Shown here piece by piece: positions 1 to 49,042 of a DNA stretch of 49,042 nucleotides; the first letter of the stretch is position 1, and every line of letters begins with the position of its first letter. The notes under the pieces were generated by a model. That model was not told the origin of the DNA. It made no database searches and was given only the letters and a program-made list of their open reading frames with translations. The translations under genes were made by a program, and so were the position numbers. This DNA is from Gemmatimonadaceae bacterium. GTDB taxonomy: Bacteria > Gemmatimonadota > Gemmatimonadetes > Gemmatimonadales > Gemmatimonadaceae. The stretch is from the NCBI GenBank assembly GCA_019694735.1, contig JAIBBJ010000115.1:1-49042 (forward strand), read 5' to 3'.

Positions 1-63
1 ACGGCGCCGGCCACGGGACCCGGGCCGGCGCCGGCCGACCGCGCGGCCAAGCCCGCGCGCTGA
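1..63 (+). CDS. C-terminal tail of an upstream protein (partial)
   Basis: Frame 1 is open from the window edge to a TGA at 61-63 and encodes about 20 residues rich in Pro, Ala and Gly, ending K-P-A-R. It lies 13 bp before the SET gene on the same strand, so it is probably the low-complexity tail of a real upstream gene and may share its transcript. Nothing about its function can be read from so short a fragment, and a chance open frame is possible in such GC-rich DNA. Confidence 0.4.
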   Translation, partial: TAPATGPGPAPADRAAKPAR

Positions 64-76
64 GGCCCGCGTCCCG

Positions 77-589
77 ATGCCGCGGCGCCCCTGGGTGGTC
101 CGGCGCTCACCGCGCCACGGCCGCGGCGTCTTCGCCGTCGCGACGATCCCCGCCGGGACGCGGATCATCGAGTACACCGGCGAGCTCATCAGCGAGGCGG
201 AGGGGGAGCGGCGCTACCCGACGCCCCCGGACGGGCACGAGGAGCCCGAGCACACCTACCTGCTCACCCTCGACGCGACGCGCGTCATCGACGCGAACGT
301 CGGCGGCAACGCCGCGCGCTTCATCAACCACTCCTGCGAGCCGAACTGCGAGCCGATCGCCTTCGGCGACCACATGTGGATCGTCGCGGTGCGCGCCATC
401 CGCCCGGGGGAGGAGCTCGCGTACGACTACGCGATCGAGCTCGATGAGCCGCACACGCCCGCCCGCAAGCGGCGCTTCCCGTGCGCCTGCGGCGCGCGGC
501 GCTGCCGCGGCTCGATCCTCAAGCCGAAGCGCCAGCCGCTGCATCCGCTCGTGCGCCGCGCGATCCGGCGCTACGGCCCGGGCCGCTAG
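77..589 (+). CDS. SET-domain lysine methyltransferase-like protein
   Basis: This 170-residue protein is a stand-alone SET domain, the fold of SAM-dependent protein-lysine methyltransferases. The N-terminal motif G-R-G-V-F is at residues 15-19 and E-Y-T-G-E at 32-36. The SAM-binding and catalytic core R-F-I-N-H-S-C-E-P-N-C is at 81-91 and E-L-A-Y-D-Y at 113-118. A post-SET zinc motif (C136, C138, C143) works with C91 in the family. All active-site landmarks are present, so it looks active. The tail after residue 145 is strongly basic. There is no signal peptide, so it should be cytoplasmic. The substrate is unknown; a ribosomal or nucleoid protein is a guess. The stop codon lies in a CTAG shared with the stop of the convergent FHA gene. 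Confidence 0.9.
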   Translation: MPRRPWVVRRSPRHGRGVFAVATIPAGTRIIEYTGELISEAEGERRYPTPPDGHEEPEHTYLLTLDATRVIDANVGGNAARFINHSCEPNCEPIAFGDHMWIVAVRAIRPGEELAYDYAIELDEPHTPARKRRFPCACGARRCRGSILKPKRQPLHPLVRRAIRRYGPGR

Positions 590-1563
590 CGCGCGGCCGA
601 CTCCAGCAGGCGGTCCACGTCCGCCTTGAGGTCGGCGCGGGTCGCGCGGAAACCGTCGAGTCCCTCCTGCGGCACCAGCGCGGGCGACACGGTGCGGATC
701 GTGGCGTCGAACTCGGCCATCGGCGAGAACTCGTCGGTCGCGACCGCATGCGAGACGAGGAGCAGCGCGAGCACGATGCCGGCGGCGATCGCGCCGACGC
801 GCCAGCGGGCCGCCGTCCCGAGGTGCGTCGCGACCTGCAGGTGCAGGGGCACGACGACGGCGACCGCGGCGAGCGCGGTCGCCGTGGTCAGCTGCGACGC
901 CCCGGGCATCGCCGGCGCGAGGAAGGCCAGGAGCCCGTGCAGCTCGCCGAGCACGGTCAGCACGGCGACGGCGGCCGCGCCGATCGCGGCATGCGCCACG
1001 AAATGGAAGCGGCCGAGGACGACGCGCGCGGCCAGCGCCCAGACGCCCGCCCAGAGGAGGACGAGGACACCGAAGGCGAGGACGGTCCCGAAGATCTCCG
1101 TCCCCGCCCCGCGCGCCGTCGCCTCGAGCCAGCCGTCGGACGCCACCACGAGCGGGGCGACCACGAGCACGCCGAGCAGCACCGGCAGGCTCGCGTGCGC
1201 GAGCGAGCGCCCCGCGGTACCGGCGCGCGGCAGGCGGAGCGCCGGCGGCAGCGGCGCGCCGGCGTCCTGCACGCGGAGCGTCGTGCGGCCGACCGTCACG
1301 GCGGCGCCGGGGCGCAGCACCACGCGCGTCACCCGCTCGTCGCGCCCGACCCCGAGGCCGTTCACCGAACCGAGGTCCACGAGGACCCAGGTGCCGTCCG
1401 GCTGCGGCTCCACCCGGGCGTGGTGCGCATCCGCGTGCAGGTCATCGAGCACGAGCACGTTGTCGAGTGCGCGGCCGATGGTGAGCGGCGCGTCCCCCAG
1501 GCGGTGCCGCTCGCGCACCTCGGCGTGGCGGCCGGGCGGGAGGACCTCGAGGATCAGCGCCAC
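586..1563 (-). CDS. FHA-domain membrane protein
   Basis: The 325-residue product starts with a forkhead-associated domain (about residues 1-95), a phosphothreonine-binding fold. It shows the expected I-G-R at the first loop, the A-H-H-A-R-V strand and the L-V-D-L-G-S-V-N-G signature. After this come about five hydrophobic segments (roughly residues 120-285) and a short polar tail, so the FHA domain probably faces the cytoplasm from the inner membrane. I chose the GTG at 1561-1563 because it overlaps the TGA of the upstream protease and places the FHA strand right at the start. The two genes are translationally coupled, suggesting a shared job, perhaps phosphorylation-dependent control of the protease. 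That function is inferred. Confidence 0.85.
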   Translation of the reverse strand: MALILEVLPPGRHAEVRERHRLGDAPLTIGRALDNVLVLDDLHADAHHARVEPQPDGTWVLVDLGSVNGLGVGRDERVTRVVLRPGAAVTVGRTTLRVQDAGAPLPPALRLPRAGTAGRSLAHASLPVLLGVLVVAPLVVASDGWLEATARGAGTEIFGTVLAFGVLVLLWAGVWALAARVVLGRFHFVAHAAIGAAAVAVLTVLGELHGLLAFLAPAMPGASQLTTATALAAVAVVVPLHLQVATHLGTAARWRVGAIAAGIVLALLLVSHAVATDEFSPMAEFDATIRTVSPALVPQEGLDGFRATRADLKADVDRLLESAAR

Positions 1564-2864
1564 GCGAGCCCCTCGAGGTAGCGGTCGGCGAGGCGGTCGA
1601 TGTTCGCCCAGCTCGCGCCGGTGAGCGTGAGGGTCGAGATGAGGCCGGCGTTGCGGCGCCCGAGCAGCGCGACGTGGAACTGCGCATCGTAGAGCCCGGG
1701 CATCCGCTTGAGCGCGCGGAGGCAGAGCACGGCGCGCACCGGGGTGTGCGGCGCGCGCACGTTGCGCACGGCGCAGCGCCACTCGGTGACGTGCTTCTCG
1801 CTGCCGTCCACGAAGCCGGCGAAGCGGAACCGCTGCGAATAGAGCGCGCCGAACTGGGCGGCATTGAGCTTCTGCGTCGTGAGCACGCGGTGCACGATCT
1901 CGATCGTCCCGGACGACTGGTCGTCGGCGATGAAGACCTCGTCGTCGGTGCCGCAGCGGTGCCAGATCTCGGTGTAGGTCGGCTCGGCCTCCGCCTCGTC
2001 GCTGCGCTCCGAGCCGCCCCAGCACCGGAAGACGGGGGCGGGTTCGGTGAGGACGCGGAACGGGCCGACCTCGGCGAGGCGGGGCGCCCCCTCGAGCAGG
2101 GTGCCGAGATACGCCTCCTGGTACGCGGTCAGCTGCTGCGCGATCTCGACCGTGAGGTCGGCGGCGGGACGGAAGCCCGCGGCCTGCACGCGGGCGAGGA
2201 GCGCGGTGGCCTGCGTCTCGGGCACGAGGAAGGAGCGCTGCTCGCCCATCGTCGAGACGTTCACGCCGACCACGCGGCCGTCGCCGGTGATCGTCGGGCC
2301 GCCGCTCATCCCGGGGTTGATCGAGCCGGTGAAGTGGATCTTGGGATAGAGCGTGTGCTTCAGGTTCCCGTTGTAGGTCCCCTCGACGATGCTGAGGCCG
2401 AGGTCATTGGGATGGCCGAGCGAGTAGAGCCGGTCGCCCTGGCGCACCGGCACCGGCGCGAGCGTGAACCAGCTCGTGGCGGGCCGGCCGATGCGCAGCA
2501 CGGCGAGGTCGTGGACCACGTCCACCGCGAGCACCTCGACCGGTCGCGCACGGCCATCCGCCTCGACGACCTCGACGCGGTGCTTCGCCGGCTCCTGGAC
2601 CCGATCGGAGATGACGTGGTAGTTGGTCATCATCAGGCCGTCCGCGGACACGAGGAACCCGGTGCCGATGGTGCCCTTGGCATCCGAGGACGTCTCGATG
2701 ACCTGGACCTTGAGGATGCGTTCGCTGTAGCGGGCGAAGACGGTGCTGGTGGCCTCGCGCGGCTCGTCCTGCGCCGCGGCCGCGCGCGGGGACGCCGGCA
2801 GGAGCGCCAGCAGCGCGGCGAGCGGGAGGACGAGGCCGGGAGGGCATGGGCGCGCGCGACGCAT
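1554..2864 (-). CDS. Secreted trypsin-like serine protease (Deg/HtrA-like catalytic domain)
   Basis: The 436-residue protein has an N-terminal signal peptide (hydrophobic 11-30, likely cleaved after A-A-A near residue 31). A chymotrypsin-fold protease domain follows. The triad is visible: His83 in T-N-Y-H-V, Asp119 in H-D-L-A-V-L and Ser187 in G-M-S-G-G-P. Unlike classic HtrA there is no PDZ domain. The C-terminal half (about 230-436) is an unrecognised alpha/beta region with several Cys residues, possibly disulfide bonded in the periplasm. The gene is first in a two-gene unit with the FHA membrane protein, whose GTG start overlaps its stop. It is divergent from the membrane protein at 2959. 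The substrate is not known. Confidence 0.85.
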   Translation of the reverse strand: MRRARPCPPGLVLPLAALLALLPASPRAAAAQDEPREATSTVFARYSERILKVQVIETSSDAKGTIGTGFLVSADGLMMTNYHVISDRVQEPAKHRVEVVEADGRARPVEVLAVDVVHDLAVLRIGRPATSWFTLAPVPVRQGDRLYSLGHPNDLGLSIVEGTYNGNLKHTLYPKIHFTGSINPGMSGGPTITGDGRVVGVNVSTMGEQRSFLVPETQATALLARVQAAGFRPAADLTVEIAQQLTAYQEAYLGTLLEGAPRLAEVGPFRVLTEPAPVFRCWGGSERSDEAEAEPTYTEIWHRCGTDDEVFIADDQSSGTIEIVHRVLTTQKLNAAQFGALYSQRFRFAGFVDGSEKHVTEWRCAVRNVRAPHTPVRAVLCLRALKRMPGLYDAQFHVALLGRRNAGLISTLTLTGASWANIDRLADRYLEGLAWR

Positions 2865-2958
2865 CGGGCAAAGCTACCCGGGCGCGGGGCGTGGCCGCCA
2901 CGGGCTGGCCCCCGGCGTGCACGCCTGACATACTTGCGTCGCCCGATCCTCCCCCACG

Positions 2959-3744
2959 ATGGAGCCCGCCGTGTCCGAACAGACCCTGCGCCCGCGCACG
3001 ACCTCGGAACTCCTGGACGCGACCTTCTCGCTGTACCGGCGGCACGCCCCGGCGTACATCATGGTGACGGCGATCGCGGTGGTGCCGACGCTGCTGTTCC
3101 AGCTCCTGCTGCTGGGCGGCTCGGCGAGCCTCGGCCAGACGCTGGCGGCGTTCATCATCTTCCCGATCTCGATGGTGAGCTACGCGCTCATGAACGGCGT
3201 GGTCATCCGCATGGGCTCCGACGTCTACCTCGGGGGCGAGGCCGACGTCGCCGAGGCGGTCCGCAGCGTCATGCCGAAGGTCCCCAGCCTGATCGGCACC
3301 GCGATCCTGAAGACGCTCGCCCTGATGCTCTACTTCCTGCTGCTGTTCTTCCCGATGTTCATCGCCTTCGCGAAGTACTTCGGCCCCGAGGCTGCGGTGG
3401 TGCTCGAGGGCCGGGGCGCGGCGGCGGCGATGAGCCGGTCGGCGGAGCTCGCCGACGGACGCAAGTGGCACATCCTCGGGGCGCTGCTGCTGATGTACGG
3501 GATCTACATCATCGTGGGGTTCGCGCTCGGCATCGTCGGGGCGGTCGCGGGCGCCCTCGGGTCCGAGATGGGCGGGCAGGTCGTGCTGCTCTTCGTGCAG
3601 ACGCTCATCACCATCGTCTCGTACCCGATCGTGGGGCTGATGACGATGCTGCTCTACTACGACTGCCGCATCCGCAAGGAGGGCTTCGACGTGGAGCACC
3701 TGGCGCGCACGCTCGGCGACGCCGTGCCGGCCCCGGCCCGCTGA
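2959..3744 (+). CDS. Multi-pass membrane protein, glycerophosphodiesterase-membrane-domain/DUF975-like
   Basis: The 261 residues open with L-R-P-R-T-T-S-E-L-L-D-A-T-F-S-L-Y-R-R-H, a cytoplasmic helix typical of integral membrane proteins found beside MoxR clusters. About five to six transmembrane segments follow, with a central amphipathic region around residues 135-165. A GTG at 2971 is an alternative start that drops four residues. The gene is the first plus-strand member of the DUF4129, DUF4350, MoxR, DUF58 series and is followed after 8 bp by the next gene. No catalytic motif is visible. A membrane scaffold or chaperone role for the cluster is inferred from context. Confidence 0.75.
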   Translation: MEPAVSEQTLRPRTTSELLDATFSLYRRHAPAYIMVTAIAVVPTLLFQLLLLGGSASLGQTLAAFIIFPISMVSYALMNGVVIRMGSDVYLGGEADVAEAVRSVMPKVPSLIGTAILKTLALMLYFLLLFFPMFIAFAKYFGPEAAVVLEGRGAAAAMSRSAELADGRKWHILGALLLMYGIYIIVGFALGIVGAVAGALGSEMGGQVVLLFVQTLITIVSYPIVGLMTMLLYYDCRIRKEGFDVEHLARTLGDAVPAPAR

Positions 3745-3752
3745 GCGCGGCC

Positions 3753-4394
3753 GTGGGGCCGGCGCTCGTGCAGGGCCCCGTGGCGGCGTGGCCGGCCCAG
3801 GCGGTCCGCGACACCCTCACGTCGCTGGCGCAGGACCCGGCGTACGACCGCAGCGTGCGGCAGTCGCTGTGGCAGGCGATCCTGGAGCGGGTCGGCCGCC
3901 TGTTCCAGTGGCTGCTCGACCTGCTCCCGCCGATCCCGGGCAGCCGCTGGCTCGTCGTCGCCCTCGGCGTCGCAGTGGCCGCCCTGGTGGTGGCGCGGAT
4001 CGTCCTGCACGCGCGGGCGCAGCGCGAGTTCTGGGCCGGCGAGCGCGGGGACGCGCGGACCGGCGGGCGCGCCGACCCGTGGCGCGAGGCCGAGCGGCTC
4101 GCCGCGCTCGGCGAGCACCTCGAGGCCGCCCATCAGCTCTGCGCGGCCGTGCTCGTGCAGCTCATGCGGCGCGGGGAGGTGACGCTGCATCCCTCCAAGA
4201 CCACCGGCGACTACGCGCGCGAGCTCCGGCGCCGGGGCGCGCGCGGCGCGGGCGACTTCCAGCGGTTCCGCGCGCGGTACGACCGGGTCGTGTACGACCG
4301 GCAGGCGTGCAGCGCCGACGAGTTCGCCGCGCTGCTGCAGGACGCGCGGCCCCTGCTGCGCGACGAGCGCCAGCCGCTCGGCCGGGCCGCGTGA
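3753..4394 (+). CDS. DUF4129-domain membrane protein
   Basis: The 213-residue product starts at a GTG 8 bp after the preceding stop. It has a short N-terminal extracytoplasmic region, one transmembrane helix (about residues 68-90, W-L-V-V-A-L-G through A-R-I-V-L) and a cytoplasmic C-terminal helical domain. The end matches the DUF4129 pattern: a conserved T-x-x-D-Y-A-R-E-L, then F-x-x-x-Y-D-R-V-V-Y and a final helix. In many bacteria this family lies with MoxR and DUF58 genes. Its TGA overlaps the GTG of the next gene by four bases, which supports both boundaries. The biochemical role is unknown. Confidence 0.8.
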   Translation: MGPALVQGPVAAWPAQAVRDTLTSLAQDPAYDRSVRQSLWQAILERVGRLFQWLLDLLPPIPGSRWLVVALGVAVAALVVARIVLHARAQREFWAGERGDARTGGRADPWREAERLAALGEHLEAAHQLCAAVLVQLMRRGEVTLHPSKTTGDYARELRRRGARGAGDFQRFRARYDRVVYDRQACSADEFAALLQDARPLLRDERQPLGRAA

Positions 4395-5653
4395 GCCCGA
4401 CGACACCTCCGCGCGGCGCGCGCCGGCCGACGCCGTGGTGGGCGCGGCCCGGCGTGATGCTCCCGCTCGTCGCGGGCCTGGCGTTCGCCACGGCGCTCTT
4501 CACGCCGATCCAGGGCGACCCGCGCGGCGGGGACCCGCGGCTCTCGTCGCTGTCCACGGGCCCGCTCGGGGCGCGCCTCCTGCACGACCTCCTGCAGCGG
4601 CTCGGGTGGCGCACCGAGCGCCGGCTGCGCCAGGGCCTGCCGACGGACGCCCCTGACGCGATCGTCGCCGTGCTGGATCCGCGCGTGCCGCTGCGCGCCA
4701 CCGAGGTCCATGCGATCCTCACCCATGTGCGCGCGGGCGGGGCGGCCGTCCTCGTCGCGGGCGCGGGCACGGGCGCGCTCCTCGACTCGCTCCACGTGAC
4801 CGTCGGCGACGCAGGACGCGCCGTGCCGGTGGCCGCGGCGCGCTACTGCGCGAAGGAGTCCATCCTCTCCTACCGGCCGCTCTGGTTCGGCACGCCGATC
4901 ATGCGGGTCCTGCGGTTCACCGCGCCCACGGCGGGGGAGGTCACCCGATTCCTCGAGGCGACGGTCGAGCGCGCCGGCAAGGACAGCGTCGTGCAGCCGG
5001 TGCTCGTCGGCATGCCGCTCGGCGCGGGCCGCGTGGTCCTCGCCGTGGACGGGGACGTCTTCCGCAACGATGCGATGCGCGACTGCGCACCGGCGTTCGA
5101 CGTCGCCGCCGTGCGGGCCTTCGAGTACGCCCGCGACGGCGGGCCGCGGCCCCGCACGCTCGTGGTGTTCGACGAGTACCACCAGGGACACGGCGCACGG
5201 CCGGGCACCATCCGCGCCGTGCTCCTCTACCTCGGCACGTCGCCGTCGGGACGGTTGCTCGCGCAGCTGGCGCTCGCCGGCGTCCTCCTGCTGCTCGCCC
5301 TGGCCCCGCGGCTGGTGCCGCCGCCGCCCGACGGGCGCCTCGAGCGCCGGTCACCGCTCGAGCAGGTGGACGCGCTCGCCCGCGCCTACGACCAGGTGCG
5401 CGCGACGCGGACGGCCGCCGAGCGGCTCGTGCGCGGCCTGCGGCGCCGGACCGAGCGCGGGCCGGTCCGCGACCGCCGGGCCCTGTCGGATGACGCCTGG
5501 CTCGCCCGGCTCGCCGAGCGGCATCCGGTGCTCGCCGAGCCGATCGACCTCGCGCGGCAGGCCCTCGCCGCCGAGCTCACGCCCCGCCAGTTCGCGACGC
5601 TGGGCCCCGCCCTGCACCGCATCGAGACCACCCTCACGCGATCCCCGTCATGA
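4391..5653 (+). CDS. DUF4350-domain membrane protein
   Basis: The 420-residue protein has an N-terminal transmembrane helix (about residues 22-40). An extracytoplasmic DUF4350 region follows, a GATase-like Rossmann fold with the conserved S-L-S-T-G-P-x-G-A-R-L-L-H opening and the late V-V-F-D-E-Y-H-Q-G-H motif. A second transmembrane helix lies near residue 290, followed by an Arg-rich cytoplasmic helical tail. The family is regularly found next to MoxR ATPases. The GTG start at 4391 overlaps the previous stop and the gene's own TGA overlaps the moxR ATG, so the three genes are translationally coupled. Its exact role is not known. Confidence 0.8.
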   Translation: MSPTTPPRGARRPTPWWARPGVMLPLVAGLAFATALFTPIQGDPRGGDPRLSSLSTGPLGARLLHDLLQRLGWRTERRLRQGLPTDAPDAIVAVLDPRVPLRATEVHAILTHVRAGGAAVLVAGAGTGALLDSLHVTVGDAGRAVPVAAARYCAKESILSYRPLWFGTPIMRVLRFTAPTAGEVTRFLEATVERAGKDSVVQPVLVGMPLGAGRVVLAVDGDVFRNDAMRDCAPAFDVAAVRAFEYARDGGPRPRTLVVFDEYHQGHGARPGTIRAVLLYLGTSPSGRLLAQLALAGVLLLLALAPRLVPPPPDGRLERRSPLEQVDALARAYDQVRATRTAAERLVRGLRRRTERGPVRDRRALSDDAWLARLAERHPVLAEPIDLARQALAAELTPRQFATLGPALHRIETTLTRSPS

Positions 5654-6615
5654 CCGTCACCATCGAGCAGGGCGCCGAGCGCCTCCAGCGGCTGCGCGCC
5701 GCCATCGCCACGCGCATCGTCGGGCAGGAGGGCGCGATCGACGACGCCCTGGTCACCTTCCTCGCCCGCGGGCACCTGCTCATCGAGGGCGTGCCCGGCA
5801 CCGCGAAGACGCTCCTCGTCCGCGCCCTCGCGGGCGCACTCGGGCTCCGCTTCACGCGCGTGCAGTTCACTCCCGACCTGATGCCGAGCGACCTCACCGG
5901 CGTCTCGGTGATGCGGGACCCGACCCGCGGGTTCGAGTTCCAGCCGGGCCCGGTGTTCACCGACCTGCTCCTCGGCGACGAGATCAACCGCGCCCCCGCG
6001 AAGACCCAGTCCGCGCTGCTCGAGGCGATGGCGGAGCGCCAGGTGACGACCGACGGCGTCACGCGCGCGCTCGACCCGCTCTTCACGGTGTACGCGACGC
6101 AGAACCCGGTCGAACACGAGGGCACCTACCCGCTGCCGGAGGCGCAGCTCGACCGCTTCCTGCTGAAGACCGTGGTGCGCTACCCGGCGAAGGAGGCGGA
6201 GCTCGCGATGCTGGAGGCGCACGAGGCGGGGTTCGACCCCGAGCGCGCCGGGGGCACCGCGCTCGTGGAGGCGGTGCTGGCACGGGACGAGGCCGTCGCG
6301 CTGCGTGGGCTCGTGGACGGCGTGCGCGTGGCCCCGGAGGTCCGCGAGTACATCGCGAACATCACCCGCGCGACGCGCGACGAGGCGGCCCTCTCGCTCG
6401 GGGCGAGCCCGCGCGCGACGGTGGCGCTGATGCGCGCGGCGCGCGCGGCGGCGGTGCTCGCGGGGCGCGGGTTCGTGCTGCCGGACGACGTGAAGGAGCG
6501 GGCGCCGGCCGTCCTCCGGCACCGCGTCGTCGTGGCCCCGGAACTCGAGGTCGAGGGACGGAACGCCGACGACGTGCTCGACGGGATCCTGCAGCGGGTC
6601 GACGCCCCGAAGTGA
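5650..6615 (+). CDS. MoxR-family AAA+ ATPase
   Basis: This 321-residue cytoplasmic protein is a full-length MoxR ATPase. The Walker A motif G-V-P-G-T-A-K-T is at 47-54, and the Walker B motif L-L-L-G-D-E-I-N-R has its acidic pair at 110-111. A sensor 1 segment Y-A-T-Q-N-P-V-E-H-E-G-T-Y-P-L-P and the C-terminal lid with S-P-R-A follow. MoxR proteins act as chaperones that load cofactors or assemble complexes and nearly always pair with a VWA or DUF58 protein. Here that partner is the next gene, which overlaps by GTGA. The ATG at 5650 overlaps the preceding TGA. Confidence 0.93.
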   Translation: MTVTIEQGAERLQRLRAAIATRIVGQEGAIDDALVTFLARGHLLIEGVPGTAKTLLVRALAGALGLRFTRVQFTPDLMPSDLTGVSVMRDPTRGFEFQPGPVFTDLLLGDEINRAPAKTQSALLEAMAERQVTTDGVTRALDPLFTVYATQNPVEHEGTYPLPEAQLDRFLLKTVVRYPAKEAELAMLEAHEAGFDPERAGGTALVEAVLARDEAVALRGLVDGVRVAPEVREYIANITRATRDEAALSLGASPRATVALMRAARAAAVLAGRGFVLPDDVKERAPAVLRHRVVVAPELEVEGRNADDVLDGILQRVDAPK

Positions 6616-7937
6616 CGCGCTGGTTCCCCTTCGTCCCCGAGCGCCGGCTCGCGGCGGCCGTCGCGGCCGCCGCGGCGCTCTGGCTGCTGCCGGCCCCGGT
6701 GGGGCCCGCGGCCGGGGCCGCAGCGCTCGGGGTCCTCGCGCTCCTGCTCGCGGCGGAGTTCGTGCGCCTCCCCACGGGCCGCACGCTCACCGTCGCGCGC
6801 GAGGCACCGGCCTCCGTCGGCCTCGGCGACACGGTCGAGCTCACCTACCGCGTCACCAACCCCACCGGCACGCCGGTCTCGGCACGCCTGCGGGACCTGC
6901 TCCCGGCCTGCGTGGAGGGCGGTCTCGGGGAACGTACGGTGCAGGTCCCGGCGCGCGGCGTGCTGACGCTCCCGGTGCCGCTCCGCGGGCTCACGCGCGC
7001 CGAGGCGCCACTCGGCCCGGTGGGCGCGCGCCTCACGACCGCGCTCGGGCTCCTCGGTGCGCGGGTGCGCGTCGCCCCGCCGGACACGATCCGCGTCGTC
7101 CCCTCCATGAGCGGCGTCCGGCGCTTCCGGCTGCTGGCACTCCAGCACCGCCTCGACGCCGCCGGCGTCCGCACGCTGCGCCGGCGCGGCGAGGGCCAGG
7201 GGTTCGCCGGGCTCCGCGAGTACGCGGTGGGGGACGATCCGCGGCACATCGACTGGAAGGCGAGCGCCAAGCGCGCGAAGCTCATCACCCGCGAGTTCAC
7301 GATCGAGCGGTCGCAGACCGTCCTCACGCTCATCGACGCCGGGCGCGGGATGACGCAGCTGGCCGGCGAGTTCCCCCGGTTCGAGCACGCGCTCTCGTCG
7401 GCGATGATCCTCACCGACATCGCGGCCGCGGCGGGCGACCGGGTGGGCACGCTCGTCTTCGACGACGGGATCCGCGCCTTCGTCCCCGCGCAACGGAGCC
7501 ACGGCGCGCTGCAGGCGATCCGCGAGGCGGTGGTCCCGGTCACGGCCTCGCCGCGCGAGCCCGACTACGCGTCGGCGTTCCGCTTCCTGGCCGCGCACCA
7601 GCGGAAGCGCGCGCTCGTCGTGCTCTTCACGGACGTCCTCGGCGTGCGCGCCTCGAAGGCGCTGCTGGCCCACGTGGCGCGCAGCGCGGAGCGGCACCTC
7701 GCCCTCGTGGTGGCACTCCGCAACGACCCGCTCCACGCGCTCGCCGTCCCCGGCGCGGTGACGAGCGCGTCCGGGCTCTTCGCGCACGCGGCGGCGGCCG
7801 AGCTGCTGGAGTCGCGGGAGGAGGCGCTGGAACGGATGCGGCGGGCGGGGGCCATCGTGCTCGACGTGAGCCCGAGCGTGATGACCGCGAGCGTCGTCAA
7901 TCGCTACCTGGAGCTGAAGGCGCGGGGCGCGCTGTAG
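6612..7937 (+). CDS. DUF58-domain protein (MoxR partner)
   Basis: The 441-residue product has two N-terminal transmembrane helices (about residues 13-50), then a beta-rich extracytoplasmic segment (about 55-165) and the DUF58 core near 185-270. The DUF58 signature G-E-G-x-x-F-x-x-L-R-E-Y-x-x-G-D-D-x-R-x-I-D-W-K is clear. After it comes a VWA-like domain whose metal site begins L-I-D-A-G-R-G-M, a degenerate D-x-S-x-S. The start is a GTG overlapping the moxR stop. The final 41 bp overlap the 3' end of the convergent RDD-SpoIIM gene. In the family, DUF58 proteins are taken to bind MoxR and mediate complex assembly. Confidence 0.9.
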   Translation: MTRWFPFVPERRLAAAVAAAAALWLLPAPVGPAAGAAALGVLALLLAAEFVRLPTGRTLTVAREAPASVGLGDTVELTYRVTNPTGTPVSARLRDLLPACVEGGLGERTVQVPARGVLTLPVPLRGLTRAEAPLGPVGARLTTALGLLGARVRVAPPDTIRVVPSMSGVRRFRLLALQHRLDAAGVRTLRRRGEGQGFAGLREYAVGDDPRHIDWKASAKRAKLITREFTIERSQTVLTLIDAGRGMTQLAGEFPRFEHALSSAMILTDIAAAAGDRVGTLVFDDGIRAFVPAQRSHGALQAIREAVVPVTASPREPDYASAFRFLAAHQRKRALVVLFTDVLGVRASKALLAHVARSAERHLALVVALRNDPLHALAVPGAVTSASGLFAHAAAAELLESREEALERMRRAGAIVLDVSPSVMTASVVNRYLELKARGAL

Positions 7938-9705
7938 GCGCGGTCCCCTGCCGCAGGTACAGCCAGAGCAGCGCGGCCGTCACGCCGGAGACCGCGAGCT
8001 TGAGCTCCAGCGGCCACCACGGGATCGGCGAGACGAACCCCTCGAGCAGGCCGGCGAAGAGCAGCAGGAAGGTCGCGCCCGCGACGAGCGTCGCCGCGCG
8101 CCGCGCATTCTCCACCAGCGCGCGGCGGCGGGTGCGCGGCCCCGGCAGGAAGACCGCCTCGCCCATCAGCAGCCCGCCGGCACCGGCGAGGCAGATCGCC
8201 GTCAGCTCGAGCACCCCGTGCGGCGCAACGAATGCGAGGATCAGCGGGAAGATCCCCTTCGCGGCGTAGAGCCCGAAGATCGCCCCGATGCTGAACCCGT
8301 TGCTCACGAGCACCCAGAGCGTGAGGATGCCGGCGGTGATGCCGCTCGCGAAGGCGAGGAACGCGACCTGGACGTTGTTCGAGATGATGCCGGTGGCCAT
8401 CACCGGGCGGTGGATCTCGGGGACGTCGATGTAGCCGCCACCCTCGCGCGCGGCGCGGACGCCGTCCTCCGCGCGGTCGAACATCGCCGGCGGGAGGAAC
8501 GCGGCGGCGGCTTCGGGGTCGCGCCGCACGGCGAAGGCCGTGACGGCCATCGGGACGAAGAGCAGCAGCGCCGCCAGCGCGACCGCGCGGGAGGAACGCC
8601 GGATCTCCTGCGGCACGGTGAAGAACAGGAAGCGCACGACCTCGGCCGGCGCGACCGCGCGCCGCCGGTAGAGCAGGTTGTGCGCGCCGGCGACGAGCCG
8701 GTTCAGGTAGAAGACCTCGGCGCTCTCCCCGCCGCGCGTGGCCGTGCGCAGGCGCGCGAGGTCGGCGGTCAGCTCGCGGTACTCGGCGACGAACTCGCGC
8801 ACCCCGCGTTCCCCGAGGCTGCGCAAGCCGCCGCCCTGCGCCGCCTGGAGCCGCCCGGCGAACGCCGCCCAGCGCGGCGCGTTCGCGGCGACGATCGCGT
8901 GCCGCTCGCGCGCCGCGCCGGTGTCGCGGCGCACCGCCGCGCCCTGCCGGCGCGCCTCACCCTCGGCGGCATGCAGCGCGACGAGCCGCGCGAGCGGCGA
9001 CTGGCCCTCGTAGGGCTTGAGCGCCTCGGCGAAGCGTGCGGCGAGCTGCGCGACGAACGCGGCGCGGCGCGACGGGTCGAGCTCCCCTCGCCGTTCGACG
9101 AAGCGCGCCAGCAGCGCGAACTCCGGCTCGGTGAGCTCCGCGGTGAGGCGCGGCGCGGCCACCGCGGCGGGGGACGCGGGGCGCGCGGCGGCCGGCAGCG
9201 ACGGCAGGAGGGCCTCGCGCACGACCAGCGTCCCGCCCGCGATGTCGCCGAGCCGTTTCGCGCGCGGGTTGAGGATCATCGTGATCAGCCCGACGCCGTA
9301 GCTGAAGCCCGGCTGCATGTCCACGATGCGCATGAGGTTCCGGACCGCCGACGACGCGAACGTGACCGAGAGCCCACCGTCGCGCACCACCCGGAGCCGC
9401 ATCGCGCGCTTGCCGATCGTGCGGCCGTCCGCGAGCGCCTCGAACAGCACATAGTAGAGCCAGGTGACCGCGAACTGCGCGAGCACCAGCAGCGCGAGCG
9501 CCCAGCCGAAGACCGCGTCGGCGCTCGCGCCCTCGCCGAGCCGGCCGCGCAGCATCGACATCGCGACGACGTAGATGCCGATGATCACGACCAGGCAGAC
9601 CAGGAGGTCGAGGATCGCCGCCGCCACGCGCGATCCGACGCCCGCGAGGTCGTACGAGACGACGACGAGCTCGGGGGTCTCGACCTCGATCCGGTCGCCG
9701 ATCAC
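7897..9705 (-). CDS. RDD-SpoIIM fusion membrane protein
   Basis: The 602 residues join two families that are normally separate genes. Residues 1-170 are an RDD domain: G-V-G-S-R-V-A-A-A-I-L-D at the first helix, then K-R-A-M-R-L-R-V-V and R-N-L-M-R-I-V-D. Residues 170-280 are a soluble helical linker. Residues 280-590 form a stage II sporulation protein M domain with the conserved Y-L-N-R-L-V-A-G-A-H-N-L-L-Y, then N-N-V-Q-V-A-F-L-A-F and P-H-G-V-L-E-L. No other sporulation gene is present; SpoIIM relatives are common in non-sporulating bacteria beside MoxR genes. The GTG start abuts the stop of the upstream lipoprotein gene directly. The RDD role is unknown; transport or membrane remodelling is possible. 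Confidence 0.87.
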   Translation of the reverse strand: MIGDRIEVETPELVVVSYDLAGVGSRVAAAILDLLVCLVVIIGIYVVAMSMLRGRLGEGASADAVFGWALALLVLAQFAVTWLYYVLFEALADGRTIGKRAMRLRVVRDGGLSVTFASSAVRNLMRIVDMQPGFSYGVGLITMILNPRAKRLGDIAGGTLVVREALLPSLPAAARPASPAAVAAPRLTAELTEPEFALLARFVERRGELDPSRRAAFVAQLAARFAEALKPYEGQSPLARLVALHAAEGEARRQGAAVRRDTGAARERHAIVAANAPRWAAFAGRLQAAQGGGLRSLGERGVREFVAEYRELTADLARLRTATRGGESAEVFYLNRLVAGAHNLLYRRRAVAPAEVVRFLFFTVPQEIRRSSRAVALAALLLFVPMAVTAFAVRRDPEAAAAFLPPAMFDRAEDGVRAAREGGGYIDVPEIHRPVMATGIISNNVQVAFLAFASGITAGILTLWVLVSNGFSIGAIFGLYAAKGIFPLILAFVAPHGVLELTAICLAGAGGLLMGEAVFLPGPRTRRRALVENARRAATLVAGATFLLLFAGLLEGFVSPIPWWPLELKLAVSGVTAALLWLYLRQGTAPTARPAPSAPGSD

Positions 9706-10986
9706 CTACGGCTCCTGGAGGTGCACCCGGTCCACGGCCAGGAGCCGGCCGGCGACCCCGGCGGGCGCGTCCTCCATGACCACCACCGGACGCCCGTCGA
9801 TCGTGCGGGCCTCGAGCGTCACCCGGCGACCGCGGCCCGTCCACTGCTGCGTCCCGCCAGGGCCGGGGGCCGGGCCGGCGCCCGCGGCCTCGAGCCCGAG
9901 CCGCCGGGCGACCACGCGGCCCATGATGTCGCGGAACTCCGCGGCCTCGACCGGCGAGTCCCAGACGGTCACCCAGCCGAGCGCGGGCCCGGCCGGCGTC
10001 TCGATGACCTGATACCGGTCGCCGTCCCAGCCCATCCCCGCCGCGACGGCGGTCCCCTCGTGCTTGAGGTGCTCGAACACGAGGAGCCGCACCTCGAACT
10101 CGCCGAGGCCGTCCTCGTGCAGCAGCGCGCCGAGGCGCGGCGGCGCGAGCGTGACGCGCGTGGGGAGGTCCGGCGTGTCCGAGAGGTACTTGTCGGGATG
10201 GAGGATCTGCTCGGTGCTCGCCGCGAACGGCGTGAAGGGCGTCTGCCCGGACCGCGCGCGCTTGAACTGCCGGATGAACTCGGCCCCGCTCAGGTACGGG
10301 AAGAGCAGCGTCTCCTGGATGAGCATGGGAGCGTTCGCGAAGCGCGGCATCGAGGCCTGCGCCGAGCGGATCGTCTCGCGCACGCGGTCCCAGCCGCCCG
10401 GGATGCGCATCGACAGGTCGTTGCCGTCCGTCATCACGATGATCTGCTCGTAGGTCGCCTGCCCCTCGATCACCGCCTGCATCGCGACCATGCGGTCGTT
10501 GTCCCCCTTCAGGGTCTGCACCGAGTCGAGGCGGGTGTGCTGGTCCTGGAGCGCGTGCATCAGCTCGTGGGTGATCGTCACCTCGCGGATCTCGGGCGAG
10601 GCATCGCGGTTCACGTAGAGCACCTTCGTCGCCGGGTCGTAGTAGCCGGCGACCTGCTCGGTGAGCAGGTCGATGAAGAACTTCCGGAGGTCGAGCGTGT
10701 CGGGGAGGAGGCCGAAGAGGCGGTACGCCTGCTGCGCGCCGGCGAACTCCAGCGGTGTCATCTGCTCGTTGAACTGCTGCTCGACGAAGGTGCGGATCTC
10801 GTCGCGCGAGCGCTCCTGCAGCACCGGCAGCGCGCGGAACGCGAGCCCGGACGATTCCTCGAGCGCGGGGATCGCCTCGCGGACCTGGCGCTTGTACGGC
10901 CCCTCGTATCCCGGCGGCTCCTTCGCGCAGGCGGCGGCGAGGAGGGCGAGGAGCGCGAGGGAGGCGAGGCGGCGGGCGGTCGGCAT
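9706..10986 (-). CDS. Lipoprotein, putative zinc metalloprotease (HExxH)
   Basis: The 426-residue protein has a lipoprotein signal peptide ending L-A-A-A-C, with the lipidated Cys at residue 20. I therefore start at the ATG at 10986 and not at upstream in-frame codons. A zinc protease motif H-E-L-M-H lies at 140-144, and a downstream E-G-Q-A-T-Y with Glu174 could supply the third ligand in gluzincin style. The surrounding T-I-T-H-E-L-M-H-A-L-Q-D-Q-H is a strong metalloprotease context. I do not recognise the family by name. The gene lies upstream of the RDD-SpoIIM gene with no gap, so the two are probably co-transcribed. An envelope protease or chaperone role is inferred. Confidence 0.75.
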   Translation of the reverse strand: MPTARRLASLALLALLAAACAKEPPGYEGPYKRQVREAIPALEESSGLAFRALPVLQERSRDEIRTFVEQQFNEQMTPLEFAGAQQAYRLFGLLPDTLDLRKFFIDLLTEQVAGYYDPATKVLYVNRDASPEIREVTITHELMHALQDQHTRLDSVQTLKGDNDRMVAMQAVIEGQATYEQIIVMTDGNDLSMRIPGGWDRVRETIRSAQASMPRFANAPMLIQETLLFPYLSGAEFIRQFKRARSGQTPFTPFAASTEQILHPDKYLSDTPDLPTRVTLAPPRLGALLHEDGLGEFEVRLLVFEHLKHEGTAVAAGMGWDGDRYQVIETPAGPALGWVTVWDSPVEAAEFRDIMGRVVARRLGLEAAGAGPAPGPGGTQQWTGRGRRVTLEARTIDGRPVVVMEDAPAGVAGRLLAVDRVHLQEP

Positions 10987-11053
10987 CGGCGACGACGGTC
11001 GGGGGGCGGGGGCGCGGCCGCGCGGCGGCCGCCGGAGGGGCAGGCCGGGCGCG

Positions 11054-11875
11054 TCAGCCCAGCGTGGAGAGATACCAGGCGAGCGCCTGGTCCCCGAAAA
11101 GCAACGCGAGCATCCCGGCGGGGGCAAGGAAGACGCCGAACGGGACGTGCGGGAGCTCGAACGCGGTGCCGGCGCGCCGGCTGCGGAGCCATCCCACCGG
11201 GGCGACGAGGAGCCCGAAGGCGAGGACCGCGAGGAATGCGGCGAAGAACGTGGTGAGGAGGGTGCGCCCGGGGCCGACCATCGCGCCGACGAAGGCCATC
11301 AGCGTCTCGTCCCCCTGTCCCATCGCCTCCTTCCCGAGCGCGGCCTCGCCGAGCCAGCCGATGATGCGGATGAGGCCCGCGCCGACGCAGGCGCCGATGA
11401 GCGCGTCCCACGGTCCGGCGAACGGCCACGGGTCGTCGAGTACGAACAGCCCGACGACCGGCATCACGAGCGCGAAGAGGAAGCCGAAGACCGTGAAGCC
11501 GTCGGGGATCAGGTAGTGCTTCGCGTCGGTGATCGCGATGCCGAGGAGCACGGTCGCCGCCACCGCCACGCGCACGCCGTTGAGGCCGTAGCCGAACTCC
11601 CAGAGGCTCCAGAGCCATGCCGCGCCGACCACCGCCTCCACCAGCGGGTACTGCGCGCTGATCGGCAGGCCGCAATGCCGGCACTTCGCGCGCAGCACGA
11701 GCCACGACGCGATCGGGATGTTGTCGTACCAGGCGATCGGCCGCTCGCAGCGCGGGCACCGCGACCGCGGCCGCACCACCGAGAGCTCGGCCGGCCAGCG
11801 GGCGATGCAGACATTGAGGAACGAGCCGATGCTGGCGCCGACCAGGAAGGTCAGGACGTAGAACAGGGGGATCAC
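11054..11875 (-). CDS. pilD: Prepilin peptidase / N-methyltransferase (PilD/GspO family)
   Basis: This 273-residue inner-membrane aspartyl protease cleaves type IV prepilin or pseudopilin leaders and methylates the new N-terminus. The methyltransferase part has the two zinc Cys pairs C40-x-x-C43 and C65-x-x-C68. The catalytic aspartates are Asp117 (I-T-D-A-K-H) and Asp189 (G-Q-G-D-E-T-L). About seven to eight transmembrane helices are visible. I chose the GTG at 11875 because it gives the canonical hydrophobic start followed by G-S-F-L-N-V. It overlaps the stop of the upstream RNA methyltransferase gene by GTGA. No pilin genes are in the window, so it serves targets encoded elsewhere. Confidence 0.93.
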   Translation of the reverse strand: MIPLFYVLTFLVGASIGSFLNVCIARWPAELSVVRPRSRCPRCERPIAWYDNIPIASWLVLRAKCRHCGLPISAQYPLVEAVVGAAWLWSLWEFGYGLNGVRVAVAATVLLGIAITDAKHYLIPDGFTVFGFLFALVMPVVGLFVLDDPWPFAGPWDALIGACVGAGLIRIIGWLGEAALGKEAMGQGDETLMAFVGAMVGPGRTLLTTFFAAFLAVLAFGLLVAPVGWLRSRRAGTAFELPHVPFGVFLAPAGMLALLFGDQALAWYLSTLG

Positions 11876-12636
11876 GCGCGCGGTCTCAGGGCGTAGAGGG
11901 CGATGCCGGCGGCGACCGCGACGTTGAGCGACTCGACGCCCGGTGCCATCGGTAGGGCGACCAGCCCGGCGCACGCGTCACGCACCGAGGGCTTGAGCCC
12001 CGCACCCTCGTTGCCGACCGCCAGCGCCAGGCGCGCCGGCGGCACCAGGGTCTCCACCGGCGTCCCCTCGGCCGCCGCGCCCCACAGCGGCACGCCGGCG
12101 GCGCCGAGGAACGCGCCGAGCGCCTCCTCGGTACAACTGATCGTCCGATGCCGGAACTGGATGCCCACCGCACTGCGCACCACCTTCGCGTTCCACGGGT
12201 CCACGGTCCCGGGGAGTACGAGCGTCGCGTCCACGCCGAGCGCCGCCGCCGTCCGCAGCAGCGTCCCGACGTTCCCGGGGTCCTGGATGCCGTCCAGCAC
12301 GAGCAGCCGTGCGGTGGGGCCGACCCCGAGGCCGTCGAGCGTCGCCTGCGGCTGCTCGGCGATCGCGAGCACGCCCTGCGGCTGCTCGGTGTCGGTGGCG
12401 GAGAGGAACTCGCGCTCGCTCACCCGGACGACCTCGAGGTCGCGGGCGTGCAGCTGCGCGGCGAGCGCCGCGCCGCGGGGCGTGCGGTCCACGAGGTCGC
12501 AGGTCAGCGCGCCGACGATCCGCAGCGGCGAGGCCAGCAGTTCCTCCACCGTGCGCACCCCTTCGGCGACGAAGAGGCCGCTCCGTTCCCTCGCCTTGCG
12601 GCGTGTCAGGTCCCTCGCTAGGGTCAGTATCCGCAT
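11872..12636 (-). CDS. SpoU/TrmH-family RNA 2'-O-ribose methyltransferase
   Basis: The 254-residue protein is a SPOUT-class methyltransferase of rRNA or tRNA. The N-terminal substrate-binding part has T-R-R-K-A-R-E-R-S-G-L-F-V-A-E-G. The knotted catalytic domain shows motif 1 (D-P-G-N-V-G-T-L-L-R-T-A), motif 2 (L-A-V-G-N-E-G-A-G) and motif 3 (P-M-A-P-G-V-E-S-L-N-V-A-V-A). The ATG at 12636 matches the usual start of the family. An in-frame start 57 bp further upstream would run into the divergent M48 gene. With the chosen start, the ATG overlaps the start of that gene in one CATG. The gene is followed by pilD with a 4-bp overlap. The exact target nucleotide cannot be told. Confidence 0.88.
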   Translation of the reverse strand: MRILTLARDLTRRKARERSGLFVAEGVRTVEELLASPLRIVGALTCDLVDRTPRGAALAAQLHARDLEVVRVSEREFLSATDTEQPQGVLAIAEQPQATLDGLGVGPTARLLVLDGIQDPGNVGTLLRTAAALGVDATLVLPGTVDPWNAKVVRSAVGIQFRHRTISCTEEALGAFLGAAGVPLWGAAAEGTPVETLVPPARLALAVGNEGAGLKPSVRDACAGLVALPMAPGVESLNVAVAAGIALYALRPRA

Positions 12637-13429
12637 GCGCTCCCTGAAGATCCTCGCCCTCGTGGCCGCCGTCTCCGGCTGCGCCGTCTCCACCCAGCAG
12701 GAGGTGGCGATGGGCGCCGGCTATGCCCAGCAGATCGCGAAGGAGCTCCCCCTGGTCCAGGACGCGGAGCTCAATCGGTACCTCAACGTACTCGGCGACT
12801 CGATCGCCCGCATCGCCGACACCCGGAACCTCGACTGGCAGTTCTTCATCGTGGACAGCCGCGACGTGAACGCGTTCGCGGTGCCGGGCGGCTTCATCTA
12901 CGTCAACCGCGGGCTGATCGAGCGGGCGACGAACATGGCGCAGGTGGCCGGCGTGCTCGGGCACGAGATCGGCCACGTGACCATGCGCCACTCGGTGCGG
13001 CAGATGCAGAAGGCGCAGGGCACCAATGTGGGGCTCACCGCCGTCTGCGTGCTCACGAGCATCTGCGAGAGCCAGGCCGCGAACGCCGCGATCAGCATCG
13101 GCGCGAACGCCGCCTTCGCCAACTTCTCGCGGCAGGACGAGGACGAGGCCGACGCGGAGGGCGTGCGCTACGTGATCGCCGCCGGCATCGACCCCGCCGG
13201 CATCCCCGAGATGTTCGAGATCCTGCTCAACGAGCGGAAGACGAAGCCGGACGCGCTCGAGAGCTGGTTCCGTTCGCATCCGCTCGAGGAGTCGCGCATC
13301 GCGGCGGCGCGGGCGCGGATCGCGCGCTACGCGCCCGATGCCTTGCGCGGCCTCACCAAGGACTCCCGGAACTTCCAGGCATTCAAGGCGCGCCTCGCCG
13401 CGCTGCCGCCCTCGCCGCCGTCGCGCTGA
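12635..13429 (+). CDS. M48-family metalloprotease lipoprotein
   Basis: The 264-residue product has a short lipoprotein signal ending V-S-G-C, with Cys16 as the likely lipidated residue. The M48 catalytic motif H-E-I-G-H is at 110-114, and the downstream E-D-E-A-D-A-E-G helix carries the third zinc ligand. The size and the F-A-V-P-G-G-F-I-Y-V-N-R-G-L-I segment are typical of BepA/LoiP-like periplasmic proteases that help outer-membrane protein quality control. The start is fixed by the signal peptide. The ATG lies in a CATG that also holds the start of the divergent methyltransferase gene, so its promoter must sit inside that gene. Confidence 0.9.
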   Translation: MRSLKILALVAAVSGCAVSTQQEVAMGAGYAQQIAKELPLVQDAELNRYLNVLGDSIARIADTRNLDWQFFIVDSRDVNAFAVPGGFIYVNRGLIERATNMAQVAGVLGHEIGHVTMRHSVRQMQKAQGTNVGLTAVCVLTSICESQAANAAISIGANAAFANFSRQDEDEADAEGVRYVIAAGIDPAGIPEMFEILLNERKTKPDALESWFRSHPLEESRIAAARARIARYAPDALRGLTKDSRNFQAFKARLAALPPSPPSR

Positions 13430-13475
13430 CCGCGGGCCGGACCGGCGGATGGGGCCGCCCGCGCCGCCCCGCCGC

Positions 13476-14309
13476 CTAGAGCGACGCGACGAAGCGCTCG
13501 ACGAGCCCGCAGAACGCCTGCGATGCCTGCCGGCCGACCTCGACGACCTCGGCGTGGTCGAGCGGCGCCGGGCTGATGCCTGCCGCCGGGTTCGTGATCA
13601 AGGAGATGCCGGCGACTTCCATGCCGAGCGCGCGCGCCACGACGACCTCGGGGACCGTGCTCATGCCGACGGCGTCGGCACCCATCCGGTCGAGCATGCG
13701 GATCTCCGCCGGGGTCTCGTACGTCGGCCCGAGCAGGCCGGCATAGACGCCGCGCTGCAGCGCGACGCCGGCGTCCCGCGCGACGGTGTCCAGCAGCGCC
13801 GCGAGCCGCGGGCTGTACGGCGCGCTCATGTCCGGGAAGCGCGGCTCGCCCGGCTCCGCCGCGCCGATCAGCGGATTGCGGAACATCAGGTTGAGGTGGT
13901 CGGCGATCAGCATCAGGTCGCCCGGCTTGAATGTGCGGCGGATCCCGCCCGCCGCGTTCGACACGAAGAGCACCCGCGCCCCGAGCGCGTGCACGACGCG
14001 CACGGGGAAGGCGGCCTCCTGTGCCGAGTGGCCCTCGTACATGTGGAACCGGCCGGCCAGCAGCAGGACCTCGCGGCCGCCGAGCGCCCCGCGGATCAGT
14101 TCGCCGCGGTGGCCCTCGACCTTGGGGGCGTGGAAGCCCGGCACCTCGGCGTACGGCACGCGCGTCGCGCCGGTGACACGGTCGGCGAGGGCCCCGAGCC
14201 CGGAGCCGAGCACGATCGCGGCCGCCGGCTGGCGCACGCCGAGCCGCGCCCGGACCGCCTCCGCCGCCGCCTGCGCCGCGACCGCGCCGTGGGGATGCGT
14301 CCCGCTCAT
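13476..14309 (-). CDS. Purine nucleoside phosphorylase
   Basis: The 277-residue trimeric-type purine nucleoside phosphorylase splits inosine or guanosine with phosphate into the base and ribose 1-phosphate. Family landmarks are V-L-G-S-G-L-G in the phosphate loop, E-G-H-R-G, G-R-F-H-M-Y-E-G-H, the purine region S-N-A-A-G-G-I, G-L-L-G-P-T-Y-E-T-P-A-E-I and V-G-M-S-T-V-P-E-V. The length is normal. The ATG overlaps the stop of adenosine deaminase, and the gene ends the four-gene minus-strand operon that begins with the nucleotidase. Together these genes turn AMP into hypoxanthine. Confidence 0.95.
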   Translation of the reverse strand: MSGTHPHGAVAAQAAAEAVRARLGVRQPAAAIVLGSGLGALADRVTGATRVPYAEVPGFHAPKVEGHRGELIRGALGGREVLLLAGRFHMYEGHSAQEAAFPVRVVHALGARVLFVSNAAGGIRRTFKPGDLMLIADHLNLMFRNPLIGAAEPGEPRFPDMSAPYSPRLAALLDTVARDAGVALQRGVYAGLLGPTYETPAEIRMLDRMGADAVGMSTVPEVVVARALGMEVAGISLITNPAAGISPAPLDHAEVVEVGRQASQAFCGLVERFVASL

Positions 14310-15349
14310 CGGACCTCCTGCCGCAGCGCGGCGATCTCGGCGTCCACGCGCGCGAGCAGCACGCGCTTCTCCGCCTCGGGAAGGAACGCGTTCTCGAAGC
14401 CCATCCGCGCGAGGCGGGCGAGTTCGTCCATGGTGAAGCCGAGGTGCGCCGCCGCGAGCCCGTACTCGGTGACGAGGTCGGTCCCGCTCATCAGGCGGTT
14501 GTCGGTGTTCAGCGAGACCTGCAGCCCGGCGTCGAAGTAGGCCCGCAGCGGATGCGCGTCGAGCGACGTGACCGCCCGCGTCTGCAGGTTGCTGGTCAGG
14601 CAGCACTCGACGGCGACGCCCGCCGCCTTCGCCTCGGCGAGCAGCGCCGGGTCCTCGATCAGGCGCGTCCCGTGGCCGATGCGGTGCGCGTGGCAGGCGT
14701 GCATCGCCTGCGCGACCGAGCCGGCCCCGTCCCCTTCGCCGGCATGGCAGGTGCAGGCGAGGCCGTGCGCGGCGCAGTGCTCGAACGCGGCGGCGTGGAC
14801 CGCGGCCGGATGCCCGGCCTCGCCGCCGGCGAGGTCGAACCCGACGACGCCGGCATCCTTGAAGTCGACCGCCAGCCACGCGAGCTCGAGCGACGTCGTG
14901 GGCGGCATGTTCCGGATCGCGCAGATCACCACGCGCGCGACGATGCCATGCTCGCGCTCGGCGCGGCGCAGCCCGCGCAACGAGGCCTCGACCACCTGCG
15001 GACCGGTGAGCCCCTCCCGCACGTTCAGGATCGGCGCGTACCGCGCCTCGAGGTAGCGCACCCCCTCGCGCGCCGCATCCTCGGCGAGCTCGTAGGCGAT
15101 CCGCTCGACCGCCTCGGCCTGCTGCATCACGGAGAGCGTGATGCTGAAGCGCTCGAGGTAGTCCTCCAGGTTCCGGGCGTCGTCCACCCGCATGTAGTCG
15201 CGCAGCGCCTCGGCGTCGTCGCGCGGCATGCGCTTGCGCTGGTCGCGCGCGAGCTCGAGGAGCGTCGCGGGGCGGACCGAGCCGTCGAGGTGGCAGTGCA
15301 GCTCCGCCTTCGGGAGACGGCGCAGCAGGTCGGACGGGATCCGGCTCAT
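14306..15349 (-). CDS. add: Adenosine deaminase
   Basis: The 347-residue enzyme hydrolyses adenosine to inosine and ammonia. It has the metal motif A-E-L-H-C-H-L-D-G-S with His18 and His20, the T-C-H-A-G-E active-site segment, R-I-G-H-G-T-R and S-L-N-T-D-N-R with the catalytic Asp. Its length matches the bacterial family. It lies between the small beta-grasp gene and the phosphorylase with 4-bp overlaps on both sides, so it is translated together with them. Adenine deaminase relatives exist, but the operon context with a nucleotidase and a nucleoside phosphorylase favours adenosine as substrate. Confidence 0.94.
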   Translation of the reverse strand: MSRIPSDLLRRLPKAELHCHLDGSVRPATLLELARDQRKRMPRDDAEALRDYMRVDDARNLEDYLERFSITLSVMQQAEAVERIAYELAEDAAREGVRYLEARYAPILNVREGLTGPQVVEASLRGLRRAEREHGIVARVVICAIRNMPPTTSLELAWLAVDFKDAGVVGFDLAGGEAGHPAAVHAAAFEHCAAHGLACTCHAGEGDGAGSVAQAMHACHAHRIGHGTRLIEDPALLAEAKAAGVAVECCLTSNLQTRAVTSLDAHPLRAYFDAGLQVSLNTDNRLMSGTDLVTEYGLAAAHLGFTMDELARLARMGFENAFLPEAEKRVLLARVDAEIAALRQEVR

Positions 15350-15585
15350 TCGTCGCTGCCGGCGGCTCCGGCGCCGCGCGCCGAGATGAGGCGCATCACG
15401 TAGCCGCCGGAGAGTGGCGTGTCGGCGGGGACGGCGATGCCGCGGCTGTCGGCCACGGCCCGCGTGCCCGCCCGCACGGCGTCGGCCGCCGCCGGGTCCG
15501 CGGCGTGGATGGCGTCGAGCACCGTGCTGCCGGGCGCCACGCTGACGCCCTTCCCGTTCACGAAGACCCGCAGGGGTTCGGTCAT
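15346..15585 (-). CDS. Small beta-grasp (ThiS/MoaD-like) protein of unknown function
   Basis: This 79-residue protein sits in the purine operon with 4-bp overlaps to both neighbours, so it is certainly part of the unit. Its layout fits a ubiquitin-like beta-grasp fold: an L-R-V-F-V-N-G strand, a turn and V-S-V-A-P-G-S, then a helix T-V-L-D-A-I, a central R-A-V-A-D-S-R-G-I-A-V and a terminal T-P-L-S-G-G-Y-V-M-R-L-I strand. This resembles ThiS sulfur carriers, but the tail ends G-A-A-G-S-D-E and has no Gly-Gly terminus, so sulfur carriage is unlikely unless the tail is trimmed. I cannot assign a function; a regulatory subunit of a neighbouring enzyme is possible. Confidence 0.75.
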   Translation of the reverse strand: MTEPLRVFVNGKGVSVAPGSTVLDAIHAADPAAADAVRAGTRAVADSRGIAVPADTPLSGGYVMRLISARGAGAAGSDE

Positions 15586-18500
15586 TGCTGGATGGGGAGG
15601 ATGCGCACGGCCGTGAGCGCCGGGGTCGGGACGAGCCGCCCCCCGGGCTGACCGCGCAGGTACGCGAGGAGCGCGTCGAGATCGACCGTGTTCAGGTCCT
15701 CGACCGTCGCCCCCTGGGCGAGGCGCGCGCCGTCGCCGCCGGCGGCCATGAAGTCCGACATGATGACGCGGTAGCGCCGGCGGTCGTCGAGACGGCTGCC
15801 ATCGCCCATCGTGACCCGCCGCAGGCGGGCCCCCGCGGGCGCAGCGGGATCGAACTCGATCCGCAGGCCGCTCACGTGGTAGCGCACCCCGTTCCCGGCG
15901 ACCAGCGCCTCGAGGTAGGCGCGCAGTGCATCGCCGCGGATGGAGACCGCGACGAGCCGGTTGCCGAACGGGGCGATCTCGAACACGTCGCCCCAGGTCG
16001 CGGTCCCGGCCCGCAGCTCGGCGCGGATGCCGCCGTTGTTCATCACGGCGACGTCGCCGCGGCCGGCCAGCCGTTGCGCGTCGGCGATCAGGTTGCCGAG
16101 GGCGTACTGGCCGCCCTCACGCGGCAACCGCTCGGCGACGGTCACCACGGCCTGCCCGACGAGCGGCGCGACCGCCGCCTCGGCGGCGCGCACGAGCGCC
16201 GCCACCGCCGGGTCCGGCGTGATGCTGTCGCTCGTGACGCTCCACACCTGCGGCCGCGCCGGCCCGCCGCCGCTGGCCGGAAGGTCGATGATCCCGAGGG
16301 CACGGCCGCTCGACCGCGCCTGCACGATCGGGATGCCGTTCACGACGGTGCTCACGGCCGAGTGCGTGTGCCCGCTCACGATCGCATCCACCGCGCCGGG
16401 CGCGAGGCGGCGGGCGATCTCGATGATCTCCCCGCGGCAGCGGTCGGGGTCGTTCAGGTCGCAGAAGCCGCCGATGTGCGCCACCACGACGACCGCGGAC
16501 GCCCCGCGCGCGCGGAGCGCGGCGGCGCGCGCCGTGATGACCGGCACGGGATCCGCGAACCGGAGGTCGGCCACGTGCCGGGGCATGGTGGTCTGCGGCG
16601 TCGCCGGGTCGGCGATGCCGATCACGCCGAGCCGCAGGCCCTCCACCTCGAGGAGCGTGTCGTCGGGGATCCAGGGGACGTCGCGACCGGCGGCATCGGT
16701 CACGTTCGCGCCGAGGATGGGGGCGCGCAGCTCGCGCATGCGGGCGCGGAGCGTGTCCTGCCCCCAGTCGAACTCGTGGTTGCCGAGGGCACCGGCGACC
16801 GTGCCGAACGCCTCGAGCAGCGGCACCACCGTGCGGCCGAACGCGAGGTTCGAGGCGGGCGTCCCCTGGAAGAGGTCCCCCCCGTGGAGCACGACGGGCA
16901 CGCAGCCGGGCGCGCACTCCGCACGCGCGCGGGCGATGAGCGCGGCGAGCTCCGCCGCGCCGCCCCGGTTCCCGGCCGTGCCGTCGGGTCGCTTCTCGAA
17001 CGCCCCATGGAAGTCGTTGTACGCGATGACGCGCAGGCTCCGGCGCGGCGGCAGCAGGCGCCAGTTCACCGTCCCGACGTCGGCCGGCTCGATCGTCCCC
17101 CGCCGGCGCACCTCGCCGATCATCAGCTCGCGGATCTCCTCCTGCGAGTCGAACACCACCGGGGCGCCGACGACCATCGCATAGCCGCCCGCGCCGCCGG
17201 CGCGGTAGCTGTTGATCGCTACCGTGAAGGTGTCGGTCGCCGCGACAGGACGTCCCTGGTACGTGAGGGACGTGATGCGCCGCCCCGCCGGACGCGAGAG
17301 GTCCATCTCGTACTCGGCGCCAGCGAGCAGGTCGAAGTTGTAGCCGGGGATGCGCGGGTCCGGGCGTGCGCGGAGGCCGCCCTGGCCGTCCGGCTCGACG
17401 AGCCAGAAGCGGGCGCTGTGCTCGAGGAAGGCGCGCACCTGCGCCCCGCTCAACTTGATGGCGCGCAGTGTGTTCTCGTACGGGTAGAGCTGCGCGATCT
17501 GCGCGACGGTGATCGGCCCGGGCTCGAGCCGCGCGTCGAGCGTGAACGCCGCCGCGAGCGAGAGCTGCGCCCCCGTCGCTCGGAGCTGCACCGCCTGGAT
17601 GAGGTCGATGAGCGGGACGTCCTGCACCCGCGCCGAGTCGGTGCGCCAGGAGGCCGTCGTGCGGCCGATCGTCTCACGGGCGTACCGGAGCGCCGCCTCG
17701 TGGCCCCGCGCGACCGCCCGCAGCACCGCCGGCGACTCGGCATGCCCGCGCGCCGGCACGAGCTGGCCGCGCTTCGACGCGATGCGCCACCGCGCCCCGT
17801 CGCGCTCGAGCGCGAACGTGGCCAGCGAGAGGCTGGTCGCGTGGTTGCGCGGCTGCACCAGCAACACGCCGTTGATGGTCGTGTCCGCCACCTCGCGGTG
17901 CGAGTGGCCGATGACGATGGCGTCGATCCCCGGCACCTCCCGCGCGACGCGGGCGAGAACGTTCTCGCTGCCGAGGCCGGTCGCCACCGTGTCGTACGAG
18001 GTCTCGCCGCCGAGGCCGGAGTGTCCCATCACCACGACGAGGTCGGCGCCCTGTGCCCGCGCGTCCCGCACGACCGCCGGGAGCGTCGCGACGATGTCGT
18101 GGAGGCGCACGCGCCCCTCGAGGTGCGCGCGGTCCCAGACCATCGCGCCGGGCGTCGTGACGCCGATCAGCGCGACCGTCACGCCGGCGCGCCTGACGAG
18201 GGTCATCGGCGCGTACGCGCGCCCGCCGTCGAGGCGCTCGAGGTTGGCCGAGAGGAACGGGAAGCGCGCCTGGCCGAGTGCGCGATCGAGCACGGGGAGG
18301 CCGTAGTTGAACTCGTGGTTGCCGATCGCCGACGCGTCGTAGCGCATCGCGTTCATCGCGGCGATCACCGGGTGCGGACCGGTGGTGTCGCGCCGCGCGG
18401 CGACATAGGCGAGGGGGTTCCCCTGGAGCAGGTCGCCCGTGTCCACGAGGAGCACGCGTCCCGGGTTCGCCCGGCGCACCGAGTCGACGATCGTCGCGAT

Positions 18501-18683
18501 CCGGCTGAGGCCGCGGGCCGGATCCTCGGCATCCTGATAGTAGTCCCAGGCGCGGAGGCGCCCGTGCACGTCGGTGGTCGAGGCGAGGACGAGCTCGACC
18601 CGCGACTGGGCGGGGAGCGCGGCGGCGACCAGGAGCCAGGACGCGCACGCGGCGCCCCGGCGGAGACACGACAGCGGCGACAT
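15582..18683 (-). CDS. Two-module secreted nucleotidase/cyclic phosphodiesterase (YfkN-like)
   Basis: The 1033-residue protein has a signal peptide (hydrophobic to about residue 25, ending A-L-P-A-Q) and two complete UshA/CpdB-type units in tandem. Module 1 (about 28-530) carries S-T-T-D-V-H-G-R, D-T-G-D-L-L-Q-G, G-N-H-E-F-N-Y-G and G-H-S-H-R-E, then a substrate-binding domain ending in a R-A-G-G-A-G-G-Y segment. Module 2 (about 545-1033) carries Y-N-D-F-H-G-A-F, G-G-D-L-F-Q-G, G-N-H-E-F-D-W-G, G-H-T-H-S and M-A-A-G-G-D-G. Both dimetal sites look intact. The arrangement recalls Bacillus YfkN, which combines 2',3'-cyclic phosphodiesterase and 5'-nucleotidase. It should release phosphate and nucleosides outside the membrane. 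ATG at 18683 is preferred to a TTG 21 bp upstream. Confidence 0.92.
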   Translation of the reverse strand: MSPLSCLRRGAACASWLLVAAALPAQSRVELVLASTTDVHGRLRAWDYYQDAEDPARGLSRIATIVDSVRRANPGRVLLVDTGDLLQGNPLAYVAARRDTTGPHPVIAAMNAMRYDASAIGNHEFNYGLPVLDRALGQARFPFLSANLERLDGGRAYAPMTLVRRAGVTVALIGVTTPGAMVWDRAHLEGRVRLHDIVATLPAVVRDARAQGADLVVVMGHSGLGGETSYDTVATGLGSENVLARVAREVPGIDAIVIGHSHREVADTTINGVLLVQPRNHATSLSLATFALERDGARWRIASKRGQLVPARGHAESPAVLRAVARGHEAALRYARETIGRTTASWRTDSARVQDVPLIDLIQAVQLRATGAQLSLAAAFTLDARLEPGPITVAQIAQLYPYENTLRAIKLSGAQVRAFLEHSARFWLVEPDGQGGLRARPDPRIPGYNFDLLAGAEYEMDLSRPAGRRITSLTYQGRPVAATDTFTVAINSYRAGGAGGYAMVVGAPVVFDSQEEIRELMIGEVRRRGTIEPADVGTVNWRLLPPRRSLRVIAYNDFHGAFEKRPDGTAGNRGGAAELAALIARARAECAPGCVPVVLHGGDLFQGTPASNLAFGRTVVPLLEAFGTVAGALGNHEFDWGQDTLRARMRELRAPILGANVTDAAGRDVPWIPDDTLLEVEGLRLGVIGIADPATPQTTMPRHVADLRFADPVPVITARAAALRARGASAVVVVAHIGGFCDLNDPDRCRGEIIEIARRLAPGAVDAIVSGHTHSAVSTVVNGIPIVQARSSGRALGIIDLPASGGGPARPQVWSVTSDSITPDPAVAALVRAAEAAVAPLVGQAVVTVAERLPREGGQYALGNLIADAQRLAGRGDVAVMNNGGIRAELRAGTATWGDVFEIAPFGNRLVAVSIRGDALRAYLEALVAGNGVRYHVSGLRIEFDPAAPAGARLRRVTMGDGSRLDDRRRYRVIMSDFMAAGGDGARLAQGATVEDLNTVDLDALLAYLRGQPGGRLVPTPALTAVRILPIQQ

Positions 18684-18832
18684 GCCGAAAGCTAGTCGGG
18701 GCAAGGCCTTACGGGCAGGGGCGCCACGTTGACGCTCCCACCCGTCCGCCCCCAGTTTGCAGAGGTCCGCCGATACCGAACCGTGACCCGTCCGGCCTGC
18801 ACGCGCCGGCGGGCGACCGGCATCTTCCCCGC

Positions 18833-19486
18833 GTGCCAGGCTCCTCCTTCGCCGTGTCGCCGAAACCGCTCATCATCGGGATCGCCGGTGGCACCGGCTC
18901 CGGCAAGTCCACCGTCGCCCATCGCGTCGCCGAGTCCCTCGCCGGCACGCAGGCGGCGTTCATCGACATGGACGCCTACTACCGCGACCACCGCCACCTC
19001 TCGATGGAAGAGCGGCGGCGCGTGAACTGGGACCATCCCGACGCGTTCGACACGGCCCTCCTGGCCGAGCACCTCGAGGCGCTCGGCCGCGGCGAGGCGA
19101 TCGACAAGCCGGTCTACGACTTCACGCAGCACGCGCGTGCCCCGCAGACGGTGCGGATCGAGCCGGCCGACGTGATCGTGATCGACGGCATCCTGCTGCT
19201 GGTGGACGAGCGCGTGCGCCGCGTGTGCGACATCAAGGTCTTCGTGGACACCGATGCCGACATCCGGCTCGTGCGCCGCATCCGCCGCGACATGGCGGTG
19301 CGGGGCCGGCCACTCGAGGAGATCCTCGACCAGTACCAGCACACCGTGCAGCCGATGCACCTGCAGTTCGTCGAGCCGTCCAAGCGCTACGCCGACCTCA
19401 TCATCCCGCGCGGCGGCGAGAACACCGTCGCGATCGAGCTCCTCATCGCCTCCATCGCCCGGCGCCTCGCCGGTTCCCCCGCGTGA
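18833..19486 (+). CDS. udk: Uridine kinase
   Basis: The 217-residue P-loop kinase phosphorylates uridine or cytidine to the monophosphate for pyrimidine salvage. The Walker A G-G-T-G-S-G-K-S-T is at 19-27. D-M-D-A-Y-Y-R-D, N-W-D-H-P-D-A-F-D, K-P-V-Y-D-F and D-T-D-A-D-I-R-L-x-R-R-I-R-R-D are classic Udk motifs. The start is GTG at 18833; a second GTG at 18854 gives a start closer to the family norm. The gene overlaps the following phoB-like regulator by GTGA and is divergent from the nucleotidase operon. It thus ties nucleoside salvage to the phosphate regulators. Confidence 0.95.
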   Translation: MPGSSFAVSPKPLIIGIAGGTGSGKSTVAHRVAESLAGTQAAFIDMDAYYRDHRHLSMEERRRVNWDHPDAFDTALLAEHLEALGRGEAIDKPVYDFTQHARAPQTVRIEPADVIVIDGILLLVDERVRRVCDIKVFVDTDADIRLVRRIRRDMAVRGRPLEEILDQYQHTVQPMHLQFVEPSKRYADLIIPRGGENTVAIELLIASIARRLAGSPA

Positions 19487-20196
19487 CCGCGGCCACCGGC
19501 TCCGACCGCATCCTCGTCGTGGACGACGAGCCCGACATCGTCGCGCTCGTCGTCTACCATCTCGCGCGGGCCGGCTACAAGGTCTCCTCGGCCTCGACGG
19601 GCACCGACGCGCTCACCCTCGCCAAGCGCGAGCGCCCCGCGCTCGTCGTGCTGGACCTGATGCTGCCCGGGATGTCGGGGTTCGACGTGCTCGCCCGGCT
19701 GCGCGAGGACGAATCCACCGCCGGCATCGCGGTGCTGATGCTCACGGCGCGGAAGGAGGAGCCGGACCGCATCCGCGGGCTCGAGCTCGGCGCGGACGAC
19801 TACCTCACCAAGCCCTTCTCGCCGCAGGAGCTCGTGCTTCGCGTGGCCGCGATCCTGCGCCGCGTCGCCTCGAGTGGCGAGGTGGCCGACGTCCTCACCA
19901 TCGGCCCCATCCGCGTGGACCGCGCCGCGCACCGGGTGACGGTGAACGGCCATGAGGTGGAACTGACGCCGCTCGAGTACAAGCTGCTGCTCACGCTCGC
20001 CGAGCGGCGCGGCCGCGTGCAGGGCCGCGCCCAGCTGCTCGAGACCGTCTGGGACGCCGCGCCCGACATCCAGACGCGGACCGTGGACATGCACGTCCAG
20101 CGGCTGCGCACCAAGCTCCACCCGGCCGGCGACCTCATCGAGACGGTGCGCGGCTTCGGCTACCGCCTGAAGGCGCCGGGCGTGCGCGAGGCCTGA
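19483..20196 (+). CDS. phoB: PhoB-like OmpR-family response regulator
   Basis: The 237-residue protein has a receiver domain (about 8-125) with the acidic pair in V-V-D-D-E-P, the phospho-acceptor Asp58 in V-L-D-L-M-L-P-G and the K-P-F loop. A winged-helix DNA-binding domain (about 138-233) follows, with the recognition-helix region R-T-V-D-M-H-V-Q-R-L-R and the G-F-G-Y-R-L end. The start GTG overlaps the udk stop and the kinase gene follows after 7 bp. The PhoB name rests on the phosphate genes around it and the PhoR-like kinase; sequence alone only shows the OmpR/PhoB family. It is the likely binder of the 11-bp repeats at 22012 and 31173. Confidence 0.9.
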   Translation: MTAATGSDRILVVDDEPDIVALVVYHLARAGYKVSSASTGTDALTLAKRERPALVVLDLMLPGMSGFDVLARLREDESTAGIAVLMLTARKEEPDRIRGLELGADDYLTKPFSPQELVLRVAAILRRVASSGEVADVLTIGPIRVDRAAHRVTVNGHEVELTPLEYKLLLTLAERRGRVQGRAQLLETVWDAAPDIQTRTVDMHVQRLRTKLHPAGDLIETVRGFGYRLKAPGVREA

Positions 20197-20203
20197 GGGC
20201 CCC

Positions 20204-21925
20204 GTGCGCCTGACCCAACGCCTCCTCCTCGGCGCCTTCCTCGTCGTCGGCTTCCTGGCCGTCGCGATCATCGCGGTCGTGGACCGGCAGCTCGGCGACC
20301 GCCTGAGCGACGACGCGACGACCTTCCTCGCCCGCGAGGCGCGCCTCGTCGGCGAGCTCTGGCAGCGCGACTCCGCCTTCGCCGACTCGCTCGCGGACCG
20401 CAGCGGCCGCGCGCTCGGCCGCCGAGTCACCCTCATCCGCCCGGACGGCGTGGTCATCGGGGACTCGGAGTTCGACGACGCCGGCCTCCGCGGCCTGCAG
20501 AACCACGCGACGCGACCGGAGGTCGCGCGCGCGCTCGCCGGCGAGACCGGGACCTCGCGGCGCCCGTCGCCCAGCACGGGAGACGAGGAGCTCTACGTCG
20601 CGGTGCCGGTCGAGGGGCGCGGGGTCGCCCGCGTCTCGTTGCCGACCGCGAGTCTCGCCGCGGTCATCCGGCAGGCGCGGCGGGACGTCGGCACCGCGGT
20701 CGGCCTCGCGCTGTTCGGGGCGCTGCTCATCGCCTTCCTCTTCTCGCGGTCGGTCTCGCGGCCGGTCGAGGAGCTCCGCGACGTCGCGCAGGCCATCGCC
20801 GACGGCGACCTCGCGCGGCGTCCCACCCTGCGCGGCGCCGGCGAGGTGGGCGAGCTCGGCCTCGCCCTCCGGTCGCTCGCCGAGCAGCTCTCGGCGCGCC
20901 TCCGGCTGCTCGAGGCCGATGAACAGCTGCTGCTCCAGCTCACGGAATCGCTGAACGAGGGCGTCATCGCGGTGGACACGCGGCAGCGGGTGGTCCGCAT
21001 CAATGAGACCGCGCGCCGACTGCTCGGCGCACGCGCGCCGCTCCCCTTCCCGCTCGACCAGCTGCCGCGCGAGGTCGCGCTGCGCGACGCGCTGCTCGCG
21101 GCCTTCGCCGGGGAGACGACCGAGGGCGCCGAGGTGGTGATCGCCGGCCGCACGCTGAACGTCACCGCACGGCCGCTCGCCGAGGGCGGCGCGGTGCTGG
21201 CGCTCTTCGACCTCACGCGGGTCCGGCGGCTCGAGGCCGTCCGGCGCGACTTCGTGGCCAACGTCTCCCACGAGCTCCGCACGCCGCTGACGATCGTGGG
21301 CGGCTTCGCCGAGACGCTCGCCGGCGACGACGTGCCGCTGGAGGTGCGGCGCGGGTTCGCCGAGCGCATCCTCGGCAACACGCGGCGGATGCAGCGCATC
21401 GTGGACGACCTCCTCGACCTGTCGCGCATCGAGTCAGGGGGCTGGGTGCCGAATCCGGTCACGATCCCGCTGGCGACCGTTGCGAGCGACGTGCTGAGCG
21501 CGGCCCGCGATGCCGCGGCACAGAAGGGGCTGGCGCTCGAGACCGCGATCGCGCCGGACGCGACCACGGTGCATGCGGACCCGACCGCCCTCCGCCAGGT
21601 GCTCGGGAACCTCGTGGACAACGCCGTCCGCCACACGCCCAGCGGCCGGGTGACGCTGCTCTCGCGGCGGCACGAGCGCGGCGTGGTGGTCGGGGTCGAG
21701 GACACCGGCGTCGGGATCGCCCCCGAGCACCTGCCCCGCATCTTCGAGCGCTTCTATCGCGTGGACCCCGGGCGGTCGCGCGAGCAGGGAGGCACCGGAC
21801 TCGGCCTCGCGATCGTGAAGCACCTGGTCGAGGCCCACGGCGGCCGGGTCCGGGCCGAGAGCGAGCCCGGGCGCGGCACGACCATCACGGCGCGCTTCCC
21901 GGACGCCCCTCCCGCGGCGCGCTGA
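20204..21925 (+). CDS. phoR: PhoR-like sensor histidine kinase
   Basis: The 573-residue inner-membrane kinase starts at GTG. It has TM1 at about 7-27, an extracytoplasmic sensor of about 135 residues, and TM2 at 163-182. A HAMP linker (185-235), a PAS-like domain (240-340) and the phospho-acceptor region with His356 in V-S-H-E-L-R-T-P-L-T follow. The C-terminal ATPase shows an N-box (L-V-D-N-A-V-R-H), G-V-E-D-T-G-V-G-I, an F-box (R-I-F-E-R-F-Y-R-V-D) and G-G-T-G-L-G-L-A-I-V-K. TM-HAMP-PAS-kinase is the PhoR plan, though classic PhoR has almost no periplasmic loop; here it is long, so direct sensing outside is possible. Confidence 0.9.
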   Translation: MRLTQRLLLGAFLVVGFLAVAIIAVVDRQLGDRLSDDATTFLAREARLVGELWQRDSAFADSLADRSGRALGRRVTLIRPDGVVIGDSEFDDAGLRGLQNHATRPEVARALAGETGTSRRPSPSTGDEELYVAVPVEGRGVARVSLPTASLAAVIRQARRDVGTAVGLALFGALLIAFLFSRSVSRPVEELRDVAQAIADGDLARRPTLRGAGEVGELGLALRSLAEQLSARLRLLEADEQLLLQLTESLNEGVIAVDTRQRVVRINETARRLLGARAPLPFPLDQLPREVALRDALLAAFAGETTEGAEVVIAGRTLNVTARPLAEGGAVLALFDLTRVRRLEAVRRDFVANVSHELRTPLTIVGGFAETLAGDDVPLEVRRGFAERILGNTRRMQRIVDDLLDLSRIESGGWVPNPVTIPLATVASDVLSAARDAAAQKGLALETAIAPDATTVHADPTALRQVLGNLVDNAVRHTPSGRVTLLSRRHERGVVVGVEDTGVGIAPEHLPRIFERFYRVDPGRSREQGGTGLGLAIVKHLVEAHGGRVRAESEPGRGTTITARFPDAPPAAR

Positions 21926-22011
21926 GGGGCGAGCCCCCCGGGCCCGTCCGTGCCCGCCCCCCCGGCGCCGCTCCCGGGCTACGCCTTCGGGCGGCACCGC
22001 CGGACGCCCCG

Positions 22012-22044
22012 CCGTTACAAATCCGTTGCGGTGCCGTGCGTTGT
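22012..22044 (+). promoter_or_regulatory. Putative PhoB box upstream of the TonB receptor
   Basis: Three consecutive 11-base units each begin with CCGT: CCGTTACAAAT, CCGTTGCGGTG and CCGTGCGTTGT. They end 84 bases before the ATG at 22129. PhoB-type regulators bind direct repeats with an 11-bp period. The first unit contains CGCCGTTACAA (22010-22020), which occurs identically upstream of the porin at 31131. A 14-base palindrome GTCCGGTACCGGAC (22043-22056) follows at once and may be part of the same control region. No convincing -10 box could be fixed. The repeat pattern is seen; PhoB binding is inferred. Confidence 0.5.
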
Positions 22045-22128
22045 CCGGTACCGGACCGTCGGAGGTTTGAGGCGTCCCCTGCGGCCCGCCGCATGGGGCC
22101 TGACCCATCAAATCCTCACGAGACGCCC

Positions 22129-24903
22129 ATGCGCCGTGTCCTGCAGTCCCTCGCGTTGCTCCTCCTCTGCCTCGCGCTGCCGTCGTCCGGCGCCGCGCAG
22201 GCCCCGACCACCGGCCGGATCGTCGGCCGCGTGCTCGACGCCGCCAACGGCGCCGGGCTGGCGGATGCCGGCATCCAGGTGGTCGGCACCACCCTCGGCA
22301 CGATGTCCGGCGTCGAAGGGCGGTTCACCCTCGGGAACGTCCCCGCCGGCACGGTGACGATCATCGTTCGCCGCATCGGGTATGCGCCGAAGACCGTCAC
22401 CGGCCTGTTCCTCGAGGCCGGCAAGACCCTCCAGCAGGACGTCTCGCTCTCGGCCGCGACCGTGCAGCTGTCGGCGACGGTCGTCACCGCGGAGAGCGAG
22501 CGCGGGTCGGTCAACGCCGCGCTCGACGCGCAGAAGAACTCCGTCAACGTCGTCTCCAGCATCACCGCGGAGCAGATCGCGAAGAGCCCGGACGGCGACG
22601 CCGCGCAGGCCGTCGGCCGCGTGGCGGGCGTCAGCGTGCAGGACGGCAAGTACGTGTTCGTCCGCGGCCTCGGCGACCGCTACACGCAGACCTCGCTCAA
22701 CGGCGCCCGCATCCCGAGCCCCGAGCCCGAGAAGAAGGTGGTGCCGCTCGACCTGTTCCCGACGGGCCTGCTCCAGACGATCACCACCATCAAGACCTTC
22801 ACCCCCGACCAGCCGGGCGACTTCTCCGGCGCGACGGTGGACATCCAGACGCGCGAGTTCCCCGCGCAGCGGACCTGGGTGATGAGCACCAGCACCGGCG
22901 GCAGCGACGCCGTCATCGGGCGACGGGTCCTCATGCCGGCGCTCGTGAACGGCGACCTGGTCGCCGCGGGCGCGGCCGCCCGCGCGCTCCCGTCGTTCAT
23001 CCAGCGGTTCGGCAACTTCGCGACCGCGTCCCCGCTCCAGTCGGACTTCAACCGGATGGTGTCGGAGTTCCGGAACTCGTGGACCCCGCGCGCGCAGGAA
23101 GGGCTCGTGAACGGCTCCACGTCGCTCTCGGTGGGCGGCAACGACCCGGTGCTCGGCCGCCGGATCGGCTACCTCGTCTCGGGGACCTATTCGTACTCGC
23201 AGGAGGCGCGCCTCGACCAGCGCCGCGCCCTCGCCATCGCGCAGACCGGCGCCGCACCGACCGAGGTGGACCGCTACGAGGGCGAGTCGGGCCGCTCGAG
23301 CGTCCTCTGGGGCGGCCTCGCCAACGTCAGCACGCTCGTCGGCACGCGCACCCGCGTCGCGCTCAACAACACCTACAACCGCACGATGGACTCCGAGGCG
23401 CGGAGCGAGAGCGGCCTCTCGGAGAACCTCGGCATCCCCTTCACCATCGCGCGCCAGCGCTACGTCGAGCGCTCGGTGCGCTCGTCGCAGCTCCTGGTGC
23501 AGTCCGACCTCACGGCCCGTCAGAAGCTCGAGCTCTCGCTCTCGGCGTCGGGCGTGACGCGCAAGGAGCCGGACCGGAGCGAGTTCGTGCGCGCGATCTT
23601 CACCGACCCGACGACCGGCGCGACGATGGCCCCGCAGTGGTTCTCCTCCTCGAACGAGGGCGCGGTGCGCAGCTTCGCCGACCTCGGCGAGGATGCCTAC
23701 GAGGCCCGCGGCTCCTACCGGCTGGAGTTCGGCCCGGCCGGCCGGACGCTCGCGGTCAAGGTCGGCGGGCTCACCCGCCACGCCGACCGTGACGCCTTCA
23801 GCGCGTCGTACAGCATCAACGCCCCGTCGCTGAGCCAGGCCGAGCGCGAACTGGCCGCCGAGCGCATCTTCGACGGCCGCTACACCGGCACCGGCGACGC
23901 GGTCTGGCGCGTGACGCCGATCGGCGTCGGCGGTTCGTACACCGCGAGCGACTGGCTCTCGGCCGGCTTCGCGATGGTCGAGAAGGACTTCGGCACCCGC
24001 TGGCAGCTCATCACGGGAGCCCGCGTCGAGTACTCCGATGTGCTCGTCCAGGCGCAGCCGACGGTCGGCGCGACGACCAGCACGAACCCGGTGTTCACCG
24101 ACGTGCTGCCCGCGATCGCGCTCACCTTCCGCCCGACGCCGACGATGAACCTCCGCGCCTCGGCGTCGCAGACGGTCTCGCGCCCCGAGTACCGCGAACT
24201 CGCCCCGATCCAGTACCGCGAGGTGATCGGGTTCGACAACGTCATCGGCAATCCCGACCTGCAGCGCGCGCTGATCCAGAACTACGACCTGCGATGGGAG
24301 TGGTACCCGGGCGCCGGCGAGGTGGTGAGCGTCGCGCTCTTCGCCAAGCGCTTCACGAACCCCATCGAGCGCGTCTACCGCGGCTCGTCGGGCACCCGCA
24401 TCATCACCTTCGTGAATGCCGCCGGCGCCGACAACTACGGCGTCGAGCTCGAGGGGCGGAAGTCGCTCGACTTCCTCGGCGATGCGCTCGCCAACTTCTC
24501 GCTCTCGGCCAACGCGACGCTGATGGACTCGCGGATCCGCCTCGACGGGCAGTCGATCGCCGTCACGAACAGCTCGCGGGCGATGGTCGGCCAGGCCCCG
24601 TACATGCTCAACACCGGCCTCACGTGGACGAGCAACACCGGCGCCTCGAGCGCGACGCTCCTCTACAACGTCGTCGGCGCGCGGATCACCGAGGCCGGCG
24701 AGCTCCCGCTTCCCGACGTCACCGAGCGCGAGCGGCACATCGTCGACCTGTCCGTGCGGTTCCCGCTCGGTGAGCGCCTCTCGGCGCGCGTGGACGCGCG
24801 CAACCTGCTCGACGCGCCGTACCAGTGGACGCAGGGCAGCGTCGTGCGCGAGTCGTATCGCGTGGGCCGCAGCTACACGGTGGGGTTGACGTTCCGCCCC
24901 TGA
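22129..24903 (+). CDS. TonB-dependent outer-membrane receptor
   Basis: The 924-residue protein has a signal peptide cleaved after about A-A-Q (residue 24). A carboxypeptidase-regulatory-like domain (about 28-110) follows, then a plug domain (about 125-270) with A-V-G-R-V-A-G-V-S-V-Q-D-G-K-Y-V-F-V-R-G-L-G-D-R-Y and P-E-P-E-K-K-V-V-P-L-D. A large beta-barrel ends in a canonical aromatic strand (V-G-L-T-F-R-P). It imports a substrate across the outer membrane with TonB energy. The substrate cannot be read from sequence; its position directly after phoBR, a shared Pho-like box and the PstS/Ppx genes downstream suggest a phosphate-containing compound. The ATG at 22129 fits the signal peptide. Confidence 0.93.
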   Translation: MRRVLQSLALLLLCLALPSSGAAQAPTTGRIVGRVLDAANGAGLADAGIQVVGTTLGTMSGVEGRFTLGNVPAGTVTIIVRRIGYAPKTVTGLFLEAGKTLQQDVSLSAATVQLSATVVTAESERGSVNAALDAQKNSVNVVSSITAEQIAKSPDGDAAQAVGRVAGVSVQDGKYVFVRGLGDRYTQTSLNGARIPSPEPEKKVVPLDLFPTGLLQTITTIKTFTPDQPGDFSGATVDIQTREFPAQRTWVMSTSTGGSDAVIGRRVLMPALVNGDLVAAGAAARALPSFIQRFGNFATASPLQSDFNRMVSEFRNSWTPRAQEGLVNGSTSLSVGGNDPVLGRRIGYLVSGTYSYSQEARLDQRRALAIAQTGAAPTEVDRYEGESGRSSVLWGGLANVSTLVGTRTRVALNNTYNRTMDSEARSESGLSENLGIPFTIARQRYVERSVRSSQLLVQSDLTARQKLELSLSASGVTRKEPDRSEFVRAIFTDPTTGATMAPQWFSSSNEGAVRSFADLGEDAYEARGSYRLEFGPAGRTLAVKVGGLTRHADRDAFSASYSINAPSLSQAERELAAERIFDGRYTGTGDAVWRVTPIGVGGSYTASDWLSAGFAMVEKDFGTRWQLITGARVEYSDVLVQAQPTVGATTSTNPVFTDVLPAIALTFRPTPTMNLRASASQTVSRPEYRELAPIQYREVIGFDNVIGNPDLQRALIQNYDLRWEWYPGAGEVVSVALFAKRFTNPIERVYRGSSGTRIITFVNAAGADNYGVELEGRKSLDFLGDALANFSLSANATLMDSRIRLDGQSIAVTNSSRAMVGQAPYMLNTGLTWTSNTGASSATLLYNVVGARITEAGELPLPDVTERERHIVDLSVRFPLGERLSARVDARNLLDAPYQWTQGSVVRESYRVGRSYTVGLTFRP

Positions 24904-24946
24904 GCCGCCCCGGACGCCGCCCGCGCGGCGTGACAGAGCCGTGACC

Positions 24947-24980
24947 GGAACGCCGCCGTGTGCAGACACGGCGGCGTTCC
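24947..24980 (+). terminator. Strong hairpin after the TonB receptor gene
   Basis: GGAACGCCGCCGTGT (24947-24961) and ACACGGCGGCGTTCC (24966-24980) form a perfect 15-bp stem with a 4-base GCAG loop, followed by CCTTTCG. It lies 43 bases after the receptor stop and 69 before the next start. The T-tract is weak, so it may be a partial terminator, or a stem that protects the receptor mRNA 3' end. Confidence 0.65.
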
Positions 24981-25049
24981 CTTTCGTGGCGTCGGCGTGC
25001 GCGTGGTGCGCCGCGACGTGACGTGACGACCCTCCACTCGGATACCCCA

Positions 25050-26465
25050 ATGCTCCGACCGACCGGACGCATCCTCCTCGCCGCCCTCGCCGCCGCGACC
25101 CTGTCCGCCTGCAACAACGAAGGCGATGGCGGCACCGGCCCCATCGCACCGGGCGCCGCGGTGATCGCGGCCAACATCACCGCCAACCGGACGCTGTACG
25201 CGGACACCGTCTACACCCTGCAGGGCTTCATCCAGGTCACCAACGGCGCGACGCTCACCATCCAGCCCGGCACCGTGATCCAGGGCGACTACGCCACCGT
25301 CGGCTCCTCGCTCTTCATCACGCGCGGCGCCCGGATCGTGGCCAACGGCACCGCGGCGGAACCCATCGTGTTCACCTCGTCGCGGCCGGTCGGGCAGCGC
25401 CAGGCGGGCGACTGGGGAGGCCTGGTCATCATCGGCAACGGCGTGATCAACCGCGCGGCGCCGGTGATCCTCGAGGGCACCGGCACCGGGCCCACCAACC
25501 CGCAGCAGGAGTACTCCGGCGGAAACAACAACGCCGACAACTCCGGCACGCTGCGCTACGTCCGCGTCGAGTTCGCCGGCTACGCCACCGCGACCGACGC
25601 CGAGCTCAACAGCTTCACGTTCGCCGCGGTCGGCAGCGGCACCACGCTCGAGTACCTCGAGTCGCTCTATGGCCTCGACGACTCCTTCGAGTTCTTCGGC
25701 GGCGCGGTGGACGGCAAGTACCTGGTGTCGTACGAGTCGGGCGACGACCACTTCGACATGAGCGAGGGCTACGTCGGCCGCCTCCAGTTCCTGCTCGGCT
25801 ACCAGAGCGGGCTCAACGTGCCGCGCGCCGGCGCCGGCAACACCTCCAACGACCCGCAGGGCATCGAGAACGACGGCTGCAACGGCACCGGCTGCACCGG
25901 CGGCCAGAACTCGACGCCCTTCACCGCACCCGTCGTCGCCAACTTCACGCTCATCGGCCCGGGCACCGGCACCGGCGTGGACGCCACCAACGGCGGCTAC
26001 GGCGCCATCCTCCGCCGCGGCACCGGCGGCTACTACGTCAACGGCGTGCTCGCCCGCTGGCCCAAGGGCGCGATCGGCCTGCGCGACTCGACCACGACGA
26101 AGGTCCGGTTGAACGACGGCCTGCTCGACATCCGCAACGTCTTCGTCGCCGAGGCGCCCTCGATCTTCACGGCAGCCTCCGGCGGGTTCGTGCTCACCGA
26201 CTCCGTCGCGCGCGGCATCACCCGCGACGGCGCCGCGACGACCGCGGGGCTCTTCACCACCTTCACGATGCCCGCCGCGTCCGCCGCCTCCTTCGACTGG
26301 ACACCGCCCGCCGGCTCCACGCTCGCCTCGGGCGGCCTGCAGACGTTCAGCGGGAACCTCGCCACCGCCGCGGGCACCTTCGTGCTCGGCACCGGGTACC
26401 GTGGCGCGGCTGCGCCCAACGGCACCAAGTGGTGGGCGGGCTGGACCAGCTACGCGAAGAACTGA
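25050..26465 (+). CDS. Beta-helix-like surface or periplasmic lipoprotein
   Basis: The 471-residue product has a lipoprotein signal ending L-S-A-C at residue 20, then a Gly-rich linker. The body is full of short strands and turns rich in Gly, Asn and Thr. It includes G-A-T-L-T-I-Q-P-G-T-V-I-Q-G-D and G-x-W-G-G-L-V-I-I-G-N-G, repeated strand patterns of a right-handed beta-helix. Two pairs of short acidic or Cys-containing loops (F-E-F-F-G-G, D-D-H-F-D-M; G-C-N-G-T-G-C-T-G-G) look like a ligand or metal site. It follows a TonB receptor in the same direction, the usual place for a substrate-capturing partner lipoprotein. I do not recognise a named family. Confidence 0.8.
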   Translation: MLRPTGRILLAALAAATLSACNNEGDGGTGPIAPGAAVIAANITANRTLYADTVYTLQGFIQVTNGATLTIQPGTVIQGDYATVGSSLFITRGARIVANGTAAEPIVFTSSRPVGQRQAGDWGGLVIIGNGVINRAAPVILEGTGTGPTNPQQEYSGGNNNADNSGTLRYVRVEFAGYATATDAELNSFTFAAVGSGTTLEYLESLYGLDDSFEFFGGAVDGKYLVSYESGDDHFDMSEGYVGRLQFLLGYQSGLNVPRAGAGNTSNDPQGIENDGCNGTGCTGGQNSTPFTAPVVANFTLIGPGTGTGVDATNGGYGAILRRGTGGYYVNGVLARWPKGAIGLRDSTTTKVRLNDGLLDIRNVFVAEAPSIFTAASGGFVLTDSVARGITRDGAATTAGLFTTFTMPAASAASFDWTPPAGSTLASGGLQTFSGNLATAAGTFVLGTGYRGAAAPNGTKWWAGWTSYAKN

Positions 26466-26479
26466 GTCCCCTAGATTCC

Positions 26480-26520
26480 TCGCGGGGCCGGGGCCCGGAC
26501 ACCGGGTCCCGGCCCCGCGA
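26480..26520 (+). terminator. 19-bp hairpin after the beta-helix lipoprotein gene
   Basis: TCGCGGGGCCGGGGCCCGG (26480-26498) pairs with CCGGGTCCCGGCCCCGCGA (26502-26520) along 19 positions with a single G-U wobble and a 3-base loop ACA. It starts 15 bases after the stop codon at 26465. No T-run follows, so it is either a factor-assisted terminator or an mRNA-stabilising stem. Confidence 0.65.
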
Positions 26521-26544
26521 GCGTCCCGCCCCCCGGATCCGCCG

Positions 26545-27156
26545 ATGCGCCTTCCCGTCCTCCCGCTCCTGATCGCCCTCGTGACCGGCCTCGCCTGCCG
26601 CGAGGCGGCACCCGCGCGCCGGGCTTCCGAGTCCCCGGCGCCCCCGCTCGGGGTCGTCGATTCCGCCCTGCCGATCCCCCTGCTGCTCGATCGCTTCCGT
26701 GCGACGGTCGCCGACACGCCGGCGGCACTCGCCGGCGGCGCGACCTCCCCCGAGCGGCTCACGCGGGCGCTGCTCAGCGCCCTCAGCGCCCACGACACCG
26801 CTGCGCTCCGCGGCCTGACCGTCAGCCGCGCCGAGTTCGCCTGGCTGTACTATCCCGAGTCGCGCTACACGCGCCCGCCCTACGAGCTCGGGCCGGAACT
26901 GGTGTGGCTGACCACGAGCGCGGCGAACGAGAAGGGCGCCGGCCGCCTCCTCCAGCGCTACGGGGGCCGTCCGCTGCGCCTCGACGGCGTGCGCTGCCCG
27001 GCGCCAGCCGAGACGGAGGGGACGAACGCCGTACTCCGTGGTTGCCTCGTGCGGTTCGCCGCCGGCGATTCCGCCGTGCGTGAGCTCGCGCTCTTCGGTG
27101 CGTTGCTCCGCCGCGACGGCCGCTACAAGTTCCTGTCATTCGCCAACGACCTCTGA
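26545..27156 (+). CDS. Small putative lipoprotein of unknown function
   Basis: The 203-residue protein has a hydrophobic N-terminus ending T-G-L-A-C (Cys18), a plausible but imperfect lipobox. After a Pro/Ala-rich linker comes a mostly helical first half (T-P-E/E-R-L-T-R-A-L-L-S-A-L-S-A-H-D-T-A-A-L-R-G-L) and a mixed alpha/beta second half with a Cys pair (R-C-P near 153 and G-C-L near 171). It ends R-Y-K-F-L-S-F-A-N-D-L. I do not recognise it. The PstS-like gene starts 10 bp later, so it is likely in the same transcript and works at the membrane or in the periplasm in phosphate metabolism. Confidence 0.75.
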   Translation: MRLPVLPLLIALVTGLACREAAPARRASESPAPPLGVVDSALPIPLLLDRFRATVADTPAALAGGATSPERLTRALLSALSAHDTAALRGLTVSRAEFAWLYYPESRYTRPPYELGPELVWLTTSAANEKGAGRLLQRYGGRPLRLDGVRCPAPAETEGTNAVLRGCLVRFAAGDSAVRELALFGALLRRDGRYKFLSFANDL

Positions 27157-27166
27157 CCCACGCGCC

Positions 27167-28267
27167 GTGACCGCTCCCCGATCCCTCGGCTGGCTCCGCG
27201 CCGCCGCGCTCCTCTGGATCGGGTCGCTCGCCGGGTTCGCCATCGGGATCGAGTGGTACCGGTCGCGCCCGCCCGCGCCGCCGCCGCCCTCCGGGCACAT
27301 CGACCTCGTCGGCGCCGGCGCCACGTTTCCGTATCCGCTCTACCGCCGTTGGTTCGCCGACTACCGGGCGGAGACGGGCGTGCGCATCAACTACTACTCC
27401 GTCGGCACCGGGGAAGGCGTCCGTCTCCTGCTCGATGGCGAGGCGGACTTCGGCGCGGCCGACCGCCCGCTCAGCGCCGCAGAGCGCGCGCGCGCCCGCT
27501 GCGGGCCGGTGGAGATCGCGACCGCGGTCGGGGCCGTCGCCGTCGTCGTGAACCTCCCGCGGATCGCGAGCCCCGTGCGTCTGGACCCCGAGGTCCTCGC
27601 CGGGATCTACCTCGGCGGGATCACCCGCTGGGACGACCCGGCGCTGCGCGCGCTCAACCCCGCGCTCGCCCTCCCGGCGATGCCGATCCGGCTGGCGCAC
27701 CGCGGCCCGACGAGCGGCACCGGGGCCGTGCTGGCGGCGTACCTCGATGACAGTCCGGCGTGGCGCGCCGCGCGGCGCGGGGCGGCCGCCCCGTGGGCGG
27801 TCGGCGAACGCATCGAAGGGAACGAAGGCGTGGCCGCGCACGTGCAGGCCAACGAGGGCGGGCTGGGATTCGTCGAGCTCGCGTACGCGCAGCAGAACCG
27901 CCTGGCGACGGCCGCCTTGCGCAACGCGGCCGGCGCCTTCGTGCGCCCCGACTCGTTCGCCCTCGCGCGGGCCGCGGAGGAGCTGCTCGCGCCCGCCGGC
28001 GCCGACACCCTGCTGGCGCTCGTGGGGGCGCGCGGCGCGGACGCGTACCCGGTCGGCGCCGTGACCCGCCTCGTCGTCGACCGCGCCCTCGGCGACTCGA
28101 CGCTCGCGGCCCACTTCATCGCGTTCGCCACGTGGGCCCTCCGCGACGGGGGCGCGAGCGCCGCCCAACTCGGCTACGTTCCGTTGCCGGCACCCGTGCG
28201 CCGGCGCGCCCACGCCCAGCTCGCCGCCCTCGTCCCGGGGCGGTGCCCGACGCCCCGCACCGACTGA
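27167..28267 (+). CDS. Membrane-anchored PstS-like phosphate-binding protein
   Basis: The 366-residue protein has one N-terminal hydrophobic segment (about 9-28) with no lipobox and no clear cleavage site, so it is probably an anchored extracytoplasmic protein. The PstS fold is clear: L-V-G-A-G-A-T-F-P-Y-P-L-Y at 43-55, the Y-x-S-V-G-T-G-E-G phosphate loop, the D-F-G-A-A-D-R-P-L segment, the G-I-T-R-W-D-D-P motif and the S-G-T-G phosphate loop near 184. No pstC, pstA or pstB gene is in the window. It may act as a sensor or capture protein. GTG start, 10 bp after the previous stop; its TGA overlaps the ppx ATG by one base. Confidence 0.88.
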   Translation: MTAPRSLGWLRAAALLWIGSLAGFAIGIEWYRSRPPAPPPPSGHIDLVGAGATFPYPLYRRWFADYRAETGVRINYYSVGTGEGVRLLLDGEADFGAADRPLSAAERARARCGPVEIATAVGAVAVVVNLPRIASPVRLDPEVLAGIYLGGITRWDDPALRALNPALALPAMPIRLAHRGPTSGTGAVLAAYLDDSPAWRAARRGAAAPWAVGERIEGNEGVAAHVQANEGGLGFVELAYAQQNRLATAALRNAAGAFVRPDSFALARAAEELLAPAGADTLLALVGARGADAYPVGAVTRLVVDRALGDSTLAAHFIAFATWALRDGGASAAQLGYVPLPAPVRRRAHAQLAALVPGRCPTPRTD

Positions 28268-29862
28268 TGGCCCTCCGCGCCCCCGACGGCCCCTACCGCC
28301 AAGCCCGCGACGACGCCGGCCGCCGCATCGCCGCCATCGACATCGGCTCGAACTCGATCCGCCAGATCGTCGCCGACGTCTCCCCCGACGGCCAGATCCG
28401 GATCGTCGACGAGATGAAGGCGGCCCCGCGCCTCGGTGCCGGCCTGAGTGCCACCGGCCAGCTCGACGAGCGGCACATGGACGAGGCCGTCGAGGCGCTC
28501 AGCCGCATGGCGACGCTCGCGCGCCAGCAGGGGTGCAAGCGGATCGAGGTCGTCGCGACGAGCGCCGTGCGCGACGCCCGCAACGGCGCCACCTTCCTCT
28601 CCCGCGTGCGTCGCGAGACGGGCCTCCGACCGCGCGTGCTCGTCGGCGAGGAGGAGGCGCGCCTCGCGTTCCGGTCCGCGCTCGCCCACTTCGAGCTCGG
28701 GGCCGGCCGCTCGGTCGTGATGGACATCGGCGGCGGCTCGCTCGAGCTCGCCCTCGCGGCCGAGGGACTCGTGGAGCGGCTCATCACCTTCCCCTTCGGC
28801 GCGATCCGCCTCACCGAGCAGTTCCTGGCCGGCAAGGCGGGCCCCAAGGGCGTGCGGAAGCTGCGGAAGCACGTACGCGCCGCGATCAAGAAGGTGCTCC
28901 CGGTGCGCGACTGGCGCGGCGCCGAGGTGATCGGCAGCGGCGGGACCTTCACCAACCTCGCCGGGATGTACCTCGCCCGGCAGGGCATCAAGGTCCGGAG
29001 CGTGCACGGCACGCGCATCCCGCGGCACGAGGTCGAGCACATCCTCGAACAGCTGGCGACGATGACGGTGCAGGAGCGGCTGCAGGTCCCGGGCCTCAAC
29101 GCCGGCCGCGCCGACATCATCGTGGCCGGCCTCGCCGTCGCCGCCGAGGTGCTCGACCGCGTCGAGCCGCGCGAGCTGGCGGCGTCCGGCTTCGGGATCC
29201 GCGAGGGACTGCTCCTGGAGAGCGCGCAGGTGATGCCCGTCATCGCCGATCCCGGCGAGGCGCGCGCGCGCTCCGTGCTCGGCTTCGCCGAGCGCTGCCA
29301 CTACGAGGCGCCGCACTCGAAGCAGGTGCAGCAGCTCGCCCTGCAGCTCTTCGATGCGCTCGGGGCGCGCCTCGGCTGCGCCCCCGCCGAGCGCCAGACC
29401 CTGGCGGACGCCGCCCTGCTGCATGACGTGGGCTACCACATCAACTACGAGGGGCACCACAAGCACTCGTACCACCTCATCCTCCACGCCGACCTGCTCG
29501 GCATCGGGCCGGAGGAGCAGGTGGTGATCGCGCAGGTGGCCCGCTACCACCGCGGCGGCGAGCCGAAGCGCAAGCACCTGGCGTGGTGGGAGCTCGACCG
29601 CGACGGCCGCGAGAAGGTCCGGCGCCTCGCCGCGCTGCTGCGCGTCGCGGACGGCTTCGACCGCGGGCACGCGAGCGCGGTCGAGCGCGTGAAGGTGCGC
29701 TGGCTCGAGCGCGCGATCCGCATCACGCCGGTGCCGCGGCGCGCCAATGACCCGATGCGGCTCGAGCTGTGGGGGGCGGCGCGCAAGGCGCAGCTGCTCG
29801 AGGCGGTCGCCGGCCTGCCCGTCGAGATCGTGGCCCCCGACGGGCAGGTCGTGCAGGGCTGA
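28267..29862 (+). CDS. ppx: Exopolyphosphatase / pppGpp phosphohydrolase (Ppx/GppA)
   Basis: The 531-residue cytoplasmic enzyme removes terminal phosphates from polyphosphate or from pppGpp. Its actin-like phosphatase core shows A-A-I-D-I-G-S-N-S-I-R at 22-32, E-V-V-A-T-S-A-V-R-D-A, V-G-E-E-E-A, V-M-D-I-G-G-G-S-L-E-L and V-I-G-S-G-G-T-F-T-N-L. An HD-type C-terminal domain (about 340-480) has L-L-H-D-V-G-Y-H and R-Y-H-R. The length fits the long E. coli-like form with an HD domain. It lies downstream of the PstS-like gene and faces the polyphosphate kinase operon, so synthesis and breakdown genes are neighbours. Confidence 0.93.
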   Translation: MALRAPDGPYRQARDDAGRRIAAIDIGSNSIRQIVADVSPDGQIRIVDEMKAAPRLGAGLSATGQLDERHMDEAVEALSRMATLARQQGCKRIEVVATSAVRDARNGATFLSRVRRETGLRPRVLVGEEEARLAFRSALAHFELGAGRSVVMDIGGGSLELALAAEGLVERLITFPFGAIRLTEQFLAGKAGPKGVRKLRKHVRAAIKKVLPVRDWRGAEVIGSGGTFTNLAGMYLARQGIKVRSVHGTRIPRHEVEHILEQLATMTVQERLQVPGLNAGRADIIVAGLAVAAEVLDRVEPRELAASGFGIREGLLLESAQVMPVIADPGEARARSVLGFAERCHYEAPHSKQVQQLALQLFDALGARLGCAPAERQTLADAALLHDVGYHINYEGHHKHSYHLILHADLLGIGPEEQVVIAQVARYHRGGEPKRKHLAWWELDRDGREKVRRLAALLRVADGFDRGHASAVERVKVRWLERAIRITPVPRRANDPMRLELWGAARKAQLLEAVAGLPVEIVAPDGQVVQG

Positions 29863-29889
29863 GGCCGGCGCCGAGGCGCGGGGCGCGCC

Positions 29890-31131
29890 TCAGATCCCGA
29901 CTTCGATCGACGAGCGCAGGCCCCAGGCGCCGCGCGTCGCCCCGGTGAGCTGGTTGCGGAAATCGTCGTGGAGGAGCTCGCCCTGCACCTTCACTTTGTG
30001 CCCCTTCAGGTAGCGGGTGAGGCCGAACCCGACCTGCCGCTGCCGGTCGGCGCCCGCGAGGCCGGCGAGCGCGCCGTCGGGCGTCACCATCGAGAAACGC
30101 AGCGCCGGCTCGAGGCCGGAGTGGAGCAGGTACGACGCCTGGGCCGTCACGCCGTCGCCGGTGAGGACGTAGCGGGTCGAGGTGCCATCGGTCGTGATCG
30201 GGTCGGGCGCCGTGCGGCGGTGCAGCTCGGCCGCGACGGCGAGACCGCGGTGCTTGTAGAGCAGGTCGGCCTCGTAGGTGTTCATCGACCGCGGCGCGAA
30301 GAGCGGGCGGCCGAGCTGGCCGCCGGTGCGGACCGCGCGGTCGTTGTGCTGCATCCCGGCCGCGATCGAGAGCTTGGGGGTCGGCTCGCGGCGCAGGTCG
30401 CCCTCGAAGTAGTCGCCGCCGCCGGTGAAGGCGCCGAACGGGAGGAGCTCCACCCGTCCCGTGTAGGCGAGGCCGTTGCTCCCCACCGCCGGGTTGCGTC
30501 CCTCGCCGCTCGTGACGGCGCCGCGGAGGATGAACGGCAGCCCGGCGTCAGTGTGTACGTAGTGCGCGAAGAGGCCCACGTCACGGTCGATCGTGAACGC
30601 CCCGTTGACGATCGAGCGGTCCGCGAACTGCAGTTCGCCGGAGGAGTTCACCCGCTGGCGGTTCCCCGGCAGCTTGCCCTGGCCCCCGACGAGGGCGAGG
30701 CGCCGGGTCGCCTGGAAGGTCACGTACGCGTCGCGCAGCACGTTCGGGAAGTTCGAGTTCTCGAAGTCCTGGTCGCCGCGGGTGAACGAGAGCTGCACGT
30801 TCACCTTGAGGCGCGGGTCCCACACCACCGACTCGAGCCGGAGCCGCATCCGCCGCACCGCGAGGTTCGCGCTCGCGATGTCGAGGTCGTCGTCGCTCAC
30901 GGTGGTGAGCTGGGCGAGCTGCTGCACGCGGAAGCGGAGCGTCAGGTAGGTGAAGCCGTCCGCCGCATTGAAGGTGAGCCCGCGGTCATTGAACTCGACG
31001 GCGGGCTTGGCAGGCGCGGCCGGCGCCGTGCCCTGCGCGACCGCCAGCACGGGGAGGAACAGGCCGAGGAGCAGCGACGCGCAGGGCGCGGTGCAACGGT
31101 TCGGCAACGAGTACGTCACGGAAATGGACAT
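29890..31131 (-). CDS. Phosphate-selective porin O/P family protein
   Basis: The 413-residue protein has a signal peptide (cleavage near V-A-Q, residue 33). Its 16-strand-type barrel sequence starts N-D-R-G-L-T-F-N-A-A-D-G-F and continues with alternating strands. It ends in a short strand that finishes S-I-E-V-G-I. OprO and OprP of Pseudomonas are outer-membrane pores selective for polyphosphate and phosphate. ATG at 31131 was chosen for the signal peptide; a longer frame would cross the regulatory repeats. It has its own regulatory region between it and ppk, with an 11-bp direct repeat. It converges with ppx, 27 bp apart. Confidence 0.9.
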   Translation of the reverse strand: MSISVTYSLPNRCTAPCASLLLGLFLPVLAVAQGTAPAAPAKPAVEFNDRGLTFNAADGFTYLTLRFRVQQLAQLTTVSDDDLDIASANLAVRRMRLRLESVVWDPRLKVNVQLSFTRGDQDFENSNFPNVLRDAYVTFQATRRLALVGGQGKLPGNRQRVNSSGELQFADRSIVNGAFTIDRDVGLFAHYVHTDAGLPFILRGAVTSGEGRNPAVGSNGLAYTGRVELLPFGAFTGGGDYFEGDLRREPTPKLSIAAGMQHNDRAVRTGGQLGRPLFAPRSMNTYEADLLYKHRGLAVAAELHRRTAPDPITTDGTSTRYVLTGDGVTAQASYLLHSGLEPALRFSMVTPDGALAGLAGADRQRQVGFGLTRYLKGHKVKVQGELLHDDFRNQLTGATRGAWGLRSSIEVGI

Positions 31132-31172
31132 GACCCGGAATCTCCACGATTCATTGAGGTTGGGCCATTCCC

Positions 31173-31194
31173 GATTGTAACGGCGATGTAAACA
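31173..31194 (-). promoter_or_regulatory. Putative PhoB box upstream of the phosphate porin
   Basis: Read on the minus strand, two 11-base units stand in tandem: TGTTTACATCG (31194-31184) and CCGTTACAATC (31183-31173). TTACA recurs with an 11-base period. The word CGCCGTTACAA spans their junction and is identical to the one upstream of the TonB receptor at 22129. The box ends 41 bases before the porin ATG, a good distance for a -35-overlapping activator site. PhoB control is inferred. Confidence 0.55.
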
Positions 31195-31258
31195 CGCCGA
31201 GTGGTGCATCGACCGGCACCGCTCCCCGCCGACCGGGCGAGCGGCCCCGGGGGGACCG

Positions 31259-33448
31259 TCAGGGCTCTTCGGGGATCGCCAGGAACGCCATGCTCGACGA
31301 CGGCGGCCGCCCGGCCGGCTTCGGATTCGCGAGCGGGCTCACCGGCAGCGGCCACGCCGCCGTGTCGCGGTGCGTGCCCCACGAGTCGCGGAGCAGGATC
31401 CGGTGGGTCGCCCGTTCGCCCGCCGGCCCCGGCTGCACCTGCACGTAGCTGCCGTCGGGCTGCAGCGTCCACGCCTGCCGGTTGTCCTCGAGGCAGACGT
31501 CGAGCACCTGCTGCAGCCGCTCCTGGAAGTGGGGGTTCGCCACCGGCGTCACGACCTCGACGCGGCGATCGAAGTTCCGGGGCATCCAGTCGGCCGAGCC
31601 GAAGAAGTACTCCGGCTGGCCGTCGTTGCCGAACATCCAGATCCGCGAATGCTCCAGGAAGCGGCCGATGATGCTGCGCACCCGGATGCGGTCGCTCAGG
31701 CCCTGGACGCCCGGGCGGAGGCAGCAGATCCCGCGCACGACCAGGTCCACCTCCACGCCCGCCGAGGAGGCGCGGTAGAGGGCCTCGATGCACTCGGGAT
31801 CCACGAGGGCGTTCATCTTCGCGATGATCCGGCCGGGACGCCCGGCCATCGCGTGCGCCGTCTCGCGGTCGATCAACCCCAGCACCCGCGCCCGCAGGTT
31901 CACCGGGGCGACCAGCAACCGGCGGTACTCGGCTCGCCGCGAGTACCCGGTGAGCGAGTTGAACAGGTCGCTGATGTCGGCGCCGATCGCCTCGTCGCAG
32001 GTCAGCAGGCCGATGTCGGTGTAGATGCGCGCCGTGCGGGTGTTGTAGTTCCCGGTGCCGATGTGCACGTAGCGCCGGATGCCGTCGTGCTCCTTCCGCA
32101 CCACGAGCGCCGTCTTCGTGTGCGTCTTCAGGCCGGGGAGCCCGTAGACCACATGCACGCCGAACGACTCGAGCGTCCGCGCCCACGCGATGTTGTTGAT
32201 CTCGTCGAACCGCGCCTGCAGCTCGACGAGCACCGCGACCTGCTTGCCGCGCTGCGCTGCCTGCGTCAGCGCCTGCACGATCGCGCCGTCGCCGGAGGTC
32301 CGGTACAGCGTCATCTTGATCGCCAGCACCTGCTCGTCGCGGGCCGCGGACTCGATGAACGTCTCCACCGACGCGCCGAACGAGTCGAACGGGTGGTGCA
32401 CCAGCACCTCCCGCTCGCGGATGACGTCGAAGATCGAGCGCGACGCGTCGCGGAGTTCCGACGGGACCACGGCGATGAACGGCGGGTCGCGGTGCTCCGG
32501 CAGGTCCACCGAGGCGAGCCCGAGCAGGTCGCTCACGTCGAGCAGCGGTCCCGGGGCGATCACCTCGCGCTCGGAGAGCGGCGCCATCTCGGGGGCCTCG
32601 CTCGCCCGCAGCTCGTCCAGCAGCAGCGCGCGGAGGTGCTCCGGCATCCCCTCCTGCACCTCCAGCCGCACCACCTCGCCGAACCGCCGCTGGAAGAGCT
32701 GCTCCTCGATCATCGCGAGCAGGTCCTCCGGCTCCTCGGTATGCTGGATGTCGAGGTCGGAGTAGCGCGTGAGGCGGAAGAGGTGGCAGCCGAGCACCTC
32801 CATCCCCGGGAAGAGGGCCTCGAGGCGCGCCGCGATCAGCGCTTCCAGCGGCACGAAGCTGTTCGGCCGGCCGGTCGGCACCCAGCGCGGGAGCGACTTC
32901 GGGACCTTCACCCGGGCGAACCGGACCTCCCCCGACTCGGGATCGCGCAGCTCGACCGCGAGCGAGAGCGTGAGGTTCGAGATGTAGGGGAACGGGTGCC
33001 CCGGGTCGACCGCCAGCGGCGTCAGCACCGGATACACCTGCGCCTCGAAGAACTGGTCGATGCGCGCGTGCTCGTCCTCGGCGAGCTCGTCCATCGCGAG
33101 GAGCCGCACCCCCACGCGCCGGAGCAGCGGCAGCAGCACCGCGTGCAGGAGGTGCCGCTGCCGCGCGATGAGCGCGCGGACGCGCGCGTCGATCAGGTCG
33201 AGCTGCTCCGCCGGCGAGAGGCCGTCCGCCGCGGTCTGCAGCACGCCGGCGGCGAGCTGCCGCCGGAGTCCCGCGACGCGGACCATGTAGAACTCATCGA
33301 GGTTCGACGCGAAGATCGCGAGGAACTTCACCCGCTCGAGCAGCGGGGTCCGCTCATCCTCCGCCTCGTGGAGCACCCGCGCATTGAACTCGAGCCACGA
33401 GAGCTCGCGGTTCAGGAACGCCGGGTTCTTCGAGGCGAGGGCGTGCAT
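31259..33448 (-). CDS. ppk1: Polyphosphate kinase 1
   Basis: The 729-residue cytoplasmic enzyme reversibly transfers the gamma phosphate of ATP to polyphosphate. It has the N domain (N-R-E-L-S-W-L-E-F-N-A-R-V), the H domain (H-P-F-P-Y-I-S-N-L-T-L), H-P-F-D-S-F and A-I-K-M-T-L-Y-R-T. The catalytic region is L-K-T-H-T-K-T-A-L with the auto-phosphorylated His, followed by H-I-G-T-G-N-Y-N. Length and motifs are complete. It starts 9 bp after the PiT gene stop and belongs to the DUF47-PiT-ppk unit. The porin downstream may also be reached by read-through. Confidence 0.97.
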   Translation of the reverse strand: MHALASKNPAFLNRELSWLEFNARVLHEAEDERTPLLERVKFLAIFASNLDEFYMVRVAGLRRQLAAGVLQTAADGLSPAEQLDLIDARVRALIARQRHLLHAVLLPLLRRVGVRLLAMDELAEDEHARIDQFFEAQVYPVLTPLAVDPGHPFPYISNLTLSLAVELRDPESGEVRFARVKVPKSLPRWVPTGRPNSFVPLEALIAARLEALFPGMEVLGCHLFRLTRYSDLDIQHTEEPEDLLAMIEEQLFQRRFGEVVRLEVQEGMPEHLRALLLDELRASEAPEMAPLSEREVIAPGPLLDVSDLLGLASVDLPEHRDPPFIAVVPSELRDASRSIFDVIREREVLVHHPFDSFGASVETFIESAARDEQVLAIKMTLYRTSGDGAIVQALTQAAQRGKQVAVLVELQARFDEINNIAWARTLESFGVHVVYGLPGLKTHTKTALVVRKEHDGIRRYVHIGTGNYNTRTARIYTDIGLLTCDEAIGADISDLFNSLTGYSRRAEYRRLLVAPVNLRARVLGLIDRETAHAMAGRPGRIIAKMNALVDPECIEALYRASSAGVEVDLVVRGICCLRPGVQGLSDRIRVRSIIGRFLEHSRIWMFGNDGQPEYFFGSADWMPRNFDRRVEVVTPVANPHFQERLQQVLDVCLEDNRQAWTLQPDGSYVQVQPGPAGERATHRILLRDSWGTHRDTAAWPLPVSPLANPKPAGRPPSSSMAFLAIPEEP

Positions 33449-33457
33449 GGGCGGGCC

Positions 33458-34489
33458 TCAGGCCCGGAACATCTCGACGAGCAGGTACGACACGGCCGCG
33501 ACGGCGGCCGACGCGGGGATCGTGATGACCCAGGCCCAGATCATCCGGCTGGCCACGCCCCACCGCACCGCCGAGAGGCGGTGGGTCGCGCCGACGCCGA
33601 CGATGGCACCCGAGATCGTGTGCGTCGTGCTCACCGGGATCCCCATCGCGGTCGCGAGGAAGATCGCCGAGGCCCCGCCCGTCTCGGCGCAGAACCCGCC
33701 GATCGGCCGCAGCTTGGTCACGCGGGACCCGAGGGTGTGCACGATGCGCCACCCGCCCATGAGCGTGCCCATGGCGATGGCGAAGTGCGCGCCGAGCTTG
33801 ACCCAGAACGGGATCTCCTCGCCGCTGGTGATGTAGAAGTGGCGCAGGAACCCGGTCTCGTTCGCGAAGTACGCCTGCGACGAGACGAGCAGCGAGACGA
33901 TGATCCCCATGGTCTTCTGCGCGTCGTTCGCGCCGTGCGACAGCGAGAAGAGCGCCGAGCTCGTGATCTGCATCCCGCGGAAGACGGGTTCCATCTTCGC
34001 CGGCCGCGAGTTCCGGAACAGCCAGGTGGTGCCCACCATCAGCAGCCAGCCCGCCGTCATGCCGATGAGCGGCGAGAGCACGATGAAGATGAGGGTCTTC
34101 GTCCACCCCGCCCCGATGATGGCGCCGAACCCGGCCTTCGTGACCGCCGCGCCCGCATACCCGCCGATCAGCGCGTGCGACGAGCTCGACGGGATGCCGT
34201 ACCACCACGTGATGAGGTTCCACGCGATGGCGCCGAGGAGGCCGGCGAGGATCACGTCGGGGTTCACCACCGCGATGTCGATCATCCCCTTCCCGATCGT
34301 CTTCGCGACGCCGGTGTCGAAGAGGAAGAGCGCGATGAAGTTGAACGTCGCCGCCCACGCCACCGCGGTGAACGGACTGAGCACCCGCGTCCCCACGATC
34401 GTGGCGATCGAATTCGCCGAGTCGTGGAAGCCGTTGATGTAGTCGAAGATGAACGCGACCAGGACGATCGCGAGGATGTACCAGACCAC
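33458..34489 (-). CDS. pit: PiT-family inorganic phosphate transporter
   Basis: The 343-residue protein is a low-affinity phosphate/cation symporter with about ten membrane segments in two inverted repeats. The signature G-F-H-D-S-A-N-S-I-A-T repeat opens the first half and S-H-G-A-N-D-A-Q-K-T-M-G the second. G-I-P-S-S-S-S-H-A-L-I-G-G and I-P-V-S-T-T-H-T-I-S-G are the paired motifs for the second signature. GTG at 34489 lies two bases after the stop of the PhoU-like gene. PiT proteins beside DUF47 proteins are common and usually work as a pair. Confidence 0.95.
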   Translation of the reverse strand: MVWYILAIVLVAFIFDYINGFHDSANSIATIVGTRVLSPFTAVAWAATFNFIALFLFDTGVAKTIGKGMIDIAVVNPDVILAGLLGAIAWNLITWWYGIPSSSSHALIGGYAGAAVTKAGFGAIIGAGWTKTLIFIVLSPLIGMTAGWLLMVGTTWLFRNSRPAKMEPVFRGMQITSSALFSLSHGANDAQKTMGIIVSLLVSSQAYFANETGFLRHFYITSGEEIPFWVKLGAHFAIAMGTLMGGWRIVHTLGSRVTKLRPIGGFCAETGGASAIFLATAMGIPVSTTHTISGAIVGVGATHRLSAVRWGVASRMIWAWVITIPASAAVAAVSYLLVEMFRA

Positions 34490-34491
34490 GA

Positions 34492-35103
34492 TCAGGAGTT
34501 CTTGAGGGAGATGCTCTCGAGGACGTTGGCCACGTCCTCGCACTCATCGACCGCGTGCTCGAGGTTGTCGAGGATCTCCTTCCACTTGATCACCTCGAGG
34601 GCGTCCGGCTTGCCCGAGAACAGCGACTCGATCGCGTCGGAGTAGATCGCGTCGGCCTTCTCCTCCAGCTCCTTCACCTTGCGCGCCGCCTTGTGCACCT
34701 CGGCGGGCTTCCGGATGTCCTTCACGCCGGCGGTCAGCACCGCCGAGCACTCCACCAGCACGTCCGTGAGCGCGATCGCCGCCGCCTGCTGGCGGTCGAT
34801 GTGGTACATCTTCGCCCGGCGCGCCGTGCCGTCCATGAGGTCGACGACGTTGTCGAGCCGGTTCGCGAGCAGGTGGATGTCCTCGCGGTCCAGCGGCGTC
34901 ACGAACGAGCGGTCGATCCGCTGCATGATCTCGTACGTCAGCTGGTCGGCGGCGTGCTCCTCCGCCTTGATCGCCTTCGTGAGTTCCTCGAGCCGCTGCG
35001 GCTGCGAGAAGAGGTCCTTGAGGAGCGCGGCCGACGACTTCAGGCGCGCGGAGAGCTGGTCGAAGAGGCCGAAGAAGCCTTCGTCCTTCGGAAGGAAGCG
35101 CAC
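34492..35103 (-). CDS. PhoU-like DUF47 family protein
   Basis: The 203-residue all-helical cytoplasmic protein begins at GTG with [14 protein letters not shown], the typical DUF47 start. It has the PhoU-fold metal motifs E-x-x-A-D-x-L in the first half ([19 protein letters not shown]) and E-x-x-A-D in the second ([10 protein letters not shown]), with the closing [10 protein letters not shown]. Such proteins regulate the adjacent PiT transporter. It is the first gene of the operon with pit and ppk1. Confidence 0.93.
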
Positions 35104-35176
35104 GGGGTGCTCGTTCGGTGGGGAGGGAGGAGCGTGGGGGCACCGCAGGGCGGCACCGAGCCGGTCCAGCAGTCCA

Positions 35177-35206
35177 AAGATACCGCCCGCCCCGAAGCCG
35201 TGGCAA
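35177..35206 (-). promoter_or_regulatory. Candidate promoter of the DUF47-pit-ppk1 operon
   Basis: On the minus strand TTGCCA (35206-35201) and TATCTT (35182-35177) match sigma-70 boxes at 5/6 and 4/6 positions with an 18-base spacer. The start of transcription would be near 35170, giving a leader of about 67 bases before the GTG at 35103. This is the best AT-rich promoter-like stretch in the intergenic region 35104-35245. It is only a pattern match. Confidence 0.4.
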
Positions 35207-35245
35207 ACATGCCGAGCGGCCGACGGGCGGCCTGTTGCACGTTCG

Positions 35246-36031
35246 TTACGTGCCCCCGTCGACTCCCTGCAAGAGCCCGCGCTGCAACAACATGCGCCGC
35301 CGGGCCTCCACGAGGTCCGGCCGCGTGAAGGCACGCACGAGCAGCACCCCGGCCACGAAGCCCCCCACGTGCGCCCAGACCGCCACGCCCCCGGTCGGCT
35401 CGCCGGTGCGGGCCAGTTGGGGCAACCCCAGCCACAGCTGGATCACGAACCACCAGACGAGGAGCGCCCAGGCCGGCAGGACCACCACCCGGAAGAAGAT
35501 CGGCGGCAGGGTCACGAACGTGCGCACCCGGACCCGCGGGAAGAGGAGCAGGTACGCCCCCATCACCCCCGAGATCGCCCCGGACGCGCCGACGGTGGGC
35601 ACCACGGACGCCGGGGCGGCCGCGACGTGCGCCCCGGCCGCCGCCAGCCCGCAGAGCAGGTAGAAGGCCACGAACCGCGCCGCGCCCATCACGTCCTCGA
35701 CGTTGTTCCCGAAGACCCAGAGGAAGAGCGCGTTCCCGAGGAGATGCATCCATCCCCCATGCAGGAACATCGAGAGGACGGGGGTGAGCCAGTTGAGCGG
35801 CTGCGCATCCACCGCGCAGAAGAGGCCGGGCGCGATCGGCACCCCCGAGTCGAGCGGCGCGAGGCCGGTCAGCTCGCCGGGCACCAGGCCGAGGGTGCAG
35901 ACGGCCCGCACCAGTCGGTCCCCGGTCCCCGCCCCCTCCACGACCACCCACACCACGCCGATCGCGGCCAGCAGCAGCCCCGTCATCACCGCCGGCCGGA
36001 CCGTCGGATTCTCGTCGCTCAGCGGGATCAT
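35246..36031 (-). CDS. Rhomboid-family intramembrane serine protease
   Basis: The 261-residue protein has six or seven transmembrane helices. The rhomboid landmarks are [19 protein letters not shown] in helix 2, the catalytic Ser in G-A-S-G-A-I-S-G (about residue 155) and the catalytic His in H-V-G-G-F (about 224). It should cleave single-pass membrane proteins within the bilayer. It is divergent from dnaK, so the 162-bp gap holds both promoters. The substrate is unknown. Its stop overlaps the region upstream of the DUF47 gene. Confidence 0.93.
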
Positions 36032-36193
36032 CGCGTCGGAATGTCAGGGGGATTCAGAGGGGACCGGGCCGCGACCTGCCATTTCGGCGCGAATCTTTGG
36101 CCCCGCCCTTGCCGTTCGGGGGAGCAGCAGTTCCCCCCGTCGCCACGCGCGGCGGACCTCTATCGCGCACCAAGATACTCCGTCGAGGAACGA

Positions 36194-38116
<1,923 letters not shown>

Positions 38117-38127
38117 GCCGGCGGGAC

Positions 38128-38150
38128 GCCGGGCGCCGGGGGCGCCCGGC
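38128..38150 (+). terminator. dnaK terminator hairpin 1
   Basis: GCCGGGCGCC (38128-38137) and GGCGCCCGGC (38141-38150) pair perfectly over 10 bp with a GGG loop, 12 bases after the dnaK stop. There is no T-run. It is the first of two tandem hairpins. Confidence 0.6.
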
Positions 38151-38164
38151 GCAGGCGCAGGACC

Positions 38165-38195
38165 GGGGCAGCGGACCGCGCGGGTCCGCTGCCCC
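38165..38195 (+). terminator. dnaK terminator hairpin 2
   Basis: GGGGCAGCGGACC (38165-38177) and GGTCCGCTGCCCC (38183-38195) form a perfect 13-bp stem with a five-base loop. Tandem hairpins without U-tracts are common in GC-rich genomes. Confidence 0.6.
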
Positions 38196-38336
38196 GCGTC
38201 CGTCCCGCGGGGGCGGGCGTCGGCGTTCCGCTGACGGTCGCGCCCGGCACCCGGGACGGAAACCTTCGCCGCACGTCCCGGTACCAACCACCAGCAGGCC
38301 CCGAACCCGCTACCTTCCAGCACCACCTCAGGAGCA

Positions 38337-39884
<1,548 letters not shown>

Positions 39885-39912
39885 TCCGGCCGGACAATGG
39901 TTGGACGCGCCG

Positions 39913-39937
39913 GGGGGTCCTCCGCGGGAGGGCCCCC
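39913..39937 (+). terminator. Hairpin after the HtrA gene
   Basis: GGGGGTCCTCC (39913-39923) pairs with GGAGGGCCCCC (39927-39937) over 11 positions with one G-U wobble and a 3-base loop. It stands 28 bases after the protease stop and just before the tRNA gene. Confidence 0.5.
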
Positions 39938-39942
39938 TGTCG

Positions 39943-39948
39943 TATTAT
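39943..39948 (+). promoter_or_regulatory. Possible -10 box of tRNA-Leu
   Basis: TATTAT matches the -10 consensus at five of six positions and stands 25 bases before the tRNA 5' end, in an otherwise GC-rich stretch. No -35 box is visible at the right distance because the terminator hairpin occupies that space. Confidence 0.35.
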
Positions 39949-39973
39949 GGGAGGGTGGGACCGCGGTCCCGTC

Positions 39974-40055
39974 GCGGGAGTGGCGGAATTGGTAGACGCG
40001 CAGGACTTAGGATCCTGTGCCGTGAGGCGTGTGGGTTCGAGTCCCACCTCTCGCA
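39974..40055 (+). tRNA. tRNA-Leu (anticodon UAG)
   Basis: The acceptor strands GCGGGAG and CTCTCGC pair over seven positions with one G-U wobble, and the discriminator base is A at 40055. The D arm contains the GG of A-T-T-G-G-T-A-G. The anticodon stem CAGGA/TCCTG holds the loop CTTAGGA with TAG at 40008-40010. A long variable arm typical of leucine tRNA (TGCCGTGAGGCGT) follows, and the T arm is GTGGG-TTCGAGT-CCCAC. The 3' CCA is not encoded. It reads the leucine codon CUA and, by wobble, CUG. Confidence 0.95.
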
Positions 40056-40193
40056 CGTCGGCGGCGCAGGCGGAGCAGTCTCTAAGCAGGAAGGATGGAC
40101 GGCGTTCGGTACAGGGTTCCCCCGGACTCTGGTGATGCCGCGCGGTCCCTCCGTCGGAACACAACACGGGCGCCGGAGCGTTCGCCCAACATT

Positions 40194-41720
40194 ATGAAGA
40201 TCGTCGTCATCGGCAGCGGATTCGGGGGACTCGCGGCGGCCATCCGCCTGCGGGCGCAGGGCCACGAGGTCACGGTCGTCGAGCAGCGCGACAAGCCGGG
40301 CGGACGCGCGTACGTCTACGAGCAGGACGGCTTCACGTTCGACGCGGGCCCGACGATCATCACCGCGCCCTGGCTCATCGACGACGTCTTCTCCGTCGCC
40401 GGGAAGCGCACCGCGGACTACGTGCGCATCGTCCCGATCGATCCGTTCTACCGGATCCGCTTCGAGGACGGCTCGGTCTTCACGTACAACGGCGATCGCG
40501 AGGCGCTGCTGCGCCAGATCCGCGCGTTCGAGCCGCGCGACGAGCAGGGCTACCTGCGCTTCCTCCGGAAGTCCGAGGAGGTGTTCGAGACGGGGATGGC
40601 GCTCATCGACAAGCCGTTCCACGAGCTCGGCTCGATGGTGCGGATGCTCCCCGACCTGATCCGCCTGCGCGCCGACCGCTCGGTGGCCGGCATGGCGAAC
40701 GCCTTCATCCGCGACGAGCGGCTGCGCCAGGTCTTCTCGTTCCACCCGCTGCTGGTCGGCGGCAACCCGTTCAAGACGACGTCCATCTACACGCTCATCC
40801 ATCATCTCGAGCAGAAGTGGGGCGTCTGGTTCGCGATGGGCGGGATGGGGAAGCTGGTCGAGGGCTTCGCCCGCTGCCTCACCGACATCGGCGGGACGCT
40901 GCGGCTCTCGACGCGCGTCGAGGAGATCGTCGTGGACGAGCGCACGGGCCGTGCGACCGGTGTCCGCCTCGCCGGCGGCGAGGTGCTGCACGCCGACGCG
41001 GTGGTGTCCAATGGCGACGTGGGCTTCACGTACAAGCACCTCATCGCTGAGCGCTTCCGGCGGAAGTGGACCGATGCCCGGGTGGACGGCCTCGACTACT
41101 CGATGTCGCTCTTCGTCCTCTACTTCGGCACCGACCGCAAGTACGAGGACATCGCGCACCACGAGATCCTGATGGGGCCCCGCTACAAGGCGCTCCTCGA
41201 GGACGTCTTCGACGCGAAGGTGCTGGCGAAGGACTTCTCGCTGTACCTGCACCGGCCGACCGCGACCGACCCGTCGCTCGCGCCGGCCGGCTGCGACGCG
41301 TGGTACGTGCTCTCGCCGGTGCCGCACCTCGGCGGGCCCACCGACTGGGCCACCGCCGCGAAGCCGTACCGCGACGCGATCGTGCGGTACCTCGAGGAGC
41401 GCTACCTCCCGGGGCTCTCGCAGCACATCGTCACCGAGCGGATGATCGACCCGGTGCACTTCCGCGACGTCCTCTCGAGCCACCTCGGCGCCGCCTTCTC
41501 GGTGCAGCCGACGCTGTTCCAGTCGGCATGGTTCCGCCCGCACAACCGGAGCGAGGACATCCCCAACCTGTTCTTCGCCGGGGCAGGCACCCACCCGGGG
41601 GCCGGGCTCCCCGGCGTGATCAGTTCGGGGAAGATCGTCGCGGACCTCATCGGTCCCGCCGCCAACCCGGCGGCAGGCCGGCGCCCGGCTGCGCGCCCCG
41701 AACCCGCCGGGGTGGCCTGA
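40194..41720 (+). CDS. crtI: Phytoene desaturase
   Basis: The 508-residue FAD enzyme introduces double bases into phytoene to give lycopene or a related tetradesaturated carotenoid. The N-terminal dinucleotide fold starts V-V-I-G-S-G-F-G-G-L-A-A-A with E-Q-R-D-K-P-G-G-R-A. The C-terminal CrtI signature is N-L-F-F-A-G-A-G-T-H-P-G-A-G-L-P-G-V. Full length. The ATG at 40194 gives the FAD fold at residue 3. It is the first gene of a tight operon; crtB starts two bases after its stop. Confidence 0.96.
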   Translation: MKIVVIGSGFGGLAAAIRLRAQGHEVTVVEQRDKPGGRAYVYEQDGFTFDAGPTIITAPWLIDDVFSVAGKRTADYVRIVPIDPFYRIRFEDGSVFTYNGDREALLRQIRAFEPRDEQGYLRFLRKSEEVFETGMALIDKPFHELGSMVRMLPDLIRLRADRSVAGMANAFIRDERLRQVFSFHPLLVGGNPFKTTSIYTLIHHLEQKWGVWFAMGGMGKLVEGFARCLTDIGGTLRLSTRVEEIVVDERTGRATGVRLAGGEVLHADAVVSNGDVGFTYKHLIAERFRRKWTDARVDGLDYSMSLFVLYFGTDRKYEDIAHHEILMGPRYKALLEDVFDAKVLAKDFSLYLHRPTATDPSLAPAGCDAWYVLSPVPHLGGPTDWATAAKPYRDAIVRYLEERYLPGLSQHIVTERMIDPVHFRDVLSSHLGAAFSVQPTLFQSAWFRPHNRSEDIPNLFFAGAGTHPGAGLPGVISSGKIVADLIGPAANPAAGRRPAARPEPAGVA

Positions 41721-41722
41721 CC

Positions 41723-42721
41723 ATGGTGCTGCCCGGATTCCTCCCCGAGCCCGACGAGGCGCTCGCCCGCGCGGACGCCCAGCACTGCGAGTCGATCACG
41801 CGCTCGCACGCGCGCACCTTCGCGCTCGCGAGCAGCTTCCTGCCCGCCGAGAAGCGGCGCGGGGCGTTCGCCGTGTACGCCTTCTGCCGCCTCGCCGACG
41901 ACATCGTCGACCGCTCGGTGGACCGCGACAAGGCGCTGCTGACCGCGGAGCTCGACCTCTACCGCGCCGGCGTCGCCGAGGCGCTGGCGGGCCGCCCCGA
42001 GGGGCCGGTGTTCCGCGAGCTCTGGCGGTGCGTGCAGCGCTTCGGCGTCCCGTCGGACGTGCTCGTCGAGCTCCTCGACGGCGTGGCCTGCGACCTCCAG
42101 CCCGCGCACTACAACACGTGGGCCGAACTCACGGGCTACTGCGAGGGCGTCGCCTCGTCCGTCGGCGCGATGTGCACCTACATCTTCGGCGTGGACGGGG
42201 ACGAGGGCACGCGCGCGCGCGCGGTGCGGTACGCCCGCACCCTCGGGGTCGCGATGCAGCTCACCAACATCCTCCGTGACGTGGGCGAGGACGCCGCTCG
42301 CGGCCGCTGCTACCTCCCCGACGCCGACCTCGCGACCTTCGGCCTCTCGGCCGAACGCGTGCTGCACGACCCGACGCTCAAGGACGACCCGCGCTGGATC
42401 CAGCTGATGCGTCATGAGGTCGCCCGCGCGCGGGCGCTCTACCGCGCGGCCTCGCCCGGCATCGCGCTGCTCGCGCCGGATTCGCAGCGCTGCGCGCGCG
42501 CCTGCGCGGACGGCTATGCCGCGATCCTCGGGGCGATCGAGCGCAACGGCTACGACTCCTTCAGCGTCCGCGCCCGCGTCGGCTCGCTGGCACGGGCCGG
42601 GCTGCTGCTGAGCGTGTGGCGCGGCCACGCCGAGCCGCCGCCGGCCGGGGCCGAGGGCCCGGCGATCGAGTGGGGCGAGCGTGTGCTGACGCGCCCCGAG
42701 GAGATGATCCTGTGCGCCTGA
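41723..42721 (+). CDS. crtB: Phytoene synthase
   Basis: The 332-residue prenyltransferase joins two geranylgeranyl diphosphates head to head to give phytoene. It has the first Asp-rich motif L-A-D-D-I-V-D and the second in N-I-L-R-D-V-G-E-D, the R-G-R-C-Y-L-P segment and the S-H-A-R-T-F start motif. Length is normal. It lies between crtI and the carotenoid hydratase gene; the latter's GTG overlaps its 3' end by 10 bases. Confidence 0.96.
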   Translation: MVLPGFLPEPDEALARADAQHCESITRSHARTFALASSFLPAEKRRGAFAVYAFCRLADDIVDRSVDRDKALLTAELDLYRAGVAEALAGRPEGPVFRELWRCVQRFGVPSDVLVELLDGVACDLQPAHYNTWAELTGYCEGVASSVGAMCTYIFGVDGDEGTRARAVRYARTLGVAMQLTNILRDVGEDAARGRCYLPDADLATFGLSAERVLHDPTLKDDPRWIQLMRHEVARARALYRAASPGIALLAPDSQRCARACADGYAAILGAIERNGYDSFSVRARVGSLARAGLLLSVWRGHAEPPPAGAEGPAIEWGERVLTRPEEMILCA

Positions 42722-43632
42722 CCGCGACCGCCTACCCGCTCGACCGCGCCTCGCGCGGCCTCTTCATCGGGCACCTCATCCTCATCGCCTTCGCGACCGC
42801 GGCGATGGTGACGATCCTCGCGGGCGAGTTCCCGGTGTGGATGCAGGGGCCGTACACGCAGACCGTCTACAGGCTCGGCTGGAAGTACTCCGGACAGATC
42901 TACATCCTGCTGGGCGCCCTCGCCGTGCTGCTGCACTCGGCGCCGCGTTTCGGCACCGGCCGCGCCCTCGCCGTCTTCGGCGTGGCGTCGTGCGTCGCGC
43001 TCGCCTCGGAGCTCGGCGGCACCAACATCGGGTTCCCGTTCGGGCCGTATCACTACACCGAGATGCTCGGCTACCGGATCCTCGGCGACGTGCCGTATCC
43101 GATCCCGATCTCGTGGTACTACATGCTGTACGGCTCGCTGGCGATCTGTGCGCGGCTGATGGCCAGCGACGACTCCTCGGCCAGCCGGTGGCGCTGGGCG
43201 CTCGTCGCCGGCGCGGTCCTCACGGCGTGGGACGTGCCGATGGAGGTCCACATGACCAACGTGAACCCGCCGCACTGGGTCTGGGACCTCGACAAGGTCC
43301 CCGCCTGGGTCCCCGCCTGGCTGGTGACGCCGGTGTTCTACGGGATGCCGATCAGCAACTGGATCGGCTGGTACGTGACCGGGGTCGTCGTGAGCCGCCT
43401 CATGCTGTGGCTGGTGCCGCCCTCCACGTGGGCGCGCACCGTGGCGCCGGTGAGCTTCCCCTTCGCGATCTACGCGGCGAACGGCGTGATGCCGATCGCC
43501 GTGAGCGCCCGGCACGGCTACTGGGGCGCCCTGATCGGAGGGGTACTCTGCATGGGGCTCCCGCTCTGGCTGGCGTGGCGCGCCGGGCGGGAGCCGGCCC
43601 CCCGCCTCGAGACGGCCGGCCTGGCGGCCTGA
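42712..43632 (+). CDS. cruF: Carotenoid 1',2'-hydratase-like membrane protein (CruF/DUF422 family)
   Basis: The 306-residue integral membrane protein has about eight hydrophobic segments. It matches the CruF family of carotenoid hydratases: the central G-T-N-I-G-F-P-F-G-P-Y-H-Y-T-E-M-L-G, P-I-P-I-S-W-Y-Y-M-L-Y and A-W-D-V-P-M-E-V are hallmarks. It adds water to the psi end of an acyclic carotenoid, giving a 1'-hydroxyl that is often glycosylated. Gemmatimonas makes such hydroxylated glycosylated carotenoids, in line with this gene. The GTG at 42712 overlaps the crtB end. No glycosyltransferase partner is in the window. Confidence 0.9.
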   Translation: MRLTATAYPLDRASRGLFIGHLILIAFATAAMVTILAGEFPVWMQGPYTQTVYRLGWKYSGQIYILLGALAVLLHSAPRFGTGRALAVFGVASCVALASELGGTNIGFPFGPYHYTEMLGYRILGDVPYPIPISWYYMLYGSLAICARLMASDDSSASRWRWALVAGAVLTAWDVPMEVHMTNVNPPHWVWDLDKVPAWVPAWLVTPVFYGMPISNWIGWYVTGVVVSRLMLWLVPPSTWARTVAPVSFPFAIYAANGVMPIAVSARHGYWGALIGGVLCMGLPLWLAWRAGREPAPRLETAGLAA

Positions 43633-43708
43633 CGCTCCTCCCCGGGGGGGGGGGCGGGACAGACCCGCGGCCCTTGGCCACCCCCGGGCCGCCCCTTAGC
43701 TTTCGCTC

Positions 43709-43714
43709 TATAGT
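43709..43714 (+). promoter_or_regulatory. Possible -10 box of the trigger factor gene
   Basis: TATAGT matches TATAAT at five positions and sits in the only AT-rich stretch of the gap 43633-43783. The expected start point is near 43721, so the hairpin at 43718-43744 would lie almost at the 5' end of the transcript. No -35 box at the right spacing was found. Confidence 0.35.
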
Positions 43715-43717
43715 TGC

Positions 43718-43744
43718 CCCCGCCGCCGGGCTCCGGCGGCGGGG
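43718..43744 (+). terminator. 12-bp hairpin between cruF and tig
   Basis: CCCCGCCGCCGG (43718-43729) and CCGGCGGCGGGG (43733-43744) form a perfect stem with a 3-base loop, followed by TTTCGTG. It may terminate the carotenoid operon, or form a 5' hairpin of the tig message if the TATAGT at 43709 is its -10 box. Confidence 0.6.
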
Positions 43745-43783
43745 TTTCGTGCCCTAACCCGTCCTCCAGGCTTCACTGTCGTC

Positions 43784-45028
43784 ATGGATATCCAGATCAC
43801 CACCACCAAGAGCGAGGGCGCCGAGCGCCGCCTCCAGGTCGCCGTCCCCCCCGCCCGCGTGAAGGAGGCCCGCTCCAAGGCCGCCACGCGCGTCGCCAAG
43901 CAGGTCCGCGTGCCCGGCTTCCGGCCGGGCAAGGCGCCGGTGGCGATGATCAAGAAGCAGTACGGGCAGGTCATCGACCAGGAGGCCGTGGAGGCGCTCA
44001 TCCGCGAGGCGTTCGAGACCGTCCTGGCGAAGGAGAACCTCGACCTCGTCACGCAGCCCCACGCCCACGACGTCAAGTTCGGCGACGACGAGGGGCTGAG
44101 CTTCGAGCTGCATTGCGAGGTGCGCCCGGAGATCAAGCTGGAGACGCTCTCGGGCTTCCGCGTGATGCGCCCGAAGGACGCGGTGACCGACGAGATGGTG
44201 CAGGAGCAGCTCGACCGGATGCGCGAGCAGCGCGGCAGCTGGACGCCGGCCGAGGGCAAGGCGCTCGAGGGGGACCTCGTCACGGTGATGCTCGCCACGG
44301 CCGAGGAGGACGGCACCATCCCCGAGGGCAAGGAGTACCGCCTCGTGATGGGCGCCGGCCAGGCGATCCCGGCGATCGAGGAACTCGTGATGACCCTCGC
44401 GCCCGGCGAGACGGTGGAGCGGCCGGTGAAGTGGCCCGAGGACTTCCCGGACGAGGCGCAGCGCGGCAAGACCAAGATGGTGCGGGCGACGCTCGCCGAG
44501 GTGAAGCGGAAGTCCCTCCCGGCGCTCGACGACGCGTTCGCGCGCGAGATGGGCGACTTCGAGTCGCTCGCGGCGCTGACGGAGACGGTGCGGAAGGACC
44601 TCGCCGAGAACGCCGTCCGCGAGGCGGACGCCGCGGCGCGGACGCAGCTGCTCGACGAGATCGTCGCGGCCAACCCGTTCGAGATCCCGCCGACCTGGGT
44701 CCGACAGATGGTGCAGGCCTACGCCGAGGCGTACCGGATCCCGCAGGAGGAGATCGGCCGGTTCGGGGACGAGATCAAGGGGATGGCGGAGCGGCAGGTG
44801 CGCCGCGACCTGATCCTGGACACCATCGCCGGCAAGGAGAGCCTCGCCGCGACGGAGAAGGACGTGGACGACAAGGTCGCCGAGTTGGCGGCCAAGCGCT
44901 CGACGGACGCGGGGCAGCTCTACGCCTCCTTGCAGAAGGCGGGGCGCCTCCGCGAGCTTGAGCGCAGCATCACCGAGGAGCGGGTGTTCACGTGGCTCCT
45001 CGGCCGGAACACGATCGAGCAGGCGTAA
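43784..45028 (+). CDS. tig: Trigger factor
   Basis: The 414-residue ribosome-associated chaperone and prolyl isomerase binds nascent chains at the exit tunnel. The ribosome-binding motif is present as G-F-R-P-G-K-A-P at 46-53. The middle PPIase domain (about 150-245) has G-D-L-V-T-V-M-L-A and the two-arm C-terminal domain is helical. It precedes clpP and clpX, the standard gene order. The ATG at 43784 gives a typical start M-D-I-Q-I-T. Confidence 0.95.
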
Positions 45029-45101
45029 GCACCTGAGCCCGCGGCCGCCCGACGCCGGGCGGCCGCTCCCGGACCGCACCCCGCATCAGGAGCAGGAACC
45101 C

Positions 45102-45725
45102 ATGGCCATCATCCCGAATCCCTACGTCATCGAGCGGTCGAGCCGCGGCGAGCGGAGCTACGACGTCTACAGCCGCCTGCTGATGGACCGCATCATCTTC
45201 CTCGGCACGCCGATCAACGACGACGTGGCGAACATGATCATCGCGCAGATGCTCTTCCTCGAGGCCGACAACCCGGGGCGGGACATCCACCTCTACATCA
45301 ACTCGCCGGGCGGGTCGGTGTCGGCGGGCCTCGCGATCTACGACACGATGCAGTTCCTGAAGTCGCCGGTGAACACGATCTGCATGGGGCTGGCGGCCTC
45401 GATGGGCGCCTTCCTGCTGGCCGCCGGCCGGAACGGGAAGCGCTCGGCGCTGCCGCACTCGCGGATCATGATCCACCAGCCCTCGGGCGGTGCGCAGGGC
45501 ACGGCGGCGGACATCGAGATCCAGGCGCGCGAGATCATCTACCTCCGCGCCAAGATGAACGAGCTGATGGCCAAGCACACCGGCCGGCCGCTGGAGCAGA
45601 TCGAGCGCGACGTGGACCGCGACCGGTTCATGAGCGCCGAGGAAGCGAAGGGATACGGCCTCATCGACATGGTGGTCACGAACCGGGACGACGCCGCGAA
45701 CCCTGCACTCGCCGCCGCCAAGTGA
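45102..45725 (+). CDS. clpP: ATP-dependent Clp protease proteolytic subunit
   Basis: The 207-residue ClpP has the catalytic Ser100 in A-A-S-M-G-A, His125 in I-H-Q-P-S-G-G and Asp174 in D-R-D-R-F. The oxyanion and oligomer motifs Y-I-N-S-P-G-G-S-V are intact. AGGAG lies nine bases before the ATG. It forms the barrel that ClpX feeds. A terminator-like hairpin separates it from clpX. Confidence 0.98.
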
Positions 45726-45734
45726 CGATACTGA

Positions 45735-45768
45735 CAGGGCGCTTGTGAACGGTTTCACGAGCGCCCTG
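45735..45768 (+). terminator. Hairpin between clpP and clpX
   Basis: CAGGGCGCTTGTGAA (45735-45749) and TTCACGAGCGCCCTG (45754-45768) form a 15-bp stem with one G-U wobble and a 4-base loop, followed by CCCGTTTCCTTG. It looks like a factor-independent or partial terminator, which would make clpX depend partly on its own promoter. Confidence 0.7.
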
Positions 45769-45883
45769 CCCGTTTCCTTGCCCTCCCCGGGGGCGCCTGT
45801 TACTCATCCGAAGGTGGGGCGTCGTTCGGCAGTCGCACTCTGACACACCCCCCCCCCCGGTCCCGCACTTCCTCCGAGTCCCC

Positions 45884-47124
<1,241 letters not shown>

Positions 47125-47128
<4 letters not shown>

Positions 47129-47841
47129 GCGCACGCGACGACGCGCGCCCCGGGTCCGCGGGCGCGCCGGCGGGTCGCGGGGCCGAGACGCCCCGCGACC
47201 CGCTCGTCATCCGGCACCTGGAATTCCTCGGGCCGATGGCCACCGCCGGCGGCTGGCGGCCCGAGCCGTCGCTCCCGGAGGTCGCGTTCGCCGGCCGGTC
47301 GAACGTCGGCAAGAGCTCCCTCATCAACACGCTGGTGCGACGGAAGGCCGCCGCGCGCGTGAGCCGCACGCCGGGCCGCACGCGCGAGATCAACTTCTTC
47401 GACGTGAACCACCAGTTCGTGCTCGCCGACCTCCCCGGGTACGGCTACGCGCGGATCGCGAAGGAGCGGAAGGCCGAGTGGCGACCCCTCATCGAGGGCT
47501 ACCTCCGCCGCTCGCCCAAGCTGGTCGGGATCGTCCAGCTGCTCGACGTGCGCCGCGACCCGACCGACGACGACCGGCAGATGCTCGACCTGCTGGCGGA
47601 GCTGCAGGTGCCGGCGATCGTGTGCGTGACCAAGGTGGACAAGCTCTCGCGCGCGCAGGCCGCGGCGCAGGTGGCGGCGATCGCGCGCGACCTCGCGCTC
47701 GACCCCGAGCAGATGATCGCGTTCTCGTCGGAGACCGGGGAGGGCCGCGACGAGCTCGCCGAGGCGCTGGTCTCGCTGCTCGCGGCGGCCACCGCCCGCG
47801 ACAGGGACGACGCGGCGGCGACGGAGGACGGCGCGGCGTAG
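47125..47841 (+). CDS. engB: Ribosome-biogenesis GTP-binding protein EngB/YsxC/YihA
   Basis: The 238-residue GTPase has the P-loop [10 protein letters not shown], the switch segment [19 protein letters not shown] and the T-K-V-D-K base-recognition motif. It is needed for assembly of the large ribosomal subunit. An unusual N-terminal extension of about 20 low-complexity residues (Ala, Gly, Arg, Pro) precedes the conserved core. It starts at GTG, overlapping the clpX stop, and may share the clpX transcript. Confidence 0.94.
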
Positions 47842-47849
47842 ATTGGGGG

Positions 47850-48698
47850 ATGCCCCGCATCCCCCTGCAGTCCCTCCCGCCGCGGCCGGCCGAGGCGCTC
47901 CAGGAGCGCTGGCTCGCGTCGCTCGAGGCGAAGCTCGCCGACCCCGCGGTCGACCGCAGCGACCTCTGCCGCGACACGCTCCTCGAGCTCTCGTTCCCCG
48001 GCATGGCCGGCCGCTACGCCGAGGCGCTCGCCGACGAGGCGACGCCGGTGGGCGTCCGGCTCGCGCTGGCCGCGCTCGACCCGCGCAACGTCACCCTCGA
48101 GCCCGAGTACTACGGCGACTGCGACCAGGCGCGGTTCCAGCGCGTGAAGCCGTTGCTGTGGCTCTGGTACTCGTTCGACCGGCTGCCGATCGGCGGGCAG
48201 AACGTCGAGCTCGGCGTGCGCCTCCGGCGACTGCTGGCGCCCCACATCTTCAAGCGGGTGGGCCGCAACTTCAAGTGCTTCCAGCATGTCGAGTTCTCGT
48301 TCGGCTACAACCTCGAGGTCGGGGACGATGTCGTGGTGCACCGCCATGTGCTGCTCGACGACCGCGGCGGGATCCGGCTCGGGAACAGGGTGTCGATCAG
48401 CGACTACGCGAACATCTACTCGCACACGCACTCCATCGTGGAGCAGGTGGACGTGACGAACGCGCTGACCGTGCTCGGTGACGGGGTGCGGGTGACGTAC
48501 CACGCGACGGTGCTGGCCGGCGTGCACGTCGGCGAGCAAGGGATGGTGGGTGCGGTCGCGGTGGCGACGAAGGACGTCCGGCCCTACCACGTGAACGTGG
48601 GGATCCCGGCGAAGTCGGTCCGCGTGAAGCCCAACGCACCGCCCGAGGGCGACCGGCTGCGCACGAGCGTCGAGCGGGCGCGCGTCGACGAGGGCTGA
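47850..48698 (+). CDS. Left-handed beta-helix (hexapeptide) acyltransferase
   Basis: The 282-residue protein has a helical N-terminal region of about 110 residues. A LbH acyltransferase domain follows, with hexapeptide strands such as [23 protein letters not shown] and [15 protein letters not shown] carries the catalytic His that activates the acceptor hydroxyl. The end V-G-I-P-A-K is a typical end of sugar O-acetyltransferases. The substrate is unknown; a cell-surface sugar is likely. The gene starts 8 bp after engB. Confidence 0.87.
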
Positions 48699-48730
48699 TC
48701 CGGCAGGGCTGAACCACGCAGGGCTGAACC
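48691..48730 (+). repeat. Three imperfect 14-15-base tandem units after the acyltransferase gene
   Basis: AGGGCTGATCCGGC, AGGGCTGAACCACGC and AGGGCTGAACC begin at 48691, 48705 and 48720. The first spans the gene's own stop codon. The spacing of 14 and 15 bases puts three TGA codons in a row. It may be an expansion from replication slippage; no function is evident. Confidence 0.5.
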
Positions 48731-48762
48731 GCCAGGGCCCGCCCGTCGGCGCCGGGGCGCCG

Positions 48763-49042
48763 TCAGGTGCAGTCGAGCACGTCCCAGAGGTTGGGTTGGG
48801 CCAGGAGCTTCCGGGCGTCGTCGAGCACGCGCCCCTCGTGCGGCCAGGCGAACCGTCGGCGCGCCTGGCTCGGCGTGAGCCACGCGTGGCGCCGATGCTC
48901 CTCGCCGAGCACGATGGCGGCGTCCGGCGCGACGATCGCGGCGAAGACCGCGGCCAGCTGCACCGAGGCCTTCGGGACGAGGTAGAAGCTGTGCATCGTC
49001 ACCGAGAGGAGCTTCTCGGGCTTGAGGCCGGTCTCCTCGAAC
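48763..49042 (-). CDS. Nudix hydrolase, C-terminal fragment (cut by the window edge)
   Basis: Minus-strand frame open to the right edge gives about 92 residues. It starts F-E-E-T-G-L, the E-E-T-G part of the Nudix box, and then shows the strands V-T-M-H-S-F-Y-L-V-P and A-A-V-F-A-A-I-V typical of the fold, with a closing W-L-T-P-S-Q-A and helices. The N-terminal half and the full box lie outside the window. The missing part prevents assignment of a substrate. It converges with the acyltransferase gene. Confidence 0.85.
   Translation of the reverse strand, partial: FEETGLKPEKLLSVTMHSFYLVPKASVQLAAVFAAIVAPDAAIVLGEEHRRHAWLTPSQARRRFAWPHEGRVLDDARKLLAQPNLWDVLDCT

Follow-up and report, generated by a model that had tools for sequence, protein, structure and literature searches.

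The window analysed here, a stretch of 49,042 nt from a member of the Gemmatimonadaceae, a family of bacteria from soils and lakes that has received little study, contains a phosphate island at 18.8-35.3 kb. On the plus strand one finds udk, phoB, phoR, the gene of a TonB-dependent receptor, a lipoprotein gene, a hypothetical gene, pstS, and ppx; the minus strand carries a porin gene, ppk1, pit, and the gene of a PhoU_div protein. By protein similarity, the nearest named relatives of the window are Gemmatimonas and Gemmatimonadaceae MAGs, and the gene order of the island is mostly preserved across relatives. The Gemmatimonadota phosphate island also turns up in L062, a contig whose record names Candidatus Kuenenia stuttgartiensis; contamination or a wrong name is therefore probable for this record.

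The phoB gene (19483-20196, plus) codes for an OmpR/PhoB-type response regulator with receiver and Trans_reg_C domains. Its top NCBIfam model is the PhoB equivalog TIGR02154, at 247.2 bits, which is under the curated cut-off of 296.2. The product of phoR (20204-21925, plus) is a HAMP-PAS-HisKA-HATPase sensor kinase, the closest models of which, PnpS and PhoR, match below their cut-offs. The TonB-dependent receptor (22129-24903, plus) has plug and beta-barrel domains, and its conserved neighbour is the lipoprotein gene (25050-26465, plus), whose product shows a weak lipoprotein signal and matches no Pfam or NCBIfam family; distant relatives of this protein are found on Bacteroidota and proteobacterial plasmids. 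Further downstream, pstS (27167-28267, plus) encodes a phosphate-binding protein that is anchored to the membrane by its N terminus (TIGR00975, 252 bits, above cut-off). Among the genes of the minus strand, the porin gene (29890-31131), with an uncertain start codon, scores 18.4 bits against Porin_O_P (PF07396), below the gathering threshold of 20.9, ppk1 (31259-33448) codes for a polyphosphate kinase (TIGR03705, 832 bits), and pit (33458-34543) codes for a low-affinity phosphate transporter (PHO4, 302 bits) and follows the PhoU_div gene (86 bits).

Tandem 11-bp repeats at two promoters

The word CGCCGTTACAA is found twice in the whole genome of 3,523,100 bases, at 22010-22020 (plus) and at 31185-31175 (minus), ahead of the TonB receptor and of the porin, which confirms the initial annotation. 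The exact word occurs nowhere else in the genome and is therefore absent inside genes, and the reversed-word control gives 0 matches. Both copies lie within 11-bp direct repeats of the one phosphate island. At site 1, the TonB receptor box (22013-22056, plus), there are four tandem units, in order CGTTACAAATC, CGTTGCGGTGC, CGTGCGTTGTC, and CGGTACCGGAC, which together score 29.4 bits with a position weight matrix (PWM) learnt without the window. Site 2, or porin box A (31172-31193, minus), has two good units, GTTTACATCGC and CGTTACAATCG (31193-31172), and two degenerate further units, and its score of 15.3 bits is below that of site 1; by itself, it has no significance in a genome-wide PWM scan. 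The tandem arrangement with an 11-base period that had been noted at both sites is thus present, with four units in one case and two good units in the other.

The second unit of site 1 reads CGTTGCG and does not contain the TTACA core noted in the initial annotation. The spaced pair TTACA-N6-TTACA has a single occurrence genome-wide, upstream of the porin, and is absent from 100 of 100 shuffles of the window. Exact matches to this pair in 295 genomes of the class are a mixture of true sites and chance matches, and we retain them as a lead only.

A conserved motif with a fixed promoter geometry

De novo expectation maximization (EM) on the upstream regions of TonB receptor orthologues from 35 Gemmatimonadota loci (taken by protein similarity, with the window left out) finds one 46-bp motif in 33 of the 35, CGTKACAC--C CGTTGCAC--C CGTG------C CGA-ACC. 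This corresponds to four head-to-tail units of consensus CGTKACANNNC with a period of 11 bp. The initial annotation was right about the 11-bp repeats, but the real unit is broader than the one it described, and it had missed both a second porin box and the fixed geometry (see following). The conservation of the motif is not a by-product of the conservation of the phoR end, because in L062, L067, L070, and L082 the TonB gene is located away from phoR.

When the TonB promoters of relatives are aligned on unit 1, position +50 is A in all 31 of them and position +54 is T in 97%. The same columns in pst promoters have A50 in 68% and T54 in 89%, and neither set was selected on these columns. The two bases are four apart, as are A-11 and T-7 in -10 hexamers, and no -35 hexamer is visible in the aligned TonB promoters. 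In the window, the predicted -10 hexamer of the TonB promoter is GAGGTT (22062-22067, plus), with its A 50 nt past the start of unit 1, and that of the porin promoter is GAGATT (31139-31144, minus), with its A at exactly 50 nt; AGATTCC is found at +50 from porin box A in the window, in L036, and in L129. With these hexamers, four units would occupy promoter positions of roughly -61 to -18, overlapping the -35 region. The PhoB sites of E. coli also overlap this region (PMC3348028).

Orthologues of porin box A score 24.4-24.5 bits in L036 and L056, and 14.3 bits in L129, a member of the genus whose boxed porin has 80 bits to Porin_O_P. A second porin box, box B (31088-31120, minus), consists of three 11-bp units (19.8 bits) and, with the ATG at 31131 as start, overlaps the first porin codons. 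The spacing between boxes A and B is 73 bp, about seven helical turns, and is kept in L036 (5327) and L129 (3627), in the latter despite a different porin and with box B well 5′ of the porin start. Box B is unlikely to be the main activator site of the window's porin, because it has no -10 element 50 nt on and a transcript begun at that point would lose the signal peptide. It may provide a second promoter, cooperative binding, or restraint.

A sequence-only covariance model (R1), built from 30 TonB sites that do not include the window, was run against the whole genomes of 17 genus members. Site 1 is the top match of the window's genome (E = 9.9e-8). The runners-up are a match on another contig (G000, C195:4452, E = 0.05), which is within a gene and is taken as chance, and then porin box B (E = 0.155). 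Elsewhere in the genus, high-ranking matches stand ahead of a second pstS-pstC-pstA-pstB operon (L130), of the Porin_O_P gene (L129), of further TonB receptors, one of them with a phytase-like gene (L123, L124, and L132), of a PAP2 phosphatase and a divergent glycosyltransferase (L125), and of a CDP-alcohol phosphatidyltransferase (L128). Lipid-remodelling genes are among those concerned, and lipid remodelling is typical of phosphate starvation. The other functions encoded by these genes are also typical of it (PMC4415409). Family-wide, and with stricter filters, the R1 scan leaves 46 of 118 genomes without a match at E ≤ 0.02.

An independent gene set is provided by 40 family regions ending in pstC, picked by PstC similarity and scanned with the TonB-derived matrix; a few of these regions also contain TonB-lipoprotein neighbours. 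At 15 bits, the matches number 36 in sense and 2 in antisense orientation, distributed over 28 of the 40 regions, and the other 12 are without a box. Markov shuffles of the set give 0-2 matches with both strands summed. Once neighbours are merged, 34 matches are intergenic or at most 150 nt from a start versus 1 intragenic (P = 8e-24), and the exact word is likewise absent from genes in the window's genome; equal frequency inside genes would have refuted the initial annotation. The favoured places are directly upstream of pstS, the pstS/pstC gap, downstream of phoR, and the gap between the TonB receptor and the lipoprotein.

Weaker boxes are also present in the island. In the window's own gap between the TonB receptor and the lipoprotein, a box of 13.2 bits (24929-24950, plus) lies beside a hairpin; it is conserved in near relatives, with 11 of 32 above the 95% null. 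A putative autoregulatory box (18771-18792, plus; 13.1 bits) precedes udk, which opens the udk-phoB-phoR run, and 22 of 25 relatives have, above the 95% null, a CGATACANGACCGTGAC-type motif about 60 nt upstream of this gene. A weak reversed box is located at 35232-35258 (plus), near the start of PhoU_div-pit, and there is a similar one in L058 at 21721. Repression of orfA-pit by PhoB has been reported in Sinorhizobium meliloti (PMC3131613). Repression of pit by PhoB through the reversed box at 35232 is unsupported by a family scan of the regions upstream of PhoU_div, in which gene starts are uncertain.

A candidate Pho box and its alternatives

The genomes directly show the repeats, as well as how conserved they are, where they are placed, and that their geometry is fixed. 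Both words are very probably instances of a Pho box for the neighbouring PhoB, which would switch on phosphate genes. The lineage-specific Pho box suggested in the initial annotation is thus supported by the sense orientation, the intergenic placement, the association with phosphate genes family-wide, the fixed -10 distance, and the box of phoB-phoR itself. Its phoB-like gene beside site 1 exists, about 1.8-2 kb upstream, but the direct neighbour is phoR. From the placement, the period, and the apparent autoregulation, we infer that PhoB binds the box. Binding, activation, and the phosphate signal could be combined as follows. Phosphate starvation would be signalled via PhoR, and phosphorylated PhoB, encoded at the distance just given from site 1, would bind the box, its subunits filling head-to-tail up to four CGTKACANNNC units between about -61 and -18. 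PhoB would then bring RNA polymerase to a poor promoter, in which the -10 element, GAnnTT, keeps a constant distance and a -35 element cannot be recognised. The TonB receptor-lipoprotein-pstS-ppx genes would thereby be switched on, together with the porin and phoBR itself.

A motif of this type suits any tandem binder of the OmpR family, and other OmpR-type regulators are present in these genomes and could share it. The repeats might then be the site of a paralogous OmpR/PhoB-family regulator rather than of the neighbouring PhoB, and in a sister family (L048-L051) a PhoB-like pair, with about 38% identity to PhoB, indeed adjoins an 11-bp repeat of its own. However, the targets are phosphate genes in independent contexts, the phoBR operon among them, and we regard a paralogue as improbable. 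The repeat of L048, L049, L050, and L051 is TGTAAT-N5-TGTAAT and is reversed with respect to its two-component genes; this orientation suggests a separate system, which may be a distinct regulon using a similar code.

It is highly unlikely that TACAAT/TACAAA is a plain -10 hexamer, the 11-mer being shared by virtue of similar core promoters. The TACAAT of site 2 is one base off TATAAT, but a distinct -10 element is conserved 50 nt downstream, the motif recurs at an 11-bp period across four units, and relatives have TGACA and TTGCA in place of TTACA, by which the hexamer is ruined. As for simple coincidence, base composition alone predicts an estimated one or so occurrence of the word per genome. 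Yet both copies stand ahead of phosphate genes within a single stretch of 9 kb, and relatives conserve boxes at both positions, so that a chance identity of the two words is extremely improbable. A Pho box read by the neighbouring PhoB is the interpretation that we retain.

Among known systems, the core site of Bacillus subtilis PhoP consists of four TTAACA-like repeats at about -22 to -66. The Gemmatimonadaceae box shares with it the 11-bp period, the unit number, and a TTACA-like core, and is similarly placed with respect to the start, but it belongs to a Gram-negative phylum and has GC-rich unit flanks, and orthology of the sites cannot be claimed. The Pho box of E. coli PhoB likewise has 11-bp head-to-tail units, overlap with the -35 region, phosphate genes as targets, and an adjacent PhoB-PhoR pair (PMC4415409). 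It contains two units with a CTGTCAT core, whereas here there are typically up to four units of CGTKACANNNC, GC-rich outside the core, and the -10 element does not look like TATAAT. The Gemmatimonadaceae unit CGTKACA does not fit CTGTCAT, but this is not a required feature, because the Pho box consensus varies by species (PMC4415409). The PhoP box of Streptomyces also combines 11-bp direct repeats, a high-GC genome, and a variable unit number, with a GTTCACC core (PMC4415409) instead of the GTTACA/GTGACA found here. The pairing of a TonB receptor with a lipoprotein resembles, by its layout, that of Caulobacter cc0171 with the secreted lipoprotein ElpS (cc0170), which has a link to phosphate starvation (PMC2996285); cc0171 is, however, reported to be constitutive (PMC2996285), whereas the TonB gene here bears the box. 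At the level of sequence, there is strong support for classing the Gemmatimonadaceae box as a Pho box of known type whose sequence is specific to the lineage and whose promoter layout is unusually rigid.

Phosphate control in genomes without a recognised PstC

PstC above the family cut-off is missing in 14 of the 17 genus genomes, including the window's (it is found in 3), and PhoU is missing in 12 (it is found in 5, in two of them by partial or weak matches); some of these assemblies are incomplete, 11 being at least 90% complete. PhoBR and the box are generally retained in the genus despite these absences. In L075, L080, and L083, pstC-pstA-pstB-phoU lie between pstS and ppx, and in the window, L064, L068, L071, L074, L077, and L085, pstS is directly followed by ppx. 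Because relatives carry the four genes where the window has the pstS-ppx junction, the window's pstS is most simply explained as an orphan left by deletion. We put forward, tentatively and with considerable doubt, that the genus may have a Pho switch working without PstCAB and PhoU, by which the activity of PhoR is normally set, and in which the orphan membrane-anchored PstS or the periplasmic part of PhoR would report phosphate directly, and whose main output would be TonB-dependent uptake at the outer membrane. According to a published survey, phosphate uptake in the phylum proceeds mainly through pstSCAB (PMC10581226); with most of its genomes showing no PstC, the genus adds an exception.

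The literature searched, which covers few subscription journals, contains no description of a Gemmatimonas Pho box, and within it the present motif is the first readable phosphate-control code of the phylum. It provides a promoter rule that can be scored in Gemmatimonadaceae: four CGTKACANNNC units, 50 nt, then GAnnTT. It also points to the TonB receptor-lipoprotein pair as the leading target of phosphate starvation. Finally, with most genomes of the genus retaining PhoB-PhoR and the box but showing no PstC, and mostly no PhoU, Pst-independent phosphate sensing becomes testable.
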